In this document: piece by piece, positions 1 through 64,000 of the stretch
How the letters are laid out: every line of letters begins with the position of its first letter
How positions within the stretch are numbered: position 1 is the first letter of the stretch
Assembly: GCA_913757435.1 (NCBI GenBank)
Contig: CAJYDM010000004.1
Location: 186,001-250,000 of the forward strand
Length of the DNA: 64,000 nt
DNA from: Syntrophomonas sp. DTU019
GTDB taxonomy: Bacteria; Bacillota; Syntrophomonadia; Syntrophomonadales; Syntrophomonadaceae
Reading direction: 5' to 3'
Position numbers and translations under genes: made by a program
The notes under the pieces: generated by a model
The model's database searches: none
What the model was told of the DNA's origin: nothing
What the model saw: the letters and a program-made list of their open reading frames with translations, nothing else

Positions 1-2
1 CG

Positions 3-2189
3 GTTAAGGTCAGTTCTTCACTGTCCTGGGAGAAGGTGTTAGAAGAAGTGGTCAGTGCGGTGCTTAGCCCGCAGGGGCCATTCCTGGATGCAGCCCGGAA
101 TACAGTTAAATACCAGCAAGTAATAATCCCCATCAGCCTGAGTGGAGCAGTTGTGGTGGAAAGGGACTCTCATACCCTGATCTTTGACTGTAATGGGCAG
201 GAGGGCGATTTTCTAACCCAATACCCCGGTCAGATTATTGGGGATAATACTTGTATTTTAGCGGCCCTGGTTGCTAGCTGGGCAGAACAGGGGGATCACA
301 CCGTTTGGATCAAAGCTGCCCTGACAGGGGTTGAACTGGCCCGGTTGCTGCAGATCACAGGCTACGAAGTGGTTGAGCGCAATCAGCACAAGCATTTGCA
401 GTTCCCGTATCACACCATCGCCTCGGCTTTCCGGGAGTTGAGCAGAGACCGTACTGGAGCGATCACACGGCCGCATCTTTCGGCCATAGGAAATCTAGCG
501 GTGTTTGTGGATGAATCCCGTTCCGCATTATTTAACCCAGGCCGCTGGACTATTTTAGAGAACACTCTGTTGAAAAACCAGACCCCCGGCTGCTTAGAGG
601 ATCCAGAATGTATCAGTTCGGTGAATGATTGTGCCAGGAATGTAGTGGTATACGGACCGCAGCAGGCTTTGCAGGGAGTTCCGGTTGAGATGATCGGGGG
701 TTGGAGCAGTGCTGACCGTCAAGAAATTGAAGGGGTGCGCGGGGTAAACAACGCTATGCGTGAATACTGCAGGATTAAGAACCCCGAAATCCCTTTATGT
801 GTAGCAGTATTCGGCCCGCCTGGTTCCGGCAAGTCATTCGTCATCAAAGAGATAGCTCGTGGGTTGGGCATCGATGACAAGGCGCAGCTTACCTTCAACT
901 TATCGCAATTCGCTTCCCCAGCTGAACTGCAGAATGCTTTCCACCAGGTGCGCGATCTTAATCTCCAGGGGAAAATGCCCCTGGTCTTCTGGGATGAATT
1001 CGACACTCCTTGTGCGGGTCTGCCGCTGGGCTGGCTGCATTACTTCCTTGCCCCCATGCAAGACGGTGAATTCACTTATGAAGGTTTGTCACGTCCACTG
1101 GGAGGGGGGATTTACGTTTTCGCCGGGGCTACCCGCCATTCATTCGCTGAGTTCAGCGGCGGTGACAGCCCTGAGGACCGGGCTGCCAAGAAACCTGATT
1201 TCGTCAGCCGTTTAAGGGCATTCATCAATATCAAAGGCATCAACGGCAATCCCAATTTAGTTGAAGACCGCCTGTATGTGATCCGCCGTGCCTTCATCCT
1301 CCGGCAGTATCTGGAGGCGAACGCTCCCCACCTTAAGACCGGGGGGCAATTCGAAATCGAACCGAGTGTATTGGACGCCTTTTTGCTGATCAGCCGTTAC
1401 TGGCATGGAACACGTTCTATGGAGAATCTGCTCAAGATGAGCAGCCTGGCAGATAAGCGCAAATATGAATTATCCAGCCTGCCTCCTGATCACATCCTGG
1501 AAATGCACGTCAATATGAAGGAGTTTAACGATCTTACCAAATTGGGCCATCGTGAGTTGCTGCGTATTGGCATCACCGGCCATGTCAACTTGGATCCGGA
1601 GGAAACCGAGACTTTGACCAAATCAATTGACAAAGTGATAAGGTTCCTGGATGAACAATACCCAGCCCATTACCTGACGGTTTTTTCTCCGCTGGCGGCC
1701 GGGGCTGACCGCTTGGTGGCGCGGGAATTATTGAAGTTTGAAACCGCCCGGCTTATTACCGTGCTGCCTTTTGCCCGCCAGGCTTACCTGGAAACCTTTG
1801 GTTCCAGCGATGATTACCGACTTGACTCAACCGGGGCAGAACTGCGCAGTGAGTTCCGCTATTGGATTGACAACCGGGCCATTGAAGTGATCGAGATGCC
1901 GCCCACCCCGACGCGCCGCCAAGCATATCTAAAAGCGGGACAATTCATCGCTGAACACAGCAATGTCATCATCGTGGTCTGGGACGGCAACCGCCACAAA
2001 TATGCTTCGGTGACCGCACAGGTGGTGGCTCGGGCTGAAGAACTGAAGATTCCCATCTGTCATATCTGGGCTCAGAATTTCAGGGAAGAATCCTGCCAGG
2101 CTAATGTCAAATCCCGTCAGGGCGAGATCCGCTATAAAAACTTTCCCGGGCAACCTCCTGACGTGTGGACCAGCATTGCGGCTGAATAA
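3..2189 (+). CDS. AAA ATPase with C-terminal SLOG-like domain (5' partial)
   Basis: The reading frame is already open at base 3 with no stop to the left, so the gene begins outside the window; the GTG at 36 is only the first internal start-like codon. Counting from that GTG, a P-loop GPPGSGKS lies near residues 259-266 and a Walker B-like stretch LVFWDEFD near 316-323, so the middle is an AAA-type ATPase. The last ~200 residues (from about 505) begin RIGITGHVNLD and contain FSPLAAGADRLVA, IIVVWDGN and alternating hydrophobic strands, which resembles the SLOG/DprA-like nucleotide-binding Rossmann fold. The N-terminal ~230 residues are not recognised. Known: SLOG domains bind nucleotides or nucleotide-derived signals and occur in bacterial conflict systems. 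Inference: a nucleotide-triggered sensor or effector ATPase. The neighbour downstream is convergent asnS. Confidence 0.6.
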   Translation, partial: VKVSSSLSWEKVLEEVVSAVLSPQGPFLDAARNTVKYQQVIIPISLSGAVVVERDSHTLIFDCNGQEGDFLTQYPGQIIGDNTCILAALVASWAEQGDHTVWIKAALTGVELARLLQITGYEVVERNQHKHLQFPYHTIASAFRELSRDRTGAITRPHLSAIGNLAVFVDESRSALFNPGRWTILENTLLKNQTPGCLEDPECISSVNDCARNVVVYGPQQALQGVPVEMIGGWSSADRQEIEGVRGVNNAMREYCRIKNPEIPLCVAVFGPPGSGKSFVIKEIARGLGIDDKAQLTFNLSQFASPAELQNAFHQVRDLNLQGKMPLVFWDEFDTPCAGLPLGWLHYFLAPMQDGEFTYEGLSRPLGGGIYVFAGATRHSFAEFSGGDSPEDRAAKKPDFVSRLRAFINIKGINGNPNLVEDRLYVIRRAFILRQYLEANAPHLKTGGQFEIEPSVLDAFLLISRYWHGTRSMENLLKMSSLADKRKYELSSLPPDHILEMHVNMKEFNDLTKLGHRELLRIGITGHVNLDPEETETLTKSIDKVIRFLDEQYPAHYLTVFSPLAAGADRLVARELLKFETARLITVLPFARQAYLETFGSSDDYRLDSTGAELRSEFRYWIDNRAIEVIEMPPTPTRRQAYLKAGQFIAEHSNVIIVVWDGNRHKYASVTAQVVARAEELKIPICHIWAQNFREESCQANVKSRQGEIRYKNFPGQPPDVWTSIAAE

Positions 2190-2207
2190 AGCAGTAAATG
2201 AGGCATG

Positions 2208-2295
2208 GGAGGCATGGGGACGGCAGATCGATGGGACGGGTTCTTTGCCTGGTTTTCTCCGAAAAACCAGGCAAAAGAACCGTCCCCATGCCTCC
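2208..2295. repeat. REP-like long nested hairpin
   Basis: Outer arms GGAGGCATGGGGACGG (2208-2223) and its exact complement (2280-2295) enclose a second palindrome built on TTTGCCTGGTTTT (2244-2256) and AAAACCAGGCAAAAG (2262-2276). It sits between two convergent genes. GGGGACGGTTC-type palindromes are typical of REP/RAYT-associated repeats in Clostridia, and it may also end transcription from both sides. No RAYT transposase is in the window. Confidence 0.7.
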
Positions 2296-2359
2296 TGCAT
2301 CGTCCCCTGGTGTCGAAATGCAATAAATTAAGAACCATCGCCGAGCGTCCCAAGTGTCT

Positions 2360-3754
2360 CTAGAATTCACAGGAGCGGACGGTGCGGGGGAAGGGTATCA
2401 CGTCGCGAATGTTGCTTACCCCGGTGAGATACATGATGAGTCGTTCAAATCCTAATCCGAAGCCGGCGTGTTTCACTCCCCCATATTTGCGCAGTTCCAT
2501 ATACCACCACATCTCCGCAGGATCGATACCTATCTCCTCCATGCGCCGCCGCAGAAGTTCTTCGCGCTCCTCCCTCTGGCTGCCCCCGATCAATTCCCCT
2601 ACCCCAGGAACCAATAAGTCCATGGCGGCCACGGTCTTTCCGTCGTCGTTGTGGCGCATGTAAAAAGCCTTGATGTCTCGAGGGTAGTCGGTCACGAACA
2701 GCGGACGATTGAATATCTTTTCGGTCAGATAGCGCTCATGCTCGGTCTGCAGGTCATTTCCCCAGGCCAGCGGATAGTCGAACTGCTGGCCCGATCTGGA
2801 CAGTAAATCCACTGCCTCGGTGTAGCTGACCCGGCCGAACTCCTGACTCAACAGTCCCGACAGGCGTGCTTCCAATTCTTTATCGACGAACTGGTAGCAG
2901 AATCGCATCTCCTCGGGGGCGTTGTCCAGAACATATCTGATAACGTATTTGACCATATCCTCAGCCAATCTCATATCATCAGTAAGGTCGGCGAAGGCCA
3001 TCTCCGGCTCTATCATCCAAAATTCTGCGGCATGGCGAGCGGTGTTGGAATTTTCAGCACGGAAGGTAGGCCCGAATGTGTACACGTCATGGAAGGCCAG
3101 AGCAAATGCTTCAGCTTCCAACTGCCCGCTCACGGTAAGATTGGTTTTGCGGGCGAAGAAGTCCTGACTGTAATCAACTTCTCCATCATCGTTCAGAGGC
3201 GGCTTTACAGCCGGTAAAGTGCTGACCTTAAACATCTCTCCGGCCCCCTCAGCGTCACTGGCAGTTATGATGGGGGTATGCACGTAAACAAAGCCACGCT
3301 GGTGGAAGAAATCGTGGATGGCATAAGCGGCTATGGAGCGGATGCGAAAGACGGCGGAGAAAAGGTTGGTGCGGGGGCGCAGGTGGGCCACCTCGCGCAG
3401 ATACTCCCGGGTGTGGCGTTTCGGTTGGATGGGATAATCCTCGGGGGCATCACCCTCCAGGATGACCTCGCCAGCTTTGATCTCAAAAGGTTGTTTAGCA
3501 TCAGGGGTCAAAACCACAACTCCCCGCACCGTGACTGCACAGCCTACCCTAAAGCGCGACACCGCATCGAATTGACTCAGGCTGTCTTTTTCGTATACTA
3601 TCTGCACTGTATTGAAGTGGGTGCCATCATTAAGTGCTATGAAACCGAAGCTCTTCTGACTGCGGTTGCTGCGCACCCATCCGCTGAGTTCGACCTGCCG
3701 TCCCTCTAGATCTGCACTGCTGCGCATCAATTGTCTGACCAAAACCTTGTCCAT
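2360..3754 (-). CDS. asnS: Asparaginyl-tRNA synthetase
   Basis: A 464-residue class IIb aminoacyl-tRNA synthetase that charges tRNA-Asn in the cytoplasm. The N-terminal ~110 residues form the OB-fold anticodon-binding domain ([19 protein letters not shown]). The catalytic core has class II motif 2-like [19 protein letters not shown] and C-terminal motif 3 [15 protein letters not shown]. The [11 protein letters not shown] reading and the length fit AsnRS rather than AspRS. Start ATG 3754 is preceded by GGAGGG. No T-box was recognised in the 270 bases upstream. It stands alone between convergent and codirectional neighbours. Confidence 0.95.
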
Positions 3755-4026
3755 GGATCAACCCTCCGTAAGTACTATAATGTTTTTTCATTCACCCTTT
3801 ATTATGACTTATCACCAGAATTTTCAAACCCCTTAAACCGCGCAGGCAACGAAAGATCCGGGAAACCGCCCGGACCTCTCGCAGCAGTGAGATTATCGTG
3901 GGACTCTAGTAGTTTACTGTCGACAACTTCCTGATCAGCCTGCAACGCTGCCAGCACGGCTGTTTAATCATCATAGATCAGAGCCTTCCCGATCCTGCCA
4001 TATGACGACAGGGGCCTCTGCGGCTA
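3755..4026. other. Intergenic, nothing recognised
   Basis: The 272 bases between the aminomutase stop and the asnS start contain the asnS ribosome site and presumably its promoter. I see no conserved RNA or gene. Confidence 0.5.
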
Positions 4027-5262
4027 TTACCGGTTGGAAACTTCTACCACCTTGCCTTCCCAGGTCTTCAGAACTGCTTTTTCTTCATCCAGGAGCATGA
4101 TGTGATTGGGCATAAGGGGGATTTTACCCAGACCGCCGGGAGCATTTACTATATAGGTGGGCACTGCCAGGCCTGAAGTGTGTCCACGCAGTGAAGCTAT
4201 GATTTCCATGCCTTCTTGAATAGTGGTCTGAAAATGGCCGGTGCCCTTGACGTCCTTGGCATGAAAGATGTAATAGGGGCGCACTCTTATTTTCAGCAGC
4301 TGGTGATTGAGCTTCCTCATAATGTAGGGACGGTCATTTATGCCCCGCAGCAGCACCGCCTGATTGCCCAAAACCGCGCCAGCCGCAACTAACCGGTCAC
4401 AGGCCCGTTTGGCCTCGGGGGTCACTTCCAGAGGGTGGTTGAATTGAGTATTGATATAAATAGGCGGATATTTCCGGATAATATCACATAATTCCGGAGT
4501 TATGCGTTGGGGCAGAGTCACCGGAGTCCTGGTGCCCAGTCGGATCATTTCCACATGGGGGATATTGTATAGCCGACCCAGAAGCATATCCAGCATGTGG
4601 TCGCTCAACAAGAGAGCATCACCGCCAGTTATAAGCACGTCCCTGATCTCACGGTTGCTGGCTATATATTCCAGAGCAGCCATGATATCTTCCCGGCAGG
4701 CATGCTGGTCGGTCTCACCGATATTCCTTCTTCTCTGACAATGACGGCAGTACATGGCACACTGGTTGGTGACATTAATAATCAGGCGATCCGGATACCT
4801 GCGGGTGATGCAGGGGGCCGGCGAAGTCAGGGCTTCATTCATGGGATCGAGACTGCCCCCAGGCAGGAGTTCACGGGTATCAGGCACTGCCTGCCGAAAT
4901 ATCGGGCAGTTTTCGTAATCTTCATCAATCAGACTGAGATAATAAGGTGATATGGCCCAGCGATATAGCTGGCTGACCCTGTCCACCTTTTTCCTCTCCA
5001 GATCGCTCATACCCAGAATCTCTGCGAGTATCCGGCTGTCGCGGATGCGGTGCGCAAGTTGCCATTTCCAGTTATCCCAATCCTGGGGCGATCCCCCGAT
5101 GATTGCCTGTATACGCGATTTGCGTCTGGCGATAGCAGCCGCTATGCTGTTTTCATCTGGCCATTGGCTGAGAAACTGCTGGTATGGTTGTGCGTCATCC
5201 CTGAGGACGCTGCTCCTCAATAATGACTGATGGCGGTGGTTGATGTTCCCTGTTTCTCTCAT
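4027..5262 (-). CDS. eam: Radical-SAM aminomutase, predicted glutamate 2,3-aminomutase
   Basis: A 411-residue protein of the lysine 2,3-aminomutase family (radical SAM plus PLP). Seen: the cluster motif CAMYCRHC, the PLP-lysine region NAPGGLGK and the family ending KIPLMPNHIM. In lysine 2,3-aminomutase the substrate amine is held by Asp293 and Asp330, 37 residues apart. Here the aligned residues are Lys336 (in FHAKDVKG) and Asn373 (in IVNAPGG), again 37 apart, the exchange described for clostridial glutamate 2,3-aminomutase (Lys332/Asn369). The expected product is beta-glutamate, a known compatible solute. ATG 5262 is chosen because GGAGAGAGGAG lies just upstream; the longer frame to 5328 lacks a ribosome site and runs into the leader. 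Expression is probably set by the upstream c-di-AMP riboswitch. Plain lysine 2,3-aminomutase is less likely. Confidence 0.85.
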   Translation of the reverse strand: MRETGNINHRHQSLLRSSVLRDDAQPYQQFLSQWPDENSIAAAIARRKSRIQAIIGGSPQDWDNWKWQLAHRIRDSRILAEILGMSDLERKKVDRVSQLYRWAISPYYLSLIDEDYENCPIFRQAVPDTRELLPGGSLDPMNEALTSPAPCITRRYPDRLIINVTNQCAMYCRHCQRRRNIGETDQHACREDIMAALEYIASNREIRDVLITGGDALLLSDHMLDMLLGRLYNIPHVEMIRLGTRTPVTLPQRITPELCDIIRKYPPIYINTQFNHPLEVTPEAKRACDRLVAAGAVLGNQAVLLRGINDRPYIMRKLNHQLLKIRVRPYYIFHAKDVKGTGHFQTTIQEGMEIIASLRGHTSGLAVPTYIVNAPGGLGKIPLMPNHIMLLDEEKAVLKTWEGKVVEVSNR

Positions 5263-5320
5263 GTTGGCACTCCTCTCTCCAGGTTTGTGGCAGGAATGGC
5301 ACATCGGAAAAGGGCCGAGA

Positions 5321-5352
5321 ATCAACAAAGACCAAAGGAAGGTCCTTTGGTC
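5321..5352 (-). terminator. Intrinsic terminator of the riboswitch leader
   Basis: On the minus strand GACCAAAGGA, a 3-base loop and TCCTTTGGTC form a perfect 10-bp stem (5352-5343 with 5339-5330), followed by TTTGTTGATT. It lies between the aptamer and the aminomutase start, as expected for a transcriptional OFF switch. Confidence 0.8.
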
Positions 5353-5360
5353 AGAAATGC

Positions 5361-5492
5361 ATCAACCTCGGATTCCCTTTCAGCGCTTACGAGGTTAGCT
5401 GACGGGTTCGGGGCAAGGGACCCCCTACCGATTGCCGGATTCACCCCAAATATTGGTTCCCCCGTTTTCCCATTACGGGAAATTCAGCGCAG
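5361..5492 (-). promoter_or_regulatory. c-di-AMP riboswitch (ydaO-yuaA type)
   Basis: The minus strand carries the conserved blocks in the right order: GCGCTGAATTTCCC, GGGGGAACCAAT, GGGGTGAATCCGG, CCGAACCCGTCAGCTAACC, TCGTAAGCGCTGAAAGGG and AATCCGAGG. These match the ydaO-yuaA aptamer consensus known to bind cyclic di-AMP and to regulate potassium, osmolyte and cell-wall genes. A terminator follows at once and then the predicted glutamate 2,3-aminomutase. Binding of c-di-AMP should favour termination. Confidence 0.9.
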
Positions 5493-5746
5493 TTTTGACG
5501 AATCATATTTGACCGATATGGTGGTTCCTCCCTTCGCCCAAATCGCTTATCAATACGCTCTATACTTAGGGCGACTTTGTATACATTAATATTAACTTTT
5601 AAATGTGGCAGAAATCAGGCAGGGCCGATAGCTATACCTCCCCAAATATCGAGGCTTGTTCTGTCTTAATACATTTTTGCCACATAATTATTATATGCTT
5701 GATCTGAGCATATGCTACAATTTATTTGACATTATGGAGATTACTG

Positions 5747-6442
5747 ATGCAAACCATATTTGTAGTTGATGATGAAGAGAATATCTGCCAACTCATCAAA
5801 AGGTATCTGCAGAGCGAAGGCTATGGAGTAGAGTGTTTTGCCAGCATCGAGGCACTGAACAAACGGCTGCGGGTAGGCTATCCGGATATGTTCATCCTCG
5901 ACATCATGCTGCCTGGCCAGGATGGTCTGGAGTTCTGCAAAGAGATGCGCCGGCACAGCAAGGCGCCGGTGATTTTTATCTCCGCCCGCCGCCGGGCCCT
6001 GGATCGCATCATTGGACTGGAGATGGGCGGTGACGACTACCTGGCCAAGCCGTTCAGCCCGCGTGAGTTGGTAGCCCGGGTGCGATCTGTATTCCGCCGC
6101 ACCATGCCCCAAAATCCAGCTTCGGCATACAGAGAATGCGGGAATTTGAAGCTGTTTCCCTCCGACCGCCTAATAACAGTGCATGATCAAGCGATAGAGG
6201 TCACCACTCGGGAATTCGATCTGTTATCATTATTGATGCAACATCCGCAGCGCACTTTTAACCGCCAGGAACTCCTCGACCGCGTATGGGGCTATGATTA
6301 TGACGGCAGTGAGCGTGCGGTCGACGACGTAGTCAAGCGGTTGCGTAAGAAACTTAAGGCCTGTGGTTCTGACACCACAGTCAAAACCATATGGGGTTAC
6401 GGGTACAGATTGGATGGGCAGATTAAAAAGCATCTCCAGTAG
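5747..6442 (+). CDS. OmpR-family response regulator
   Basis: A 231-residue two-domain regulator. The receiver has the acidic pair VVDDEEN, the phospho-acceptor Asp in FILDIMLPGQDG, the conserved Ser/Thr region VIFISARR and the Lys in YLAKPFSPRELV. The C-terminal winged helix (from ~130) has the OmpR signature EVTTREFDLL and ends TIWGYGYRLDG. ATG 5747 is chosen because ATGGAGA precedes it and it begins directly at the receiver strand; the frame could extend to 5726. It overlaps the sensor kinase by 29 bases. It is divergent from the c-di-AMP-controlled aminomutase, but no functional link is shown. Confidence 0.93.
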   Translation: MQTIFVVDDEENICQLIKRYLQSEGYGVECFASIEALNKRLRVGYPDMFILDIMLPGQDGLEFCKEMRRHSKAPVIFISARRRALDRIIGLEMGGDDYLAKPFSPRELVARVRSVFRRTMPQNPASAYRECGNLKLFPSDRLITVHDQAIEVTTREFDLLSLLMQHPQRTFNRQELLDRVWGYDYDGSERAVDDVVKRLRKKLKACGSDTTVKTIWGYGYRLDGQIKKHLQ

Positions 6443-7820
6443 GGTCCTACTAAGCTATATGGTGGTGGTCTTGATAACTTTCATCATGACCACCCTGGCC
6501 TTTTATCCCATACTTGTAGGGGTTTTGGAAACCCGTGCCCAGATTGGCCTGGAAAAACAGGCCTGGGAGATTGCTTATATCGTGGGCAGCCGCCAGTCCG
6601 AACTCCTAAACCCGGAAGCGGGCCTGCCTGCTTCCATACTTGTCTTAGGGCGTTCCGTGGAAAGCAATTATATGGTAGTCGGCCCCGACAGCCAAATCGC
6701 CTTTAGCAGCAAACCCCAGGATTTTCCGATAGGACAGAACCTTTCCGACCTTCCTCATCAGCTGCGCGGTCAGCAACTCATGAACCCGACCCGGGCCAAT
6801 ATTTATCGCAGCGAAAATCATTTGGCGGTCGAGGTTCCAATCGGTGCAAATTCTGAGAGCAGCGGCACTGTGATTGCTTTCGTGGACTTGCAAACCCTGC
6901 AGGCCATGTATTTTAAGACCGTATATTCAATATTGGGCAACCTCTTCATCGCCTTGTTCAGCGCATTAGTGATCGCCTATCTGTTGATCGGCTATATTAC
7001 CAGGCCTTTGCAAAACCTGGAAAACTATGCAAAAGCTGTGGGCAACCGGCAGTTTGATATCAAACTGGATACCCGCTCCAGTGATGAGTTGTCGAATTTG
7101 GCTGAGGCGTTCAATCAAATGGTAGAACGTCTAAAGATTTATGATGAGAGTATTCGTCAGTTCTTTCAGCATGCTTCCCATGAGATGAAGACCCCCTTAA
7201 TGAGCATCAATGGTTATGCCGAGGGCCTCCGTGACGGACTTTTCGAAGGCTCGGCCCAACAGGAGGCCATCGATGTGATCCATAAAGAGAGCCTGCGTCT
7301 CAGGGACATAGTCGACAACATGATTGATATCACCATATTGGATCAGCCGCACCGCAACTATTTCCTGCCTCATTATCTTATTTATATAGCGGAGAGTGCT
7401 CTGGAATCGGTGGGCGGCTATGCCTTGGACCGCAAAGTCGCTGTGAAGGCGGACATAGCCGATAGTATCATAGTGGTAGGCGATTGGGACCGCCTGATGA
7501 GTCTTTTAATCAACCTGCTTTCCAATGCTATCCGCCACGCCAAGAGCAGTGTCACCATCAGGTCACAGGCCATAAACGGAGGTAGACAGGCGCAGATCAC
7601 CGTTGAGGACGACGGCAGCGGTTTTTCCGCGGAGGACCTTAGCTATGCCTTTGAATATTTTTACACCCGGGCTGAAGGATCAGGACTCGGTCTGGCAATC
7701 GCGCGTAAAATAGTGGATGAGCATGAGGGGACGATCGAGCTTATGAATCTATCAGGCCAAGGGGCCTTGGTAAAAGTCATCCTCCCCGGAGTCCCCGATG
7801 ATGCAGCAGGCCTGATTTAA
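6414..7820 (+). CDS. Sensor histidine kinase
   Basis: A 468-residue membrane kinase, partner of the preceding regulator. Seen: TM1 at about 10-32, a ~135-residue extracytoplasmic sensor domain, TM2 at about 170-192, a HAMP domain (TRPLQNLENYAKAVGNRQFD), the HisKA phospho-His in QHASHEMKTPL, the N box NLLSNAIRHAKSS, G1 DDGSGF and G2 GSGLGLAIARKIVDEH. The signal is unknown. ATG 6414 lies inside the end of the regulator gene (translational coupling). The 3' end overlaps the convergent NTPase gene by 69 bases. Confidence 0.92.
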   Translation: MGRLKSISSRVLLSYMVVVLITFIMTTLAFYPILVGVLETRAQIGLEKQAWEIAYIVGSRQSELLNPEAGLPASILVLGRSVESNYMVVGPDSQIAFSSKPQDFPIGQNLSDLPHQLRGQQLMNPTRANIYRSENHLAVEVPIGANSESSGTVIAFVDLQTLQAMYFKTVYSILGNLFIALFSALVIAYLLIGYITRPLQNLENYAKAVGNRQFDIKLDTRSSDELSNLAEAFNQMVERLKIYDESIRQFFQHASHEMKTPLMSINGYAEGLRDGLFEGSAQQEAIDVIHKESLRLRDIVDNMIDITILDQPHRNYFLPHYLIYIAESALESVGGYALDRKVAVKADIADSIIVVGDWDRLMSLLINLLSNAIRHAKSSVTIRSQAINGGRQAQITVEDDGSGFSAEDLSYAFEYFYTRAEGSGLGLAIARKIVDEHEGTIELMNLSGQGALVKVILPGVPDDAAGLI

Positions 7821-8267
7821 GCCGTCTAAGACCGGAAGCAGGCACTCATCCCGCACCCCGATAAAGAGATTTTTGTCAGAATTTATCAGGGACTGTAAAG
7901 CCCTCCAGAAGCCGCGGCCTTCCAGTTCAATGGGGCCGATCTCATCCAGGAAGATGTACCTCAAGCAATCGTCAGCCAGCATCTCCTCCAAAGCCTTCTC
8001 CCCAAATTCGAAAGCCTGTCTGGAAAAAACAAAAGGCCCAAAGTTGAAACTATCCTTAAACTGGCCTCGGTAGTGGCCGGCTAACAGGGCCAGGGTCTTT
8101 TTTTCTCCATTAGATAAGCGCTGCAATTCATAGCCCATAAAGGTCGAGCCCTGGTACAGCTTGCAGCTTATCAGGCCGTCAGCCCGAGAGCCGTGGCAAT
8201 TCTGATAGAATGCCGCCATACGGGTGCTTTTGCCTGAATTGACGGGTCCGCTGACGATATATATCAT
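7752..8267 (-). CDS. THEP1-type P-loop NTPase
   Basis: A 171-residue nucleoside-triphosphatase. Seen: P-loop GPVNSGKST at residues 7-15 and the THEP1 (NTPase_1) Walker B signature FLDEIGPIELEGRGF at about 108-122. Bacterial members often sit beside molybdenum-cofactor or membrane-protein genes; the physiological substrate is unknown. Together with the membrane gene and the MobA-like gene upstream it forms a minus-strand group. The 3' end is embedded in the end of the sensor kinase gene. Confidence 0.8.
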   Translation of the reverse strand: MIYIVSGPVNSGKSTRMAAFYQNCHGSRADGLISCKLYQGSTFMGYELQRLSNGEKKTLALLAGHYRGQFKDSFNFGPFVFSRQAFEFGEKALEEMLADDCLRYIFLDEIGPIELEGRGFWRALQSLINSDKNLFIGVRDECLLPVLDGLNQACCIIGDSGEDDFYQGPLA

Positions 8268-8291
8268 ATGTGCTTTAATCGCCCCCGATTA

Positions 8292-8915
8292 CTAAATTAG
8301 TCGCTGCACGCCTATTGCCAGCAGCAAGGCCAGGCATGCATAAGACGGCTTGATCTCCAAGGTTCTGACTCTGAGTTTCGACGGCTTGCATAGAAAAGCG
8401 TATATCAACACGGTGTTGACCGCACTTTCCCACAACAAAAATTTCATTGCTATAGCGGGGCCATTAGTAACCAGACCAGCCGGAAGGCCAAATAAGGAGA
8501 TCACATACTGATCGACTAAAAAAACTGCCCGCCATAACAGAGGCATCGCCAGAACACTGGTCAAGGCAAGCCTAGTTCCCGATCTGCCGTAATAATGCAG
8601 AACCACTCCCACCGCCAGACCTTCCAGAATTATGGCCACGGCCGGGTTGATTACGAATATCGGTGTTAAGCCCGGCAGCAAAAGGTCGGTCAGCTTAATG
8701 AAAGCTGCCACCATGGCAACGAAAATGACTGTCCAGGCGTTTCCGGTTCTGTCATAGGCCTTTTTCATAAAAAAGAACGCCACCGGAAACATGATCAGGC
8801 CGGGCAGCCCGGGTATAAGTATGGCCGCCATATGGATCACGTAGCCCAGGGTGGTTTCGGTTAGGCCCCAAAGTGAGCCCCAGAACAGAATCGACCAAAT
8901 CGTCTTTCTAATAAT
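8292..8915 (-). CDS. Integral membrane protein, probable ATT start
   Basis: The frame from GTG 8840 has no ribosome site. It continues upstream in frame through about 25 codons (KTIWSILFWGSLWGLTETT) that look like a first membrane helix, until a TGA at 8921. In that stretch no ATG, GTG or TTG exists, but AAGGAG (8928-8923) is followed after 7 bases by ATT at 8915 (a second ATT is at 8912). I therefore place the start at an ATT codon. The protein has about five or six hydrophobic segments and a short basic tail. Family not recognised; the position next to the THEP1 NTPase (24-bp gap) suggests joint function. Confidence 0.6.
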   Translation of the reverse strand: MIRKTIWSILFWGSLWGLTETTLGYVIHMAAILIPGLPGLIMFPVAFFFMKKAYDRTGNAWTVIFVAMVAAFIKLTDLLLPGLTPIFVINPAVAIILEGLAVGVVLHYYGRSGTRLALTSVLAMPLLWRAVFLVDQYVISLFGLPAGLVTNGPAIAMKFLLWESAVNTVLIYAFLCKPSKLRVRTLEIKPSYACLALLLAIGVQRLI

Positions 8916-9315
8916 TACTCAGCTCCTTCAAGGAAAAATAATCCATAATACTAGAGGGCAGCGTTAAGGCGCCATTAGCGGAAGCCACATAATCATTAAG
9001 ACTGATCAGGCCCGGTAAATCTCTTGCAGCGCCCCACCCGCGGTGGTTGTTCGTACTGCTCTGATTGAGCCCTTCCATACAAAATATGGCACACTTATAC
9101 GATGGCGGTGACGCGGCGGGTTCCGACCTTTCCGTAGTATTGTTAAATTATAGTCGCTGACGGGAATAGATATGCAGGTTAAATCACGCTCATCATCGAT
9201 CGAATTGCCGCAAGCCCGTTTATGGTCTGTTCGCTGGGTCTCTTGCCTCATTGTGGTTGTGCCACTCGACCAGATTTGTTGAGTCTCCTTCAGTTATGGT
9301 TATCTACGAAATCAT
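8916..9315 (-). other. 400-bp stretch of uncertain coding content
   Basis: Two minus-strand frames look partly protein-like but neither is complete. One reads from about 9253 to 9006 with no convincing homology. Another runs from about 9140 to 8908, ending DYFSLKELSNY at the TAG that overlaps the ATT start of the membrane gene. A third short frame (about 9285-9230) contains NLVEWHNHNEA, reminiscent of integrase/transposase C-terminal ends. This may be a decayed gene or transposase. Not confidently a gene. Confidence 0.3.
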
Positions 9316-9882
9316 TCAATGTGCGAAACGCCGCTGGATACGGTGATAATCTTCCATAGTGTCGATGTCCATCAGGATGCCCGGGCTATCGACCTCGGTA
9401 TACATGCACCCCTGCGCGCTGATGAAGCGTTCCAGGCTCTGGTAGTCCCCCTGCATGATTTGAGGGATCAGGGTGCTGTGCATTAAGACCGGGTGCCCGG
9501 GACGGTCATTAAAGCGGGGCACAACTATGGGGGCATCGATTTGCAGCATCTGTTTAAATACGGAATGGTTTATGCAGGGGCAGTCTCCCGGCATGAAGAA
9601 AAAGCGCGGGGCTCTGACATGGATCAGGCCGGCTTTCACTGAGGTGAACATGCCTTGCTGATAGGAGGGGTTGTATATCATTTCCACTTCCCGATACTGG
9701 CACAGGATTGTGGCCAGGCTCTCCCGATAATGCCCTACCACTACATAAACGCAAGAGCAGTATGGCAGCAGGCTCTCTACCGACCTGGCCAAAACCGACT
9801 TTCCTCCCAAGTCCAGCTCCAATTTGTTAAATTCCCCGATACGTTGGGATTTTCCGGCAGCAGCGATTACACCTTCGACCAT
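9316..9882 (-). CDS. MobA/MocA-like molybdenum cofactor nucleotidyltransferase
   Basis: A 188-residue NTP_transf_3 protein. Seen: the N-terminal nucleotide loop GVIAAAGKSQRIGEFNKLEL, the metal-binding PGDCPCI at about 98-104, RPGHPVLM, and the end SPGILMDIDTMEDY. The family transfers GMP or CMP to molybdopterin in the cytoplasm to make dinucleotide cofactors. The shape and motifs resemble the cytidylyltransferase (MocA) branch as much as MobA. Start ATG 9882 follows AAGGAGG at 4-base spacing. The context of a molybdate permease, an XdhC-like gene and an AOR in the window supports cofactor maturation. Confidence 0.82.
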   Translation of the reverse strand: MVEGVIAAAGKSQRIGEFNKLELDLGGKSVLARSVESLLPYCSCVYVVVGHYRESLATILCQYREVEMIYNPSYQQGMFTSVKAGLIHVRAPRFFFMPGDCPCINHSVFKQMLQIDAPIVVPRFNDRPGHPVLMHSTLIPQIMQGDYQSLERFISAQGCMYTEVDSPGILMDIDTMEDYHRIQRRFAH

Positions 9883-10142
9883 GCGGCCTCCTTCTCCATG
9901 GTTAAAACAATCATTGCTCGACCCTCACCCGGTGGATTAATTCTATATCTATTCGGCAGGTCTGTCTCACTATCCTCTGAGCAGCAGCGGAATCGCGTAA
10001 TCGGCTGGATGGCTTGAAATAACAACTCCTCCCCCGCTGGTAGCATAGCAGCGGAAATATCGATCCATACTGATTTAAGCAGGGGATTGCCAGTTGTGCA
10101 GCGAAATCTGATGAAGTAAATCGAAACCAGGGGGGTAATGTT
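9883..10142. other. Divergent intergenic region, nothing recognised
   Basis: It separates two divergent genes and must hold both promoters. A GGGGGG ribosome site precedes the plus-strand gene. No riboswitch was recognised here. Confidence 0.4.
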
Positions 10143-10940
10143 ATGGTCGACCCCGGCAAAGGACGGCTGACCGCCATCCTTATGATAATTATGTCAGCCC
10201 TGGCGCTAGGGGCGGCATTGAGCGGCTTAGCCTATCCCCAAATCTATGGGGATACTCTGAATAAAGGCCTATTGCCTGGCACTTTTGCGCAGGATGTGAT
10301 TTCAGTTCCAGCTGCTCTCATTCTGGCCTTTATGTCTATACGGTTCTTGAAACGCCAGCGTTTCAAGAGTTTTATCATCATGCTGGGCTTGAGCGCCTAT
10401 TTCTTCTACGCCTACGGCCTGTTCACCATCAGCGGGAATTACAACCAGCTTTACCCTCTGTATCTGCTTATATTCGCTCTGGGAGTATACAGCCTTATCC
10501 TGGGTCTTACCAGTTTTAAGGCTGCTGCAGTAGTGCAGACCCAACTTCCTGCCTGGCTGCGCCGAGCCCTGGCTGCTTTTTTCGTATTAATAGTAGTGGT
10601 ATTCGTTTCCCTGTGGCTAGCCATTCTCCTCCCCGCATCGGCTGCCACAGTACAGCCTGATGCATATGCGGTCCTGGTGCTGGATCTGGCAGTGGTTATG
10701 CCTGCACTGGCCATCACCGCCTACATGCTGTGGTTCAGCATCCCCTTTGGCAACGTGCTGGCCGGGGTGGCCTTGCTCAAATCCATGACTCTTATTTTAT
10801 CAGTAGCCTTGGGTACCGCCGTGGCCCCCCTGTACGGACTGCCTTTGGACTATCCTATGCTGGGCATCTATTGCCTGGTGGTGCTCTTCAGCCTTTTCCT
10901 GGGTACCTTCTATATGCTGAATCTTATACGAAAATGCTAA
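10143..10940 (+). CDS. Polytopic membrane protein of unknown function
   Basis: 265 residues with about eight hydrophobic helices, beginning at 12-32 and ending at 240-260. No catalytic motif, signal peptide or transporter signature was recognised. ATG 10143 follows GGGGGGTAATGTT. It stands alone and is divergent from the MobA-like gene. Confidence 0.75.
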   Translation: MVDPGKGRLTAILMIIMSALALGAALSGLAYPQIYGDTLNKGLLPGTFAQDVISVPAALILAFMSIRFLKRQRFKSFIIMLGLSAYFFYAYGLFTISGNYNQLYPLYLLIFALGVYSLILGLTSFKAAAVVQTQLPAWLRRALAAFFVLIVVVFVSLWLAILLPASAATVQPDAYAVLVLDLAVVMPALAITAYMLWFSIPFGNVLAGVALLKSMTLILSVALGTAVAPLYGLPLDYPMLGIYCLVVLFSLFLGTFYMLNLIRKC

Positions 10941-11203
10941 CGGCCAAACCAATGTCTACAACTGACGGCAGTCAGCATTACCATAACCAGCAACAAAGGC
11001 AAGAGGGTTTTGATTCTGCTGTTGCTGCGTCCCCCCGTTGTAAATTAGTGATGCTATTATTGGTTGATGTGATTTGTACTAGGTGACCTTTCATGTGGAT
11101 GTTTGTGAAGGAGGCATTCGCCAGCAGTGCTGACAAAGTCATCATGCAACGGATTCTGTGACGGGATGGCAGAGGGGCGCATAGGATCATGGTATAAGAG
11201 CCG

Positions 11204-11944
11204 TTATCTCCATGAGCAGATTTTTCTTTCCGCGTAATCGATGGAAACGAATAGACAGAAGCCGATGAAGCTCAACACCAGTATGCCAGCATACATGTCA
11301 AGATAATTAACGCGCAGCCAGGCATCCATAATGAAAAACCCCATGCCGTACTGAGTGCCGAAGGTTTCTGTGAAGAACAAGATGGATATAGCCGTTCCCA
11401 GGGCCAAGCGGGTGGCGGTCAAGACCTCGGGTAAGGCGGCCGGGGCGATTATTTCGGTAAAAATCTGCATCCGGCCCGCACCCAGCGACTGCAGCGAGTA
11501 GAAAGTCTGGGCGGGAATGTCCCGGACCGCGTCACGGGCGGTGATGATGATCTGAAAGACAATTATCAACACGATCATCACTATTTTAGAGGTCTCGCCC
11601 AGGCCAAACAACACCATGATCACCGGCAACAGGGCGATCTTGGGAATGGGATAGGCAAAGTACATCAAGGGAGCCAGAATGCGATCCCATTTTTCAAAAT
11701 AACCCATCAAAAACCCCAGAGGAACCCCGATGAGAAATGAAATAGCCACGCCTTCCACAATGCGCATCAGACTATAGGCCACATGGATAGCCATTCTGTC
11801 CGGAAATATTACTCCGATCTGAACGAAAACATCGATCGGGTTGGGAATAATCGGCCGGTCCATACCTATAGCCAGCAGATACCAGGCTGCCATCAGAATC
11901 AGACCACCCAGGAGGGCTCCGCGAGTTTTTTCCCGTGAAAACAT
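11204..11944 (-). CDS. ABC transporter permease, NitT/TauT (SsuC/TauC) type
   Basis: About 247 residues, six membrane helices. It contains the BPD_transp_1 EAA-like loop (YSLQSLGAGRMQIFTEIIAP), which contacts the ATPase. The family imports nitrate, taurine, sulfonates, thiamine precursors and similar solutes. Its partners are almost certainly the ATPase at 14084 and the binding protein at 14864, although two plus-strand genes separate them. ATG 11944 is preferred over GTG 11953 because GGTGAG lies at 5-base spacing. An upstream element is shared with the binding-protein gene. Confidence 0.88.
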   Translation of the reverse strand: MFSREKTRGALLGGLILMAAWYLLAIGMDRPIIPNPIDVFVQIGVIFPDRMAIHVAYSLMRIVEGVAISFLIGVPLGFLMGYFEKWDRILAPLMYFAYPIPKIALLPVIMVLFGLGETSKIVMIVLIIVFQIIITARDAVRDIPAQTFYSLQSLGAGRMQIFTEIIAPAALPEVLTATRLALGTAISILFFTETFGTQYGMGFFIMDAWLRVNYLDMYAGILVLSFIGFCLFVSIDYAERKICSWR

Positions 11945-11955
11945 ATTACTCACCC

Positions 11956-12000
11956 ACGCCTGATTTTAATATATCACAAACCATAAAACCACAATTTTCA
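11956..12000 (-). promoter_or_regulatory. Upstream element shared with the ABC binding-protein gene (copy 1)
   Basis: A 45-base segment nearly the same as 15846-15891. On the plus strand both read CTGATTTTAATATAT, a variable patch, then ATAAAACCA and TTTTCA. Each copy lies just upstream of a minus-strand ABC-transporter gene, so a common operator or promoter is likely. Regulator unknown. Confidence 0.6.
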
Positions 12001-12078
12001 ACCAATCTGCCAAAATAAAGTGCAACAACTACTGCGCTATCCAGGAAAGCGGTTGACCGGTTGCAGTATAATGGCAAT

Positions 12079-12864
12079 ATGAGAACTACTATCCATTGCA
12101 CCACTTCAATAACAATGCTGATCATGTTAATGGTGACCATCCTGCTGGCGTTATCGGGATGTATGATGCCGGCTCAGAGCAATAATCCTGCCCCGGACGG
12201 GCGGCCTTCGCAGTCGTCCCTGCCGGATGGGACCGATAATGTTCCTGAAGCGACAAGCCGACCGACCCGGCCCGACCCCTCCAGTTTGCAAACCGCGCGG
12301 GTGGTAGACATCACGGATGGGGATACAATTCGGGTGAGACTGCAAGATAAAGTAGAAAAGCTGCGCCTCATCGGGGTCAATTCTCCGGAATTGAGCCACC
12401 CCACCCGCGGCGAGGAGCCTTATGCCCAGGCGGCTCGCGAATACACCCGCCAGAAGCTTTCCAATCAAACGGTACTCTTGGAATTTGATGTACAGCAAAA
12501 CGATCAGTACGGGCGGCTGCTGGCTTATGTGTGGCAGGATGAGGAAATGTTAAATATGACTCTGCTCAAAGAGGGCTACGCCCAAATGGTGACCTTCCCC
12601 CCCAACCTCAAATATGTGGACTTCTTCCGCAGCGCGCAGCGCGAAGCTATACAAACTGAGCGGGGTCTGTGGGGCCTCAAAGACGACCTGGGCTCATCTG
12701 CCAGCAGCAAAGGGGCTTTCCTGGGAAGCACCAGTTCTAACAAATATCATTTCCCGGAATGCGACTGGGCCCAACGGATCGCCCCCTCCAAGCAGGTGTG
12801 GTTCCAATCCCGGAGCGAGGCTGCCCTGACCGGGTATGAGCCCTGCGGAACTTGCAGCCCGTGA
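12079..12864 (+). CDS. Secreted lipoprotein thermonuclease (SNase-like)
   Basis: 262 residues from ATG 12079. An N-terminal hydrophobic segment ends in the lipobox LALSGC, followed by a Pro/Ser-rich spacer. A staphylococcal-nuclease fold follows (about 75-200) with VVDITDGDTIRV, LRLIGVNSPEL and NDQYGRLLAYVW. These carry the Asp, Arg and Glu pattern of SNase. A C-terminal ~45-residue module FLGSTSSNKYHFPECDWAQ...CGTC has spaced His/Cys residues, a small probable metal-binding or Ada-like module often seen after SNase domains. It should act outside the membrane as a DNase/RNase. It is divergent from the permease gene. Confidence 0.87.
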   Translation: MRTTIHCTTSITMLIMLMVTILLALSGCMMPAQSNNPAPDGRPSQSSLPDGTDNVPEATSRPTRPDPSSLQTARVVDITDGDTIRVRLQDKVEKLRLIGVNSPELSHPTRGEEPYAQAAREYTRQKLSNQTVLLEFDVQQNDQYGRLLAYVWQDEEMLNMTLLKEGYAQMVTFPPNLKYVDFFRSAQREAIQTERGLWGLKDDLGSSASSKGAFLGSTSSNKYHFPECDWAQRIAPSKQVWFQSRSEAALTGYEPCGTCSP

Positions 12865-12978
12865 CGCTGTCGGCCTCATGCCCGCAGCTCAAAATGAAAC
12901 AGACTCAGTATTTATGAGATAATCGATAAGGTACTGCCGGCTCTCATAGGCCGGATATATTGTAAACGGAGCATTGTA

Positions 12979-14094
12979 ATGTTGTTGCCTAAAGCCAAGA
13001 ATCTTAGCGGCGATTTATCGGGTTCGATTGGAGACCTGGGCACTTTTCTGCCCTACGTGATCGGGGCCATCACTGTAGCCAGCTTGGACATCACCAGCGT
13101 CCTGGTCATGGTCGGCCTAATGTACCTCTTCACTGCCTGCTATTATCGCCTCCCGGTGCCGGTCCAGCCCATGAAAGTCATCGGGGCGGCCATCATCGTG
13201 CACCATTTCACGGCCGCCCAAGTGGCGGCCTCAGGGCTCCTTATCGGCGCCTTCTTGCTGTTCATAGCCGTGACCGGGTTGATCGAAAAGATTGCCCGGA
13301 TCACCCCGGTGGCGGTTACCATGGGCATACAAACCGGACTAGGCATCAGCCTGGCAATGCTGGGAATTAAGATGACCGGCACCGACTGGACACTGGGTAT
13401 ACCCATTCTGCTGGTGATGCTGCTCTTGATGAACAACCGCTATCTGCCGGCTTCCATTGTGGCCTTGGTCGGAGGGACCGCGCTGTCCCTGTATTTGCAT
13501 CCAGAGATCGATCTACCCGTATTGATCTGGCAATTCAACCTGCCCCAACCGATCTGGCCGGCGTGGGCTGATTTCAACCAGGGCTTCTGGCAAGGTGCCC
13601 TCCCGCAGCTGCCGTTGACCTTGACAAATTCCGTCCTGGTAATCGCATATTTGGCCAGCCAGCTCTTCCCGGATTCCTCCCAGCGGGTCACCTACAATAA
13701 CCTCTGCCTGACCCTGGGGATAGGTAATCTCATCGGCGCCCCGCTGGGGATGATCCCCATATGCCACGGCAGCGGCGGTTTGGCGGCTCACTACCGCTTC
13801 GGGGCGAGGAGTGGATATGCGTTGGTCTTTATTGGTTTGGCACTGCTTTTCATAGGTTTGTTTCTGGGCTCGTCGGGACTGCAGTTGCTGCAGATCATCC
13901 CCCAGGCGGTTCTGGGAGGGATGTTGTTCTACAGTGGGCTGGACCTCATTAAGCCCATCAAGACTGAAGACCATAATGAGATGTTCATATTCGCTTCCGT
14001 GGTGGTTTTGAGCATAGCTATAAACCCCGCCATCGGGTTTGTGGCCGGGCTGTTGATTTTCCTATTATCCAAGCGATTTGAAGTTATTTTGTAG
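12979..14094 (+). CDS. MOT1-type molybdate permease
   Basis: 371 residues, about ten helices. Two diagnostic motifs are present: the N-terminal GDLSGSIGDLGTFLPY and the later IPICHGSGGLAAHYRFGARSG block, both typical of the MOT1 branch of the SulP superfamily that takes up molybdate; PVPVQPMKVIGA is also conserved. ATG 12979 is preceded by GGAG. Its last 11 bases overlap the end of the convergent ABC ATPase gene. Sulfate or tungstate transport cannot be excluded. Confidence 0.88.
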   Translation: MLLPKAKNLSGDLSGSIGDLGTFLPYVIGAITVASLDITSVLVMVGLMYLFTACYYRLPVPVQPMKVIGAAIIVHHFTAAQVAASGLLIGAFLLFIAVTGLIEKIARITPVAVTMGIQTGLGISLAMLGIKMTGTDWTLGIPILLVMLLLMNNRYLPASIVALVGGTALSLYLHPEIDLPVLIWQFNLPQPIWPAWADFNQGFWQGALPQLPLTLTNSVLVIAYLASQLFPDSSQRVTYNNLCLTLGIGNLIGAPLGMIPICHGSGGLAAHYRFGARSGYALVFIGLALLFIGLFLGSSGLQLLQIIPQAVLGGMLFYSGLDLIKPIKTEDHNEMFIFASVVVLSIAINPAIGFVAGLLIFLLSKRFEVIL

Positions 14095-14857
14095 GCCTAT
14101 CCAGATGATGAGCATTTTGCGGTGCGGAAAGCCTTTCTCTGAGGTGGCTGGCCATGAGATGGTATTCATCCTTTGAACGCAGATCTTCCATCATGAAACA
14201 AGGATTTTCAATGTTCTCTAAGACTCTGCCCGGGGCCGACGACAGAACAACTATTTTGCTGCCCAGGTAAAGGGCTTCATCAACGCTGTGGGTAATAAAA
14301 ACCGTGGTAACTTTATGCTCTTTCCATATGTTCAAGAAAAGCTCCTGAATCTCTTCACGGGTTATGGCATCCAGGGCGGAAAAAGGCTCATCCATAAGGA
14401 GCAGGTCGGGTCGCATCACAAATGCCCGGGCTATGGCCACACGCTGCTGCTGCCCGCCGCTCAGCTCCTTGGGATAGCGTTTGAGTAAATCGTTTATGCC
14501 CAACTGCTCAAAGATATAGCTGCTGTAATCATCCAGCCCATAACGGTCTTTTTTGATCTTCAGGCCGAGCATAGCATTCTGGTATACTGTCTTCCAGGGA
14601 ACCAGTCCATAGTTCTGCAGGATCAGCCCGATGCGCTGCGTCTTGGGGTCGATGGCCCGCCCGTCTATAGAGACCTCCCCGCCATATTCCTTATTGATGC
14701 CTGATAAAACATACAACAGCGTAGATTTGCCGCAGCCCGAGGGACCTATGAAGGTGTAGATCTCTCCACTTTCGATATCGATGTTGAGGTTTTCCAGGGC
14801 AGTGATGTCCTGGTTTTGCCACTTATAGTAGACCGACAAATCCTTTATCTTTATCAC
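14084..14857 (-). CDS. ABC transporter ATPase, NitT/TauT (SsuB/TauB) type
   Basis: 257 residues. Seen: Walker A GPSGCGKST, Q-loop LILQNYGLVPWKT, signature LSGGQQQRVAIARA, Walker B LLMDEPFSALD and H-loop FITHSVDEAL. The start is GTG 14857 with GAGGTAAG upstream. Six bases separate it from the binding-protein gene, so the two are cotranscribed and probably energise the permease at 11204. Confidence 0.92.
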   Translation of the reverse strand: MIKIKDLSVYYKWQNQDITALENLNIDIESGEIYTFIGPSGCGKSTLLYVLSGINKEYGGEVSIDGRAIDPKTQRIGLILQNYGLVPWKTVYQNAMLGLKIKKDRYGLDDYSSYIFEQLGINDLLKRYPKELSGGQQQRVAIARAFVMRPDLLLMDEPFSALDAITREEIQELFLNIWKEHKVTTVFITHSVDEALYLGSKIVVLSSAPGRVLENIENPCFMMEDLRSKDEYHLMASHLRERLSAPQNAHHLDRPTK

Positions 14858-14863
14858 CGATGC

Positions 14864-15802
14864 TTACCTCAATACCGAATCATCCACCAGATCGTTATAC
14901 TGGTGGCTGCCCTTAACAAGGTTTTTGGCCTTCATCCACTGTACCACCTGATCAACAACCTGCTCGTCCGGCCCGGTAGCAGCGGTATACTTGGGCAGGA
15001 CCAGCGAGTCCCTGATAGCTGCCGGGAATCCCTGGGACTGTATCACAAAGTCCACATAATTCTGCTGCGGTTCGTTCTGCAGGTAGGCCACACTGTCATT
15101 GTAGGCACGGAATATGGCCTTGACCGCCTCAGGGTTTTCCTGGAGGCATTTCTCAGTGAATGCTACTACCCCGGGCTTGTTGCCCATTTCATCAGTGCTA
15201 GCCAATACTTTGGCCCCGTCGCTGATGGCCACACCCGCTAACGGTTCGGGCAGGATGCAGGCATCGATTTTTCCACCTTGCAGCATTTCCAGCCTGGTAG
15301 GCAACGGGGGGATGGCTACTTTATCGATGGCGCTGGGCTCTACCTGGCTAGCGGTCAGCATCTGGTCCACCAGGTACTCCATAATGGTGTTGGTAGAAAG
15401 GCCCACTGTCCTGCCCTCAAGCTCCGGTATCGAATTGATGCCGGAGTCCCTTCCTGCCAGAATCTGTATATTGCCATCGTTGCGCGCTACGATTTTCTGT
15501 TTGAAGCCGCCTTCATTAGCGAATACCACCGCCAGGACGTCGGTCACCATACCATCCAATTGTCCGCTCTGCATGGCGCTGTCCCGGTCCTGTGCACTCT
15601 TGAAATGGATGACATTGACCTGGACACCCTGTTTTTCAAAATAACCGTTTTTCTCCGCGATCATAAAAGGTATCGATTCCACATCAGGCATGACCCCGAA
15701 ATTGATCACCTTCTGTTCCGGCCCGGCCGATGGTTTATCTGCGCATCCCACCAGATTGAAAGCTATAGCTATTATAACCAGGAATAGCAGCATCCTTTTC
15801 AT
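14864..15802 (-). CDS. ABC transporter solute-binding lipoprotein (NMT1/SsuA-like)
   Basis: About 312 residues. Signal peptide with lipobox FNLVGC, then the SsuA/NMT1-type periplasmic-binding fold (VINFGVMPDVESIPFMIAEK, GYFEKQGVQVNV, DGMVTDVLA). It should be anchored outside the membrane and deliver an unknown small anion or pyrimidine-like solute to the permease. ATG 15802 is chosen because GGGGGG precedes it at 7 bases; the frame extends to 15817. First gene of its unit, with the shared element about 45 bases upstream. Confidence 0.88.
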   Translation of the reverse strand: MKRMLLFLVIIAIAFNLVGCADKPSAGPEQKVINFGVMPDVESIPFMIAEKNGYFEKQGVQVNVIHFKSAQDRDSAMQSGQLDGMVTDVLAVVFANEGGFKQKIVARNDGNIQILAGRDSGINSIPELEGRTVGLSTNTIMEYLVDQMLTASQVEPSAIDKVAIPPLPTRLEMLQGGKIDACILPEPLAGVAISDGAKVLASTDEMGNKPGVVAFTEKCLQENPEAVKAIFRAYNDSVAYLQNEPQQNYVDFVIQSQGFPAAIRDSLVLPKYTAATGPDEQVVDQVVQWMKAKNLVKGSHQYNDLVDDSVLR

Positions 15803-15845
15803 ACGGTTACCCCCCACAAGAAATTAAAATCTCTACTTCTCTATT

Positions 15846-15891
15846 CACGCTGATTTTAATATATAATGCACTATAAAACCATAGATTTTCA
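15846..15891 (-). promoter_or_regulatory. Upstream element shared with the ABC permease gene (copy 2)
   Basis: See the copy at 11956-12000. Read on the minus strand, TTGTTT and TATAGT at 17-base spacing overlap the element and could be the promoter of the binding-protein gene; that promoter reading is tentative. Confidence 0.55.
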
Positions 15892-15948
15892 GAAACAAAA
15901 TCGTTAATATGGATAACAAAGGTCAGAATCAAATGTAAGGAGCAAGGC

Positions 15949-16185
15949 ATGATCACTGATGAATTAGTACAGCGCATAAATGAATTGGCTCGCAAAAAGA
16001 AAACTGAAGGACTGACACCGGAAGAGCAGGTGGAACAGCAGAAGCTGTACCGCATCTACCTGGACTCGGTGCGCAGCCAACTCACCCAACAGTTGGACGC
16101 CGCCGGCATCAAACCCAAAGGCCATGTCTGCAGAAGTGGCTGCGGGTGTCACCACCACCACGGCCCCGCAGGAAAACCGAGTTAA
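15949..16185 (+). CDS. DUF896 (YnzC-like) protein with Cys/His tail
   Basis: 78 residues. The helical hairpin RINELARKKKTEGLTPEEQ...EQQKLYRIYLDSVRSQL matches the YnzC/DUF896 family, small cytoplasmic Firmicutes proteins sometimes linked to the SOS or stress response. Unusually the tail reads CRSGCGCHHHHG, three Cys and four His in 12 residues, suggesting metal binding. ATG 15949 has AAGGAG upstream. It is divergent from the ABC operon. Confidence 0.88.
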   Translation: MITDELVQRINELARKKKTEGLTPEEQVEQQKLYRIYLDSVRSQLTQQLDAAGIKPKGHVCRSGCGCHHHHGPAGKPS

Positions 16186-16239
16186 ACACATATGGTCAGC
16201 TTGATCGCTGTTATAGAAACAGCGTCCCAGTAAGCAGAA

Positions 16240-16262
16240 AGCCGGGGGATAAACCCCCGGCT
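16240..16262 (+). terminator. Probable terminator after the DUF896 gene
   Basis: AGCCGGGGG, a 5-base loop and CCCCCGGCT form a strong 9-bp stem 55 bases after the stop. The following tract is only moderately T-rich, so termination efficiency is uncertain. Confidence 0.6.
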
Positions 16263-16975
16263 CTATAATAAGGAAGCTCCAACGAACCTTTATCAATTTC
16301 CTCCTAGCTTCACCTTCCAACTCCCGTTTCCCACTCCCTCTTCCTACAAGTCCTTCATCCGTTCCGTCCTTCCCTACTCATCGTCTACACCAGCTTTACT
16401 TCACTTCCGCTCTTACCATCCAAACCCTCTCGGACCGGACCTTTTAGTAATCACTTCGATGTCGTCAGACCTGCTGCACACTACTTTCTGGCTTTCTTCC
16501 CGGGTATAGTGAACCCCTTTTGATCCACTGGCACCTGTATTCCGATTTCGTGTCCTGTTTCCATTTTCCGGCTCTGTTAGGATTCCATCTTAGGAATTCC
16601 TTGGAGCTTACTTATATAATACATTGCCCCCTGATACTAATCCAGTACCATTTTGAGCCGTATATGCCCCTGTACAGCCAAATTGCCTGTTTTTCCCCCC
16701 GCTGCTCGCTGTATCTCACTGTTAATTGTTTTTTAACATTCGCTTAACATAATCATAACAAAACTAATCACGCTGCTCAGCCTGGAATCCACCGCCAAAA
16801 AGCCGAAATGCTCACCATGACTTGGTTATCTGTTCTTATTATGGGCATCGCGATCCTGCCATGACCGGTGCATTGACCTCAAATGCATGGTTAGCTGGTA
16901 TGGCCGGTTAGTGGTATAATACGGGTAATTCGGGGTTATTTTACTGCCGATGACAAGCAGCATGAGGTGATAGAT
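16263..16975. promoter_or_regulatory. Long intergenic region with an extended -10 promoter at its right end
   Basis: No gene recognised in over 700 bases. The first ~250 bases of the plus strand are markedly C/T-rich. Near the end TGGTATAAT (16910-16918) is an extended -10 box, with TTAGCT 18 bases before it as a weak -35; it would drive the kinase-like gene at 16976. Any structured RNA in the C/T-rich part would need covariance analysis. Confidence 0.45.
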
Positions 16976-17896
16976 TTGTTAATTACTATCTCTAGACAGA
17001 CGGGAAGCCTGGGTGAAGAAATAACTGAAGCGTTGGCCAAAAAGATTGATTTACCGATTATCACGCGGGGCATGGTACTTGACCAGTGGTTTAGCGAAGT
17101 AGCCAGCAAACATGAACTGCATATGCTCACGGAAAGCCCCGCTTTTTTCCAAACCACTTCCTCCCTGGGAATTAGTTTCGCCGCTCTCCTGGAGAATAGA
17201 ATTCGCCAATACACCAGTGAGCATTCCGCCATCATCGTAGGTTTAGGTTCACAAATCATATTCGCTCATCACCCAGGTGCATTGCATGTTAAAATCACGG
17301 CTCCCCTGGAAGTCAGGATACAGCGGGTGATGCAGACCCACAGCCTGGAGGAGAAGGACGCTGAGCGGTTTCTGGAACTGACTGACCGCAAACACCGCCG
17401 CTATATATCAACACTGTACAACCGCGAATGGTCCGACCCGGCATTATATCATCTGGTCTTGAATACCGGTTTTTTAAACGTTGAAGAGGCCGTCTCCCTG
17501 TTGGCATACATGGCATACAACCGCCCCGGCGTTATGGATACTTCACCTCAGCCGGATACGGAACAGATTCAGCGCCCGGTGGTTTTCAAGCACCCTTCCG
17601 AAGAGGAGTTTGCCACCATATTGGATATGCACGGCATCGAGTGGCAGTACGAACCAACGACCTTCCCCATCAAGTGGGACGCCGAGGGTAACATCACCCA
17701 GGCCTTCTCCCCGGATTTCTATCTGCCTCGCTTCGATACCTATATCGAACTGACCACCATGGAGCAAAAATATGTTTCCGAAAAAAAGAAGAAGGTACAG
17801 TTGTTAAAGAAGTTGTATCCGGGAACTAATATCAACATAGTATTTAAAAATGACTTTTACAGCCTGGCCAGAAGATTCGGGCTGCGGGAGGAATAA
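16976..17896 (+). CDS. Cytidylate-kinase-like domain fused to a nuclease-like domain
   Basis: About 306 residues. The N-terminal ~180 begin LITISRQTGSLGEEITEALAKK and fit the Cytidylate_kin2 family of P-loop kinases, though the loop is RQTGSLGEE rather than a classic GxxxxGK. The C-terminal ~100 residues contain FSPDFYLPRFDTYIELTT and a Lys-rich helix (SEKKKKVQLLKKLYP). This looks like the PD-(D/E)xK / Vsr-type nuclease core, with the usual third Lys replaced by Thr. Start TTG 16976 is preferred, since GAGGTGAT lies 5 bases before; GTG 16967 overlaps that site. Five bases separate it from the HPRT homologue, so they are probably cotranscribed. Function unknown. Confidence 0.65.
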   Translation: MLITISRQTGSLGEEITEALAKKIDLPIITRGMVLDQWFSEVASKHELHMLTESPAFFQTTSSLGISFAALLENRIRQYTSEHSAIIVGLGSQIIFAHHPGALHVKITAPLEVRIQRVMQTHSLEEKDAERFLELTDRKHRRYISTLYNREWSDPALYHLVLNTGFLNVEEAVSLLAYMAYNRPGVMDTSPQPDTEQIQRPVVFKHPSEEEFATILDMHGIEWQYEPTTFPIKWDAEGNITQAFSPDFYLPRFDTYIELTTMEQKYVSEKKKKVQLLKKLYPGTNINIVFKNDFYSLARRFGLREE

Positions 17897-17901
17897 TAAT
17901 A

Positions 17902-18447
17902 ATGACCACGTCCGGTATCGGTAAAATCATCTTTACGGCAGAGCAGATCCAGAAGCGGGTAGCTGAAATCGGTGAGCAGATAACTCGAGATTATAAGGGC
18001 CGCGATCTGGTGGTAGTGAGCGTACTGAAAGGCTCACTTTATTTCATGGCTGACCTGACCCGCAGCATAGATTTGCCTCTGGAAGTCGATTTCCTATCTA
18101 TCGGAGTGTCCGCAGAGCCCAACCACAAGGCCGGGGCAGTCCGTTTCACCAAAGATTTGGATGTAATAATCGAAGAACGAGATGTGCTGCTGGCTGAAGA
18201 CGTAATCGGCACCGGTTTGACTCTGGGCTATATCTGCCAGCACCTGGAAGCCTCGCGACCGGCCAGTTTGAAGATCTGCACATTATTAGACAATCCTGCC
18301 AGGAGGCTATTGCCTATAAATATTGACTACCGCTGTTTTGAAATGCCGGACACTTTCCTGATTGGTTACGGCCTGGATTATCACGAGAAATACCGCAATC
18401 TGCCTTACATCGCCGAGTTAATCAAGAACCGCCCCGGTAATCCCTAG
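17902..18447 (+). CDS. hpt: Hypoxanthine phosphoribosyltransferase homologue lacking the catalytic Asp
   Basis: 181 residues with the HPRT fold: VVSVLKGSLYFMADLTR at the PPi loop, RFTKDLD, the PRPP site AEDVIGTGLTL and IGYGLDYHEKYRNLPYI at the purine end. The family salvages hypoxanthine/guanine with PRPP. The PRPP motif normally reads EDxxDTG, where the second Asp (Asp137 in the human enzyme) is the general base; here it is Gly (EDVIGTG). The flexible loop also lacks the usual Ser-Tyr. Either activity is altered or the protein is a non-catalytic relative. Cotranscribed with the kinase-like fusion. Confidence 0.85.
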   Translation: MTTSGIGKIIFTAEQIQKRVAEIGEQITRDYKGRDLVVVSVLKGSLYFMADLTRSIDLPLEVDFLSIGVSAEPNHKAGAVRFTKDLDVIIEERDVLLAEDVIGTGLTLGYICQHLEASRPASLKICTLLDNPARRLLPINIDYRCFEMPDTFLIGYGLDYHEKYRNLPYIAELIKNRPGNP

Positions 18448-18476
18448 AATAGGTGCTGTTAAAGGGGGGAAGCAAA

Positions 18477-18788
18477 ATGTTTCGCTATCTCTTATCATAT
18501 ATAAGGCCAATAGAGATTACCGCTCCCGGCAGAATTGTAGTAATTATTAGAGGGCTGCGATTTGAAGCTGCAACTCGTTATGAGATTCTTATCCAAATAC
18601 AAGCTAAAGTCAGATCATATCGCCAAATAATGTCACAGGATTTGGTGAATGTAGGTTACTCCTTACCTGCGGGCAACATTCACGGCAAAATGAATCCTCA
18701 TCTATCACTGTTAAAGAACGATAGTAAGACCCTGATGGCTCTGGAGCAATACCTGATCAATTGCGATGCATGTGATAAGCCAGCATAA
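18477..18788 (+). CDS. Small hypothetical protein
   Basis: 103 residues starting at ATG 18477, which has AAAGGGGGGAAGC just upstream; the longer frame to 18453 would start inside that site. The sequence is partly hydrophobic and strand-rich, with a CDACDKPA ending. No family recognised. It follows the HPRT gene by 29 bases and precedes a strong terminator, so it is probably the last gene of this unit. Confidence 0.6.
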   Translation: MFRYLLSYIRPIEITAPGRIVVIIRGLRFEAATRYEILIQIQAKVRSYRQIMSQDLVNVGYSLPAGNIHGKMNPHLSLLKNDSKTLMALEQYLINCDACDKPA

Positions 18789-18829
18789 AATTACAGCTTG
18801 CGCCGCCGATATTTTAGAAGCATAGCACG

Positions 18830-18864
18830 CCAGAAGGCGCCTCGGTTTTCAAGGCGCCTTCTGG
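18830..18864 (+). terminator. Strong hairpin terminator
   Basis: CCAGAAGGCGCC and GGCGCCTTCTGG form a perfect 12-bp stem with an 11-base loop, 42 bases after the small gene. It lies between convergent units and could serve both. Confidence 0.75.
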
Positions 18865-18986
18865 CTTGAACATGAATCCTCTTTTGATAAAGGGGAAATC
18901 AGATATCAAATTTAGGCTTTAATGCCATCCGACCGCTGCAAAGCTCCGCAGCTTGGAAGCCCCCACCATCCAATATTGAATAAAAC

Positions 18987-20042
18987 TTATTTCTGATATG
19001 GAGTAACGATCCACTTCAGGCAGCCGTCTTTCTTGCCACCAAAGACATCATAGCCCTTCACAATATCATTCAAAGGAGCGCGGTGGGTGCACAAGAAGTT
19101 GGTGCTGATCTTGCCTGCCTTGATGAGATTGATTAGCTCGGGGATACGGTTGGCATTGACCAGACCCATGCTGATTTTGATGTTTTTGATCCACAGGGTG
19201 TTCATGGCCAGTTCTTGGGGCTTTTCAAACACGCCGATCAGAGATACAACCCCACCTGGTCTTACCGCATCAATGGCCATATCAAAAGTAGGTTTGAAAC
19301 CGTTGGCTTCGATGGTCCGGTCAGCGCCGCGGCCTCCGGTCATTTCTCTGAGGGCATCGCCAACATTTACATTCAAGGGATTTAGTCCCACATCAGCAAT
19401 TCCATTCTTGACGGCAAAATCCAGGCGTTCCTGATTGATGTCAACCGCCACCACCTGGGCCGGCCCCCACAGTCTGGCAGTAGTCATGGCACACATGCCA
19501 ACCGGTCCGCAACCCATAACCGCAACTGTTTCGCCCGGTTCGATACCGGCCTGTTCAGATCCGTAATAACCGGTGGAGAGGATGTCGCCCACGAAGAGCA
19601 CGTCTTCTTCGGTCAACCCCTCGGGTATACCGAACATACCCAGGTTGGCATGGGGCACCCGTACATACTCGGCCTGGCAGCCATCGATCATGTAGCCGAA
19701 TATCCAGCTGCCGGTGGTGCAGTGTGAATAAATGCCGCGCACGCAGTAGAAGCATTCGCCGCACTGAGTAACACAAGAAACCGCTACTTTGTCGCCCACT
19801 TTAGCATTTCTGACCGCCGGTCCTACTTCTACTACTTCACCCACGAATTCATGACCAATTATTCTTCCCGGCTCCACTTCAGGCATTCCACCGTGCCAAA
19901 TGTGGATGTCAGTGCCACAGATGGTTGAGGTAGTGACTTTCACTATCGCATCATCGGGCTCGATGATTTTAGGTACAGGAACATCCTCCAGACCTATCTT
20001 TTCAGGACCACGATAAACCAGAGCTTTCATTGTATCAGCCAT
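18987..20042 (-). CDS. Zinc-dependent alcohol dehydrogenase (MDR family)
   Basis: 351 residues. Catalytic zinc ligands are visible in STICGTDIH (Cys) and GHEFVGE (His, Glu). The structural-zinc lobe CGECFYCVRGIYSHC has the four Cys. A Rossmann site GCGPVGMCA is followed by an acidic residue at the end of strand 2 (VAVDI), suggesting NAD(H). It oxidises or reduces a secondary alcohol or polyol; the closest shape is isopropanol/threonine/sorbitol dehydrogenase-like, so the substrate is uncertain. ATG 20042 follows GGGAGG. Its leader region contains three copies of a structured repeat, which may regulate it. Confidence 0.9.
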   Translation of the reverse strand: MADTMKALVYRGPEKIGLEDVPVPKIIEPDDAIVKVTTSTICGTDIHIWHGGMPEVEPGRIIGHEFVGEVVEVGPAVRNAKVGDKVAVSCVTQCGECFYCVRGIYSHCTTGSWIFGYMIDGCQAEYVRVPHANLGMFGIPEGLTEEDVLFVGDILSTGYYGSEQAGIEPGETVAVMGCGPVGMCAMTTARLWGPAQVVAVDINQERLDFAVKNGIADVGLNPLNVNVGDALREMTGGRGADRTIEANGFKPTFDMAIDAVRPGGVVSLIGVFEKPQELAMNTLWIKNIKISMGLVNANRIPELINLIKAGKISTNFLCTHRAPLNDIVKGYDVFGGKKDGCLKWIVTPYQK

Positions 20043-20124
20043 TAAAAAAACCTCCCTTTTCTTTACCGGGGACTTATATCCCTCGGCCTATTCCACCCCT
20101 AATACAGTGCAGAAATAATAGAAA

Positions 20125-20215
20125 CCGATGGGTTAAAATGCGCTTGATTGACGCTCGTAACGGAACACATCGGTTTTCTTGGAGCCCCCCACTTCAGGGT
20201 TCTCGCAGACCACCA
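20125..20215 (-). repeat. Structured repeat element, copy 1
   Basis: 91 bases. Stem arms CCGATG (20125) and CATCGG (20168-20173) enclose a variable arm. GAGCCC...GGGTTCTC forms a second hairpin, then a constant GACCACCA end. On the minus strand (the strand of the dehydrogenase) the CATCGG arm is followed by TTTCTATTATTTC. Not a recognised riboswitch class. Confidence 0.75.
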
Positions 20216-20310
20216 AATTATCAGTTTCAATAAGGTCCAGGCTATGTGATAATTGGCAAAATGCGCACTTTAAGCAGGCTGTATTGCCAATCGCCGCACA
20301 AAATAAAAAG

Positions 20311-20394
20311 CCGATGCGTCAAAATGTGCGCTGTAAGCGCCATAACACATCGGTATTCTTTGAGCCCCCGTAAATGGGTTCTCGTGGACCACCA
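20311..20394 (-). repeat. Structured repeat element, copy 2
   Basis: 84 bases with the same arms as copy 1: CCGATG...CATCGG with an inner GCGC/GCGC stem, GAGCCCCC...GGGTTCTC and GGACCACCA. On the minus strand the last arm runs into CTTTTTATTTT, so each unit looks like a hairpin plus intrinsic terminator. Confidence 0.8.
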
Positions 20395-20491
20395 GTGACC
20401 TATTAAATTATCGATTGCCAGACTGACGACTTAGGCCGGCCTTTAGAAGTCATTTCATGTCGATAATCGTCGTACACATAGAAACAAAAAC

Positions 20492-20576
20492 CCGATGGGT
20501 TAGACTGCGCCATTATTTGCGCTATAACACATCGGTTTTCTTTGAGCCCCCAATTTCGGGTTCTCGTAGACCACCA
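20492..20576 (-). repeat. Structured repeat element, copy 3
   Basis: 85 bases, same architecture: CCGATG...CATCGG, inner TGCGC/GCGC, GAGCCCCC...GGGTTCTC, GACCACCA. The minus strand ends GGGTTTTTGTTTC. The gaps between the copies also share an ATTATC...GATAAT inverted repeat (20217-20253 region and 20406-20466 region), so the whole ~183-base unit is repeated. Confidence 0.8.
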
Positions 20577-20606
20577 ATTGATGCAATTCATTAATGGGTG
20601 CGATCT

Positions 20607-21044
20607 TTAATCGACGCTGGATTTTTCAGTCAGAATACGCTCAAAGACCATTACATGCAGCCAGAAGTCGTTCTCTGGCTCAACCTCGTAGGCATGGTGA
20701 ATGGCCTTAGCCCCCAATACTTGCTCGAAATAGCCTACATTGTCGATGGCATGCTGCTTTACAACCTGCATCCGCGCCGCCCTTACCACCTCTTTTCCTG
20801 AAGGAGTCTCAGCTATGTATTTTTCCGGCTCAGTTAAAAAACCTTCGCCGCGTATAATGAGCATATCATCCCAGACAACTATTTTGGTCTTATCGACACC
20901 TTTGCCGAGCTTTACTTTGAAGTATTTTTCCATATAGATTTTGAATTCGTGTTGGAGTTGGCGGCGTTCCTGATCATTCAAACACCGGGCAGGCTTGACG
21001 GATGACTGGCCTTTGTCTGGCACCAGTTTGATGTTCGCGGACAT
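20607..21044 (-). CDS. DUF2294-like protein
   Basis: 145 residues, soluble. The central block (KIVVWDDMLIIRGEGFLTEPEKYI, then a helix VVRAARMQVV and WLHVMVFE) has the order of DUF2294, a small Firmicutes/cyanobacterial family of unknown function. ATG 21044. The gene ends 31 bases before the repeat array, so a transcript reading on would enter the array and then the alcohol dehydrogenase. Confidence 0.7.
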   Translation of the reverse strand: MSANIKLVPDKGQSSVKPARCLNDQERRQLQHEFKIYMEKYFKVKLGKGVDKTKIVVWDDMLIIRGEGFLTEPEKYIAETPSGKEVVRAARMQVVKQHAIDNVGYFEQVLGAKAIHHAYEVEPENDFWLHVMVFERILTEKSSVD

Positions 21045-21478
21045 ATTTAATTCCCCCGTTCAATTCATGTTTAAATAAATTTTAAATATGAATGCTTGCC
21101 CCTTCAATTCGCTCAAAAAAACAAAACCAATATTTAAAATGCCTTCTTATATCTATCGGCACTCAAATACTGGTCTCCTTCAAGCAACCATCCGGTTTCT
21201 CTGTCAGCCACCGTTTTTACCATGTCGTTATTAGATTTATTTTAGAATTAATTATAAGCGATGGATGATTCCTATATATTAAGGATAATACAGTGCCACC
21301 CTGGTGTCAATAAGCATATTTCTACAATTGATACCAAATTATTTCCGTATTATAAGGTATTAAATGTTATTCTCCCCAATCGCCTAATTACTACCTATTT
21401 CTAATCTTGCAGCTACCAATATTAAGCCGTTACTGTTGATGCCATAGGTTTTCTTCCCGATGGGTGGACACAATACAT
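21045..21478. other. Intergenic, nothing recognised
   Basis: 434 AT-rich bases between the DUF4349 gene and the DUF2294 gene, both minus strand. Presumably promoter sequence for the DUF2294 gene; no gene, repeat or hairpin stands out. Confidence 0.4.
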
Positions 21479-22480
21479 CTACTTCGGTTCCCGAGAGTGA
21501 CGCAGCCTTTTGTAAACATACCGGGATAACCATAAAAGCAGCACTAGAACCAGGATCCAGGGCAGGATCACGAATATGGCTATCACCGTATTGCTGGCAA
21601 AATCGATCAAACTGTTGAGGCTTGAGATAAGGCCTTGCACGGCTTTGCCCAGAGTTCCCTGCGGGGCTTTTATGGCACCAGGCACGGCCTGCCTGAGGCT
21701 GATATCGATAAGGCTGAGCTCAGTGGCATTGCTCAAATATTGCAGACGGCCAGCTAATACCTCGATCTCTCCACGGGTCTTGCCCAGTTCGTTCTCAATA
21801 CTGATAATGTCATTAATGGTATTGGCTTTGGCTAACAAGCCAACCAGGCGGTCTTCCTTGGCCCGCAGAACCTTGAGGCGGGCTTCGGCATCGTAGTATT
21901 CTTCAGTTACATCCTGGGCAGACACCACCCTGTCACGGACTTCTCCCAGCCTGGCTATGGAATCCATTATGCTCTCCAGTTTATCCCGGGGCACCTTGAC
22001 GGACAATTGTGCACTATAGCTTTCCTCATTCCGGCTAATGTGGCTGTTGACCGTATAGCCGCCATTGTCTGTACACAATGCGCTTATCTGTTCCACCGCC
22101 TGGGGCACATCCCCCACCCGCATATCCAGCCTGGCGTTTTGAATGATTTTACGAGCCGTTCCTTCAGGCGTTGAAGGTGCAGTAGGGGCAGGTGCCGCCT
22201 CCTGACTGGCCGCCCTGTCGCTCACTGCATGATTGCGGGCATCGCCGGACAATTCCTGTTTGGAAGCTCCACATCCGGCTGTACTTAAAGCCAGAAGAAT
22301 AATTGCAATTACTATAACTGTGGTGGTAATAATTTGGTGGCGCCAACCACCTCTGGTTAGCTGCCTTAAGTCCCCAATTTGCGAACGGTTTATTGAGTCG
22401 CTAAAATTAATCAGGGGGTTTTTCCTATAGTCTTCTAGGTGGCATTTATCTTCTTTATGCTGTTCATGTTTTATATCCAT
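21479..22480 (-). CDS. DUF4349 lipoprotein
   Basis: 333 residues. A ~45-residue charged N-terminus precedes a membrane segment ending in a lipobox-like LSTAGC. The DUF4349 domain (about 110-280) shows RKIIQNARLDMRVGDV, a coiled-coil stretch (YYDAEARLKVLRAKEDRL) and YLSNATELSLIDI. A C-terminal transmembrane helix (about 295-320) is followed by a basic end. It should sit at the outer face of the membrane; function unknown. The long N-terminal extension before the signal is unusual and a start nearer the signal is possible, but GGTGAAATT fits ATG 22480. Confidence 0.82.
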   Translation of the reverse strand: MDIKHEQHKEDKCHLEDYRKNPLINFSDSINRSQIGDLRQLTRGGWRHQIITTTVIVIAIILLALSTAGCGASKQELSGDARNHAVSDRAASQEAAPAPTAPSTPEGTARKIIQNARLDMRVGDVPQAVEQISALCTDNGGYTVNSHISRNEESYSAQLSVKVPRDKLESIMDSIARLGEVRDRVVSAQDVTEEYYDAEARLKVLRAKEDRLVGLLAKANTINDIISIENELGKTRGEIEVLAGRLQYLSNATELSLIDISLRQAVPGAIKAPQGTLGKAVQGLISSLNSLIDFASNTVIAIFVILPWILVLVLLLWLSRYVYKRLRHSREPK

Positions 22481-22637
22481 AATTTCACCTTTTCCTAAAA
22501 AGTAGGGTCTCTAAATAAAAAATAAAAACTAGCGACTAGCTACTTAATAAACTCCTGCTGCAAAATAATACCATGATGACGATCCCTATCTTCCATTACT
22601 GTATTGATCGCAATAACTTTCGTTGGTTTAGCCAAAT

Positions 22638-24545
22638 TTGATTCCACTGCAAAAACCCCAAAAATATTGTAAAACAGCAGGATAAACCACTGTGAATATC
22701 GAAGTAATAGTTAGATATTTAAAGCAAATAAAAGATAAACTAACTTTAGGGTGGTTTTGCAGTATGTTCCGTAAAAACGATAGTCACTATCAAGATGAAC
22801 TTTTTAGCCATTACCAGTCCATGAGACCAAGTGTAGCCAAACTACTAAACAAAACCTGGGCACCAGTTTTCTATGAACATGTTTTTTGTAAAATCAACGA
22901 AGATCTGTTTGCCCCCATGTATTGTCTTGATACCGGCAGACCCAATGTTCCAGTTAATATACTGATGTCATTAGAGATTATCAAAAACATGTTTGGTTAT
23001 ACTGATCAAGAATTAATCGAGCAGTTCTACTTTAACTTCCAGGTCAATTATGCCCTAGGTATAAGAAACCTGGGTGAGGTTTACCTGGCTGAACGTACCC
23101 TTTACGAATTCAGAGAAAGAGTTTATAGGCACATATTAGAGTATCCCGAGCAAGATGAAGTGATTTTCCAACAGTTTGAAATCCTAACCAAGAATTTTAT
23201 CGAACAAGCCGGGATAAAAACCGATGACCAGCGTATGGATTCTACCTTGATTTCTCCCAATATCAAGAAAGCCGGTAGACTCTCGTTAGCCCTGGATGTA
23301 TTGGTTCAAGCGGTAAGAGGCATTGCTTCTAACATGCTTTCCGATAATCTCAAACAAGTGTTAAGAGATAGCTTCAGAACTGATTTACTATACAGAACTA
23401 GAAATCAGGAACTGGAAAGCAGGTTCCAGAAAGTCCTTAACCTCATGCAAGAGGTAGATAACTTGGCAAATAAGGATCGTAACCTTGCTTCAAAACGAGA
23501 AATGGTTCTGCTTAAGCGTTTTCTAGGCGAACAGGCTGCCTTCGATGAATCTAAGGGAATATGGCTCGCCAAGCCCAGTAGTGAAATTGAAAGCGGTTCC
23601 CTGCAATCAGCTTATGATAGTGACGCTACCTTCCGTAACAAAGCGGGTAAGAACCATAGCGGCTACGTTTTAAACGTGAGCGAAACCAGTAGCAAAGAAA
23701 ACCCGATTCAGGTGATTACCGACTTTTCAGTACAACCCAATAACATCAGCGATGTAGAGATGGCTAAGGAGCGCATACCCATCATCAAACAAAGGACGGA
23801 TGTAAAGGACATCTACTTAGATGGAGGTTACTACGGCCAAGAGGTCATAGAAATGGCAGATGAGCTAGAGGTTAACCTACACTATACAGATATGACCGGA
23901 CGTAAGGCTCCATCAGATAAACTTTCCACAACCAGTTTTAAGTTTGATGATGATATGAAAATAATCAGTTGTCCCCAGGGCAAGATCCCATTTAGAAGCG
24001 ATTTCAATCCCGGTTCCAAGACTAGCAGTTGCCACTTCAAACACGAGGATTGCCAAGGATGCCCGAATTTTGATATATGTCCAGTAAAGACCCAGAAGAA
24101 AGACCGGATATTACGGGTTAGTTTAAAAACCATCCAGGCTGACCGGGTTAGAGATCAAATACACAATATTGCGGTCAGACGTGAAAACACCAGTTATCGT
24201 GCTGGAATCGAAGCAACCAACTCCGCTCTAAAAAGAGGGGAAGATCTGAATAACCTTTACACACGTGGCGTGCTAAAAACTTACTTGGTCACTGCTTACA
24301 AAATTATAGCCCGAAATATTAAGCAGTTTTCCCGGATGGCTCTGGGCAAGCTAAGGAAGCCGAAAAGGCCAAAAGCAGGGATATTATGCCCAAATTTAGG
24401 TTAACGAACACAAAACCATAGTAATGGAGGTCTAAATTAGCGATCTTCAGTTGAAAAAGAACTTTTTGAGCTATCTGCTCAAGACAATTTTTACTATTGA
24501 AAACCCCCATAGGGGTTAAACAACCTGTTTTTGCAGTGGAATCAA
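22638..24545 (+). mobile_element. IS1182-type insertion sequence, complete
   Basis: Perfect 19-bp terminal inverted repeats: TTGATTCCACTGCAAAAAC at 22638-22656 and its complement at 24527-24545, enclosing one transposase gene and little else. No clean target-site duplication is visible in the flanks (AAAT on the left, TTTA on the right), so it may be old or have recombined. Confidence 0.9.
22692..24404 (+). CDS. IS1182-family transposase
   Basis: 570 residues, intact. The N-terminal helical DUF772-type domain (PVNILMSLEIIKNMFGYTDQELIEQF) is followed by the DDE catalytic core: first Asp in QRMDSTLISPN, second in YLDGGYYG and Glu in YRAGIEATNSALKR. A Cys cluster (C-X4-C-X2-C-X5-C) lies between the second Asp and the Glu, as usual in this family. 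The start could be GTG 22692 or ATG 22764. The codons are more AT-rich than in neighbouring genes, consistent with transfer. Confidence 0.93.
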   Translation: MNIEVIVRYLKQIKDKLTLGWFCSMFRKNDSHYQDELFSHYQSMRPSVAKLLNKTWAPVFYEHVFCKINEDLFAPMYCLDTGRPNVPVNILMSLEIIKNMFGYTDQELIEQFYFNFQVNYALGIRNLGEVYLAERTLYEFRERVYRHILEYPEQDEVIFQQFEILTKNFIEQAGIKTDDQRMDSTLISPNIKKAGRLSLALDVLVQAVRGIASNMLSDNLKQVLRDSFRTDLLYRTRNQELESRFQKVLNLMQEVDNLANKDRNLASKREMVLLKRFLGEQAAFDESKGIWLAKPSSEIESGSLQSAYDSDATFRNKAGKNHSGYVLNVSETSSKENPIQVITDFSVQPNNISDVEMAKERIPIIKQRTDVKDIYLDGGYYGQEVIEMADELEVNLHYTDMTGRKAPSDKLSTTSFKFDDDMKIISCPQGKIPFRSDFNPGSKTSSCHFKHEDCQGCPNFDICPVKTQKKDRILRVSLKTIQADRVRDQIHNIAVRRENTSYRAGIEATNSALKRGEDLNNLYTRGVLKTYLVTAYKIIARNIKQFSRMALGKLRKPKRPKAGILCPNLG

Positions 24546-24610
24546 TTTATATTCTACTAAGATGCCCGAGAATCTCGGCCAAGAGTAAACGGTTTTCAGA
24601 TAAGCATTTA

Positions 24611-25453
24611 TTAGGCCACCTTATTGCTCATAGCAAGATAAAACAATATAAAACCAAAGGGCACTATGACCAGGGCTATTTTATCTGTAATAGATAGACT
24701 CTGGGAATACATATAGCTTCTCTGCGGATAAAGTCCAAAGCCACGGCTTTCCATTGAAATAGCTAAACTGTCCACCTTACTCAATGCGGTTATAACCAAT
24801 GGTACCAAAAGATATTTGACCGCTTTTATTAGTTTGCCTGGAGATAATCCCTCCATTTCAATCCCCTTCGCCATCTGGGCATTTTTCACCTGCTCTAATT
24901 CATAATGAAAAACCGGGATAAAGCGCAATGCGGTTATGAGCATGAACCCGAAACGGTAAGGCAATCCGGCCTGCATCAACGAATAAGTAAGCCGGTTGGG
25001 GTCAGTGGTAGCCACAAACAGATAGCTGGAACCGATAATATTAACAAAGCGCAGCATCATACTCAAGCCCCCAAAGAGGCCTTCTGACCAGATGGACAAA
25101 TTGAGCGGCCCCATATCTGCCTGCCATAGCAATCTGCCTTCTTGGATAACCAAAACCTGGATAATAAGTATAAACAATCCGAAGACCATGATAAAACGCA
25201 GCTTACGATAGAAAAAAGCCAGGCCTAAGCCAGCCAGACCGTAAAAAACCAGCATAATGGCGAATAAAATTAATCCTCCCACCCAGGTGGGCACCCCAAA
25301 AACAGTCAAGCTAAAGCTTAAGAGCATGACCAGTTTTACCAGGGGATGCAGTCTATGCACCCAAGAGCTGTTTTCTACGTAGGTTAGCCCGGGTAAAAAT
25401 CCTTTGATAATTGATGTGGTCCGTTTTTGGAAGGCATTATGGTAAGAACTCAT
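24611..25453 (-). CDS. ecfT: ECF transporter T component
   Basis: 280 residues, about six helices. It carries the coupling motifs of EcfT/CbiQ: AQMAKGIEMEG and SMESRGFGLYPQRS (the Ala-Arg-Gly-type helices that dock on the ATPases). Its ATG overlaps the stop of the ATPase gene (ATGA-type junction at 25450-25453), so it is translationally coupled. Last gene of the long minus-strand block, followed by the IS element. Confidence 0.93.
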   Translation of the reverse strand: MSSYHNAFQKRTTSIIKGFLPGLTYVENSSWVHRLHPLVKLVMLLSFSLTVFGVPTWVGGLILFAIMLVFYGLAGLGLAFFYRKLRFIMVFGLFILIIQVLVIQEGRLLWQADMGPLNLSIWSEGLFGGLSMMLRFVNIIGSSYLFVATTDPNRLTYSLMQAGLPYRFGFMLITALRFIPVFHYELEQVKNAQMAKGIEMEGLSPGKLIKAVKYLLVPLVITALSKVDSLAISMESRGFGLYPQRSYMYSQSLSITDKIALVIVPFGFILFYLAMSNKVA

Positions 25454-27021
25454 ATCAGGTTACCTTCTTTGCTTACGGAATGGAATGTATGGCTGGATGG
25501 CAAATATTCTTCCATCCCCATCTGTGCGAGCAAGGCCAAGGCTTCGTTTACCGGTCTATCAATGACCAGTTTCCCCTTGTCCAGGAAAAGCACCCTATCG
25601 CAATTGGCAGCCACCACATCAGGTTCATGGCAAACCATAAGGGTTATCCCACCCCGGTCGCGGTGTTCCTGTATGGCAGCCATCAAGAGGTCAAGCCGGT
25701 CGCTGTCCTGCCCCACCAGGGGCTCATCCAGGAGCAATATGCCCGGTCTGTAAGCCAGGATAGATACCAGAGTAAGCCGCTTCTTTTCCCCCAGGCTCAA
25801 GGTAAATGGATTATTTTGCTTATAAGGCCACAAATCAAAAAATTTCAGATAGTGATCTACTCTCGATGCTATCTCCTGCTCAGAATTCTGGCTCAAATTG
25901 AGTGAAGCCAGTTGGGCTTCTTTAGCAACCGTATTTTCAAAAATCTGGTGGTTGGGGTTTTGAAAGGCCAGCCCCATATCCCGGGCACGCCGGGCAACCT
26001 TTAGCCTAGATATATCCTGGCCCTGAAACTCGATAGAGCCTTGATGTGCTTTAAGAATTCCCAGGAGGACCAGTAAAAGAGTAGTCTTGCCGCTGCCGTT
26101 ATTGCCCATAATGGCGATAGTCTCGCCGGCATAAGCGGCAGAGCTTATTCCCGCCAGAATATCTCGCCCTTCATAACCGGCTCTGAGGTTTTTAACCGAT
26201 AAAAGGGGTTTACCCTGGTCCTTCTTTACAAGCTTTGGCGTTTTTCCCGCTTGCAAACCGGTCTTATTTTTAATCGGGAGGTATTTCCTATGTGACTCAA
26301 CCGAAGTGCTTTCCCCGACAATTTTGCCATTCTGCATTATTAATAACCGGTCTGTAATGGATACCAGTCTCTCCAGGCGATGTTCAATAACAATAATAGA
26401 AATATTCTGTTTTCGCAATTGTTTTAAAGTTTCCAATACTTCTGCAGTACAGAAAGGGTCCAGGTTGGCGGTCGGTTCATCCAGGATAAGCAATAGAGGA
26501 TTCATGGCCAACACAGAAGCAATGGCCACTCTTTGTTTCTCGCCCCCGGAAAGAGTATGAACCGGCCTATCCATAAGTTCCAGAGCTCCCACAGCTTGCA
26601 GGGCATAATTGATGCGTTCCTGAATCTCCTCAGCTGGTACACACAGGTTTTCTGGTCCGAAGGCTATCTCATCCCTTACGGTAAGGGTACAAAGCTGGGC
26701 TTCCGGGTCCTGCTGCACCAGACCCACAATTCCAGAAAGACCACCGGCCGGATAATCTCTGGTATTTCTGCCTTGTATACTAACCGATCCTTCCATTCTG
26801 CCAGGATAGGCGTATGGGATAAAACCGGCCAGGCATAAGGCCAGGGTTGATTTGCCACAACCGCTGGGGCCGGTGATGGTTACAAACTCGCCCGGGTATA
26901 TCTGCAGATCAATGTCTTGCAGTGCCAAAGCAGCAGATCCGCTATAAGTAAAAGATAGTTTCTGAATGTCAACCACCGGCTCTGCCAAAATCGAAATAAC
27001 CCCTTTCAGACCACAAACCAC
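25450..27021 (-). CDS. ecfA: ECF transporter dual ATPase (fused EcfA1-EcfA2, YkoD-like)
   Basis: 523 residues with two ABC domains. Domain 1: GPSGCGKST, LVQQDPEAQLCT, LSGGEKQRVAIASV, LLILDEPTANLD. Domain 2: GNNGSGKTT, LAFQNPNHQIFE, LSLGEKKRLTLVSI, ILLLDEPLVGQD. Domain 2's signature is LSLGEKKR rather than LSGGEKKR. The fusion is the form found in YkoEDC-type systems. The start may be GTG 27021, directly after the S-component stop, or TTG 26988, which has AAAGGGG upstream. Confidence 0.93.
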   Translation of the reverse strand: MVCGLKGVISILAEPVVDIQKLSFTYSGSAALALQDIDLQIYPGEFVTITGPSGCGKSTLALCLAGFIPYAYPGRMEGSVSIQGRNTRDYPAGGLSGIVGLVQQDPEAQLCTLTVRDEIAFGPENLCVPAEEIQERINYALQAVGALELMDRPVHTLSGGEKQRVAIASVLAMNPLLLILDEPTANLDPFCTAEVLETLKQLRKQNISIIVIEHRLERLVSITDRLLIMQNGKIVGESTSVESHRKYLPIKNKTGLQAGKTPKLVKKDQGKPLLSVKNLRAGYEGRDILAGISSAAYAGETIAIMGNNGSGKTTLLLVLLGILKAHQGSIEFQGQDISRLKVARRARDMGLAFQNPNHQIFENTVAKEAQLASLNLSQNSEQEIASRVDHYLKFFDLWPYKQNNPFTLSLGEKKRLTLVSILAYRPGILLLDEPLVGQDSDRLDLLMAAIQEHRDRGGITLMVCHEPDVVAANCDRVLFLDKGKLVIDRPVNEALALLAQMGMEEYLPSSHTFHSVSKEGNLI

Positions 27022-28098
27022 CTACTCTACAACCATCCGGTTAACCAGCTTTACCCAATGTCCCCCTTCATAATTACCGGCAATCAGGCGCAGCATATCA
27101 TTTTCCTTAATCAGCACCATTTGATCATCATTCAACACCTTCGGCAGATCAAATTCCACTTCATAGCCATCACTGGCCATCACTCTGAGCTTTTGAGCCC
27201 CATCCAGAGGCCTGGCTTCGGCAATGATGATCTTTAAGGGGATGCCGGTATACTCCTGGGGCGGAATGTGGCTTACCTGCCCGATCAATTCGGCAGTAAT
27301 GGTGGTTTCGTGCTGCTCAAAATAAGAAAGTTGAAATGAAAGCGGATTAGCCACGGCTCCTTCCACCTGGCAGCGCGGCCCTGTCCAGGGAGGCTCATAT
27401 ATGACCGCATAATAGTAAACCGCTCCCATAGCCAGCAGAGCCATCAAAACCCCGGTTATGGCAATCTTGACAGATGGCCGGGTTTTGGCCCTGGTACCAG
27501 TGGCTGCGGTTGCTGCAGCCATCTCTTCCTCCGCTATAGAGCTGCGAAATGGCCTGGCCTGCAGTATTATCTCCAATACGCTGTGCCCCAGACTTCCCGC
27601 CAGAAGGACGCCAGAAACAAAGGCCAACAAGCCTATAAACAATATATAAGCAATAGGCGCATGGGAAAAGTAGAGCAGTTGAAAAACAAATACATTGGAC
27701 GCAGCCGCAACTCCCCCGGCAAGTGCGTAACTCACCAAATTGTGCCGCCTGAAAACCAGGAGCACAGCATCCACCAACAAGCCCTGCGTAAATGAAACCA
27801 GAATGATAGCTACCCCATGGGTGCTGCCGGTTAAAAGCTCAATTATTCCCTTGAGCAGACCGGCGACAGTAGCAGCGCCGGGCTTTCTTATCAGTCCTGC
27901 CGCTAAAATGAACCAAAACACATGCAAACCCGATACAAACTGACCCGCACCAAAAGGAACCCCGAAAAGGCGGTTTAAAAGATTACCCAGATAACCGATA
28001 TAGGTGCTCATTACCCCGCCAATCCCGCTTAGTATAGCGATAATCAGCAGCTCCCGGTTGCCGAGGTAGTATTTTCTGCGTCTTATTTTCTCTTCCAT
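27022..28098 (-). CDS. ECF S component (YkoE-like) fused to an extracytoplasmic Oxidored_molyb-like domain
   Basis: 358 residues from ATG 28098, chosen for its GGAGG site. Residues ~15-185 are a YkoE-type S component with about six helices (LIRKPGAATVAGLLKGIIELL, FTQGLLVDAVLL). After a linker and one more helix (about 215-237), the C-terminal ~115 residues form a domain beginning CQVEGAVANPLSFQLSYFEQ and containing PLKIIIAEA, LRVMASDGYEVEF and VKLVNRMVV. That is the same reduced Oxidored_molyb-like fold as in the surface proteins of this block. YkoE partners are linked to thiamine-precursor uptake; the fusion suggests a different or extended ligand. It is 34 bases downstream of the lipoprotein gene. 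Confidence 0.8.
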   Translation of the reverse strand: MEEKIRRRKYYLGNRELLIIAILSGIGGVMSTYIGYLGNLLNRLFGVPFGAGQFVSGLHVFWFILAAGLIRKPGAATVAGLLKGIIELLTGSTHGVAIILVSFTQGLLVDAVLLVFRRHNLVSYALAGGVAAASNVFVFQLLYFSHAPIAYILFIGLLAFVSGVLLAGSLGHSVLEIILQARPFRSSIAEEEMAAATAATGTRAKTRPSVKIAITGVLMALLAMGAVYYYAVIYEPPWTGPRCQVEGAVANPLSFQLSYFEQHETTITAELIGQVSHIPPQEYTGIPLKIIIAEARPLDGAQKLRVMASDGYEVEFDLPKVLNDDQMVLIKENDMLRLIAGNYEGGHWVKLVNRMVVE

Positions 28099-28132
28099 AA
28101 CCAAGCCTCCGCTCAAAGCAGCCTTTACTCTT

Positions 28133-28693
28133 CTAATCAATACGGATAGTCTTTACATAACGAACCCAGTACGGTTTGTTCACATCACCTGGCTGACGCT
28201 GCCCAACCACCAACTGTAAAGGGCTGCCCATCTCTGAGTTCAGTTCCCTGCCGTTTTCCTCCCAGGCCAGGATAATTTTTAACCTGGATTCCGGGTTTTG
28301 TTCATCAATATAATCCTCTCTCATAATCTCTTCCAGCGAGTATTCAACCCTATAATCGTCCTCGGCGATAATGGTGACCCTGGAGGCATTAGCCTTCAAT
28401 GCTACTTTTTCATTTAAGATATATCCTATCCAGATACCTTTAAAATGGGAATATCCCTTCGTCCCGTAGGAATTGATCCCGAAATAATCGGCTTCAACTA
28501 TGCCATCTGGCATGGATTTCAATTCATCCAATGTGAAGGATACCTTATCTTCAACCGCATCCCCTTCAATAACAAGCAGACCAGAAGGGGTTTTCTCTTT
28601 AGAAGCACATCCCAACCCTGAGGTACAAATAAATAAAAGAAGCATTATCAAAATGGTTATGGTTCTTCTTTTATGCCATTCAATATTACCCAT
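28133..28693 (-). CDS. Lipoprotein with Oxidored_molyb-like domain
   Basis: 186 residues from ATG 28693, which has AGGAGG nine bases before; the frame to 28765 lacks a site. A basic start and hydrophobic helix end in a lipobox SGLGC. One Oxidored_molyb-like domain follows: LVIEGDAVEDKVSFTLDELK, VTIIAEDDYRVEYSLEEI, SPLQLVVGQ, WVRYVKTIRI. The Cys that binds molybdopterin in sulfite oxidases is not present. Probably a substrate-binding lipoprotein for the ECF transporter encoded immediately downstream. Confidence 0.8.
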   Translation of the reverse strand: MGNIEWHKRRTITILIMLLLFICTSGLGCASKEKTPSGLLVIEGDAVEDKVSFTLDELKSMPDGIVEADYFGINSYGTKGYSHFKGIWIGYILNEKVALKANASRVTIIAEDDYRVEYSLEEIMREDYIDEQNPESRLKIILAWEENGRELNSEMGSPLQLVVGQRQPGDVNKPYWVRYVKTIRID

Positions 28694-28813
28694 GCCGACT
28701 GCCTCCTGTTTGAAGATAAAAAGAACCAAGGCAGGCAAAAACAAACTGATCTGCCCATAAAACAATATTTCTTACCACTATATGCGTTTTGATGAAAGCC
28801 TGATTAAAACAGG

Positions 28814-28846
28814 TATACAGGCGGAGCAGTATAAAAACCAACTCCG
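28814..28846. other. Hairpin in the intergenic region
   Basis: CAGGCGGAG and CTCCGCCTG form a 9-bp stem with a 15-base loop. The T-rich tract lies on the plus strand side although both flanking genes are minus, so it is not an ordinary terminator for them. Confidence 0.5.
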
Positions 28847-28949
28847 CCTGGCCGCTTTTTCTTATATAATAGCTGTTAATCTCCTGCAAAGCATTGACAA
28901 TAAACCTGCCTCTGCCCGGTCATTTCTCTAACCGGGCTGTATTAATCCC

Positions 28950-30300
28950 CTACAGAGCCCTAACAATAACCGTTACCGCCTCAGCACGGGTAGCTTTGCC
29001 CTGGGGGCGGACGCTGTTATCCGGATATCCAGTAATAATCCCGTTTTGTACCACAGTAGCCATGGCTTGCTGTGCCCAGCTGGAAATGCTCTGGCTGTCA
29101 ACGAAGGTAAGCTCGGCTGATGTCGGAGTCAATTGGGCAGCTTTCATTATCATGACCGCCATTTGCTCACGGGTAATAGTATCATCTGGCCCGAAGGTAT
29201 TCTCATCATAGCCATTTACAATCCCATAGGAGGCTGCGGTAGAGATCGAATCCTTGGCCCAATGCAGGCTCGTATCTGCGAAGGTATAGCCGGATTTAGG
29301 CTCCAGTGCAATTGCCTTTACCAGGATGGTAACAAATTCAGCCCGGGTGATATTGTTATCAGGCTTGAAGGTCCCATCCGGATAACCGCCGATAGCCCCC
29401 AGTGCCACCAGTTCCCGGATATTGTTTTCCGCCCAGTGGCCGGAAATGTCGGTCAGGGTTCCCGGCTGAGCCTTTGTCTGTACAAATACCGCAAACTTGG
29501 TAAAGTGATCCACCTCTACGGTTATGGTATTGCCCTTCACAGTGCCGCCAAGGTAAACCCATTCCTGTTTGTTCTGGTCATAATAATAGATGGCCGGAGT
29601 CTCGCCGGGCTGAAGCTGACTGGGGTCGAAGCTTAAAGTAATGGTTATTTTCTTCCCGAAGCTGTAGCTATCCATGCCGCCCACCCGGAACTCATATACA
29701 CTGCCAAGTAACCTGAAGCCCTGAGGTGCGGCAGGAGCTGGAGTCACTTTGGTAATGCTTACTTCAATCTCATCGGTTCCAGCAAGGGCACCAGCTGGAA
29801 TGTTCACCGAGGCCTCATCTCCGAGGCTGATTGTCCCGCCGGCTTTTGGATTGACCATAGCAGACCCGGTTGTAGAGGTAACCGGTTTCGGTCCCGCGGA
29901 ACCACCGCCGCCACCGCCGCCACCCCGCCGCCGGGCTGCCGGTGCCGGGGCCTGTCTTTACCTCCAGGTCTTTATTAACAACATCGCCACCCTCACCGGC
30001 TACGACAGTTAACGAACCGGAAGCGCCGGTTGGCACTTTAAAGGCTATGCTGTAACTACCGTTCATATTGGCCTTGGTGGCATCAAACACCACTATATTC
30101 CCCGCCTCGTCAACTACCTTTAGTGGAACCCAGGCACCTGAGGCAGTTGTACCCGAAGCGGTGATGCTGTCGCCAACCGAAGCCGTAGTTTTACTCAATG
30201 ACATCGTTATGGTAGGGGTGCTATCTGCCGAGGCAATGGCAGGGAAACACATCAATAAGAGCATGGCAATCTGTAAAAATACTATTATCCTGCGTTTCAT
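28950..30300 (-). pseudogene. SLH-domain surface protein gene split by a frameshift
   Basis: Two overlapping minus-strand frames make one protein. The first (ATG 30300) gives a signal peptide and an Ig-like domain, then reads GPGTGSPAAG and leaves frame. The second carries a Gly-rich linker, a ZU5-like domain (AGGTISLGDEASVNIPAGAL) and three SLH repeats (HWAENNIRELVALGAIGGYPDG and two more) up to the stop at 28950. Removing one base from the C run at 29923-29926 joins them as SPAAGGGGGGGG and restores a protein of about 449 residues. SLH repeats anchor proteins to pyruvylated cell-wall polymer. It could be a sequencing error, a slippage or phase-variable tract, or real decay. The sister protein at 43983 has the same ZU5-SLH tail intact. 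Confidence 0.8.
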
Positions 30301-30374
30301 CTTAGACCATTCACTCCTTTTTCTTTTAGTCTGGTTGCTCGTCTTATTGGCTTGCCAAATAATTGTAGAAAGCG

Positions 30375-31946
30375 TCAATCCTGCAGTATCACCGGATTAT
30401 GGTCAATCGCATTAGTCAACTCATCCACAACATAGATCTTGATCACATCGCCAGTTTCCACATTGAAACCAGCCTGAGCATAATCGAGTTGATCAAAGTC
30501 AGCTCTAGTCGAGTTGATCTGAAGCTGGCTGCCATTTCTCCAATGAGAAAAGACCACGGTTTCTTCGCCATCGTGAGCAACTAGCGAAGTAATCATGACC
30601 TTAAGCTTCTTAAATCCTGAAACACCGTTTTTTACAGTCAAGGTGCAAATCCCTTCTGGAGTAACCCCAGGGATAAAACCCGTATCAGTCTCATCTGAAA
30701 TGACCTGGTAATGGGGATCTAGCCCTGGAAGCGAACCTTTATTGAGCGCGTAGGATTCAATCAGTTCACCATCGGCTTTCCTGGAGGTCAAAGTCAAAAC
30801 ATCATCTTTGAGTTGAATTACCTGATAATTGCTGCCGGTCTCCTCTTTAGCTATGTAGGGGAAGCCTTGACCGAGAGCATAAGTTTTGGAACCTGAATTC
30901 CCCATCACATAGACTATCCCATAGGAATCGGTGACTACTTCTTCCTCGTAAATGGGATGAGTGCGCATATAGACATGTTGATGGCCTACAAAAACCATAT
31001 CTACGTGATTTTGCTCAAGTATAGGCACCCAGTGTTCGCGAAGCCCATCATCTATGGTTTTGCTATCATCAAAGTTTTGGTAAGGAGGGTGATGAAAGAC
31101 TGCAAACTTCCACTCCTTAGTGGTGGTTTGCAAATCCTCTTGCAGCCATTGTTTGACAGTATCGGTGATGACGTTACTAGTATCCAAAACAGCAAAATGC
31201 GCATCACCATAATCAAAAGAATAAAAACAATTGCCAAATAAGCCGTGAGGCCCATTATCAGGCAGGGCCAAAAACTCGAAAAACAGCTCGCCGTCGTGGT
31301 TACCCCTGGCAGGCATCATTGGTATTCGGGAAAATACCCCGGTTGCTGCACTAAGGAATTCTTCCCATTCAGTATAATTGTTGTCATCATTGGTCAAATC
31401 CCCCCCCAATAAGGCAAACTTGATCTGGGGGTTTTCATTATATACCTCACTTAGCATACTCTTCCACCCGGCATATCCTTCTTGAACATCGCCCAGATAT
31501 AAGAAGTAGAACTCATCCGTAGCGGCAGAGGTTTTGAAAGATAATACCTCGCTCCACGCTTCGTCCCGTCCTACCCGATAGGTATATAGTGTATTAGGTG
31601 TAAGTCCAGTAAGCGTAGCTGTGCAGCGGTAATTATCACTTCCGGCAAACGTTGCCAGGACAGCATCGCTTTGGCTGGCAGGTGCAAAATCGCCATTATA
31701 TTCTGCAGCCTCGATATACTGTACTTTATTGGCATCGTTATGCGGTGTCAGCCAGGTTATGGTCTGGGTCGTAGCCGGATCCTCAGACCAGGTCAGAATA
31801 ATCTGCTCGGGTCCACCTATTTCCTCAGCCCAAGCAACCGCAGGGGCAAGACCGAAGCAAACTAAGGTCAAGATAAATACAATCAGGCAGCTCATCCTGC
31901 TAGCTTCACGCACTTTTGAACTTTTGAAGCCTAATTCAGATATCAT
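30375..31946 (-). CDS. Secreted purple-acid-phosphatase-like metallophosphoesterase
   Basis: 523 residues from ATG 31946 (AAAGGAG site). Signal peptide (about 15-40), then a fibronectin-like PAP N-domain (IILTWSEDPATTQTITWLTP), then the calcineurin-type core with all metal motifs: GDVQ, GGDLTND, GNHD, FHHPPY and GHQHVYMR. It should hydrolyse phosphomonoesters or diesters outside the cell with two metal ions. The C-terminal ~90 residues (ending DELTNAIDHNPVILQD) are closely similar to the C-terminus of the 2503-residue protein upstream and may be an attachment or sorting module. It sits in the middle of the envelope block. Confidence 0.9.
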   Translation of the reverse strand: MISELGFKSSKVREASRMSCLIVFILTLVCFGLAPAVAWAEEIGGPEQIILTWSEDPATTQTITWLTPHNDANKVQYIEAAEYNGDFAPASQSDAVLATFAGSDNYRCTATLTGLTPNTLYTYRVGRDEAWSEVLSFKTSAATDEFYFLYLGDVQEGYAGWKSMLSEVYNENPQIKFALLGGDLTNDDNNYTEWEEFLSAATGVFSRIPMMPARGNHDGELFFEFLALPDNGPHGLFGNCFYSFDYGDAHFAVLDTSNVITDTVKQWLQEDLQTTTKEWKFAVFHHPPYQNFDDSKTIDDGLREHWVPILEQNHVDMVFVGHQHVYMRTHPIYEEEVVTDSYGIVYVMGNSGSKTYALGQGFPYIAKEETGSNYQVIQLKDDVLTLTSRKADGELIESYALNKGSLPGLDPHYQVISDETDTGFIPGVTPEGICTLTVKNGVSGFKKLKVMITSLVAHDGEETVVFSHWRNGSQLQINSTRADFDQLDYAQAGFNVETGDVIKIYVVDELTNAIDHNPVILQD

Positions 31947-32065
31947 ATCAGCTGCTCCTTTATTCATATATCTCCAACAGGGAGTGTCGGGCAAAACCTT
32001 TCAGCCTAATAGCCTCCAGGTTTTGCCCCGTCTTTTCACTCCTTAACAATACTACGTTTGAAGCC

Positions 32066-35000
32066 TTATTGCAGAATCACAGGGTTATGGTCTTTAGCAT
32101 TGGTCAATTCATCCACGATATAGACCTTGATCACATCCCCGGCTTGCACATTAAAACCAGCCTGGGCAGTATCAACCTCGTCAAAGTCGGCTACAGTAGA
32201 GTTGATCTGCAACTGACTGCCATTCCTTAGATGGGTAAAGACTACGGTCTCATCGCCGCTATGAGCAAATACCGGTTCAATATTGACCGTGAAGTAATTG
32301 AACCCGGAAACTCCAGCATTAACAGTCATAGTCTTTATACCGTCCTGGGTTTCCCCTATGTCATAAGTCGAATCAGGGACAGGGGTTACTGTATAGACCG
32401 GGTTGCCGGTTGCTGCGCTTACTAACTCAATACTTACAATATTGCCGATTGAACTTGACCCGCTCACCGCAGGACCCACCAGGCGCAACGGCCATTTGTC
32501 ATCAGTTTCGGGAATGGGGAATTCATCAAGCAGGTTGGCAATAATGTAGTCACTATTACGGATAATGTCGGCACTATCTATAGTTACTGTAGCACCATCA
32601 CCAGCCGTAATTACAACCTGGTACCCTGATTGAGCCAGTTCATCATTGAAGGCCTCATTAGAATGCTGGTCGGCATCATCAACAAATCCCACCAGGAACC
32701 AGAGGGGCATGCCTTCCCACTTACGTCCTTTAGTATCGGTGTAGCTTGCCTTGTGATTGGCACCGAACTGGCAGGCAAGAGCTGTTTCAAAATAGGTTTT
32801 GCTGATATCACTACTTATACCACCAATTTTGGTTCCATCCAGCTCCAGTTTCCAATCACCCTGGGGTACGGTGTATACTCTGATGGTAGTAATATACTTC
32901 GCGGACAACCCGGCACAGGAAGGATACATGATTTTATTATCTTCGTAGTAATGCCAGTATGCTTCCGGAAGAGTCTCGTGCATATCCATTTGATGATATA
33001 CTTTGTCTTCTGGTGTAAAGTACAAGCGCATACCATCTTTATAGTTCGGAACATAATCACCGTCAGCATACCAGGCTAAAATAGCATCCCCCTGGCGGGC
33101 ATATACTGATGGATCAGGATATATGGATGAATAAGGAAGCCTGGTCTCATAGCCATCAGAAGCTACCAAGACGATTTCTGTGCCGGTTCCCATGTCACCG
33201 ACAAGGCTGCAGAGATCACTCAGGCGGGTGCCTTTAATCGCATTGGCTATCTTGTAACCACCCAGACCGGTCTCATTCTCATCCCACATATCATCCGGGT
33301 CAAAGGTGACTCCCTGGAATTTGTATACTGTTTCTCCGTCTCCAATCACATCGAATTGCTCTATCATGTCAAGATAATTGAGGGTCTCTTCAGCTATGAT
33401 GGTGGTCCCGTCCTCTCCATACTTTACAATCCGGAGATCAGGGATGGCACCGCTGCTCTCAAAGGAGGTCAGCTCGATTTCGGCTATCTTTCCTACGCTT
33501 TTACCGGTCAGGGCTCCTGCATTGGCAACACCAGAACCTACCAGGCGCAGCGGCCAGGTATCAGTAAGCTCGGCACCATTGCATTTGTTCGCAATGATAT
33601 AGTCGCTGCTCCTATTGATATCCAGACTGTCGAAATCAACACTATAGCCGTCTGAAGCCTTTACCAGAACTTTGTAACCGGCTACAGCCTGGCTAAAGTC
33701 ATAACTGTGAGGCTGACGGTCATCTACCCAGCCGGCCAGTAACCACAGGGGTATACCTGACCAGACATTTCCATCCCCGTCAATCCATTCTACCAGGTGA
33801 CCCGAATTCGGGCAGGCAAGCCCTTCTTCGAATTCCGCCTGGGAAATCACATCACTGATCTTACCCTTCAGAGTGAGGTTCCAACTACCGGGCTCTGCCG
33901 GCGGGGTCTGCAGTTCAAGAATCTCAATGCGGGCGATATTGCCGACTGCCAAGCCACCAAGGGAACCATCATCTTTAGTAACACCGTCACCTACCAGGCG
34001 TAGAGGTGCTGAAGTGCCTGTCAGTGGCTCACCATCGCATTTGTTAGCCACGATATAATCATTGCTGTTGGCTACATCCGAACCAGCAAAAGTCTTGAAG
34101 TAAGTTCCACTTCCATCAACTACCTTCACGGTGTAGTTTTTAGCCCGAGTTTCATTAAATGTCCAGTGATTGCCGCTTTCGATGTCATCCACTGCACCTA
34201 AGAGCACCCACAGTGGAACACCGGACCATGTATTGTCATTAATGTCGGTCCATTCTTGGTAGTGACCAGAGCCAGTACATGCCAGTCCTTCTTCAAACTC
34301 TTTCTGGGTGATGGTATCCCCGATTTCCCCAATCATTTCCAGGGTCCATCCAGCGGGCGGCTCAGGCAGACCAGACAGCTCAATGCGGACTATATTGCCT
34401 ACCTGTTGCCCACCCGAGATAGCTGAACCTTTCAGATGCAGCGGCCAGCAGTCTTTATTCTTGTCACCGATTGTAAGGGGCAGTGGTTCCCCGTTTAACG
34501 TATTAGCAACGATATATGCGTCGCTGCGAGCGATATCAGCACTGTCAAGTACTGTTGACCAGCCATCGCCTGCTATAACCTTTACTTCATAGCCTGCGGC
34601 GGCCAGTTCATCATTGAAGTTAAAATGTCCGTCATCAGGATCATCATCTACGATACCAACTAACAGCCACAGGGGCATGCCTCCCCAGACGTTACCTTCA
34701 TCATCAGTCCAGGTCGCATAGTGTGATGAAGAACAGGTCAACCCTTGCTCGAAGTAAGCCTTGGTAACGGTCTCATCCTTGGCCCCGGAAAGCTGCAGGG
34801 TCCAGTCGGTAGGCACCACACCGTTAGTAACGGTGGTTTTCACCGCTGCTGTGGCTGCTGCCTTAACCGCATTAAAGTCGCTCTCATCTTCAACATCCGC
34901 ATAATAGAATTCGACCTTGTTACCATCTGCCAACTGCATCAGGTTTAAAGCATCATCAGGATTGTTATAGCCATCTTTTAAAGCGCCGTTTACATAGGCA

Positions 35001-38000
35001 TACCATGCGCTGCCGTTTTTCACATAATTGTATTCGGCTACATTATCCAGCAGCAGGGCACCGGAATTGCCATAATTCTTATCGGTAACAGCGTAGGTGA
35101 ATCCGCCAGCGATTGCGGCTTTGTGCAGCGCACCCAGTGGCGTGTTCTCATTCACCGTGTATTCCGTCTCTGAGTTGTAGGCGGTTACTGTGAATGCCTC
35201 TTCCGGATCCAGGTTTACGGTTCCGTCATAAAGAACATCAATAGTGGATAATGACACCACCGTCTTAACAGCTGCAGTTGCTGCTGCCTTGACTGCATTA
35301 AGGTCGGTGGGGTCGGAAATATCGGCTGCATAATAAAACTCAACCTTGTCTCCATCGACCAGCTCAATGACATTCAGTCCAGCGGGCGTATTCTGATACC
35401 CATCTTTGTAGACATCATTTACATATGCATACCAGTATCCCGGAGATTTGCGTTCGTACTCTCCTACATCGTCCAGCAGGAGTACCCTGTCATAGGACCA
35501 GCGCTTGTCAGACAAAACATAGGTAAAACTACCGGCCTCGGCGGCTGCCTGCAGGGCTCCCAGCGGGGTATTCTCATCAATTGTATATTGATTAGATCCA
35601 ACCGTTACTGTGAAGGTCTCCTCAGGATTCAATGTAACTGTACCCTCATAGAGGATGTCAATTGTCGGTCCACCAGAGCCTTCTACAACAGTTACAGTTA
35701 TCGAATCGGTTTTATTCCCGTCTTCGGTTGTAACCGTAATACTAGTAGTACCTTCTGCTACTGCGGTTACCAGACCGGTTGCACTTACCGTAGCCACAGC
35801 TTCATCAATGCTGCTCCAGCTTACATTCTTGTTAGTGGCATCCTCAGGTTCCACCACAGCAGTTAGCTGGACTGTCTGGCCAGTTTCCAGTTCTTGGTTG
35901 CCTTCCGTAATGCTCACGCCGGTAACGGGTATCGATGGTGGAGTGTTTACAGTGAATACAGCAAACATGGTATTGGGAGCAACTGTCGTACGTACATTAT
36001 AAGTACCGGCGGGCACTTCTGGAACAGTAATGGAGACCGGAGATATAGTGCCACTGGCATCAGTGCTTACATCTGCCCTGGGCTCATCCTCGTTCCAAGT
36101 GCCGTCATCGTTAGAGTCAAACCAAATATACTTGCCGGTTTGATTAGTCACTAAACCGTAACCTGTAACATCTATGCTGCTGCCAACTATCCCCGAGCCA
36201 GGATTCAGTACCAGGCCAGCAATCAAATATGTTACTGAATTAGCTTTGAGACCACAGGCCGGTATATCTGCCAATACCTGATATAGGCCCGGTGGTGCCG
36301 ATGGTACATACAGGCCGGGGCTACTGGCTCCCCCAGCAGTTGTGGTTGTTACTGCTGCCTTATTCTCGTCTTCATCCCAAACTTCGTTACCATTAGTGTC
36401 AAACCAGACATATCCGTCAACATTGGCTGAAAAACCTGCCAGATTCATACCGATATTGGTTTCGGGGTTACCTCTGGGAGTGGAAATTTTAATACCTGGA
36501 ACAATACCGATGCTGGCACAAGCCTCTATAGTATCATCGCGACCAATGTCAAGAAGGATGTTGTAGATACCTGTCGGCGATGATGGCCAAGACATATTAT
36601 TTACTGATATTGTACCCTCAGCTGATGTATTACTAGACTTGTAACCGCCATCATCGTATATCCCGTTGCCATTACGGTCTACAAAAAGCCGGTAGGGAGT
36701 ACTGGCCGGAAAACCGTTTCCGGTAACTGTGATATATCTAGGAGTTGTTCCCTGCTCCAAGCTGTTTCCATATTTTGGGCTAACGATTATGCCACTTCCG
36801 GTGACAGTAAATACGGCGCTAGCTTTAATACCGCCTATATCTGCCCGCACCGTATAATCTCCCGTGCTTACTGACGGAACAGTCAGGCTTGTGAGCAGGG
36901 GAATAGCTCCATCTTCGTCAGTATTTACAGCAACTGACGGTTCTTCATCGTCAAAGACTTCATTATCGTTTATGTCAAACCAAATAACTCCAGCAGCTCC
37001 AGCATTAAAGCCGCTGATGGAAATGAACGTGGTCGCCCCCGGGATTCCGGAATTGCATTGCAACTGTATCTGTGGACCAGCCGGAATCGAGTTGACAGTG
37101 ATGCTGTCGGTGAAGTTGCCATCTTCGGTTGTAACCGTAATGCTGGCAGTACCTTCTCCTACTGCAGTCACCAGGCCGGTTTCACTTACCGTTGCCACAG
37201 TTTCATCACTGCTGCTCCAGGTTGCGTTCTTATTCGTAGCATCCTCAGGCTCCACAACTGCAGTTAGCTGGAATGTCTGACCAATCTCTAATTCCTGATT
37301 ACCTTCGCTTATGCTCACGCCGCTAACAGCTACTGGCGGTGGAGTGATAACCCCATCCTGCCAAGCTCCTATCAAGGGATAGTTGTCACTATAGCTGGCA
37401 ATGGTGGTGTATGGAGTATCTGCTATACCGTTACCATCGTTATCAGCTCCGGTATAATCGCTCCAGTAATTGCCGAGTTGGCTGCTGTACTGAGTACCCT
37501 TGTAGGTGTAGCTTATCTCAGTTGAAGAATTCCAGGAGTTTTCGGTATTGCCATTAAATCCTTCGGACAACTGAGTTGTATTATCCCTAAAGTTATTCTG
37601 ATAGAATATGTTGCCAACTGGTTTAGTGGCAAGTTCCAAACCGGTGGTATTGTTGGAGATAATATTATTATTGAAAGTATTGGTATCAGCAGCTTTAATT
37701 CTGATACCCATTTGGTTTGAATCTAATGTATTGGAACTAAAAATATTGCTGTCAGTACTGTCAAAAAGGTTCAAACCTTTCCCTGATTGGTTGTTTGCAC
37801 AAGTGTTATCGCTTATAGTGTTACCGGCTGCATAGCTAAGATAGATACCGTCGCTGCCACAGACATTACAGGTGTTGTTGCTAACCGTATTGTTATTACT
37901 GTTAACGGTTATTCCTCGATTATTATTACTAAAAACATTATTCGTTATCGTACAAGATCCGCTGGGCTGACCTGAAATGTAAGTAAGTTTTATGCCCGAT

Positions 38001-39577
38001 TTGTCTGTTCCTGTTGCTCCGGAAGCCGTAAACCCTTCAATAGTGACGTTTGCGGCAGTCACCTTAAATACATCGGCATTTGTATTGGCTGCCTGTACTA
38101 TAGTCTGCGCTGCCCCGTTCTCAGACTCAATGACCAGGCTCTTATCCACGGTTATGTTCTCAGTGTATGTCCCGTCTTTTACGATGATGGTATCACCAGC
38201 ATTGGCTGCTGTGACAGCATCCTGTATTGTGCTGAAGTCAGCTCCGCCGGAATCATCTACATACCAGGTCTGGGGCGCTGGATCTGTAACCGTGATGTAG
38301 CCCTCTTTGATTTCCTCATCACTGTCCAGATCACTGGTTACGGTAAGTTTGACCGTGTATGTTCCCACTGCGGTATATTCATAGAAAGGATTCTGTTCAG
38401 TACTATCTACTACGCCATCATTGTCAAAATCCCAGGCCCATGAAGTGGGGTTTCCAGCTGACTCATCGGTGAATTGTACCGTAAGGGGTGCTGGGCCACT
38501 GGTTTTATCGGCACTAAAAGCAGCCGTAAGCAAAATCGGTGCTGCATCCATTGACTGAGTTACGGTAGCCATGCTGTACCCCTGGGCACTGACTGCTACC
38601 TTATAATCACCGGGAGTATTAAATACGTCTGCATTTATACTGATAGTTGCTTCGCTGATGGAATACTGTCCTTCAGTCAACTGTTTTCCATTAACCGTAA
38701 TACGGCTAATACCTGTTCTCCAGCCCTCATCATCAGTGAAGGTGATGTCTGCTGCCTGGCCAATTTGGTTATTTTCTGTATCGGCAGTCAGATCTGGAGG
38801 TGTTAGTACTGTCTCATTACTGTATATGTTTATAAAAGCTACGTTCTGTACTGATAAACCGGTGGTGGTAGGATATTCACCGGAGTAGTAGTACCAGTAT
38901 TGAGAATCTGCAGCCTCATGCCATTCCCAGTTGCCAAATACGTGGTAATCCCCTGAAGGTAAACCCGCAACATCAGTCGGTCCTTCTTTAGATGAAGCTG
39001 CGGCAAACCAGACCAGGCGCATGCCGTCGGTGTATCCGCTATCTGGATGTTTTCCGTCCTGATACCAGCAGACCACCATTGGCCCTTCGCGATCCGGATC
39101 ATAATTGTAAACGTTTTTATAGGCGAATCTTTTCTTAAAGCCATCAGAGGCTTTTATTTCTACCTCTTCACCATCTGCCATACCTCCTACCAAATTGCAG
39201 AGGTGCTTCAAGTTATTACCCTTCACCGCCCCCATATCTTTGGTATCCCAGTTCCTATCTTCTTCCTCGTTCCAGCGAAGCCGCTCTAGCTCCTCCGGAT
39301 CATCAGCAGGTTCATCAATAAAGACCGGGCCCTGATGATAGTAACGGGTTTCCCCATCACCCAGTACTGGTATATTGTCTGGGTCCATCAGCCAGTGATA
39401 ATCAACTTTAAGCTGGTCAATTATAGTTTTACCATCCTCAGCATACTTGGTAATGGTGAGTTCAGTAGTTGCCGCACTGGCTGGCTCAGGTACCACCATA
39501 CCTGCACACTGGAATAGGAACGCGAAAACTAACGCAATAGTTAGGCTTTTTCCCCAACCTTTTTTCTTAAAAAACAT
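32066..39577 (-). CDS. Giant secreted multidomain protein (2503 aa)
   Basis: Signal peptide 1-36. Domains in order (approximate residues): large Oxidored_molyb-like domain 38-255; DUF1533/Shr haem-interacting-like 261-345; PKD 350-435; NosD-type beta-helix 437-740; Big_2 746-830; four related Ig/IPT-like repeats from 832, 927, 1026 and 1121; Big_2 1219-1300; two DUF4430 (transcobalamin C-terminal-like) domains 1306-1410 and 1442-1545; three Oxidored_molyb-like domains from about 1590, 1742 and 1896; a second copy of the N-terminal type from 2044; another from 2239; and a C-terminal domain 2412-2503 shared with the phosphoesterase. No SLH repeats, LPXTG or C-terminal membrane helix. It looks like a large extracellular binding scaffold. 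Start ATG 39577 has AAAGGAG; a riboswitch-like leader with terminator lies 105-255 bases upstream. Confidence 0.88.
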   Translation of the reverse strand: MFFKKKGWGKSLTIALVFAFLFQCAGMVVPEPASAATTELTITKYAEDGKTIIDQLKVDYHWLMDPDNIPVLGDGETRYYHQGPVFIDEPADDPEELERLRWNEEEDRNWDTKDMGAVKGNNLKHLCNLVGGMADGEEVEIKASDGFKKRFAYKNVYNYDPDREGPMVVCWYQDGKHPDSGYTDGMRLVWFAAASSKEGPTDVAGLPSGDYHVFGNWEWHEAADSQYWYYYSGEYPTTTGLSVQNVAFINIYSNETVLTPPDLTADTENNQIGQAADITFTDDEGWRTGISRITVNGKQLTEGQYSISEATISINADVFNTPGDYKVAVSAQGYSMATVTQSMDAAPILLTAAFSADKTSGPAPLTVQFTDESAGNPTSWAWDFDNDGVVDSTEQNPFYEYTAVGTYTVKLTVTSDLDSDEEIKEGYITVTDPAPQTWYVDDSGGADFSTIQDAVTAANAGDTIIVKDGTYTENITVDKSLVIESENGAAQTIVQAANTNADVFKVTAANVTIEGFTASGATGTDKSGIKLTYISGQPSGSCTITNNVFSNNNRGITVNSNNNTVSNNTCNVCGSDGIYLSYAAGNTISDNTCANNQSGKGLNLFDSTDSNIFSSNTLDSNQMGIRIKAADTNTFNNNIISNNTTGLELATKPVGNIFYQNNFRDNTTQLSEGFNGNTENSWNSSTEISYTYKGTQYSSQLGNYWSDYTGADNDGNGIADTPYTTIASYSDNYPLIGAWQDGVITPPPVAVSGVSISEGNQELEIGQTFQLTAVVEPEDATNKNATWSSSDETVATVSETGLVTAVGEGTASITVTTEDGNFTDSITVNSIPAGPQIQLQCNSGIPGATTFISISGFNAGAAGVIWFDINDNEVFDDEEPSVAVNTDEDGAIPLLTSLTVPSVSTGDYTVRADIGGIKASAVFTVTGSGIIVSPKYGNSLEQGTTPRYITVTGNGFPASTPYRLFVDRNGNGIYDDGGYKSSNTSAEGTISVNNMSWPSSPTGIYNILLDIGRDDTIEACASIGIVPGIKISTPRGNPETNIGMNLAGFSANVDGYVWFDTNGNEVWDEDENKAAVTTTTAGGASSPGLYVPSAPPGLYQVLADIPACGLKANSVTYLIAGLVLNPGSGIVGSSIDVTGYGLVTNQTGKYIWFDSNDDGTWNEDEPRADVSTDASGTISPVSITVPEVPAGTYNVRTTVAPNTMFAVFTVNTPPSIPVTGVSITEGNQELETGQTVQLTAVVEPEDATNKNVSWSSIDEAVATVSATGLVTAVAEGTTSITVTTEDGNKTDSITVTVVEGSGGPTIDILYEGTVTLNPEETFTVTVGSNQYTIDENTPLGALQAAAEAGSFTYVLSDKRWSYDRVLLLDDVGEYERKSPGYWYAYVNDVYKDGYQNTPAGLNVIELVDGDKVEFYYAADISDPTDLNAVKAAATAAVKTVVSLSTIDVLYDGTVNLDPEEAFTVTAYNSETEYTVNENTPLGALHKAAIAGGFTYAVTDKNYGNSGALLLDNVAEYNYVKNGSAWYAYVNGALKDGYNNPDDALNLMQLADGNKVEFYYADVEDESDFNAVKAAATAAVKTTVTNGVVPTDWTLQLSGAKDETVTKAYFEQGLTCSSSHYATWTDDEGNVWGGMPLWLLVGIVDDDPDDGHFNFNDELAAAGYEVKVIAGDGWSTVLDSADIARSDAYIVANTLNGEPLPLTIGDKNKDCWPLHLKGSAISGGQQVGNIVRIELSGLPEPPAGWTLEMIGEIGDTITQKEFEEGLACTGSGHYQEWTDINDNTWSGVPLWVLLGAVDDIESGNHWTFNETRAKNYTVKVVDGSGTYFKTFAGSDVANSNDYIVANKCDGEPLTGTSAPLRLVGDGVTKDDGSLGGLAVGNIARIEILELQTPPAEPGSWNLTLKGKISDVISQAEFEEGLACPNSGHLVEWIDGDGNVWSGIPLWLLAGWVDDRQPHSYDFSQAVAGYKVLVKASDGYSVDFDSLDINRSSDYIIANKCNGAELTDTWPLRLVGSGVANAGALTGKSVGKIAEIELTSFESSGAIPDLRIVKYGEDGTTIIAEETLNYLDMIEQFDVIGDGETVYKFQGVTFDPDDMWDENETGLGGYKIANAIKGTRLSDLCSLVGDMGTGTEIVLVASDGYETRLPYSSIYPDPSVYARQGDAILAWYADGDYVPNYKDGMRLYFTPEDKVYHQMDMHETLPEAYWHYYEDNKIMYPSCAGLSAKYITTIRVYTVPQGDWKLELDGTKIGGISSDISKTYFETALACQFGANHKASYTDTKGRKWEGMPLWFLVGFVDDADQHSNEAFNDELAQSGYQVVITAGDGATVTIDSADIIRNSDYIIANLLDEFPIPETDDKWPLRLVGPAVSGSSSIGNIVSIELVSAATGNPVYTVTPVPDSTYDIGETQDGIKTMTVNAGVSGFNYFTVNIEPVFAHSGDETVVFTHLRNGSQLQINSTVADFDEVDTAQAGFNVQAGDVIKVYIVDELTNAKDHNPVILQ

Positions 39578-39681
39578 ACGTACACTCCTTTCCCAATTCT
39601 TTTTGAAATTTGTTTTCTACACTTTCTTCTGACTAAAACCTCCTTTAGCTATTGCTCAAAACCTGTTGCTGCCTTTTAGTT

Positions 39682-39720
39682 GTGAATAAAAAATCCGACT
39701 GCAAAGAAATCAGCCGGACG
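39682..39720 (-). terminator. Leader terminator before the giant gene
   Basis: On the minus strand TCCGGCTG and CAGTCGGA pair (8 bp, one G-T) around a 9-base loop, followed by TTTTTTATT. It follows the aptamer-like leader directly and precedes the gene by about 105 bases, so it should act as an attenuator. Confidence 0.75.
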
Positions 39721-39832
39721 CTACTATCCGTTATGACTCCTTTCCAACAGGGGAGGCACACTCGTTTCCAGGTGAACCCTAACGGCCTGAGAACCATAGT
39801 ATCAACCTTAGGCATCACAAGCTCGGAGCAAT
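39721..39832 (-). promoter_or_regulatory. Riboswitch-like leader, Moco/Tuco type (copy 1)
   Basis: Minus strand, 5' to 3': GCTCCGAGCTTG, TGATGCCTAAGG, AGGCCGTTAGGG, a GGAAAC-capped hairpin, TGCCTCCCC, GGAAAGGAGT and TAACGG closing on CCGTTA. The same blocks in the same order occur at 47861-47972, also before a surface-protein gene and also with a terminator. The CUCCGAGC...GCCUCCC...GAAA...GGAGU order resembles the molybdenum/tungsten-cofactor riboswitch as I remember it; the class assignment is inference, the shared leader is directly visible. Confidence 0.55.
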
Positions 39833-39838
39833 ATTTTT

Positions 39839-41167
39839 TTATCGGGTAATAGTTATCTGACCACCATTGGGGTCATATACCACCTCCGCTTCCAGAGTCT
39901 CACTTATAAACCGCAGGGGAACAAAAGTACGACCAGGTGGCAGAATCTCAGGAGCACAGTCAATAGTCTGTTTTTCACCGTTGACCTGAACCTGGTTGGA
40001 ATCAATAGTAAGGATAATTACCTTATCACCATAAGTAATGGTTACCTGTCTGCTTTCAGGGTTCCAACCAACTTTAGCACCTAAGGCTTCACCTACGAAA
40101 CGCACCGGTACCAGTGTACGACCGGCTTCAGCGTTGATGAACGGCTCAGCTTCCAGGATATAGGGGGTGTCGTTAACACTAGCTGCTTTTGCACCAATGG
40201 CAAGCTTAATCATCAGTGGTAGACTACCTGATGACCCGTCAGCAATCCGATATTCAAAGGTGACCACATCGCTATCCAACTTCCCGGGACCAATGGTAAC
40301 AGCCTTGATGGTTACGTTTTCAGTGATAGGCCCTATAGGGCGGTTGATATTACCCAAAACATCAGCCCGGGCTGTCCACCACCGGCTGGCGATCCAGTTA
40401 TATATAGGGCTGTTCATTGTTGGGATGCTGCCATCAATGGTGTAATGGATCTTATCATCATCACTATGAATATTGCTCAAAGCCACCATAGTTCCTGGAG
40501 GAACTGTGCCGCCAACCGGGTTGGCCTGAGGAGCATCCCACTTTTCGGGCGGGGTGGTTAAGACCTCAATTTTACTGAGATACTTTACAAACAAATTTCC
40601 GGTCTGCTCAGTAACCGTGCGCTGACCCAGCATCAGTAAGAGGGAGTTCAAATCGTTCATATATTTGGGATTATCGCTTCCTTCTACACTGATCAAGCCG
40701 ACAATTGGTTCTACCTCCACCTTCCCCGAGGGGTTGCCGGGCGAATGCCCATCAGCATCACCACCAGTTTTGAAATTCGGGAAACGATAACGCTTATCCT
40801 CGAATAGTTCTTTGACCGTGATGGTGACGGTATAACCATCGGCAGAGGTGAATCTAAGCAAAGTAGCCTCATCACGTATACCTGCCTGGTTTAGCAGTTC
40901 ATGCAGTTTGACACCCTCTCCTACATACCACTTTTTAGTAGGCCAGGTGTTTATGCAGCTATATACATACTGATGCTGCTCCATTTGCCTAAGTTGATCC
41001 AGGCTTAATACTAATGGCTTTTCCACCCCATCTCCGGTGATTTCCAGAGCATCTGATGCAGCTAATACTTCGTTTGGTGATGCAAGACAAATACTAGCAG
41101 CCAGCAACAGAATACTCAGTAGGGCAATAGTAAAACCAAAGAAACTCCTTTTTGCTCTGGTTGGCAT
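39839..41167 (-). CDS. Surface protein: Oxidored_molyb-like, chitobiase-like and copper-amine-oxidase N domains
   Basis: 442 residues. Signal peptide 1-37. Oxidored_molyb-like domain about 38-215 (LEITGDGVEKPLVLSLDQLRQM, YSCINTWPTKKW, GVKLHELLNQAGI, FTSADGYTV, KYLSKIEVL). A chitobiase C-terminal-like module follows (KIHYTIDGSIPTMNSPIYN), and then the stalk-type domain TLVPVRFVGEALGAKVGW...VPLRFISETLEAEV, which in Firmicutes often binds the cell wall. The motif YSCINTWP retains a Cys near where molybdopterin is bound in sulfite oxidases, unlike most siblings. Start ATG 41167 with AGGAGG. The gene ends just before the leader RNA of the giant gene. Confidence 0.87.
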   Translation of the reverse strand: MPTRAKRSFFGFTIALLSILLLAASICLASPNEVLAASDALEITGDGVEKPLVLSLDQLRQMEQHQYVYSCINTWPTKKWYVGEGVKLHELLNQAGIRDEATLLRFTSADGYTVTITVKELFEDKRYRFPNFKTGGDADGHSPGNPSGKVEVEPIVGLISVEGSDNPKYMNDLNSLLLMLGQRTVTEQTGNLFVKYLSKIEVLTTPPEKWDAPQANPVGGTVPPGTMVALSNIHSDDDKIHYTIDGSIPTMNSPIYNWIASRWWTARADVLGNINRPIGPITENVTIKAVTIGPGKLDSDVVTFEYRIADGSSGSLPLMIKLAIGAKAASVNDTPYILEAEPFINAEAGRTLVPVRFVGEALGAKVGWNPESRQVTITYGDKVIILTIDSNQVQVNGEKQTIDCAPEILPPGRTFVPLRFISETLEAEVVYDPNGGQITITR

Positions 41168-41239
41168 ATTACAAACACCTCCTTTCTTACCTGAGTCTTG
41201 ATAAAGTCAACTGTATGATGCATTTTTCCAATATGCCTG

Positions 41240-41548
41240 TTATTCGGTCAGCATGAATAACTTTCCGGTTGCGGGGTCTCTGTAAACCGTGCCCATTCTC
41301 TCGTAGACCTCGCCCTGGCCCTGAGTTTTGATCAGATCTTCACGTATCTCTGGGGCATCGGTCATCTCCCGGCCTTGTTCCAGGTTAACTCTCTGCCCCA
41401 CACCAAAATCAACGTTCCAGTTAATAGCCAGGGCCAGCATCAAACCACAGGCAAAAACCAGCATGGCATCAACAATATTGATGGCGCCCTCCAGAGGATT
41501 TACTTCTTCTTGCCTCCAGCGGCTATTTCTCCTCAATCCTCCGCGCAC
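41240..41548 (-). CDS. DUF2149 protein (ExbD-like partner)
   Basis: 102 residues, one transmembrane helix (NIVDAMLVFACGLMLALAI) near the N-terminus followed by an outward-facing tail. NPLEGAINIVDAMLVFACGL is the DUF2149 signature. In methanogens DUF2149 genes accompany MotA/TolQ/ExbB-type channel genes and metal-related genes. The size and topology mimic ExbD/TolR. GTG 41548 lies inside the channel gene with GGAGGTG nine bases before, so translation is coupled by a 26-base overlap. Confidence 0.85.
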   Translation of the reverse strand: MRGGLRRNSRWRQEEVNPLEGAINIVDAMLVFACGLMLALAINWNVDFGVGQRVNLEQGREMTDAPEIREDLIKTQGQGEVYERMGTVYRDPATGKLFMLTE

Positions 41549-42173
41549 GTTCCAACACCTCCGTTAGACTTTCCATTATGGCTTCCAAGGTACTCAAATA
41601 ATCTTCATACCATCTTTTGCGATACCGGGAGACAGCAAAAGCAATACCTCCGGCAGCCAAACCGGTTACTGTAGCATCAAAGGCAGTAAGCAGTGAATCG
41701 GCCAGTATTCTGGGATCGCCCTCACCCAGAGCTATCAAACCTGGTCCTAGTGGAATCAAAGTTGCCATTAACCCCAACATAGGACCGAGTCGGGTTACCA
41801 GATCAGTTCGATTAGTGATTCGTACATAATTCAATTCTTCGCTAGTCAACAGCCGACGCGCCAAAGCCTGCATTGAAGCAGACGGCAAATCTTTATTTTG
41901 GATCAATTCGCTGATGGCAGCCTTTTGGCGTCGGAATAACCGAATGCCTTCAACCTGTTTAATGATTTCTGCAACATCTTTTTCCTGAAATGTATTGATC
42001 AACTCGGGCAAATTGACCTTCATCTGGCGCCGTTCGGTCAAGGCTTCTACTAAGAGACCGCCCAATTCCATCAATGATAAAGCTAACATGAATAACAGTA
42101 CGGCAATGGTAGGTATTAATAAACCGGATGAAATGGCATGCATCATATCCTTTAACGGCAGTAAGATAGTCAT
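41523..42173 (-). CDS. MotA/TolQ/ExbB-like proton channel
   Basis: 216 residues, three membrane helices (about 15-40, 130-150, 165-185) with a cytoplasmic helical loop between the first two. The conserved core LGPMLGLMATLIPLGPGLIAL and LADSLLTAFDATVTGLAAGGIAFAVS matches the TolQ/ExbB/MotA family, which uses the proton gradient to move a partner protein. Three bases separate it from the upstream proline-rich surface protein and its end overlaps the DUF2149 gene: a three-gene energising unit. Confidence 0.9.
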   Translation of the reverse strand: MTILLPLKDMMHAISSGLLIPTIAVLLFMLALSLMELGGLLVEALTERRQMKVNLPELINTFQEKDVAEIIKQVEGIRLFRRQKAAISELIQNKDLPSASMQALARRLLTSEELNYVRITNRTDLVTRLGPMLGLMATLIPLGPGLIALGEGDPRILADSLLTAFDATVTGLAAGGIAFAVSRYRKRWYEDYLSTLEAIMESLTEVLERARRIEEK

Positions 42174-42176
42174 GTT

Positions 42177-43808
42177 CTATAATCGCTCCTTCGTATATTG
42201 CACATATTTATTGCCAGCTCCTGAAAGCAAGCACATCGTGAGCATTATGGCGGAGTAAATCTTCATCCGATCCTGGGCTTCTGTTAGCGGCAGAGGTATG
42301 GTATCGGCTGACATTTCAAACAGCTGCTGATTATCCATGATCGGCTGGGAGGCAGTATCCAGATTAGAATCTATAGCCAGGTCCTTAATATTAGCTAGGA
42401 TTTGGGCTCGCTCTTCCGGTATCGATGACTGGGGAGGAAGGGTTGCCTCCGTGGAGGCATCAGGATTAGGAGCAGAGCCGATCTCTGCATTGGGCTCCGG
42501 TTGTGGGAGCTTATCATTAGAAGGCTCCGGGGGTTTGGGCTCGGTACTATTTGCTGCTGGAGTATCTTCCTCAGCTTGCTCCTCGTCCGGTCCGTTCACA
42601 ACACAGTAAGCAGTGTAATTGCCATCCACTGTAGTAACAGTAATGACAGCCGTTCCCGGGCCAACCACTGTAACCAGACCGCGATTGTCTACGGTGGCGA
42701 CTCTGGTATCACTGGAACTCCAGATCAAATCCTGATTGGTGGCATTGAAGGGAGTCACTGTCGCCTCCAACCGAAATGTGCTTCCAACCGGTAAATCGAT
42801 TCTATTCCTATCAAGGGAAATTCCGGTAGGCGGACCACCCGGAACTTTGGTCGGATCTACCGCCTTGCCGCTCATATCAGCGGTGAATTTAAATGTAACC
42901 ACTTCGCTGTCCAGCTTGCCGGGTCCAATGGTTATCATTTTAATGATAGTGTCTTCTTTTACTTCAATGGGTTTATTGACACCTTTGACATCACCGTGCT
43001 GATCCCACCAGCGACTGGAACTCCAGTTGAACATAGGACTATTGATGGTCGGAGTGCTGCCATCAGTAGTGTAGTAAATCTTATCCTCGTTGTTATTCTT
43101 ATTGCTCAGTTCGATCTGGGTTCCTACCGGCAAAACTGTTCCACTTGGTATATTGGCTTTGGGGCTTTCCCATTTTTCGGGAGTAGTAGTAAACACCTCG
43201 ATCCTGCTTATGTACTTTAAAAAAAGATGGTTAGTCTGTTCAGTGACTGCCCGCTGCCCTAATACAAGCAGTAATGCGTCTCGATCGTTCATGGCAGACG
43301 GGTCATCACTGCCCTCGGCACTGACCAGAGCCAGAATGGGTTCTACCTCTTCAGCGTCCCGTGGAGATCCGGGAATACTCCCGTCAGTAGGATGATTATC
43401 CTTTAAACCTGGAAAATAGTAACGTTTGTCTTGTAATAGTTCTTTGACGGTGAGAGTCACCTCATAACCATCACTGGATATGAACTTGACCAGTGTGGCG
43501 TCCTCCTTTATCCCAGCCTGATCGAGCAATTCCCTTAACTTAACCCCTCGGGCCATATACCAGCGCTTGGTAGGCCAGGTATTGATCACACTATAGATGT
43601 GCTCATACTGCTGCATCGCTTCGATTTGACTCATTGACAGAGTGAGCGGGTTAGCCACACCCTCTCCACTGATCTCAATGGTGCCTGCAGCTTCGGCTGT
43701 AGGACAATTCATCAAAACTAAGGCAATCAAAAATAATATTAATAGCAGCGGGGCAATTACCAAGAGCTTGATTCTGGTCTTGGTTAAACCGGTATCATTC
43801 ACAATCAT
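42177..43808 (-). CDS. Membrane-anchored surface protein with proline-rich stalk (TonB-like topology reversed)
   Basis: 543 residues. Signal or anchor helix 13-40; Oxidored_molyb-like domain about 42-220 (IEISGEGVANPLTLSMSQIEAM, GVKLRELLDQAGI, FISSDGYEVTL); chitobiase-like module (KIYYTTDGSTPTINSPMFN); Big_2 domain about 330-410; a Pro/Glu/Ser-rich stretch about 410-470 (EPKPPEPSNDKLPQPEP); and a C-terminal hydrophobic helix (IYSAIMLTMCLLSGAG) with a basic end. The order is ligand-type domain, proline stalk, membrane helix, followed in the operon by ExbB-like and DUF2149 genes. That is the part list of a TonB system with the anchor at the other end. ATG 43808 has GGGAGAG. Confidence 0.85.
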   Translation of the reverse strand: MIVNDTGLTKTRIKLLVIAPLLLILFLIALVLMNCPTAEAAGTIEISGEGVANPLTLSMSQIEAMQQYEHIYSVINTWPTKRWYMARGVKLRELLDQAGIKEDATLVKFISSDGYEVTLTVKELLQDKRYYFPGLKDNHPTDGSIPGSPRDAEEVEPILALVSAEGSDDPSAMNDRDALLLVLGQRAVTEQTNHLFLKYISRIEVFTTTPEKWESPKANIPSGTVLPVGTQIELSNKNNNEDKIYYTTDGSTPTINSPMFNWSSSRWWDQHGDVKGVNKPIEVKEDTIIKMITIGPGKLDSEVVTFKFTADMSGKAVDPTKVPGGPPTGISLDRNRIDLPVGSTFRLEATVTPFNATNQDLIWSSSDTRVATVDNRGLVTVVGPGTAVITVTTVDGNYTAYCVVNGPDEEQAEEDTPAANSTEPKPPEPSNDKLPQPEPNAEIGSAPNPDASTEATLPPQSSIPEERAQILANIKDLAIDSNLDTASQPIMDNQQLFEMSADTIPLPLTEAQDRMKIYSAIMLTMCLLSGAGNKYVQYTKERL

Positions 43809-43982
43809 TCTCTCTCTCCCGCCTTCGGGCTGCCGACCCCGATTGGCCTATGCCCGTAGGCACCCCGTGGTTATAAGGCTGAAACAGTTCCATTAGTATT
43901 GCTGGATTGTAGTGCCGCGGTTACTATGTTCAACCTTACAATTTTCAAATTACCTGTTTAGGTGTCTGTTTCTCGGTTAAGC

Positions 43983-46900
43983 CTATAAAGCGTTGATGAA
44001 AACCGTGACTGCCTCAGCCCGGGTGGCATTTCCCTGGGGCCGCACCGTGTTATCAGGATATCCCTTGATAATTCCGTTCTTCACTGCTGTTGCTAAAGAT
44101 CCTCTAGCCCAAGGTGAGATACTGCTTTGGTCTTTAAATGACAATTGTTCCATTACCGGAGAAAACTTAGCCGCCTTCACTATCATGTGAGCCATTTGCT
44201 CGCGAGTAATATATTCATCGGGGCCGAATCTGTTATCGCCATAGCCCTCTACTACACCGTGATATGCAGCAGTAGATATGGCCTCCTCAGCCCAGTGGCC
44301 GGCAGTGTCAGCAAAGCCTTCCCCACTATGGGATTCCAGTCTGAATGCTTTCACTAGTATTGAAGCGAATTCCGCCCTGGTAATGCTATTGTCCGGCTTA
44401 AAGGTTCCATCAGGATAACCGCCTATAGCCCCGAGCGCAACTAATTGTTTTATATTGCCTTCCGCCCAGTGACCGCCAATATCGGTTAATGCAACCTGAA
44501 CCGTATCTGCTGCCATTACGGTAAATTTCGTAAAGTGGCTCACTTGCACAGTGATGGTATTTTTCGACACCTTGCCGCCGATGTCGACCCATCTTTTCTG
44601 GTCTTCATCATAGTAGTAAATAGCTGGGGTACTCTTAGAACTGACCTTTTCAGTATCGAATGCAAGCTTAAGCGTTACCGGTTTACCAAAGTCATATTTG
44701 CTTCGGCCGTCCACACTGAATTCATATACCGCGGAAATCACCTTAAAACCGTCCGGTGCAACAGGCGGTTTACTCACCCGCTCTATTTTCACTTCCACTG
44801 AGCAGGTTCCGTTCAATGCTCCGGCAGGAATTTCAATGACGGCTTCTTCTGCGAGTTTCACAATACCTCCGTCACTCGGTTTAATTAATTTAGTCACTAC
44901 TGGGTCACCGGCCACCATTATGGCAAACATAGTAAAGTGATCCACCTCAACACTTATGGTATTACCGGCTACCTTGCCACCAATATCGATCCACTTCTTT
45001 CCTTTCTGGTCATAATAGTGGATAGTCGGGGTTTCATCAGAGGCCAACTTTTCTGAATCGAATGTCAGCTTGATGGTAACCGGTTTATTAAAGCTGTAAT
45101 TACCCTCTCCGTCTATACTAAACTCATATACTCTGCCAAGAATTTTAAATCCAAAAGGTGCAGCCGGAGGCTCACTCACCCGTTCTATTTTCACTTCTAC
45201 TGGACTACTACCAGTTAAGGCTCCGCCGGGAATCTCAATGACGGCTTCCTCTCCCAGGCTTACCGTTCCCCCTTCATCGGGTTTTATCTTATCGCTGGTA
45301 TTTACCGTTCCTGTAACCTTATAGGTAAATTCGGCCACAGCGCTGTTCAACTTACCGGGACCTATGGTGATAGCTTTTATGGTAGTATCTTCAGTCACCA
45401 CTATGGGCTTATTGATTTCTTTAACAGCATCCTTGCCCCTAGAACTCCACCACCGTTTGGCTACCACGTTATAAATCGGACTATTCAGATCGGGGATGCT
45501 GCCATCAATGGTATAGTGGACCTTATCTTCATCATCATATGGACTATGCAGTTCTACCTCCGTTCCTGCCGGTACGTTTCCGGGGCTCGGATTGGCGGTG
45601 GGCTTGGCCCAAGATTCTGGGAAATCGGTGAGTACTTTTATTTCAGATACGTATTTTACAAACAGCGGCCCGGTTTGCTCGGTAACCGCTCGCTGGCCCA
45701 GCATCAAGAGCAATGCGTTGCTGTCGTTCATATAGCTCGGGTCATTAGTACCATCTGCGCTGAGCAAAGCCAGCATGGGCTCGACTGGTGTCGCGCCTGC
45801 GGCAGAACCTGGAATATGCCCGTCGGCATCGTCATCACCGCTTTTGAAGTTGGGAAAGCGATAACGCTCATCCCTCAGCAGTTCCTGAACCGTAAATGTC
45901 GTGTAATAGCCATCACTGGACATAAACCTGATCTGCTGTGCGCTTCCTTTTATCCCTACTGTATCGAACAAATCACTCAGTTTAACCCCTTTCCCCACAT
46001 ACCATCGCTTGGAGGGCCAGGTGTTAATACTACTGTAAACCTCCTGGTACTGGGGCATAGCTTCCAACTGGGACTGGGTAAACCCCTGCGGATTGGTTAC
46101 CCCATCCCCGGATATGGTTAATACAATTTTCCCGTCAGGTGGTTTGGTATCACCACTACTGGTAATCTTCTGCGTAACCACGGCATCCAGATAACCAGTG
46201 GCAATAACGATTATGGTGTAGTCGCCCTTGCTGGTGAATACCCCAAAATTAATAGTTATTACACCAGGACCGATGCTGTATTTGCCGGTAATAGGGCTTC
46301 CATTTACCGTCACTCCGGTAATGGCCTGACGCCATGATTCATTATCAGCAAAAGTCAGTTCTATGTCATTACCCACGGTGTTGTCTGAATTATCAGCGGT
46401 CAAGGTTGGAGGAGTATGGGCTTCAGTAACCAGCAGAGTAAAAGTAAAACTGTCGGTATTCCCATCACTATCGGTTACTGTCATCGTAAAGGTAAAAGTA
46501 CCGCTTTGGGTAGGTGTGCCTTCCAGAGTTGCTCCCTTCAGAATCATACCTTCGGGCAGTGAACCCTCCGTAATAGCAAAGCTATACGGCTCTATACCGC
46601 CTGCTGCCGTGAAGCTATGACCGGCATAAGCCTGGTTGAGGATAGCATTAACCAGGTTGTCCTTACTGATAGTAAGAGGTATAAAATACTCGAAAGTGGC
46701 AATTTCACTATCGGCCCGGCCAGGACCGATTACAATGGCCTTAATGGTGGTATTATCTGTTATCTCAATAGGGCGGTTTATTTCATCCAAATCATCCGCT
46801 CTTGAAGACCACCAGCGATAAGCGACCAAGTTGAACATTGGGCTTTCTATGGTTGGGTCACTGTCATCCAAGGTATAGTGAACCTTGTCTTCATCATTAT

Positions 46901-47645
46901 CAGTACTGTACAGTTTCACCAGGGTACCTGCCGGAACCTCACCGGGCGCTACTGACGCAGTGGGGGGAGCCCATTGAAGTACGCTATCAGTAAGTACTTC
47001 AATCTTTGTTACGTATTTGGCAAACCTGGCATTGGTCTGCTGGTTTACTGTTCGCTGCCCGTATAAGAAAAGATTGGCGTCAGCCCGGCTGAAATTGTCC
47101 GCATCTGTAATCACTTGGTAATCATTGGAGGAAATACTCCGGTGGGCAATAATAGCTGGCACCTGTTCAGCATCTGAGGCATCACCTATGAGATGACCAG
47201 CCAAGCCACTATCCATGAAATTAGGGAAGCAATACCGGGGTTCGCCCAAGAGATCCTGTATGGTAAAGGTAGCTTCAAAGCCGTCTCCTGAACTAATCTT
47301 TATCAGAGTAGCCTGGTCATTAATTCCTCCAGCCACATCAAGCAGCTCTTGCAGTGTTACACCTTGCCCCCTGTACCAGCTCTTGGTAGGCCAGGTGTTA
47401 ATGGTGCTGAAAATAATATCCTGCTGCTCTAAACAATAATCATCATATATTGGTACTTCACCCTGAAGCTGCTCCTGGGTAATGGTTACGCCATCAGGGT
47501 TATTCAGCCCCGGCCCCGATATGGTAATATTGCCACCGGCGGCATAAGCGGGGTCGGGTGCCAGTAAACTCACCAAACCAACGACTAACAGCCCTATAAA
47601 AATTAACGAAACAGGGTTTTTCCATATTTTATTTGCAGTACTCAT
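43983..47645 (-). CDS. SLH-anchored surface protein with two Oxidored_molyb-like domains (1220 aa)
   Basis: Signal peptide 1-36. Domains in order: Oxidored_molyb-like about 37-235 with a chitobiase-like module (KVHYTLDDSDPTIESPMFN); a He_PIG-type Ig domain (EPYSFAITEGSLPEGM); a DUF1533/Shr-like domain; a second Oxidored_molyb-like domain about 510-690 with chitobiase-like module; two ZU5-like domains (GGTVSLGEEAVIEIPGGAL and GGIVKLAEEAVIEIPAGAL); and three SLH repeats at the C-terminus (HWAEGNIKQLVALGAIGGYPDG, then HWAEEAISTAAYHGVVEGY, then WARGSLATAVKNGIIKGYPD). It should be bound to the cell wall via SLH. Start ATG 47645 follows GGAGGATGA. It heads the transcription unit and has a riboswitch-like leader and terminator. 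Confidence 0.88.
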   Translation of the reverse strand: MSTANKIWKNPVSLIFIGLLVVGLVSLLAPDPAYAAGGNITISGPGLNNPDGVTITQEQLQGEVPIYDDYCLEQQDIIFSTINTWPTKSWYRGQGVTLQELLDVAGGINDQATLIKISSGDGFEATFTIQDLLGEPRYCFPNFMDSGLAGHLIGDASDAEQVPAIIAHRSISSNDYQVITDADNFSRADANLFLYGQRTVNQQTNARFAKYVTKIEVLTDSVLQWAPPTASVAPGEVPAGTLVKLYSTDNDEDKVHYTLDDSDPTIESPMFNLVAYRWWSSRADDLDEINRPIEITDNTTIKAIVIGPGRADSEIATFEYFIPLTISKDNLVNAILNQAYAGHSFTAAGGIEPYSFAITEGSLPEGMILKGATLEGTPTQSGTFTFTMTVTDSDGNTDSFTFTLLVTEAHTPPTLTADNSDNTVGNDIELTFADNESWRQAITGVTVNGSPITGKYSIGPGVITINFGVFTSKGDYTIIVIATGYLDAVVTQKITSSGDTKPPDGKIVLTISGDGVTNPQGFTQSQLEAMPQYQEVYSSINTWPSKRWYVGKGVKLSDLFDTVGIKGSAQQIRFMSSDGYYTTFTVQELLRDERYRFPNFKSGDDDADGHIPGSAAGATPVEPMLALLSADGTNDPSYMNDSNALLLMLGQRAVTEQTGPLFVKYVSEIKVLTDFPESWAKPTANPSPGNVPAGTEVELHSPYDDEDKVHYTIDGSIPDLNSPIYNVVAKRWWSSRGKDAVKEINKPIVVTEDTTIKAITIGPGKLNSAVAEFTYKVTGTVNTSDKIKPDEGGTVSLGEEAVIEIPGGALTGSSPVEVKIERVSEPPAAPFGFKILGRVYEFSIDGEGNYSFNKPVTIKLTFDSEKLASDETPTIHYYDQKGKKWIDIGGKVAGNTISVEVDHFTMFAIMVAGDPVVTKLIKPSDGGIVKLAEEAVIEIPAGALNGTCSVEVKIERVSKPPVAPDGFKVISAVYEFSVDGRSKYDFGKPVTLKLAFDTEKVSSKSTPAIYYYDEDQKRWVDIGGKVSKNTITVQVSHFTKFTVMAADTVQVALTDIGGHWAEGNIKQLVALGAIGGYPDGTFKPDNSITRAEFASILVKAFRLESHSGEGFADTAGHWAEEAISTAAYHGVVEGYGDNRFGPDEYITREQMAHMIVKAAKFSPVMEQLSFKDQSSISPWARGSLATAVKNGIIKGYPDNTVRPQGNATRAEAVTVFINAL

Positions 47646-47777
47646 TCATCCTCCACCCCTTTTTTTACAAAATGCCTTCATCAAAATATCAGTGTCCGGT
47701 TATGGCGTAACTAACCCAACCCCCATTCACTTAATAGCAAAAACTGAAGGAAAAATAAGTAAAAGAACTAACTTAAT

Positions 47778-47810
47778 CAACAAAAACCCCCTGCACGGAC
47801 AGGAGGTTTT
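47778..47810 (-). terminator. Leader terminator before the SLH surface protein gene
   Basis: Minus strand AAAACCTCCTG, loop TCCGTG, CAGGGGGTTTT: an 11-bp stem with one G-T pair, then TTTTTGTTG. It lies between the aptamer-like leader and the gene. Confidence 0.85.
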
Positions 47811-47860
47811 CCATAAAAGCTATAAATAGCAGGAACACCGATAACGGTTTTAGCACCTAC

Positions 47861-47972
47861 TAAGATAGCGTAATAATACTCCTTTCCAGAAGGGAGGCAG
47901 AACCGTTTCCCGTTCTACCCTATCGGCCTATTTCCCATGTCTTTTTGATTTAGGCGAATAAGCTCGGAGTTT
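47861..47972 (-). promoter_or_regulatory. Riboswitch-like leader, Moco/Tuco type (copy 2)
   Basis: Minus strand blocks ACTCCGAGCTTATT, CGCCTAAA, AGGCCGATAGGGT, a GGGAAAC hairpin, CTGCCTCCC, GGAAAGGAGTA and CTATCTT pairing with GATAG. Same layout as copy 1 at 39721-39832. Its 5' end (from about 47972) is also the edge of the 183-bp tandem duplication, which repeats the first bases of the aptamer upstream. Confidence 0.55.
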
Positions 47973-48322
47973 TAGTGTTAAATTCTAGATAATATTTTCC
48001 ATATCAAGTATTCTAGTTAGACTAAGAGTTTTCCTGCACAATTCCAACAATTTTTAACAAAGTAGACCAAGTTATCTTTGTATATTCATTTCTTTTACCT
48101 AATCCGTTTAAGTCTCGATAGCTCCATTTATATGCGTTAAATAAGCTCGGAGTTTTAGTGTTAAATTCTAGATAATATTTTCCATATCAAGTATTCTAGT
48201 TAGACTAAGAGTTTTCCTGCACAATTCCAACAATTCTTAACAAAGTAGACCAAGTTATCTTTGTATATTCATTTCTTTTACCTAATCCGTTTAAGTCTCG
48301 ATAGCTCCATTTATATGCGTTA
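47957..48322. repeat. 183-bp tandem direct duplication
   Basis: 47957-48139 and 48140-48322 are the same apart from one base (CAATTTTTAAC against CAATTCTTAAC). Each copy holds an AT-rich segment with TTGATA and possible -10 boxes on the minus strand plus the first ~14 bases of the leader RNA (CTCCGAGCTTATT). The promoter of the surface-protein operon is therefore probably doubled. Confidence 0.95.
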
Positions 48323-48366
48323 AGCGACCTGTCAAAATCTTCTATAAAAACGAATTACAGACAGCT

Positions 48367-50985
48367 TTATTCCGCGCTCTGATGCTTCACCAGTCCTAAT
48401 GCCTTGGAGATTTCCAGGACTAGTATGGGAACCACAGCCAGCCCTGCAGCCAGAAGATATAGATCAGAATTAAGCGGAACCAATCCAAAAGCGTTGGCCA
48501 CTGCTGGTATTAAGGCCACCAGAGCGACCAAAACGATTGAGAGGAAGGCGGCACCATTGAGGTATTTGTTGGTGAAGAAGCCAATGGTCAACAGGGAATG
48601 ATTGGAACGCATATTGAAAGCATGGCAGACCTGCGATAAGGCCAGGACCAGGAACGCCATAGTGCGGCCAGCTTCGATCTCCCCGGTGCTATTCCACCCC
48701 ATATTGAACCCGATCAGGGTAAGGATGGCAAACATAGCCCCCTGCAGTCCCACCCTCAAACCCAGACCCTGGGCGAAGATGCTTTCACCCCTGGGTTTGG
48801 GCTTGCGCTGCATCACATCGTTTTCCACCGCTTCCATTCCTAAAGCCACCGCAGGCAGGCTGTCAGTCACCAGATTAATCCACAACAGGTGCACAGCTAA
48901 CAGTGGTGAAGTCTTCCACAGGAGCATAGCGATAAAGACGGTCAATACCTCACCGATATTGGTTCCCAAAAGAAAACCCACGGTTTTTTTGATGTTGTCG
49001 AATATGGCCCGACCCTCACGGACCGCATCCACTATGGTGGCGAAGTTATCATCGGTTAAGACCATGTCTGAGGCGCCTTTGGCCACATCGGTGCCAGTGA
49101 TACCCATAGCGCATCCGATATCGGCAGCTTTTAGGGCCGGAGCATCATTGACCCCGTCGCCGGTCATGGAGACTACTGCCCCCTGCTTCTGCCATGCTTT
49201 GACTATACGAATTTTGTCTTCAGGTGCTACCCGGGCATAAACCGAGATGCGGCTGACCCGTTTCTGCAGCTCATCCTCATCCATGGCGGTCAGTTCGCTT
49301 CCGGTGATGGCGTCATCGCCGGGCTCCATGATGCCCAGCTCCCGGGCGATGGCCGCCGCTGTCACCACATGGTCGCCGGTGATCATGATCGGCTTGATGC
49401 CCGCTCCGCGGCATACTGCTACCGCATCCCGGGCCTCAAGGCGAGGCGGGTCGATCATCCCCACCACCCCCATGAAGTGGAGATCACGCTCCAGTTCTTC
49501 ACTACTGGGATTTTGCGGTACGTTATTTATTTCTTTGGATGCTACCGCCAAAACCCTTAAAGCCTGTCGACTCATCTCTTCGGTATGATGACGGCCTGCT
49601 TCGATCTGCCCGGAGATACATTTGCCTGCCAGAACATCGAAAGCGCCTTTAACAATGACCACACGACTCCCGCCGATAAGATTGACAGTGCTCATCAACT
49701 TGCGATCGGAGTCGAAGGGCAATTCGGCCAGTCGGGGGTAAGTCCGGTTCAAATCCTCTTTAGGCATACCATTTTTGTGGGCTGCCAGGACGATGGAGGT
49801 TTCTGTAGGGTCGCCGATATGCTTTTCTTGGCCGTTTTCGAATTCCACCACCCCATCGCTGCACAGCGCAGCGTACATTAGCAACTTCTTTATCGGGGCT
49901 GAGTTATTGGTGTGGATATCCTCCAAAACAGAGCTTTCACCATCGTAGGCCTTGACCAGGGTCATTTGGTTCTGGGTCAGGGTGCCGGTTTTGTCAGAAC
50001 AAATTACCGAAGCGCTGCCCAGGGTTTCCACCGCTGATAACTTCCTGATAATGGCATTGCGACGGGCCATACGCTGCACCCCGATGGCCAGCACAATTGT
50101 GACGATAGCCGGCAGGCCTTCGGGAATAGCTGAAACTGCCAGGGCTACGGCTATCATAAATATCTCCATGATGGGCATGCCATCCCATAGCCCGATAGCA
50201 AAAATGATGGCACATATTCCTAGAGCTAAAAAGCCCAGGTATTTACCGAGTACATGCAATTTATGCTGCAGAGGAGTCTCCCCATCACCTTCCGATTCAA
50301 GCAAGTCAGCGATTTTGCCCATTTCGGTCTGCATCCCGGTGGCGGTCACGACCGCCCGGCCGGTGCCGTAGGTAACGCTGCAGCCCGAATAAAGCATGTT
50401 GACACGGTCCCCCAATGGGGCATCGGGCTCAACTCCAGCCCGGGCATCCTTCTCGCTGGGCACCGATTCGCCGGTTAGGGCCGCCTCTTCCGATTTCAAG
50501 CTGGCACTTTCGATGATGCGGGCATCGGCAGGAATAAAATCGCCCGCTTCCAATTTGATAATATCCCCGGGCACCAGCTGTGAAGCCTCAATGATGACAT
50601 CTCGGCCATCGCGGATAACCCGAGCCTGAGGGGCAGAGAGTTCTTGTAAGGCCTCTAAGGCCTGTTCGGCTTTGCTTTCCTGAACCACTCCCATGATGGC
50701 ATTGAGCACTACGATGAAGATAATAAGTACCGGTTCAAATAAGCCAGTACCTTCATATATCGCTACTACGAACGAAACTGCGGCGGCAATGATAAGTATA
50801 ATGATCATGAAGTCTCGGAATTGATCCAAAAAACGCTTTATAAGGCTGCGTTTTGGTTTGGCCTTGAGCTGGTTAGGTCCGAATTCTTCCAGGCGCCGCG
50901 AGGCCTCCTCAGTTGCCAGACCCCGCTCGGCGCTCACCTTCAGGTGTTTTAATACCTCTTCAATACTGGTGCTATGAGCTTTCAT
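48367..50985 (-). CDS. Calcium-type P-type ATPase
   Basis: 872 residues from ATG 50985; the GTG at 50997 lies inside the GGAGG ribosome site. Seen: actuator loop LTGESVPS, phosphorylation site DKTGTLTQNQM, hinge MTGDGVNDAPALKAADIG, M4 motif AVSAIPEGLPA and M6 LWINLVTDSLPAVALGME, ten membrane helices in all. M4 PEGLP and M6 NxxTD are the SERCA/PMCA calcium-site residues. It should pump Ca2+ (or Mn2+) out of the cell. Stands alone on the minus strand; a CTGCCCC/GGGGCAG hairpin lies 24 bases before the start. Confidence 0.93.
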   Translation of the reverse strand: MKAHSTSIEEVLKHLKVSAERGLATEEASRRLEEFGPNQLKAKPKRSLIKRFLDQFRDFMIIILIIAAAVSFVVAIYEGTGLFEPVLIIFIVVLNAIMGVVQESKAEQALEALQELSAPQARVIRDGRDVIIEASQLVPGDIIKLEAGDFIPADARIIESASLKSEEAALTGESVPSEKDARAGVEPDAPLGDRVNMLYSGCSVTYGTGRAVVTATGMQTEMGKIADLLESEGDGETPLQHKLHVLGKYLGFLALGICAIIFAIGLWDGMPIMEIFMIAVALAVSAIPEGLPAIVTIVLAIGVQRMARRNAIIRKLSAVETLGSASVICSDKTGTLTQNQMTLVKAYDGESSVLEDIHTNNSAPIKKLLMYAALCSDGVVEFENGQEKHIGDPTETSIVLAAHKNGMPKEDLNRTYPRLAELPFDSDRKLMSTVNLIGGSRVVIVKGAFDVLAGKCISGQIEAGRHHTEEMSRQALRVLAVASKEINNVPQNPSSEELERDLHFMGVVGMIDPPRLEARDAVAVCRGAGIKPIMITGDHVVTAAAIARELGIMEPGDDAITGSELTAMDEDELQKRVSRISVYARVAPEDKIRIVKAWQKQGAVVSMTGDGVNDAPALKAADIGCAMGITGTDVAKGASDMVLTDDNFATIVDAVREGRAIFDNIKKTVGFLLGTNIGEVLTVFIAMLLWKTSPLLAVHLLWINLVTDSLPAVALGMEAVENDVMQRKPKPRGESIFAQGLGLRVGLQGAMFAILTLIGFNMGWNSTGEIEAGRTMAFLVLALSQVCHAFNMRSNHSLLTIGFFTNKYLNGAAFLSIVLVALVALIPAVANAFGLVPLNSDLYLLAAGLAVVPILVLEISKALGLVKHQSAE

Positions 50986-50997
50986 TGATTCCTCCAC

Positions 50998-51552
50998 ATA
51001 ATATAATTACTGCCCCGCTTAGGGGCAGAATAATTTCCATTCTCCGACTAGTTTGCTATAAAATAACGGCCGTATGCAGGGTGACCCGACATCTTTACCG
51101 ACAACGCTATTATCCGATTTGGATGCAACTTCCACTGACACCTGACGGTGTCTTATCGGTGTCATCCTAAACTTGTAAAATTACTGGCATGTGAGTTATT
51201 CATTCCATTATATAACAACTGCAGCAATGTACCGATATCCCTTTAGTTAAGTTCATATGAACAAACCCGTATCGATGATAAACCATGGGCCTCTTTGGTA
51301 TAATTATACATTCGTTGCATATTGGCTCGTAGCGCCAGGAAACTCGGATATGCTACAACTTACCATCATTGTGGGATTTGTAGCATTTTTGGACATCCTT
51401 ATAAGTTCCCAAGTTTATGCCCGTTTATCCCAAGAGTTCCCGATTTTCAGCATGGTACAAGCTTTGCCGCCCCACGTATAGATTTTTATAATTACAACCA
51501 TACTTGATAAGGCGTGGTTTTTAGAATGAAAAAGATAAATCTTAAAATTACC
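50998..51552. other. Divergent intergenic region, little recognised
   Basis: About 550 bases between divergent genes. Contains a small hairpin CTGCCCC/GGGGCAG (51010-51028) and presumably both promoters. No gene is supported; the frame at 51257-51481 lacks a ribosome site and homology. Confidence 0.4.
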
Positions 51553-51567
51553 AAGGAGGTAGATCTT

Positions 51568-52296
51568 ATTCGAAAACGCACCAAGAGCATCATCATGATC
51601 CTTACCCTTTTCCTCTTTTCCACGGTCATTCCTGCGTGGGGATTTCAGGCTACATACCTGGGCGAGAGGACTCTGGCACCATCTGATGAGGGTTATGATG
51701 TACAGCTATTACAAAAGGACCTTTCCTACTTGGGCTTTAGCCCAGGAAATATAGACGGTATATTCGGTCCTCAGACTATGGCTGCAGTAAAACAGTTTCA
51801 ATCCCATCATGGCTTGCCAGACGATGGATTGGTTGGGAAACAGACTGCTGACGTGATTATTGCCGAAGTAAGTAAACCCGTTCAAGCCAACCCTGTTCCT
51901 CAGCAAATACAACCCCCCGCACCGTCACGCTCTGCATCGTTTTCCAGCCGAGATTTAGAAAACCTGGCCCGCCTCATACATGGTGAAGCCCGGGGAGAAC
52001 CGTATGAGGGCAAGGTCGCAGTGGCTGCTGTTGCTATTAACCGCCTGGAATCCAATGGATTCGGGAAGACCCTCAATGAGGTCATTTTCCAGCCTGGGGC
52101 CTTCACCGCGGTCAGCGATGGACAGTTTTATCTGAAGCCAGATAACAGCTCTTATCAAGCCGCTGAAGCCGCCTTGCGCGGATGGGATCCCAGTGGAGGT
52201 GCTATTTATTACTGGAATCCGGTTACCGCTACCAATAAGTGGATATGGAGCAGGCCCATTACCAAAACCATAGGCAGACATGTATTTGCCAAATAA
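51568..52296 (+). CDS. SleB-like cell-wall hydrolase with peptidoglycan-binding domain, probable ATT start
   Basis: 242 residues. AAGGAGG (51553-51559) is followed after 8 bases by ATT at 51568. Starting there gives a textbook signal peptide, (M)RKRTKSIIMILTLFLFSTVIPAWG; the in-frame ATG 51526 and GTG 51514 have no site and would add a charged leader. Domain 1 (about 40-100) is PG_binding_1 (VQLLQKDLSYLGFSPGNIDG, FGPQTMAAVKQFQ). Domain 2 (about 130-242) is Hydrolase_2/SleB (ARLIHGEARGEPYEGKVAVA with the catalytic Glu, then GAIYYWNP). Lytic activity on peptidoglycan, in spore cortex or envelope turnover. Confidence 0.88.
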   Translation: MRKRTKSIIMILTLFLFSTVIPAWGFQATYLGERTLAPSDEGYDVQLLQKDLSYLGFSPGNIDGIFGPQTMAAVKQFQSHHGLPDDGLVGKQTADVIIAEVSKPVQANPVPQQIQPPAPSRSASFSSRDLENLARLIHGEARGEPYEGKVAVAAVAINRLESNGFGKTLNEVIFQPGAFTAVSDGQFYLKPDNSSYQAAEAALRGWDPSGGAIYYWNPVTATNKWIWSRPITKTIGRHVFAK

Positions 52297-52372
52297 CTCC
52301 TTTTGAGCACAGCCCCACACCTCCTATGACTTGCCTAATTAAGTCACGGGAACCCACCCCAATATCTGCCAT

Positions 52373-52412
52373 AAACCGTTTTTAGGATATGACCTGAAAA
52401 CGGTTTTTGTGC
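52373..52412 (+). terminator. Terminator after the SleB-like gene
   Basis: AAACCGTTTTTAGG and CCTGAAAACGGTTT pair (about 13 bp), followed by TTGTGCTTTTTTCTT, 77 bases after the stop. Confidence 0.85.
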
Positions 52413-52539
52413 TTTTTTCTTACTCTGCACATGTTTCTGGCATTCTTCACCAACCCGTCTCTAGCCCCTTTGCTGCCTGGTAACTATATTAGCGCCTATT
52501 CATATTATAGAAATTATGAGTAATAAATGAGGGTTCTAG

Positions 52540-53376
52540 ATGGTCGAATACTTGATGCAGCTCAATTTGATCTGGCTCGGGATGGCTGCCAGCCTGGCTG
52601 CGGGAATGGCCACAGGAGTGGGGTCTATCCCCATTTTCTTCACTCGTAATATTGCCAGAAGGCACTTGGATTATCTATTGGGTTTCGCAGCCGGAGTAAT
52701 GCTGGCGGCCACATCTTTTAGCTTGATAGTACCGGCTATCGAAAAAGGCGGCGGCGGTTTACAAGGAGCCACCATGGCCTTGATCGGCATTTTATGTGGA
52801 GGAGCATTCGTCGATTTTGTGGATAAATTCTTCCCCGATACTAATCTTATATCCAATGCGGTTAACGGAAAATACTATGATGAAAACCAGGTAAGGTGCA
52901 GACTACCCTTTAATCCTAGCTTAAGTCCAGGCCTTCGCAAGGTATGGCTTTTCGTTATTGCCATTACCATACACAACTTTCCGGAAGGAATGGCGGTTGG
53001 GGTTGGCTTTGGGGACGGAGATGTCATAAATGGCTTGAGTCTTGCCATAGGCATCGGTCTGCAAAACCTGCCGGAAGGGCTGGCAGTGGCTCTTCCCCTG
53101 GTGAGGGAAAAATACTCGGCTCTTACAGCCTTTCTGGTTGCTCTGGCTACTGGTTTGGTAGAGCCTATTGGAGGGCTTATAGGAATAGGGCTGGTTCACA
53201 TCGCCACGCCACTGCTTCCCTTTGCCCTGGCTTTTGCTGCTGGAGCCATGCTTTTCGTAATCAGCCACGAAATCATACCTGAGAGCCAGAATCATGATGG
53301 CCATTCCAAACTCGCCACACATGCCTTGCTCATAGGTTTTGTGGTAATGATGTTTTTGGACAATACACTGGGCTAG
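52540..53376 (+). CDS. ZIP-family metal transporter
   Basis: 278 residues, eight helices. The two hallmark metal-site helices are present: IHNFPEGMAVG (helix IV) and LQNLPEGLAVA (helix V). HEIIPESQNHDGH lies near the C-terminus. The family imports Zn2+, Fe2+ or Mn2+ (ZupT/GufA branch). ATG 52540 follows GAGGGTTC. Single gene. Confidence 0.92.
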   Translation: MVEYLMQLNLIWLGMAASLAAGMATGVGSIPIFFTRNIARRHLDYLLGFAAGVMLAATSFSLIVPAIEKGGGGLQGATMALIGILCGGAFVDFVDKFFPDTNLISNAVNGKYYDENQVRCRLPFNPSLSPGLRKVWLFVIAITIHNFPEGMAVGVGFGDGDVINGLSLAIGIGLQNLPEGLAVALPLVREKYSALTAFLVALATGLVEPIGGLIGIGLVHIATPLLPFALAFAAGAMLFVISHEIIPESQNHDGHSKLATHALLIGFVVMMFLDNTLG

Positions 53377-53400
53377 AATGGATGTTTCTGGGTTAGAGAG

Positions 53401-53446
53401 GGCAGTTCTGTTGTCCCAAAAACTCGTTTTGGGACGACAGAACTGC
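53401..53446. terminator. Long bidirectional hairpin
   Basis: A 21-bp stem (GGCAGTTCTGTTGTCCCAAA side, one G-T pair) with the loop CTCG, then TTTCT on the plus side. It lies between the ZIP gene and the convergent LysM microgene, so it can end both transcripts; its shape also recalls REP-type palindromes. Confidence 0.8.
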
Positions 53447-53470
53447 CTTTCTACTCCGGCGTTTTGAAAA

Positions 53471-53593
53471 CTATATGAAGTTTATTTCCTCATTTGCCAC
53501 GGCGAGCGATAAAACCATTATGGCTTCAACAGTATTGTTGGATCGTCTGGCAATCAAGCTCAAGATGTCGCCAGTTTGAACGGTATAAAGCAT
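53471..53593 (-). CDS. 40-residue single-LysM microprotein
   Basis: ATG 53593 follows AAGGAGGGGGAGCA, a very strong ribosome site, and the frame runs to TAG at 53471. The product begins MLYTVQTGDILSLIARRSN and continues TVEAIMVLSLA. This is a LysM fold (YTVQ-GD-L-IA-R and the TVEAI helix 2), which normally binds N-acetylglucosamine in peptidoglycan or chitin. No signal peptide, so it would stay in the cytoplasm unless exported in another way. The second half of the motif (usually N-ANP-I) is degenerate. It could also be the remnant of a larger LysM protein. Confidence 0.7.
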   Translation of the reverse strand: MLYTVQTGDILSLIARRSNNTVEAIMVLSLAVANEEINFI

Positions 53594-53841
53594 TGCTCCC
53601 CCTCCTTATCATCTATGGTATTCAAAGAGCAGTTAAGTTAGAAATGGACCTGTAGAAAGGTAAGCAAGCCATGCTGGGTTTTTTGACAGGTTTGCTTCCT
53701 TGCCCTGCCAGTCTTTACCGAAGCATGCCGGAACAGCGACAAGCCTTCTGGTTTAATAAGGGGGAGGAATATCGGCACCGATCGAGGAATGGCTTAAAAA
53801 GACCTTCAATCTGCAAAATCAATATATTTGTCTAACAAAAT

Positions 53842-53868
53842 TGTAACTTTTTGATATCCTTAAGCGTT
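53842..53868 (+). promoter_or_regulatory. Possible ECF-sigma autoregulatory promoter
   Basis: TGTAAC and CGTT at 17-base spacing, about 20 bases before the sigma gene, resemble the AAC/CGT promoters used by SigW/SigM-type factors. Confidence 0.4.
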
Positions 53869-53887
53869 GTTCTAGTGAGGGAGGGTG

Positions 53888-54391
53888 ATGATGAAAGGTG
53901 ATTCTTTGGAAGCCTTATATATGGCTTATATGAATGACATCTATCATTATTTGCTCAAACTCTGTCATCACCCCCAAACCGCAGAGGATCTCGTTCAGGA
54001 AACCTTTGTGCGAGCCTACGACGGTCTGGAAAGTTATAGCGGGGAGAGGGCGCGCCCCTGGCTTTTCAAAACAGCGCATAACGCTTACATCGATTGGTAC
54101 CGCCGTGAGAGTCGGCAGATCCAAACTGATCCCCACTTGCTAGCGCAGGTGAGCCAGACTACTGATAATGGACCTGAGGCTGAGTACCTGCAAAGGGAGC
54201 AAATTCGATCATGGCTGGCCGCCACCAGTAATCTGGGTGAAAAATGTCGTCAGTCTTTGATACTCAGGGATTACTACGGTTTCTCCTATCAGGAGATAGC
54301 CGATATATTGGGCTTAAGTTTGGCCAACGTGAAGGTGACCCTTTACCGGGCCAGAAAGGTCATCAACGAGGTGATGAAAGATGAATTGTGA
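53888..54391 (+). CDS. ECF-type RNA polymerase sigma factor
   Basis: About 167 residues. Region 2 (about 12-80): YMNDIYHYLLKLCHHPQTAEDLVQETFVRAY and ARPWLFKTAHNAYIDWYRR. Region 4 (about 115-160): LILRDYYGFSYQEIADILG and LANVKVTLYRARK. ATG 53888 or 53891 after GGGAGGGTG. Overlaps the anti-sigma gene by 11 bases. Confidence 0.93.
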   Translation: MMKGDSLEALYMAYMNDIYHYLLKLCHHPQTAEDLVQETFVRAYDGLESYSGERARPWLFKTAHNAYIDWYRRESRQIQTDPHLLAQVSQTTDNGPEAEYLQREQIRSWLAATSNLGEKCRQSLILRDYYGFSYQEIADILGLSLANVKVTLYRARKVINEVMKDEL

Positions 54392-55637
54392 GCAATTTCG
54401 AAGTATCAGAAACCGCTATTTGGCGGGGAGTATCACCGCAGCCGAGGAGGAAGCTGTCGAGTCTCATCTGGCACAATGTGCAGATTGTCGGGGTTTAATA
54501 GATGAAGAAATGGACCGCATTGAGAGAGCAGTCCGTTTGACCAGTCGAAATGGTGGCAACCAAGCCACTGGGCTGGATGACAAGCGGCAGCAAAATATTT
54601 TGCGCCGGGCCAAATACAAAAACCGGTTCAGCATAGCCATTTTTCTATTGATCCTTTTCATATTTTTAAATACTGCCGGAGTAATATTGTCGAGTTTGTA
54701 TTATACCTGGGGAGAAGAGGATTCACGGCTTTTCAAAACACAGAAAACGGCTGCTCTGTTGACCGAATTCACCTTTCCCAATGTAACCGTACCGGCACCC
54801 AGTTCCCCTTTCCCGGTGGGTCTCACCGGTGCCGGTTGGGGGCATAGCAGTCTTGAAATCAAACCGTATTTTGTAGCCCAGAGCAATTATGCCATGCACA
54901 AGCGGATAGGCAAAAAGGATTATGGCATAGGGCATCTCAACATTAACCAGCTATTGTCGGCTATGAACGTGAATTGGCAGTGGCAGGATGGCAGCTTCCA
55001 AGACTACCTCTTTTTTATCCATCCTGAACAATTGGATAATATTGAATTTACTGAGACCAGAATACACCTCAGAAATAATGCCCAACCCGTCTGGGAAGCC
55101 TTGCAGGCCTTGCCGGAGGGAACTGTGGCTGAAATGTCACTGTCATTCAATCGCACCTTTACCATCGATGAGATCAGGCATATTTGGGCTGATTACGATA
55201 TGGATATCACCTGGTATGCCGTATCTACAGGCCTGGAAGTTAATCCGCAGTACAATCATGACCGCAGGGCTCCTTTGTCCGCTTTCCATGGGGTTTGGGG
55301 TCTGCCTGAAAACTCGCGCAATATTCTGGCGGGTAATGCCACCATAAAGGATGATGCCGCAGTCCTAGAGAACCACTTGCTGAAATCAATGCAGTTTCTC
55401 ATTCAGAATGAAGCCATAGCCAAGCGTATTTTTCGCGGTGAAGCAGATTTCTTGCAGCTCCCCGCAAGATACGAATATATACAATCCAATGGCGTAAACG
55501 TTTACGGGGTGGTGGTCACCGGCCCCAGTCGGGAACTGTTCAAGCTTCAGGAATTGGATTTCGTGCATTCACCCGGCTTAGGAGAGGTCAGATTATGGAA
55601 CTGGTTCGACCGTAGTTACCAGGGGGAGATGTATTAG
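54381..55637 (+). CDS. Zinc-finger anti-sigma factor with extracytoplasmic sensor
   Basis: 418 residues. N-terminal ZAS-type motif H-X3-C-X2-C (HLAQCADC) in the first 40 residues, which should bind the sigma factor. One membrane helix at about 75-98 (FSIAIFLLILFIFLNTAGVI) is followed by a ~310-residue outer domain that resembles the sigma-factor regulator pair Sigma_reg_N/Sigma_reg_C (MSLSFNRTFTIDEI, DITWYAVSTG). ATG 54381 overlaps the sigma gene, with GAGGTGATG upstream. The signal is unknown; the envelope is the likely source. Confidence 0.88.
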   Translation: MNCEQFRSIRNRYLAGSITAAEEEAVESHLAQCADCRGLIDEEMDRIERAVRLTSRNGGNQATGLDDKRQQNILRRAKYKNRFSIAIFLLILFIFLNTAGVILSSLYYTWGEEDSRLFKTQKTAALLTEFTFPNVTVPAPSSPFPVGLTGAGWGHSSLEIKPYFVAQSNYAMHKRIGKKDYGIGHLNINQLLSAMNVNWQWQDGSFQDYLFFIHPEQLDNIEFTETRIHLRNNAQPVWEALQALPEGTVAEMSLSFNRTFTIDEIRHIWADYDMDITWYAVSTGLEVNPQYNHDRRAPLSAFHGVWGLPENSRNILAGNATIKDDAAVLENHLLKSMQFLIQNEAIAKRIFRGEADFLQLPARYEYIQSNGVNVYGVVVTGPSRELFKLQELDFVHSPGLGEVRLWNWFDRSYQGEMY

Positions 55638-55884
55638 TCCAGCAGCATATGAACGGTAATCGGGGGTAAACATGAGATCTTAAAGGTAAATATAAACCTG
55701 GACGGGTAGATTCAGACCATTGAAGTATTAAATCAATCATAATTAAGCACAATGCCTGAGGATGGTTACCGGAACAACAATATGGCCGGAGCCGTCCTAT
55801 TTGTTGTGTGAAATAACAGATTTGTGGGAAAATAAGGAATGTGTAAGGTGTTAGAGAATTGCATAGAAAAAGGAGAGGTTTCTC

Positions 55885-57000
55885 ATCAACATAAAAACTA
55901 AAAGAGACTTGATGCTCTTAATCGCTTATGCAGCCGTGTTAATACTGGTGGTGATCAATTTCGGTCCTATAATGCAGGCCCTGGGGCGGTTCGTGGGTTT
56001 ATTCAAATCTCTGTTCATCGGCATAGCTATTGCCTTTATCCTGCACAAGCCGTGTCAATATATCGAACGGATTATGAGAAATACGGTCCTTAAAAATTGC
56101 AAACCCGCTATAATTCGAGGCTTGGCGGTGCTCAAAACCTATTTTCTGGCTATGCTGGTAATTGTTATTCTGATGCTCTTCATTATCCCCCAATTGATCG
56201 AGAGTGTACGTCTATTTGCTTCAAATATCGGATCGTATCTGGAAAACACCCAGGGCATGCTGAACCAGGCCGCCAATCTGCTGCAGATTACCCATGTCGA
56301 TCTGTCTGACCTGACTGATCGCCTCTACCAGTTCTTAAATCAGTATACTGCCAATCTGGGCGGCCTTTTTGCCGGTATAATCGGTGTGACAGCCGGTATA
56401 TTCGGTTTTCTGGCCAACCTGGTTTTGGCTATGATTTTCTCCATTTACCTGTTAGCCAGCCGGGAGAGTATTCTGGGCAATTGCCGTGCTGTAAGCCAGG
56501 CCTATCTGCCTCACCAGATATATGAAAAAGCTCGTTATGTGTACCAGATCACTGTGGACACCTTTGACAAATATGTGTACGGTCAACTGACTGAGGCGGT
56601 TATTCTAGGCGTGCTCACTTTCATCGGTATGCTCATTTTCAGTTTCGATTATCCACTGATGATCGGCACTCTGATCGGTGTCACCGCGCTGGTGCCGATT
56701 ATCGGCACCTATGTAGGTGGCCTGATAGCTTTTCTAGTTCTGCTCATGGTCTCACCGCTTAAGGCCTTATGGTTTCTGGTATTCTTGGTAATCCTGCAGC
56801 AGCTGGAAAACAACCTAATCTATCCCCGGGTGGTTGGAGATAGTCTGGGACTCCCCGGTATTTGGGTGCTGCTGGCAGCAATTGTAGGAGGCGGTCTGGG
56901 CGGCCCCTTGGGAATACTGCTCGGTGTGCCATTGGCTACTGTCTTATATAAGCTGCTGAAAAATGATGTCAAACATAGAGTGTCGGTTGAAGAGGTGTGA
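55885..57000 (+). CDS. AI-2E family transporter, probable ATC start
   Basis: About 372 residues, eight helices. The family core is visible: LAMIFSIYLLASRESI, ITVDTFDKYVYGQLTEAVILG, VTALVPIIGTYVGGLIAF, QQLENNLIYPRVVGDSLGL. Members include TqsA (quorum signal export) and Na+/H+ antiporter-like proteins, so the substrate is open. The first canonical starts are TTG 55909 and ATG 55912, which have no site. AAGGAG (55870-55875) precedes ATC 55885 at 9 bases and gives (M)NIKTKRDLMLLIAYA, the usual basic start of the family. Confidence 0.87.
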   Translation: MNIKTKRDLMLLIAYAAVLILVVINFGPIMQALGRFVGLFKSLFIGIAIAFILHKPCQYIERIMRNTVLKNCKPAIIRGLAVLKTYFLAMLVIVILMLFIIPQLIESVRLFASNIGSYLENTQGMLNQAANLLQITHVDLSDLTDRLYQFLNQYTANLGGLFAGIIGVTAGIFGFLANLVLAMIFSIYLLASRESILGNCRAVSQAYLPHQIYEKARYVYQITVDTFDKYVYGQLTEAVILGVLTFIGMLIFSFDYPLMIGTLIGVTALVPIIGTYVGGLIAFLVLLMVSPLKALWFLVFLVILQQLENNLIYPRVVGDSLGLPGIWVLLAAIVGGGLGGPLGILLGVPLATVLYKLLKNDVKHRVSVEEV

Positions 57001-57131
57001 AAGCGGAGGTGTGATGTTCCTTCCCGATAACCAATATCATTCCCGGGACTAACTCATAAACCCGGTGTTCGCACAGGCCCCCAACCTGTATCGCACGGCA
57101 TCAGGAGAAAACGCTGGTAAGTCAAGGCAGT

Positions 57132-57698
57132 TTAAAACAACTGATCATATTTTGTGAACTCTCCGCTAGGTTGCTTTATAGTAACAAATCCGCCGGAACG
57201 TCCGTATTTGACAGCCTGAATCTCGGCTATGGCTGCCAGGGCGATTTCTGCCGGCATGTCTCCCCCCAGATCAAGGCCGATGGGGATGTGCACCTTATCG
57301 AATGAGTGCCTGTCTGTACCCTGTGCTTCCAGAGCACTGAAGTATGCGGTGACCTTTCTCTTGTTGCCCATAATCCCTATATAACGGGCTGTAGAATCGA
57401 TAACCGCCAGCAGGGCGTCTTTATCGAATTCATGGTGGTGGCTGAGCAGGACTATGCTGGTGGAAGAGGTAATGTGGCATTTCTTAAGAAGTTCAACGAT
57501 GTCGCCAATAAGCAGGTCATCGGCGTCAGGGAACCTCTCCCGGTTCAATGACTCAGGATCATTATCTATCATAGTAATGCTATAGCTCAGTGCTGCAGCA
57601 AATTTATAAAGGTTATAAGCCACATTGCCAGATCCCACTATGATCAAAGGGTCGCCATTCACTGACCTATCAGTGAACCCGCTGTATGCCTCTTCCAT
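57132..57698 (-). CDS. XdhC-like Rossmann protein
   Basis: 188 residues from ATG 57698 (AGGAGG at 7 bases). Only the C-terminal XdhC_C Rossmann part is present: LIIVGSGNVAYNLYKFAAAL, DNDPESLNRERFP, VLLSHHHEFDKDAL, YIGIMGNKRKV, PIGLDLGGDMPAEIALAAIAEI. XdhC proteins bind and sulfurate molybdenum cofactor before insertion in xanthine dehydrogenase-type enzymes. The N-terminal CoxI/XdhC module is missing. Near the AOR operon and on the same strand. Confidence 0.85.
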   Translation of the reverse strand: MEEAYSGFTDRSVNGDPLIIVGSGNVAYNLYKFAAALSYSITMIDNDPESLNRERFPDADDLLIGDIVELLKKCHITSSTSIVLLSHHHEFDKDALLAVIDSTARYIGIMGNKRKVTAYFSALEAQGTDRHSFDKVHIPIGLDLGGDMPAEIALAAIAEIQAVKYGRSGGFVTIKQPSGEFTKYDQLF

Positions 57699-57863
57699 GC
57701 CAAGTCCTCCTAATAGTATCATTACAAACAGGTATGTTATAAATATTATTCCTCGGCTTTAGAATATGTCTGGACGTTAATTTAATATTAACCGAAATTT
57801 CTGGCTTTCGGCAGATGTTTTAATAAATTGGCACTCAATTCCAGATCTCAATACTATATATAA

Positions 57864-57896
57864 AGCCAGCAGAATCCATGGAGGATTCTGCTGGCT
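57864..57896 (-). terminator. Terminator after the GGCT-like gene
   Basis: AGCCAGCAGAATCC and GGATTCTGCTGGCT form a perfect 14-bp stem; the minus strand continues TTTATATATAG. Confidence 0.8.
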
Positions 57897-57927
57897 CGAC
57901 TATTTAGCGCTGTTTTTATAATTGTAT

Positions 57928-58293
57928 TCACTGCCCGCGCCAGGGCTGCGCTTCAAAAGGCACCTTGTTCTGTCTATTTACCGGACCTTTCCAAACATAT
58001 ACATAAGCCCGGGTAGTCTTGCCATCCTCGGTGAGGATCGATATCCGTTTGCGATCATAAAGTGAACCCTTATCCTCCAGGACATCGATCCTACGCAAAG
58101 CCTTCCGGTCTATGCCAAATATCTCCCCTTTTACCTGTTCCCCTGGCTCAGGAATAATTCCAGGATAACCGCCCAGATTGTAAAGGGCGTAACCGGTAAT
58201 TAGACCCCTGCCCAGGAACTTATGTATTCCAAGGAATTCTTTATGATAGCAGCCCCCTCTCATCAAGGTGCCGTATACAAACACTCTGATCAT
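57928..58293 (-). CDS. Gamma-glutamylcyclotransferase-like protein (AIG2/GGCT fold)
   Basis: 121 residues. N-terminal RVFVYGTLMRGGCYHKEFLG is the substrate-loop signature (YGTL-RG). GGYPGIIPEPGEQVKGEIFGI and IDVLEDKGSLYDRKRI follow, with a Glu at the usual catalytic position. Enzymes of this fold cleave gamma-glutamyl amines or peptides, and the real substrate is not predictable. AAGGAG precedes ATG 58293. Confidence 0.88.
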   Translation of the reverse strand: MIRVFVYGTLMRGGCYHKEFLGIHKFLGRGLITGYALYNLGGYPGIIPEPGEQVKGEIFGIDRKALRRIDVLEDKGSLYDRKRISILTEDGKTTRAYVYVWKGPVNRQNKVPFEAQPWRGQ

Positions 58294-58315
58294 GCTTCCT
58301 TACTCCTTTGGTTCA

Positions 58316-58476
58316 AGTATACGACCGTCCGACTCTGGATGCGACATTGTCGAGAATGTTCTTATGCGACACAAGCAGATCCTTTTGCTGCATATAGCTG
58401 ATCCGTCCGGTGCGCCCGGTCCAATCCTTCCCGCCCAGCTCAATTCTGCCCTTATCAGGAACGATCAGGGGGATTG
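58316..58476 (-). pseudogene. Remnant of an ABC transporter ATPase
   Basis: The minus strand encodes VPDKGRIELGGKDWTG, then RISYMQQKDLLVSHKNILDN and a stop. This is the segment around the Q-loop of a NitT/TauT-type ABC ATPase (strand before the Q-loop, MQQ, then LLP-type and ILDNV). The P-loop, signature and Walker B parts are absent and there is no start. It lies between the ThiF-like and GGCT genes. Confidence 0.65.
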
Positions 58477-58529
58477 AATGACTTCTACGTCCAGTCTTCC
58501 TGGTCGTAAAAACTCTGGGCTTTGGCGAA

Positions 58530-59936
58530 CTATCGTTTTGCGCATATGGGGCAATCAGGATCTTTTTCGGTGTGGAATATCTCGAATTGGGCTTCCAGGG
58601 CATCATAAGCCAATATCGAGTCAAACAGTATGGTGCCTGTTTTGGTAAGGCATTTGCAGGCCTCACAACCCTGGATGGTTCCCAGCACACCTGCAACCGG
58701 GCCCAGAATGCCCTCAGGCCCGTATTTGGCATTGCAGTCGAGTGCTGACCGGGCCGGGAACAGGCACTGGTAGCAGGTGCTGCGGGCAGCCATAATGGTT
58801 GTGGCGATGCCCTCGAAACCGTTTACCCCGGCTTCAACCAGGGGCTTATTAAGCAGTGCACAGGCCTCATTGATCAGGTATCGGGTAGACAGGTTGTCGA
58901 CACAGTCGACTAGCACATCGCAAGCAGATATGATATCCAGGGCATTGTCTTTAGTCAAACTGGTATTGTGCTTTATCAGATTAAGGTCAGGGTTCAGCTC
59001 GCGCAGAAATATCTCTGCGGAGTCTATCTTGGGTAATCCCAGACGGGTTTCGCTGTGTAATATCTGACGGTTAAGGTTGGAGATATCCACCCGGTCATAA
59101 TCCACCAGGGCAATGGTTCCCACACCTGCTTGGGCCAGAGTGTAGAGCACTGGTGATCCCAAACCTCCGCTGCCCACCACCACAACCTGGCTCTGCGCCA
59201 GCTGGTGGGTATCAGCTGTTGTGATATAGCCAGGGGATGCTCCGGGGATTTCAGTGCTAAGGAAGGGGGACGCGATGCTGATGGGGCAGGCTTTTCTGCC
59301 CTCATAGCGGGCAAACCTCATAGTAAACAGGTCAAACTCCAACCCATACGCAGTGCAGTTCTCCAAACCGAGCAGAATTTTCACAACTTCCACTGCTGCC
59401 AGAGCCCCCAGCAAATTCGAGGAAAAGGTCGATTCTGCACCGCCATCAGGCATATTATGGCCTATTGACGTCTGGTGGTCCGGTCTGGGAAGGACCGCTC
59501 CCTGATCATCAGGGCGTTTTATAACCTGAAACCAGCCCTGCCAGCCTCGGTTAGCTGCTATGATAAGGGGCATCCATTGACCGTTGGGCTGATCATGGCT
59601 TTGAGCCAGATACTGAGGGCTTCCCTGAACAACCCTGACTGCGGCATCTCCGGGCAGGTTTTTCAACCCCGCTGGTACTGCTTGAATCTTAACCCCGGAG
59701 TTTAAAGCTCCAATCTGCTTGATCAAGGAGGACAGACCGTGCTCTTCAGCAAAGTCGCAATTGAGGATGCCTATTCCAGCGGCCGCCAGATAATAGAGCA
59801 AAAGAGCGCAGGACTCAACCGACTGCGCTTTGACAAAAACGGCTGAGTCCTCTAGCTTTTTCTGTCCTTCGATGCCGATTTCCGGCAGTATGATCTGCCG
59901 GTGATATCTTTCCATGCTTGGGTTATGCGGCAGCAT
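58530..59936 (-). CDS. Double ThiF/MoeB-like E1 protein (degenerate N-half, canonical C-half)
   Basis: 468 residues. The C-terminal ~250 are a full MoeB/ThiF adenylyltransferase: GSGGLGSPVLYTLAQAG, LVDYDRVDISNLNRQILH (adenylating Arg), DVLVDCVDNLSTRYLIN, CYQCLFP and a final CPIC, the two Cys pairs of the zinc site. The N-terminal ~210 begin like an E1 (MERYHRQIILPEIGIEGQKKLEDS) but then lack the Gly-rich ATP loop and catalytic Arg; they resemble an inactive E1 half including VEVVKILLGL. The arrangement recalls E1 enzymes made of one inactive and one active half. It probably activates a MoaD-type carrier for pterin-cofactor sulfuration. Cotranscribed with the AOR subunit genes. Confidence 0.83.
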   Translation of the reverse strand: MLPHNPSMERYHRQIILPEIGIEGQKKLEDSAVFVKAQSVESCALLLYYLAAAGIGILNCDFAEEHGLSSLIKQIGALNSGVKIQAVPAGLKNLPGDAAVRVVQGSPQYLAQSHDQPNGQWMPLIIAANRGWQGWFQVIKRPDDQGAVLPRPDHQTSIGHNMPDGGAESTFSSNLLGALAAVEVVKILLGLENCTAYGLEFDLFTMRFARYEGRKACPISIASPFLSTEIPGASPGYITTADTHQLAQSQVVVVGSGGLGSPVLYTLAQAGVGTIALVDYDRVDISNLNRQILHSETRLGLPKIDSAEIFLRELNPDLNLIKHNTSLTKDNALDIISACDVLVDCVDNLSTRYLINEACALLNKPLVEAGVNGFEGIATTIMAARSTCYQCLFPARSALDCNAKYGPEGILGPVAGVLGTIQGCEACKCLTKTGTILFDSILAYDALEAQFEIFHTEKDPDCPICAKR

Positions 59937-59987
59937 AATGTTCTGGCACCTACCCTGTCAGATATTGCAGTCCCACCTGCGGTCAAT

Positions 59988-60725
59988 CTAGCGGTGATAT
60001 CCACTAACCTTTACCGCAGCCTGCTTTCTGCGACATTCCTGGCAAAGCCCGAATTCAAGCGCCAATCCGCTTTTAGAGGCAATGTACTCCAACTGCTCCG
60101 GGGTGCCCACCGGCTGTCCGCATCTCTGGCAGCGCACCAAGGCAAAGTCTTTATTCCAGATGGTCCGGCGATCCTCACTTTCAGTCATAGCTATTGCTCC
60201 AGTGGGGCATATCTGGGCACAAGCTCCGCAGCCGATACAGGCTGTGGCGGCATCATCGTAAGGAGTGCCGATGCGCTTGTCAGTGCCGCGAAACACTGCC
60301 GCTATGGCACTGGAGCCCATTTCTTCACAGGCCTTGACGCACAGCCGGCACAGAATGCAGTTTTCTTCCTGATTCACATCAAGCCTAACCTCGGGACATT
60401 TATACTGTTCACGCAGTAGTTGCATAAATTCGCTATTAGGCGCTCTGCGATATAAGAGCCCGATAATATTACGGCGGATTCTTGCAATAGCCGGGGTTGA
60501 AGTGCTGACCTCAATCTCTTCGCTGATCGGGTAGGTGCAGGAGGCTACCAGACGGCTGGTGGCCCCGTTCTTGACCTCTACCATGCACATGCGGCACATG
60601 CCCTGCCCGCCAAAGGCCTCATGGTAGCAAAGGGTGGGGATATCAATGTCGTTTTGCCGGGCAGCCTCCAGAATCGTGATCCCTGGTTCCACCTCAACCG
60701 GTTTTTCATCTATAATAATCCTCAC
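59988..60725 (-). CDS. NuoG-N-like iron-sulfur subunit of the AOR complex
   Basis: 245 residues. Plant-type [2Fe-2S] site at about 33-66 (CYHEAFGGQGMCRMC...C). Two [4Fe-4S] ferredoxin motifs follow, CILCRLCVKAC and CIGCGACAQICP, and then a zinc-ribbon-like tail CQRCG...CQEC. It passes electrons between the NuoF-like flavoprotein and its partners. GTG 60725 after AGGAGG. 11 bases separate it from the NuoF-like gene. Confidence 0.88.
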   Translation of the reverse strand: MRIIIDEKPVEVEPGITILEAARQNDIDIPTLCYHEAFGGQGMCRMCMVEVKNGATSRLVASCTYPISEEIEVSTSTPAIARIRRNIIGLLYRRAPNSEFMQLLREQYKCPEVRLDVNQEENCILCRLCVKACEEMGSSAIAAVFRGTDKRIGTPYDDAATACIGCGACAQICPTGAIAMTESEDRRTIWNKDFALVRCQRCGQPVGTPEQLEYIASKSGLALEFGLCQECRRKQAAVKVSGYHR

Positions 60726-60736
60726 AATCCACCCTC

Positions 60737-62542
60737 CTATCTAACCAAAACCGCGTTAAAGCGGCAGTGGTTTATGCATTCGCCACAGCGTATACATTTA
60801 TTCTGGTCAATAATATGGGCCAATTTCTTTTCGCCGCTGATGGCATCGACCGGACAGTTCTTGGTGCACAAGCCGCATCCGGTGCAGGCTGCGGGATCGA
60901 TTTCAAACTCAGTCAATTCACGGCAGATTCCAGCCGGGCAGCGATGATCACGGATATGGGTCAGATATTCGGCTTTGAAATACCTCAGGGTGGAAAGCAC
61001 CGGATTGGCCGCGGTCCGCCCCAGGGCGCACAGCGAGGCATCCTGCATAGTTTGACTGATTTCTTCCAGATAAAGCAGGTCTTCTTCCCTGCCCTGACCG
61101 TGGCATATAGCCGTGAGGGTATCCAATAAGGCTTTGATGCCTTCCCGGCAGGGGGTGCATTTGCCGCAGGATTCCCCAGCTAGGAAATTTACATAGTAAC
61201 GAGCAATCTCGACCATACAGGTACGGTCATCCATGACTATAATGCCGCCCGATCCCATCATTGAGCCGGCTTCCAACAGGGAGTCAAAATCCACCTGCAA
61301 ATCCAGCCTGCTTTCAGGGATGCATCCCCCTGAGGGTCCGCCGGTCTGCACCGCTTTAAAGCTTCTGCCCCCGGGAATTCCGCCCCCGATGGTAAAAATA
61401 ATATCCCGCAGGGTTGTTCCCATGGGCACTTCTACCAGGCCGGTATTTACCACCTTGCCTACCAGGGAGAACACCTTGGTGCCTTTGCTGCCCGCAGTTC
61501 CCAAAGCAGCAAACTGTTCGGCACCGTTATTGATTATTACCGGAACATTGGCCCAGGTTTCAACATTATTGATAATGGTAGGCTGCCCCCACAAGCCCTT
61601 TTCGGTGGGAAAAACATACTTATCCCGGGGTTCCCCGACATTCCCCTCTATAGAGGCCATCAATGCCGTCTCTTCACCGCAAACAAAGGCGCCGCCTCCG
61701 CGGACTATTTCTATATCAAAACAAAGCTGGCTGCCCAGGATATTATTGCCCAAATAACCGTGGCGACGAGCACTGTCTATGGCTATGCCCAGGTTGGTCA
61801 CTGCCAGACTGTACTCGTCACGAACATATATAAAGCCCCGTGTGGCTCCAATGGCATAGGCACATATTATCATGCCTTCGACAACTGTATGAGGGTCGCC
61901 TTCCATTATGCTGCGATCCATGAAAGCCCCGGGATCGCCCTCGTCACCATTGCATATCACATATTTAGGCCGGGCTGCCTGTTCTGCTGCCGCCCGCCAC
62001 TTGATCCCGGTGGGAAAGCCTCCACCCCCGCGACCGCGCAGTCCGGCCGCAAGGATTTCCTCCACAACCCCAGTAGGCGTCATTTCCTGCAAGGCCTTGG
62101 CCAGGGCTTTATATCCATCCCGGGCGACATAATCATCTATGGAGGCAGGGTCAATTTCCCCGATATTGCGCAAGGCCAGTTTATGCTGTTTTTTATAGAA
62201 ATCTATTTGGTGATGTGATTTGACCCGTTTTTTGGTCTGGGGATCCCGATACAGCAAACGATCCAGCAACTCACCGTTTTTAATGGTCTTTTCAACTATA
62301 GCCGGGACATCACTGGCTTTTACCTGGCAGTAAGTGATGTCATCGGGCATTATCTTAACCAGAGGCCCTTTTTCACACCAGCCATTGCAGCCGGTGGGCT
62401 TGGTAAATGTTTTTACTGTTACTTCCGAATCTGTGAGCTGTTTCTTAAGGGACTGGTATACTTCCATGCTCCCATTGGCCAGGCATCCGGTTCCGCAGCA
62501 TACCAGTATCAGTTTGGAACCTAAATCATTTGCTGCTTGCAT
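60737..62542 (-). CDS. NuoF-like flavoprotein (NADH-binding, HndC/HydB type)
   Basis: 601 residues from ATG 62542. N-terminal thioredoxin-like [2Fe-2S] domain (CCGTGCLANG, CNGWCEKG). NuoF core: FMN loop GLRGRGGGGFPTG, NADH site GDEGDPGAFMDR and N3 cluster CGKCTPCREG. Two C-terminal [4Fe-4S] motifs, CTGCGLCTKNCP and CIRCGECINHC. This layout is that of bifurcating hydrogenase and Bfu-type enzymes. ATG 62542 lies 8 bases after GGAGG; the coding start overlaps the end of the NuoE-like gene. Confidence 0.93.
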   Translation of the reverse strand: MQAANDLGSKLILVCCGTGCLANGSMEVYQSLKKQLTDSEVTVKTFTKPTGCNGWCEKGPLVKIMPDDITYCQVKASDVPAIVEKTIKNGELLDRLLYRDPQTKKRVKSHHQIDFYKKQHKLALRNIGEIDPASIDDYVARDGYKALAKALQEMTPTGVVEEILAAGLRGRGGGGFPTGIKWRAAAEQAARPKYVICNGDEGDPGAFMDRSIMEGDPHTVVEGMIICAYAIGATRGFIYVRDEYSLAVTNLGIAIDSARRHGYLGNNILGSQLCFDIEIVRGGGAFVCGEETALMASIEGNVGEPRDKYVFPTEKGLWGQPTIINNVETWANVPVIINNGAEQFAALGTAGSKGTKVFSLVGKVVNTGLVEVPMGTTLRDIIFTIGGGIPGGRSFKAVQTGGPSGGCIPESRLDLQVDFDSLLEAGSMMGSGGIIVMDDRTCMVEIARYYVNFLAGESCGKCTPCREGIKALLDTLTAICHGQGREEDLLYLEEISQTMQDASLCALGRTAANPVLSTLRYFKAEYLTHIRDHRCPAGICRELTEFEIDPAACTGCGLCTKNCPVDAISGEKKLAHIIDQNKCIRCGECINHCRFNAVLVR

Positions 62543-63026
62543 CGGCATGCCCTCCATAGCTCTTAATGATCTCCACTATCCCCGCTGAGGTCACTTTGGG
62601 GTAGACCCGGTCATTGGCCAATACTGCCGGTGCCAGGGCACAGGCGCCGATGCAGTTGACCGTCTCCAGGGAGAACTCGCCGTCAGGGGTAGTCTCTCCC
62701 GGCTTGATGCCCAGATGTTGATAAATCTGGTCAATAATAACGTTGGAACCCTTGATGTGGCAGGCAGTACCGTCGCAAACCTTAAAGTTTATACGCCCTT
62801 TGGGAACCAGACTGAATGCTTTATAAAAGGTCGCCATGCTGTAAACCTGACTAAAAGGCGAGGCCACATGAAGGGCGATCATCTCCAGGCCTTGCCTGGG
62901 CAGATAGTTGAATTGCTTCTGCATATCCTGCATGATGCTGAGGATATAGCGCTTTTCTCCGGGGTAGTTATTGATGATAGATAGAAGCAGCTTTTCATTT
63001 GGTTCAGTTTTGATTTCGGCAGGCAT
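62526..63026 (-). CDS. NuoE-like [2Fe-2S] subunit
   Basis: 166 residues from ATG 63026. Thioredoxin-like [2Fe-2S] fold with the four Cys: KVCDGTACHIKGS (first pair) and ETVNCIGACALAP (second pair), after the helical N-part VASPFSQVYSMATFY. Partner of the NuoF-like subunit. Located between it and the AOR gene. Confidence 0.93.
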   Translation of the reverse strand: MPAEIKTEPNEKLLLSIINNYPGEKRYILSIMQDMQKQFNYLPRQGLEMIALHVASPFSQVYSMATFYKAFSLVPKGRINFKVCDGTACHIKGSNVIIDQIYQHLGIKPGETTPDGEFSLETVNCIGACALAPAVLANDRVYPKVTSAGIVEIIKSYGGHADASSK

Positions 63027-63119
63027 TATGCTCCAGCCCCCTCGTAAACCTGCCGCCACCCGCTCCTTTAACCGGAACAGATGGCGGCGGTGGATATTGA
63101 CCGTCAGGTCTGTCTGTAT

Positions 63120-64000
63120 TTATACAACCAGGTTTAAGTCATGCATTTTTTCGGCAGTGGGAACACCGTTTTCATCCCAACCACGAATCTGGTAATAAAT
63201 CGGAAGCATGGTGTCCAGTTCCACCACTCTGCCTTTATGCGGGCCATCCTTCATGGGTTCTTTTAATAGTCTTTCCGGCAGGGTGTCATCAGCCTTGGTA
63301 AAACCAGCTCTGAGATTGAAGAGCCGCTCTATGTTCCAGATCCGTTCGCCTGCTTTGAGCAGGTCCTCGTCAGTGATTTGAACCCCGGTAGCAGTGCGAT
63401 ATTGCTCAGCTATTTCGGGAAGGCCGATGCCGAAAGTGGTAAAAAGGCATAATCCGCAAGAGTCAACCAGGGCGGTCAAGTCCTGGAAGATTTTCAACAT
63501 TTCCGGCTTGCCCTCAGTGGCATCAGGATCTAATTGTACCGGAATGCCAAGAATCTCCGGCGAGGTCATGTAGCCGCGCACATGACAACCGCCCCGGTTG
63601 GAGGTGGCGTAATTCAAGCCGATGCCCTGCTGGCCGCGCGGGTCATAGGCAGGGAGCTCTTGTTTTTTTGAACTCATGGAATATTCGGGATGGCCATATT
63701 TTTCCGCCAGGCGGTAAGAACCTTCAGCCAACTCATCGCCGAAGCCTTCGCGGTAGGCAGTTTTTTGTACCATTTCTATTATGGTGTCCGCATCACCCCA
63801 GCTTAAAGGGGATTTGCTGCGGGGAATGATGCCTTTCTCAGTCATCTCTATGGCGCAGGCTAAAGTTGTGGCCATGCTGATAGAATCCTGACCCAGCTCA
63901 TTGCAGAGGAAGTTGGCCTTGCTGATGGCTTCAAAATCGTCGACATAGCAGTCTGCGCCGAAAGCCCAGGTGGCTTCGTATTCCGGGCCTTCACCGATGC
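63120..64000 (-). CDS. aor: Aldehyde:ferredoxin oxidoreductase (5' part outside window)
   Basis: The frame is open to the right edge, so the N-terminus (domain 1 with the tungstopterin GGR motifs) is missing. The visible ~293 residues start [17 protein letters not shown] and contain [31 protein letters not shown] and [12 protein letters not shown], the Cys of the [4Fe-4S] cluster, all typical of AOR domains 2-3. Known AORs oxidise aldehydes to acids with a tungsten-bis-pterin. With NuoE/F/G-N-like subunits in the same operon, NAD-linked and possibly bifurcating activity is likely. Confidence 0.93.

Follow-up and report, generated by a model that had tools for sequence, protein, structure and literature searches.

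The locus described here resembles, in its different parts, several known systems. YkoEDC (PDB 5edl), a group-I ECF system that transports thiamine in Bacillus subtilis, combines an S component with its own EcfT and ATPases; the description of its pocket in PMC5037267 has Glu77 and Gln95 hold the aminopyrimidine of thiamine, Trp49 stack, and Tyr46 and Asp131 hold the thiazole. S components are presented as ending at H6 in the structural account of PMC11109136. PruR (7kos, 7rkb, 7kom) is a small extracytoplasmic domain of the sulfite-oxidase (SUOX) fold; the sections devoted to it in a review (PMC13259868) state that it has no Cys, with Trp instead, that it binds pterins, and that its pocket is probably too small for whole Moco. 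QrtT, an ECF importer of Clostridioides difficile, is portrayed in PMC11477304 as a riboswitch-controlled system that salvages pathway products (preQ1/queuosine) with the help of processing enzymes. Burroughs et al. (2007), in the part of PMC1796856 concerned with transcobalamin-like (SLBB) surface proteins, described CbiO/CbiQ operons encoding such proteins, assigned these systems to vitamin B12 and noted that in Syntrophomonas the SLBB proteins are fused to sulfite-oxidase-like domains. On the regulatory side, the treatment of Moco/Tuco RNAs by Regulski et al. (2008; PMC2408646) links those without P3 to the tungsten cofactor, and mentions, as cases outside its scheme, two tungsten-type riboswitches of Syntrophomonas wolfei that precede 'putative Moco-utilizing sulphite oxidase' genes. 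The transporter classes set out in an RNA-regulon survey (PMC3766115) include molybdenum/tungsten transporters, with no Moco uptake in the coenzyme-uptake class. Our search of the open-licence PMC literature found no report of a Moco or molybdopterin importer, nor of an S component that carries an outside domain.

We analysed a window of 64,000 nucleotides, the whole stretch of DNA taken from Syntrophomonas sp. DTU019, in which all positions below are numbered unless stated otherwise (Table 1). An ORF on its minus strand (27022-28140), read from the ATG at 28098, which matches the start of most relatives, encodes a protein of 358 aa. The sequence-only reading had taken it for an ECF S component extended by an added helix and an extracytoplasmic domain, and both profile searches and the structure prediction it called for agree. 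The S part is recognised by PF09819 (YkoE/'ABC_cobalt'; aa 30-146, E 2e-21, 76.7 bits) and has B. subtilis YkoE (5edl) as its best PDB sequence match (E 4.9e-14). In the AlphaFold2 model, residues 11-202 superpose on the same structure with Z 20.1 (188 aligned, rmsd 3.6), giving the six-helix fold of S components. The model places TM1-6 at 14-181, the added helix (TM7) at 208-233 and an alpha/beta domain at 240-358, with modest confidence (whole-model pLDDT 63.7, pTM 0.42; residues 281-358 mostly 74-83). As in YkoEDC, the S component comes with its own EcfA and EcfT, whose genes adjoin it in the window and at most loci and are not adjacent to it in L015. Unlike in other S components, H6 is not the C-terminal end: TM7 and a domain of ~119 residues come after it, a variant feature that leaves the S fold itself intact.

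The C-terminal domain matches PF00174 (Oxidored_molyb; aa 257-371 of the longer ORF, E 1.3e-4) with 22.0 bits, slightly under the curated cut-off of 24 bits; in a whole-genome search, the frame of the fusion reaches 26.4 bits with its neighbours, above cut-off. Structure comparison of the modelled residues 235-358 returns the SUOX fold, with sulfite dehydrogenase 2blf at Z 13.4, SoxC at 12.8 and PruR at 12.3, as does Foldseek. The domain is predicted to lie outside the cell. Each of 27 linkers of fusions (26 distinct loci, L012 and L088 coming from the same genome; L101 was left out) contains a hydrophobic 19-mer (Kyte-Doolittle 1.59-2.53), preceded by 2-14 K/R residues and followed by 0-3, which by the positive-inside rule indicates outside placement. 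By these predictions, the C-terminal part is neither cytoplasmic nor a member of an unrelated family, the two outcomes that the sequence-only reading had named as contrary to it.

The domain shares its fold with the PF00174 enzymes sulfite oxidase, SoxC and SorA, and its end, LRLIAGNYEGGxWVK, resembles SoxC (RLVVPGWEGNMWVK). However, it has only ~120 residues and no further enzyme domain, and no metal-ligand Cys of the SUOX enzymes was found in the corresponding stretch, located from weak alignments, of the eight fusion sequences that reach it and of eight lipoproteins. A small extracytoplasmic SUOX-fold domain without metal-binding Cys is also what PruR is. PruR works through DcpA or a sensor kinase in the membrane; the counterpart here is an ECF importer, to which the domain is fused, and the neighbouring genes are ECF genes instead of those for the DcpA or DTB regulator of PruR operons.

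The same domain recurs, as had been claimed from the sequence, in the lipoprotein encoded just upstream and in the surface proteins: PF00174 is above cut-off in the lipoprotein, in 39839-41167 and in the 2503-aa protein, and the genome search places it in 42177-43808. The lipoprotein model (pLDDT 85.4) likewise has the SUOX fold, with Z 14.8 to SoxC and 14.5 and 14.4 to PruR. A profile built from 17 domains of lipoproteins and surface proteins has PruR 7kom as its top PDB sequence match (E 0.0012), and the aromatic residue of their INTW/INSY motif aligns, weakly, with a PruR Trp. Four places came out of the whole-genome PF00174 search, a minimum, since the 2503-aa protein, in which hmmscan detects the domain, is not among them. 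These domains may resolve the S. wolfei exception of Regulski et al.: such genes may encode cofactor receptors, not enzymes. The surface protein with S-layer homology is split in the window by a frameshift in a glycine-rich stretch (an assembly error or real) and is a single ORF in L010.

Table 1. Features of the importer cluster and its control elements (window positions unless stated otherwise).
Feature	Position	Strand	Evidence
EcfT (CbiQ family)	24611..25453	minus	PF02361 E 9.5e-34
EcfA-EcfA' fused ATPase	25450..27021	minus	Pfam
Fusion: ECF S component (YkoE/PF09819), TM7, predicted extracytoplasmic SUOX/PruR-fold domain	27022..28098	minus	Pfam, models, structure matches
Lipoprotein (lipobox GC) with SUOX/PruR-fold domain; probably translated from ~28690	28133..28765	minus	PF00174 35.3 bits
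S-layer-homology surface protein, two ORFs via frameshift near 29.9 kb	28950..30378	minus	ORFs, Pfam
Exported metallophosphoesterase, purple-acid-phosphatase type	30375..31994	minus	PF16656, PF00149
Surface protein of 2503 aa; domains PF00174, Shr-like HID, NosD, PKD and Big_2	32066..39577	minus	PF00174 44.4 bits
Terminator-like hairpin and U-run after riboswitch 39720..39840	39685..39719	minus	-12.2 kcal/mol, z -4.3
Moco/Tuco riboswitch RF01055, without small third hairpin	39720..39840	minus	Rfam 68.7 bits
Surface protein with PF00174 and copper-amine-oxidase-N-type domains	39839..41167	minus	PF00174 34.6 bits
MotA/TolQ/ExbB-family membrane protein amid surface-protein genes	41523..42173	minus	PF01618 26.8 bits
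Surface protein; PF00174 domain, C-terminal membrane helix seen by eye	42177..43808	minus	Genome search, alignment
Surface protein of 1220 aa; PF00174-like domains (two, INTW-type) and SLH-like repeats	43983..47645	minus	Alignment and ORF
Terminator-like hairpin and U-run after riboswitch 47863..47981	47777..47815	minus	-17.8 kcal/mol, z -4.1
Moco/Tuco riboswitch RF01055, variant without small third hairpin	47863..47981	minus	Rfam 75.6 bits
Three tandem Moco/Tuco riboswitches (L030), just outside the window	G000:C4:183438-183913		Before Tup-type genes (by eye)

The fusion is old and not a chance product. Searching for it elsewhere, as the sequence-only reading had proposed, gave a total of 27 distinct genomes from at least eight families, with a conserved neighbourhood across the loci of the relatives. 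It is full-length in 21 of the 398 genomes of a phylum sample (families f1, f23, f30, f39, f51, f55, f64 and f80) and present in 5 of the 63 genomes of the class, once truncated at a contig end; the G249 fusion has an in-frame TAA. Three loci from named genomes (L013, L015, L016) were added to reach 27, and L017 (S part only, contig end) and G405 (spread over two contigs) were left out. Named carriers include, besides Syntrophomonas sp. DTU019, Syntrophothermus sp. UBA1445 and a Dethiobacter alkaliphilus MAG. In four split relatives, the domain sits on a protein of its own, which has a membrane helix at its N terminus.

Two elements that the sequence-only reading did not have, the sulfite-oxidase/PruR identity of the domain and the Moco/Tuco riboswitches, point to the class of the ligand. 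One of the two riboswitches in the window precedes the gene of the 1220-aa surface protein, and the other that of the 2503-aa protein, the first of the gene run leading to the fusion. Both are followed by a hairpin and U-run, as expected of transcription control; these come from direct folding and are absent from the list of the terminator scan. Among the matches listed, a same-strand RF01055 lies upstream of at least 14 of the 19 fusions that have at least 5 kb of upstream sequence (the remaining 8 have less), at 2.4-4.7 kb in at least 12 cases and at ~11.7 kb in the window and in G364. By riboswitch counts, a same-strand RF01055 would occur by chance within 5 kb in ~0.2% per genome. The counts of fusions with a riboswitch take no account of shared ancestry, the 12 close cases amounting to four families (f23, f39, f51, f64). 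For the other 5 of the 19, no upstream RF01055 was found among the matches listed in the contigs (G384, G063), the whole genome (G118, G447) or 10 kb (L015). The linkage extends to split-type systems. In G440, an RF01055 ends 20 bp before the S gene, which is followed by genes for a TM-anchored PF00174 protein (29.5 bits), two EcfA, EcfT and MobB, and the riboswitch is upstream in two of eight further split loci scanned (L077, L080). None of the ten riboswitch alignments inspected (two from the window, eight from other loci) has the short hairpin that would come after the first arm and that we take to be P3. The importer very probably belongs to the Mo/W-cofactor regulon.

The riboswitches also bear on what the names of the Pfam families (ABC_cobalt, CbiQ) and the report of Burroughs et al. 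would suggest, namely a scavenger of vitamin B12 or cobalt made of a CbiO/CbiQ-type ECF and transcobalamin-like surface proteins. The combination of surface proteins and ECF genes is indeed shared with those systems. However, neither a cobalamin nor a TPP riboswitch was found above cut-off in the window and 30 further loci (some overlapping), the riboswitches that are present point to the Mo/W cofactor, and the S component is YkoE-like. We dropped this reading as highly improbable.

Further riboswitches were seen in the course of the scans. The genome of Syntrophomonas sp. DTU019 has 12 RF01055 matches, 11 of them above cut-off, and the best one (L031, 6373-6494 of that locus, minus strand) has no same-strand ORF of at least 100 aa downstream in the stretch fetched. 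An aldehyde-dehydrogenase-like gene (by eye) follows a Moco riboswitch in L108, L109 and L110; its product may take the place of a tungsten enzyme when the cofactor runs low. A c-di-AMP riboswitch (RF00379, 99.9 bits) lies at 5370-5499 of the window.

The S pocket was compared with that of YkoE in 26 fused-type sequences (25 distinct). The position of Glu77 is Glu in all 26, and that of Gln95 is Gln in 16 and Glu in 10, whereas the position of Trp49 is invariably His, Tyr46 is replaced by Ser, Ala or Gly, and Asp131 by Val, Ile, Ala or Leu. Only two of the five thiamine-pocket residues are thus kept, and these losses, together with TM7, the outside domain and a Moco/Tuco instead of a TPP riboswitch, separate the fusion from YkoEDC. 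The fused-type pocket would fit a ligand with an aminopyrimidine ring but without a thiazole, e.g. a pterin; this is a hint only, because the Glu/Gln pair may be general in YkoE-like proteins. None of the five residues is kept in the nine split-type sequences, which belong to the same regulon, so the S ligand could differ.

These residues weigh on the possibility that the outside domain is a PruR-DcpA-like pterin sensor gating the importer, whose S ligand would be something else, e.g. HMP or thiamine. PruR does bind its pterin outside the membrane and act on a membrane partner, in the terms of the review (PMC13259868), and YkoE itself binds thiamine according to its pocket description (PMC5037267). 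The thiazole contacts and the stacking Trp are lost, however, and Mo/W-cofactor riboswitches are in control where a TPP riboswitch was not found. Thiamine and HMP were set aside as ligands on the pocket residues and the absent TPP riboswitch, and we regard gating by a sensor as quite unlikely.

The main rival to a pyranopterin ligand is the import of tungstate or molybdate, either as such or bound to a small chelator, with SUOX-fold domains turned into receptors for oxyanions or metal chelates. Control by the riboswitch fits a metal importer too. In the same genome, RF01055 occurs three times in tandem before a Tup-type tungstate ABC transporter, two further copies precede FecCD-type ABC genes (both by eye), and in L081 a PF00174 lipoprotein precedes a Peripla_BP_2/FecCD-type transporter under RF01055. 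On the other hand, Tup appears to cover tungstate import in this genome, the S pocket retains both YkoE residues that bind the aminopyrimidine, characterised SUOX-fold members bind pterins or pterin cofactors, and the phosphoesterase would have no obvious role. We consider metal import improbable. PF00174-type lipoproteins adjoin Peripla_BP_2/FecCD-type ABC transporters in L081, L107 and L113 (in L081, one lies directly after the Moco riboswitch), and these transporters may be a second importer type using the same receptor domain.

Two kinds of enzyme genes accompany the importer. Kin of the metallophosphoesterase were found by tblastn at 22 of 28 loci, window included (the 27 fusions and L017), and not at L011 and L013 (both contig ends), L014, L015, L016 and L093. 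All eight phosphoesterases checked start with a hydrophobic export-type segment. MobB is encoded after EcfT in six loci (L013, L077, L079, L080, L086, L112; identified by phmmer, and by Pfam for L013 and L112).

The AOR family of tungsten-pterin enzymes is present in all 26 genomes searched, with one member at the window edge (G000:C4:249129). Neither MoaA nor MoaC was found in 5 of 25 carrier genomes (G405 included), all five of which carry AOR genes: G074 (94% complete), G303 (97%) and G370 (72%) belong to one genus, G384 (79%) and G405 (87%) to a second, and the set takes in both members searched of two genera. Assembly incompleteness predicts 1.65 such gaps (P for at least five = 0.018), and a count limited to the 23 genomes with a completeness of 85% or more gives three (P 0.10), so that the excess is suggestive, a weak sign and not a proof. 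MoaC alone would mislead for G280, where MoaA is at a contig end, and a search for MoaE (PF02391) left 48 of 53 genomes without a match, controls included, too many for MoaE to serve as a sign of auxotrophy. Since 20 of the 25 have MoaA and/or MoaC, most carriers can make cPMP themselves, and uptake would usually be a supplement.

As a set, the product riboswitch, the receptor fold of a pterin-binding type, the phosphoesterase, MobB and the importer look like a salvage route for a cofactor, comparable to that of QrtT for preQ1. We propose, with about as much confidence as reserve, that the fusion binds the substrate for a group-I (YkoEDC-like) ECF importer, that this importer belongs to the Mo/W-cofactor regulon and that it most likely takes up a pyranopterin. 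For the ligand itself, we give a pyranopterin an even chance. The most likely candidates are molybdopterin, with or without its metal (tungsten or molybdenum), and intermediates that precede it, e.g. cPMP; the small PruR pocket would favour a form smaller than whole Moco, e.g. cPMP. Under this proposal, riboswitches sensing the cofactor, here of the tungsten-linked variant, would turn the cluster on when it is short. The long surface proteins and the lipoprotein would capture the ligand through their PruR-type, putatively pterin-binding domains, and the exported metallophosphoesterase may remove phosphate or a nucleotide. The last SUOX-fold domain, tethered by TM7, would then take the ligand and offer it to the S pocket, a hand-over that the sequence-only reading had suggested and that is plausible; EcfA and EcfT would perform the import, and enzymes such as MobB would use the product. 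Several points count against a pyranopterin, beyond the fact that riboswitch control suits a metal importer too: most carriers keep MoaA/MoaC, the PruR pocket is small, the split-type S components share none of the five YkoE pocket residues, and the riboswitch and the phosphoesterase are missing from the 5 of 19 and 6 of 28 cases given above. If the proposal is true, this would be the first dedicated importer of the Mo/W cofactor or a pyranopterin precursor, with harvest at the surface, trimming by a phosphoesterase, a pterin-binding domain welded to the S component and some lineages living without making the cofactor, a combination we think possible if somewhat doubtful. Its ligand would set it apart from QrtT, for which the account in PMC11477304 describes neither receptor domain nor surface relay. 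The cluster supplies named genes for testing the import of the Mo/W cofactor.

Other genes lie in or beside these clusters. A MotA/TolQ/ExbB-family protein and a small partner recur among the surface-protein genes of L015, L016, L078, L087, L089 and L091. In the window, a transposase-like ORF (22692-24404, by eye) is directly downstream of EcfT on the opposite strand, and the L015 fusion (10001-11083 of that locus) is followed by a ModD-like gene (by eye) on the other strand.

Follow-up and report, generated by a model that had tools for sequence, protein, structure and literature searches.

The question raised by this locus is what two matching leader RNAs sense, which genes they govern, and what ligand this implies for a block of very large surface proteins and an ECF importer. 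The window, i.e., the whole stretch of 64,000 nucleotides analysed here (Syntrophomonas sp. DTU019, contig CAJYDM010000004.1), contains both leaders and the block.

Two P3-less aptamers of the Moco/Tuco class

The first-pass annotation had described ordered sequence blocks shared by two leaders and had likened their order to that of the Moco/Tuco riboswitch. The blocks are found in both leaders, on the minus strand and where they had been placed, and the identification was right: Infernal (cmscan) assigns both leaders to RF01055. Riboswitch 2 (47863–47981, minus strand), located 5′ of the gene of a 1220-aa S-layer protein, scores 75.6 bits (E = 1.8e-16), and riboswitch 1 (39720–39840, minus strand), located between the stop codon of a 442-aa gene, which directly precedes it, and a 2503-aa gene, scores 68.7 bits (E = 1.9e-14). 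Both values are far over the gathering score of 36, and the model R1 gives 90.7 and 82 bits for riboswitches 2 and 1, respectively. The assignment of both leaders to the Moco/Tuco class is firm.

The same annotation had let its proposal depend on a covariance-model match and on covariation among homologous leaders, and the latter proved strong as well. In 72 aligned homologues, 93.6% of pair cells are paired, compared with 34–51% when the alignment is slid; two-sided changes occur in 21 of the 28 pairs, and the covariation score is 0.536 versus 0.075–0.138 for the slid versions. The compensating closing stems that had also been proposed did not hold up: the CCGTTA/TAACGG and GATAG/CTATC pairings are present in the two window leaders, but across 72 aligned family members the linker-to-tail complementarity (3.31 nt) is not above the permuted value (3.23 ± 0.09 nt). 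The stems of the window leaders are most likely due to chance, and their interpretation as a pseudoknot replacing P3 was rejected on the same comparison.

In the RF01055 alignments, the P3 columns are gapped for both leaders. P3-less RNAs of this family correlate with the use of the tungsten cofactor (Tuco) rather than Moco (Regulski et al. 2008, PMC2408646); on this basis, both aptamers were assigned to the Tuco-linked subtype, from which we infer Tuco as their ligand. In the host genome, tupAB-like genes are located behind three tandem aptamers, an FDH operon and a FecBCD-type operon each follow further RF01055 aptamers, and an AFOR gene is located just outside the window; this set of genes points to a tungsten-using host.

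Terminators and the predicted direction of switching

As the first-pass annotation had it, a terminator-like hairpin with a U tract and then a start codon are found 3′ of each aptamer. A folding-based scan detected the hairpin of riboswitch 2 at positions 47784–47809 of the minus strand (AAACCTCCTGTCCGTGCAGGGGGTTT followed by the U tract, −14.8 kcal/mol) and that of riboswitch 1 at positions 39693–39719 of the same strand (GTCCGGCTGATTTCTTTGCAGTCGGAT followed by the U tract, −12.1 kcal/mol); the start codons are 217 and 142 nt 3′ of the respective aptamers. A simple consensus scan for promoters and terminators was uninformative and missed both terminators.

The conserved 3′ strand of the aptamer, GGAAAGGAG (47887–47879 in riboswitch 2), is complementary to part of the next terminator, either its 5′ arm or its loop. 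In riboswitch 2, its partner is the terminator arm CCUCCU, with a tail:terminator duplex of −12.3 kcal/mol, and in riboswitch 1, the aptamer tail would form a duplex of −10.1 kcal/mol with the terminator loop/arm UGAUUUCUUU. The mean energy of this duplex is −9.03 kcal/mol in 116 leaders; with 87 control terminators, the duplex is weaker, at −5.39 kcal/mol (p = 2e-12), and the control with reversed tails gives p = 4e-7.

The complementarity of this strand to the terminator points to an OFF switch and indicates that both elements are transcription attenuators, which would presumably act in the OFF direction in vivo. When no ligand is present, the 3′ strand would pair with the terminator, in its 5′ arm or loop, and transcription would go on; when the ligand is bound, this strand would be kept in P1, so that the terminator folds and the genes are turned off. 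For riboswitch 1, the antiterminator is predicted as the minimum free energy structure of the free state, at −46.7 kcal/mol, and enforcing P1 gives −41.2 kcal/mol. In riboswitch 2, the combination of P1 and terminator is predicted to be favoured even without ligand, so switching there would need to be kinetic. Riboswitch 2 would gate the entire block, and riboswitch 1 would add a second, serial gate for the giant protein and, judging from the order of the genes, for the ECF transporter.

Genes of the block

On the minus strand, the block begins with the 1220-aa S-layer protein (43983–47645), in which Pfam and an HMM of the window domains identify two sulfite-oxidase-fold domains of type A, a Shr-like HID domain, Fn3-assoc, and three SLH repeats. 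It is followed by a 543-aa surface protein (42177–43808) with a type A domain, Fn3-assoc, Big_2, and a C-terminal hydrophobic segment (Pfam, sequence), a 216-aa MotA/TolQ/ExbB-like channel protein (41523–42173; PF01618, E = 4.7e-6), a 102-aa DUF2149 protein (41240–41548; PF09919, E = 8e-10), and the 442-aa surface protein (39839–41167), which combines a type A domain (model pLDDT 93.4) with Fn3-assoc and Cu_amine_oxidN1 (Pfam). Beyond riboswitch 1 is the 2503-aa secreted giant (32066–39577), with six sulfite-oxidase-fold domains, four of them of type B with a conserved Cys, together with a NosD-like helix, Big_2, and PKD (Pfam, domain scan; model pLDDT 90.6). Then come a purple-acid-phosphatase-like protein (30375–31994; PF16656/PF00149), which recurs as a neighbour in homologous loci, a 302-aa S-layer protein with three SLH repeats (28950–29858; PF00395), and a 210-aa putative lipoprotein (28133–28765) with one sulfite-oxidase-fold domain (PF00174, E = 1.1e-8) and a lipobox-like LGC.

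The S, T, and ATPase subunits of an ECF transporter are all present in the block: a YkoE-like S component fused to a sulfite-oxidase-fold domain (27022–28140; PF09819 and PF00174; YkoE 5edl, E = 6e-14), an energizing subunit with a double ABC ATPase (25450–27021; PF00005 in two stretches), and a CbiQ-like T component (24611–25453; PF02361, E = 9.5e-34). All four PF00174 matches of the host genome fall inside the block. Among the block ORFs, Pfam identified no GGDEF/EAL gene and no CobN-like gene or receptor.

Conservation of the operon and its switches

The operon recurs in Syntrophomonas, Pelotomaculum, Desulfoscipio, Sporotomaculum, and Thermovorax, with sulfite-oxidase-fold surface proteins, the ExbB/DUF2149 pair, an ECF importer, and often ApbE. 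Twenty-six such loci from several families hold 43 distinct aptamers, all on the coding strand and preceding different units of the block; 14 of them were confirmed with Rfam itself. The intergenic position of riboswitch 1 is repeated in nine further loci, where the aptamer is 6–39 nt 3′ of the s442 stop. The suggestion from the window that the switches control giant surface proteins together with an ECF importer is consistent with this conserved order.

Some operon loci lack RF01055 in the sequence examined. A search for other riboswitches before seven such operons gave a single match, a c-di-GMP-I element, and none for B12 or any other vitamin, and the idea that another metabolite riboswitch serves these operons was dropped on this count.

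The sulfite-oxidase-fold domains

AlphaFold2 models of the domains have pLDDT values of 91–93, and overall they match PruR and sulfite oxidases at Z of 12–15. PruR is the best Foldseek match of type A and type B alike (7kos, 7kom, 7kp2, 7rkb) and compares with the modelled domains at Z of about 12–14 and rmsd of 2.4–2.8 over 116–125 residues; the sulfite oxidase enzymes SorA, SoxC, YedY/MsrP, and chicken SO give Z of 10–15. A PDB sequence search with a type A domain returned no relative, the links being drawn from fold comparison and the lipoprotein profile only; the profile of the 210-aa lipoprotein matches SorA (E = 0.012).

Enzymes of the sulfite oxidase family require a Cys ligand, and the bacterial members are mostly exported by the Tat pathway. 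At the Mo-ligand position, type A domains have C, S, A, T, or V, with no conserved Cys. Type B domains have a conserved Cys (66 of 67), and hhalign of type B against sulfite oxidase gave no clear placement of it relative to the sulfite oxidase Cys. A motif scan of 214 domain proteins found no canonical Tat signal (an RRx[phi][phi]-like motif occurs in two of them, neither canonical), so export by Sec without a preloaded cofactor would be expected. The likeness of the modelled folds is, by itself, no proof that these domains bind a pterin.

A proposed surface capture system and its alternatives

The reading that we favour, at a probability of roughly 55%, is that P3-less RF01055 attenuators shut off a surface system that captures a pterin or Mo/W cofactor for import by the ECF transporter. 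The block would be a surface machine conserved among anaerobic Clostridia, in which the repeated sulfite-oxidase/PruR-fold domains would most likely catch a pterin, for which the Mo/W cofactor or a relative is plausible. The ExbB/DUF2149 motor would assist this machine, and import of the ligand would fall to the ECF module, which has this sulfite-oxidase-fold domain in its S component. This role in pterin capture and import is one that we infer for the block. The two switches before surface proteins of a pterin-binding fold, beside a vitamin-type importer, suggest, short of proof, that a cofactor-catching surface system is deployed when tungsten cofactor is low. The more specific proposal, a system of anaerobic bacteria dedicated to the capture and import of the W/Mo pterin cofactor or free molybdopterin and turned off by the Tuco riboswitch when cofactor is plentiful, is tentative, and we would put it well below even odds.

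We know of no importer for the Mo/W pterin cofactor. A 2026 review states that pterin passage across bacterial membranes has no known route and describes the PruR pocket as too small for Moco (PMC13259868). In the literature searched, no direct precedent was found for DUF2149, for pterin or Moco import, or for the surface protein family. It should be noted that MoaA is kept in the host and 15 relatives, which are thus no cofactor auxotrophs; this counts against capture, and auxotrophy was rejected as backing for salvage. The operon loci that lack RF01055 and the predicted ligand-free preference of riboswitch 2 for P1 and terminator weigh against the favoured reading as well.

The neighbours ApbE, FMN_bind, and Fer4_5 in other genera also count against capture, as they hint at redox chemistry, and they are the starting point of the main rival, which we consider rather improbable. 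Here, ApbE-flavinylated FMN_bind/Fer4_5 proteins of an extracytosolic redox system would pass electrons to the sulfite-oxidase-fold surface proteins, some of which would be true Mo/W enzymes; the ECF transporter would supply flavin or a related cofactor, and the riboswitch would keep the amount of enzyme in step with the available cofactor. In six loci, one to three aptamers are followed by ApbE as the first gene, ApbE adjoins related blocks in G003, G007, G023, and G036, FMN_bind and Fer4_5 are frequent neighbours in homologous loci, and L197 fuses FMN_bind to PF00174. The conserved Cys of type B and the same riboswitch on the host FDH operon agree with this picture, whereas the window block contains neither ApbE nor FMN_bind (the host ApbE is on another contig), type A has no conserved Mo ligand, canonical Tat signals are missing, and an OFF switch would be odd for an enzyme that requires the ligand.

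Less probable again is the import of heme, cobalamin, a metal chelate, or a tungstate complex, with the riboswitch merely reading tungsten shortage. ExbB/DUF2149 pairs are part of Bacteroidetes hmu heme loci (PMC10434189), two block proteins have Shr-like HID domains, and the tungstate importers of the same genome share the RF01055 riboswitch. Set against this are the lack of a CobN-like gene among the block ORFs, the lack of a B12/vitamin riboswitch (with one c-di-GMP-I element only) in the seven RF01055-less operons, and the repeated fold, which is that of pterin-cofactor proteins and not of heme or tungstate binders. It is very improbable that the domains are S-layer modules for structure or adhesion, bind no small ligand, and came to be controlled by the riboswitch through rearrangement: the domains are indeed mixed with Ig-like, PKD, SLH, and Fn3-assoc modules, but an ECF S component is fused to the same domain, and the 43 coding-strand aptamers recur before different block units in 26 loci of several families.

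If capture is true, it would provide a route for the uptake of a pterin or the Mo/W cofactor. It would also suggest that cofactor is shared within syntrophic communities reliant on tungsten formate dehydrogenases.

Comparison with known systems

The window leaders share with the RF01055 riboswitches of 2008 (PMC2408646) the conserved core, the P3-less subclass, the terminators, and tandem copies; they differ in their targets, which here are S-layer and surface proteins, the ExbB/DUF2149 pair, and an ECF importer, and in the intra-operon position of the second switch. Regulski et al. reported at least 15 RF01055 copies in S. wolfei and noted, as exceptions for which they had no explanation, two copies that lack P3 and are located near ‘sulphite oxidase’ genes (PMC2408646). 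These exceptions probably belong to the surface protein family of the block, which would be a possible answer to the puzzle of tungsten-type RNAs beside such genes in S. wolfei. A known RNA sensor is in this way tied to a widespread uncharacterised surface machine, for which it provides a testable ligand class.

PruR, a periplasmic pterin-binding protein, has the same extracytoplasmic sulfite oxidase fold, and the Mo-ligating Cys is not conserved in type A domains; however, PruR is a short single-domain partner in DcpA signalling, whereas the block domains occur as repeats within big surface proteins and as a fusion with an importer. With the sulfite oxidase family, the block proteins share the fold but neither the Cys ligand (type A) nor a canonical Tat signal. 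Flavinylated ApbE/FMN_bind redox systems (PMC8238504) have ApbE, FMN_bind, and Fer4_5 in common with many homologous loci but not with the window block, and their survey makes no mention of molybdenum, ECF, or Syntrophomonas (PMC8238504).

In the Bacteroidetes hmu heme locus, HmuU/HmuV correspond to the ExbB-like/DUF2149 pair and also adjoin an uptake system (PMC10434189); in contrast to that locus, the block has no CobN-like HmuS or TonB-dependent receptor; in their place are proteins anchored to the S-layer and an ECF module. Finally, the transporter resembles YkoE-type ECF systems (5edl) in its YkoE-like S component, double ABC ATPase, and CbiQ-like T component, and differs from them in that a sulfite-oxidase-fold domain is joined to the S component or adjacent to it, and in that the S component would be under the control of a Moco/Tuco riboswitch.

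Riboswitch class and structure

Both of the matching leaders described in the first-pass annotation were confirmed, on the minus strand. When the whole of Rfam was searched over the window at the gathering level, three matches were obtained, namely one c-di-AMP riboswitch and two members of RF01055, the Moco/Tuco class that the annotation had named: riboswitch 2 at 47981–47863 (−), with 75.6 bits, and riboswitch 1 at 39840–39720 (−), with 68.7 bits. The c-di-AMP riboswitch (RF00379) is at 5370–5499 (−) and scores 99.9 bits. Both this RNA class and its tungsten subtype have been described before. The P3 columns are empty in the alignments of both RF01055 copies, and because P3-less RNAs correlate with tungsten cofactor genes (Regulski et al. 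2008, PMC2408646), Tuco is the likely ligand of both.

The RF01055 sample comprised about 100 sites from 60 relatives, of which 72 P3-less aptamers were aligned. Covariation among homologous leaders, proposed earlier as a test, is evident: RNAalifold gives 28 pairs, with two-sided changes in 21. In this structure 93.6% of cells are paired, against 34–51% when partners are slid by 1–3 columns, and the covariation score is 0.536 against at most 0.138. The closing stems proposed with the leaders, 6 and 5 nt long in the two copies of the window, were rejected as a family feature, since across the family the linker/tail match is no better than with permuted tails. A 183-nt tandem duplication (47957–48322, 99% identical) lies 5′ of riboswitch 2; it copies the 5′ flank and the first aptamer bases (CTCCGAGCTTATT), so that the start of a truncated aptamer remains at about 48140.

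Tungsten background of the host

The host genome contains 12 RF01055 matches. Three stand in tandem 5′ of tupAB-like tungstate transporter genes. Among the others are copies ahead of an operon for formate dehydrogenase, of FecBCD-type importers and of a NitT-type importer accompanied by ModD. The top-scoring copy (L009, 16873–16994 (−)) has no clear downstream gene in the same orientation, and at L010 a TiaS/methanogenesis-marker-11-like gene (9057–9809 (+)), also present in relatives and within FecBCD operons, is the first behind a riboswitch. An AFOR_N gene for a tungsten-type aldehyde oxidoreductase lies about 300 bases outside the window. MFS_MOT1 molybdate transporter, XdhC-like, ThiF-like and NuoF-like genes occur at 12979–14094 (+) and 57132–62557 (−). 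Judging from MoaA, the host probably makes molybdopterin itself.

Expression platform

The intrinsic terminators noted earlier, terminator 2 at 47784–47809 (−) and terminator 1 at 39693–39719 (−), are both complementary to the aptamer tail. A hairpin with a U tract follows 116 of 140 distinct leaders, and its 5′ arm or loop is complementary to the conserved 3′ strand of the aptamer (GGAAAGGAG with its flank); in the window the complementary stretch is UGAUUUCUUU in terminator 1 and CCUCCUG in terminator 2. The mean tail–hairpin duplex energy is −9.03 kcal/mol. The controls are weaker: 87 terminators that follow other genes average −5.39 (p = 2e-12), and reversed tails give −7.03 (p = 4e-7).

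In folding calculations, riboswitch 1 in the free state has its energy minimum in the antiterminator (−46.7 kcal/mol), and the terminator forms when P1 is enforced (−41.2 kcal/mol). For riboswitch 2 the minimum is already the terminator state, so its switching would need to be kinetic. The tail can be in P1 or in the antiterminator, never in both at once, and the ligand should thus turn the block genes off: its binding would keep the tail in P1, and the antiterminator would be lost.

Genes downstream of the switches and their domains

Riboswitch 2 is followed on the minus strand by genes for a 1220-aa SLH protein, a 543-aa surface protein, an ExbB-like protein, DUF2149 and a 442-aa surface protein, and riboswitch 1 starts within a few bases of the stop codon of the last. 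The genes behind riboswitch 1 encode a 2503-aa giant, a phosphatase-like protein, a second SLH protein, a lipoprotein and the ECF subunits (an S component fused to the domain that the surface proteins carry, a double ABC ATPase and CbiQ). Order and strand suggest a single transcript. The domain common to the surface proteins and the S component is PF00174-like, and all four PF00174 matches of the host genome fall inside the block.

Domains of type A (from the 442-aa protein) and type B (from the giant) were modelled with pLDDT of 93.4 and 90.6; both models have the sulfite-oxidase fold. PruR, which binds pterins in the periplasm, is the first Foldseek match of both, and VIA-align gives Z of 12–15 for PruR and sulfite oxidases alike. 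A Cys is conserved in 66 of 67 type B domains and may or may not correspond to the Mo-ligating Cys. A motif scan of these proteins revealed no canonical Tat motif; Sec would then export them in unfolded form, and a cofactor could be acquired only outside the cell.

Conservation of the block and its switches

Scanning species genomes with four of the block's domains gave 58 loci in Syntrophomonas, Syntrophothermus, Desulfoscipio, Sporotomaculum, Pelotomaculum, Thermovorax, Dethiobacter and others, with the recurring order SLH protein, 543-aa protein, ExbB, DUF2149, 442-aa protein, switch, giant, lipoprotein and ECF genes. A covariance model built from aptamers of Syntrophomonadaceae and their order gave 49 matches in 772 kb, all 49 on the coding strand, representing 43 distinct sites in 26 loci, where about 3 would be expected at the host's own density; Rfam's own model confirms 14 switches in 7 loci. 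Some loci showed no switch within the DNA scanned. Besides the window, nine loci have the switch 6–39 nt 3′ of the stop codon of the 442-aa protein gene, and others have one to three switches 5′ of the phosphatase gene, ApbE or ECF genes; the switch therefore travels with the block through rearrangements.

Three tandem RF01055-type aptamers of a longer form, perhaps with P3, precede surface-protein genes in genome G024 (L106, 6517–7251 (−)), and three stand in a row before ApbE and a 2678-aa giant in G066 (L220, 7905–8490 (+)). One homologous operon without RF01055 has a c-di-GMP-I riboswitch on its 5′ side (L155, 331–410 (+)); PruR elsewhere has a role in c-di-GMP control.

Two P3-less RNAs beside "sulphite oxidase" genes of S. 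wolfei were unexplained exceptions already in 2008 (PMC2408646). In the literature searched we found no description of this operon as a conserved unit, of what its domains are, of switches in series or of the antiterminator rule.

Proposed function and comparison with known systems

The composition of the block suits a role in capturing and importing a pterin or Mo/W cofactor, because it combines putative repression by a cofactor, pterin-fold domains on the surface, a vitamin-class importer with the same domain and an ExbB/DUF2149 motor. The surface domains, assisted by the motor, would catch the ligand, and the ECF importer would bring it in. The main alternative is that the block performs extracytosolic redox chemistry, in favor of which ApbE, FMN_bind and Fer4_5 genes join it in several genera. 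Both roles could be combined, for example if redox chemistry keeps a captured pterin reduced.

The ExbB/DUF2149 pair is known from heme uptake loci. PruR, which is without the Mo-ligating Cys, is a binder of reduced pterins and is probably unable to hold full Moco (PMC13259868). In type A domains the position of the Mo-ligating Cys is variable (C, S, A, T or V).

Follow-up and report, generated by a model that had tools for sequence, protein, structure and literature searches.

A Hmu-type ExbB-DUF2149 pair beside a C-terminally anchored, sulfite-oxidase-fold surface protein and Moco/Tuco riboswitches in Syntrophomonas

Described systems and layout of the locus

The Hmu heme system of Bacteroidota (HmuYRSTUV) contains an ExbB-like channel (HmuU) and a DUF2149 protein (HmuV) encoded in tandem, of which HmuV has been viewed as ExbD-like (PMC10100974). 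HmuS of the same system is a CobN-like, extracytoplasmic heme de-chelatase with N- and C-terminal transmembrane (TM) helices, and HmuUV is assumed in the literature to power the outer-membrane receptor HmuR through TonB (PMC12583661, PMC13227078). Related CobN-DUF2162-ExbB-DUF2149 operons with cobalamin riboswitches occur in Firmicutes and on Trichlorobacter plasmid pGLOV01. The TonB-ExbB-ExbD and TolA-TolQ-TolR systems combine an ExbB-family channel, a small partner whose single TM helix carries an aspartate, and an elongated third component.

The window analyzed here, 64,000 nucleotides of a contig from Syntrophomonas sp. DTU019, one of the fatty-acid-consuming anaerobes, carries a tightly packed minus-strand unit of three genes at positions 43808-41240. 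These genes encode a surface protein, referred to here as the client (42177..43808, 543 amino acids [aa]), an ExbB/TolQ-like and HmuU-like channel (41523..42173, 216 aa), and an HmuV-like, ExbD-sized DUF2149 protein with a GTG start (41240..41548, 102 aa). The client and channel genes are separated by 3 nt, and the channel and DUF2149 genes overlap by 26 nt. Scans for terminators and promoters gave results at chance level.

Like Hmu, the unit has the channel and DUF2149 genes in tandem and an extracytoplasmic client with a C-terminal TM anchor. The CobN/HmuS chelatase, HmuT/DUF2162, HmuY, and the TonB receptor of Hmu are absent from the unit, which is distinguished by a surface client with a sulfite-oxidase fold and by Moco/Tuco (molybdenum/tungsten cofactor) riboswitch control. 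The CobN-DUF2162-ExbB-DUF2149 operons share with it the motor pair and a C-anchored client that bears the [FY]E[IM] motif and a glycine at the aligned TM position but differ in their chelatase-type client, DUF2162 in place of an ECF importer, cobalamin riboswitch, and separate motor clade. No CobN was detected between positions 27000 and 50000 of the window. The components common to the TonB and Tol systems are also recognizable in the unit, which differs in its C-terminal anchor and in having no TonB_C domain, ExbD family protein, receptor, or outer membrane markers.

An initial annotation had described a TonB-ExbB-ExbD-like unit with a reversed anchor, and its outline was borne out, with open reading frames (ORFs) and Pfam agreeing on three abutting or overlapping genes for a surface protein, an ExbB/TolQ-like channel, and DUF2149. 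The TonB label was not upheld. The annotation had also missed that the client has a sulfite-oxidase fold, that riboswitches for Moco or the tungsten cofactor are present, and that a sister system exists with CobN and cobalamin riboswitches.

The channel-DUF2149 pair and its C-anchored client

The channel matched MotA_ExbB (PF01618; 26.8 bits, cut-off of 22.9), and the product of the third gene matched DUF2149 (39.4 bits, cut-off of 27.1), in agreement with the ExbB-like channel and ExbD-sized partner proposed earlier. Pore threonines T138 and T168 of the channel align with T148 and T181 of Escherichia coli ExbB and were 98 to 100% conserved among 90 ExbB-like sequences. The acidic residue anticipated in the single TM helix of DUF2149 (the Asp of NIVDAM) is Asp27, which was invariant in 89 sequences. 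Judged by eye, the DUF2149 segment NIVDAMLV resembles FIDVMLV of ExbD. A profile of the 89 sequences showed no link to the single E. coli ExbD sequence (probability, 0.1) and no match to PDB sequences; because the profile alignment was negative, the case for kinship between DUF2149 and ExbD is made by their size and topology, by the aspartate, and by how HmuV has been viewed in the literature. The ExbB and DUF2149 pair is the HmuU and HmuV pair already described from the Bacteroidota heme operon. The conservation of the pore threonines and TM aspartate makes it very unlikely that the pair is a static membrane anchor, or an export or assembly factor for an S-layer protein, that leaves the proton gradient unused, a reading compatible with the papers covered, in which no report was found of a DUF2149 pair tested biochemically.

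The client was assigned an Oxidored_molyb domain (25.2 bits, cut-off of 24) together with Fn3_assoc and Big_2 domains in Pfam. Its AlphaFold model comprised an N-terminal helix at residues 8 to 32 (signal peptide), folded domains at 43 to 404, a disordered Pro/Glu-rich stalk at 409 to 508, and C-terminal helices at 508 to 528 and 531 to 542, in keeping with the reversed anchor of the initial annotation. Sulfite dehydrogenases and YedY were among the best Foldseek matches. Unlike enzymes of the sulfite oxidase family, the client lacks the Moco-ligating cysteine and has Y-S-T/V-I-N-T-W at that site (alignment consensus, site placed by eye); because this cysteine is missing, the domain may be unable to bind the cofactor in the manner of an enzyme. 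The Oxidored_molyb domain was undetected in 32 of 75 clients compared.

The C-terminal region was the conserved part of these 75 diverse clients, some as low as 17% identical to that of the window, in that Gly530 in the C-terminal helix was the sole invariant column. A juxtamembrane [FYW]E[MILVAF] motif (FEM in the window) was present in 56 of the 75 and in all 9 intact CobN clients, compared with 3 of 56 control proteins with two terminal helices. CobN clients of other Firmicutes had a juxtamembrane [FY]E[IML] motif and membrane helix in common with the client, and the motif appeared as VEGFEMKE in Trichlorobacter CobN; it was not clear in HmuS of Bacteroidota. A search of the window's genome with the client C-terminal profile found no further clients. 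Another genome (G023) encodes a second client with the C-terminal module (L186, 9189-10919) with no ExbB or DUF2149 gene nearby, and this client may share the motor in trans.

The three families also occurred together across genomes, as the initial annotation had predicted. Among 119 DUF2149 loci, which include copies of one another and come from relatives that are not fully independent, an ExbB gene lay directly upstream of DUF2149, nearly always overlapping it, in all but about six. Wherever the gene upstream of the pair was readable in a non-CobN locus, its product nearly always ended in a C-terminal helix. A profile of the last 58 client residues was searched against 61 relatives, and the client module and DUF2149 were found in the identical 11 genomes, with none containing the module only and one (G047), whose client is of the CobN type, containing DUF2149 only (Fisher's exact test, P = 3e-11, with shared ancestry as a caveat). 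In the channel tree, the CobN and Hmu types grouped in a single clade with strong support, and almost all of the other sequences fell outside it. One sequence labeled Parabacteroides (L129) grouped with Firmicute sequences and is probably from a misbinned contig. An ExbB-DUF2149 pair of the CobN clade (L054, 9807-10157) had no recognized client within 20 kb.

No TonB_C domain was matched in the client by Pfam. No ExbD family protein (PF02472) was found in 27 DUF2149-containing Firmicute genomes (G000, that of the window, and 26 others), and neither Omp85 (PF01103) nor a TonB receptor (PF00593) was found in 13 genomes. The window's genome encodes one other MotA_ExbB protein besides the channel of the unit. 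On plasmid pGLOV01 of Trichlorobacter lovleyi, the pair and CobN adjoin a separate, complete ExbB-ExbD-TonB set: one gene run (L178, 5486-15468) contains cobalamin riboswitches, a TonB receptor, DUF2162-ExbB-DUF2149-CobN, and then the canonical ExbB-ExbD-TonB genes, so that two proton motors lie side by side. Because ExbD, Omp85, and TonB receptors were absent from the genomes tested and a separate TonB set is present on pGLOV01, the ExbB/DUF2149 pair probably does not serve TonB. A plain TonB unit was ruled out by the C-terminal anchor together with the absence of TonB_C, ExbD, and receptor or outer membrane markers.

Riboswitches, surface proteins, and importer genes around the unit

Two Moco/Tuco riboswitches flank the unit on the operon strand. 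The first (RF01055; 47863..47981, minus strand) lies upstream of the operon and scored 75.6 bits (cut-off of 36), and the second (39720..39840, minus strand) scored 68.7 bits. Both are without the P3 stem, an aptamer form that has been associated with the tungsten cofactor (Regulski et al. 2008, PMC2408646). Covariance model searches detected 40 Moco/Tuco elements in 24 of 79 non-CobN loci, all 40 on the strand of the unit, and the element was upstream of the unit in 21 of the 24; about two thirds of the non-CobN loci had none in the DNA examined. None was found in 18 loci of the CobN type or containing CobN. Cobalamin riboswitches were present in nine CobN loci and, by Rfam, in 0 of 19 non-CobN sources. 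Because Moco elements were absent from CobN loci and cobalamin riboswitches were found only there, riboswitch type tracks client type, with cobalamin riboswitches accompanying CobN and Moco/Tuco riboswitches accompanying sulfite-oxidase-fold or related clients. Since the window's genome (3.2 Mb) has 12 Moco-type elements, one such element beside the unit could be a chance neighbor, but a pair of them in the 8.3 kb surrounding a single unit would not be expected. Riboswitches of other classes were a c-di-AMP riboswitch in the window (5370-5499, minus strand; 99.9 bits) upstream of the gene at 4027-5328, and a c-di-GMP-I riboswitch at a related locus (L027, 1252-1336), where it separates DUF2149 from the following surface gene; in the window, nothing but a short gap lies at this place.

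Genes for further putative surface proteins occupy the same strand. An S-layer surface protein (43983..47645) contains two sulfite-oxidase-like/Fn3_assoc units, Shr-like_HID, and three SLH domains in Pfam, and another surface protein (39839..41167), of a type that adjoins the unit in many relatives, contains a sulfite-oxidase-like domain, Fn3_assoc, and Cu_amine_oxidN1. A stand-alone secreted or lipoprotein-like protein with the sulfite-oxidase fold is encoded at 28133..28765. The largest, a 2,503-aa surface protein (32066..39577) under its own Moco/Tuco riboswitch, contains Shr-like_HID, PKD, a NosD beta-helix, Big_2, two SLBB/DUF4430-like repeats, and at least four Cys-containing sulfite-oxidase-like domains; the cysteine is kept at the Moco-ligand position in four of these.

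The SLBB/DUF4430-like and Shr-like domains raise the question of whether such proteins bind tetrapyrroles, with corrinoid or heme as the ligand handled and Moco/Tuco as a regulatory signal only. A B12-related role has been proposed for fusions of SLBB and sulfite-oxidase-like domains in Syntrophomonas (Burroughs et al. 2007, PMC1796856), and the sister motor clade serves CobN/HmuS. Against these points stand the lack of cobalamin riboswitches in the 19 non-CobN sources, nearly all of which are also missing CobN, and the DUF4430 match in the 2,503-aa protein, which was only sub-threshold; corrinoid or heme handling is accordingly regarded as quite unlikely.

At one related locus (L018, 14660-17970) and its near-copy (L021), genes for FMN_bind, NosR-like Fer4, and ApbE lie beside the unit, which suggests a linked electron-transfer branch. 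A unit that is part of an extracellular redox chain, its client exchanging electrons with other surface proteins, would fit these genes, but none of them was found next to the unit in the window, their occurrence was limited to one clade, and the client keeps no cysteine at the metal-ligand position. Such a chain appears highly improbable.

The ECF importer noted by the initial annotation is located downstream of the unit on the minus strand, with genes for all of its parts: a YkoE-like S-component (27022..28140), an ATPase with two ABC domains (25450..27021), and a CbiQ T-component (24611..25453). The importer resembles the ECF vitamin transporter with YkoE in its S-component fold (PDB 5edl; TMt, 0.78) and in having the A and T components alongside. 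Unlike YkoE, the S-component has one more TM helix and ends in a sulfite-oxidase-fold domain, which is predicted to be extracellular by helix count. S-component genes were present in 22 of 56 long non-CobN loci but in none of the 8 long CobN loci, and DUF2162 showed the converse distribution (0 of 56, window included, versus 7 of 8). The S-component gene directly follows DUF2149 in nine loci (L016, L061, L067, L089, L092, L096, L112, L118, and L128). Elsewhere in the window (12979-15817), a gene for a MOT1-type molybdate transporter is convergent with genes for an NMT1-type ABC transporter.

Other Moco-riboswitch sites of the same genome (L172, L173, L174, and L176) precede genes that, named by sequence reading, encode TupABC-like, NMT1-type, and FecBCD-type ABC importers, as well as TiaS-like, TrmO-like, and FmdE-like proteins and small C-anchored proteins in which the juxtamembrane motif is absent. 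The presence of these oxyanion-type importers, and the client without a catalytic cysteine, would be consistent with the same motor and client handling an oxyanion (tungstate or molybdate) or metal chelate, with the sulfite-oxidase fold a mere scaffold. The same regulon, however, already has these dedicated oxyanion importers, and a vitamin-type, YkoE-like S-component joined to a Moco-fold domain suits an organic cofactor better, so that an oxyanion cargo is considered unlikely.

Proposed mechanism and implications

The reading somewhat favored here is that the unit is a Hmu-type proton motor acting on a C-anchored surface receptor for Moco/Tuco or its metal, which feeds the importer; in this scheme, the physical contact, the use of protons, the direction in which work is done, and the substrate are all putative. 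The channel and DUF2149 would act on their own C-anchored surface client and not on TonB. The sulfite-oxidase-fold (Moco-binding-fold) ectodomain would be held on a flexible stalk within the cell wall, with the C-terminal helix of the client docked on the channel. Protons crossing the ExbB-like pore by way of Asp27 in DUF2149 would move or strain this helix, and the strain could pass along the stalk to the ectodomain to perform conformational work, such as opening, reloading, ligand uptake or release, or hand-over to the S-component. The operon would be switched by the cell's own tungsten/molybdenum cofactor, and the S-layer proteins and YkoE-like ECF importer would gather Moco/Tuco, its pterin, or the metal that it carries and bring this cargo into the cell. 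As a matter of speculation, the Cys-free client and the Cys-keeping domains of the 2,503-aa protein would fit a relay between binding proteins. Obligate scavenging of the cofactor was ruled out, because the window's genome encodes MoaC.

A broader and distinctly more tentative claim is that the locus represents the first bacterial system dedicated to taking up the tungsten/molybdenum cofactor in intact form, or its pterin, and is composed of Moco-fold receptors, a Hmu-type motor with a C-terminally anchored client, and an ECF importer. More generally, ExbB-DUF2149 would then be a cofactor-handling motor (for heme, corrinoid, or Moco) whose direct client is a C-anchored protein and not TonB. 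In the part of the literature covered, no report was found of a link between DUF2149 and Moco, of DUF2162, or of a bacterial Moco importer.

Syntrophic anaerobes and relatives with abundant Moco riboswitches make up most of the carriers of the unit. The locus also hints at a way in which the molybdenum/tungsten cofactor might be taken up. For gut and oral Bacteroidota, the role that has been assumed for HmuU/HmuV is open to a testable revision, in which the pair would power HmuS and not TonB. The findings suggest that, where cells lack an outer membrane, proton motors of the ExbB/ExbD kind may act on surface proteins by way of a C-terminal rather than an N-terminal anchor.
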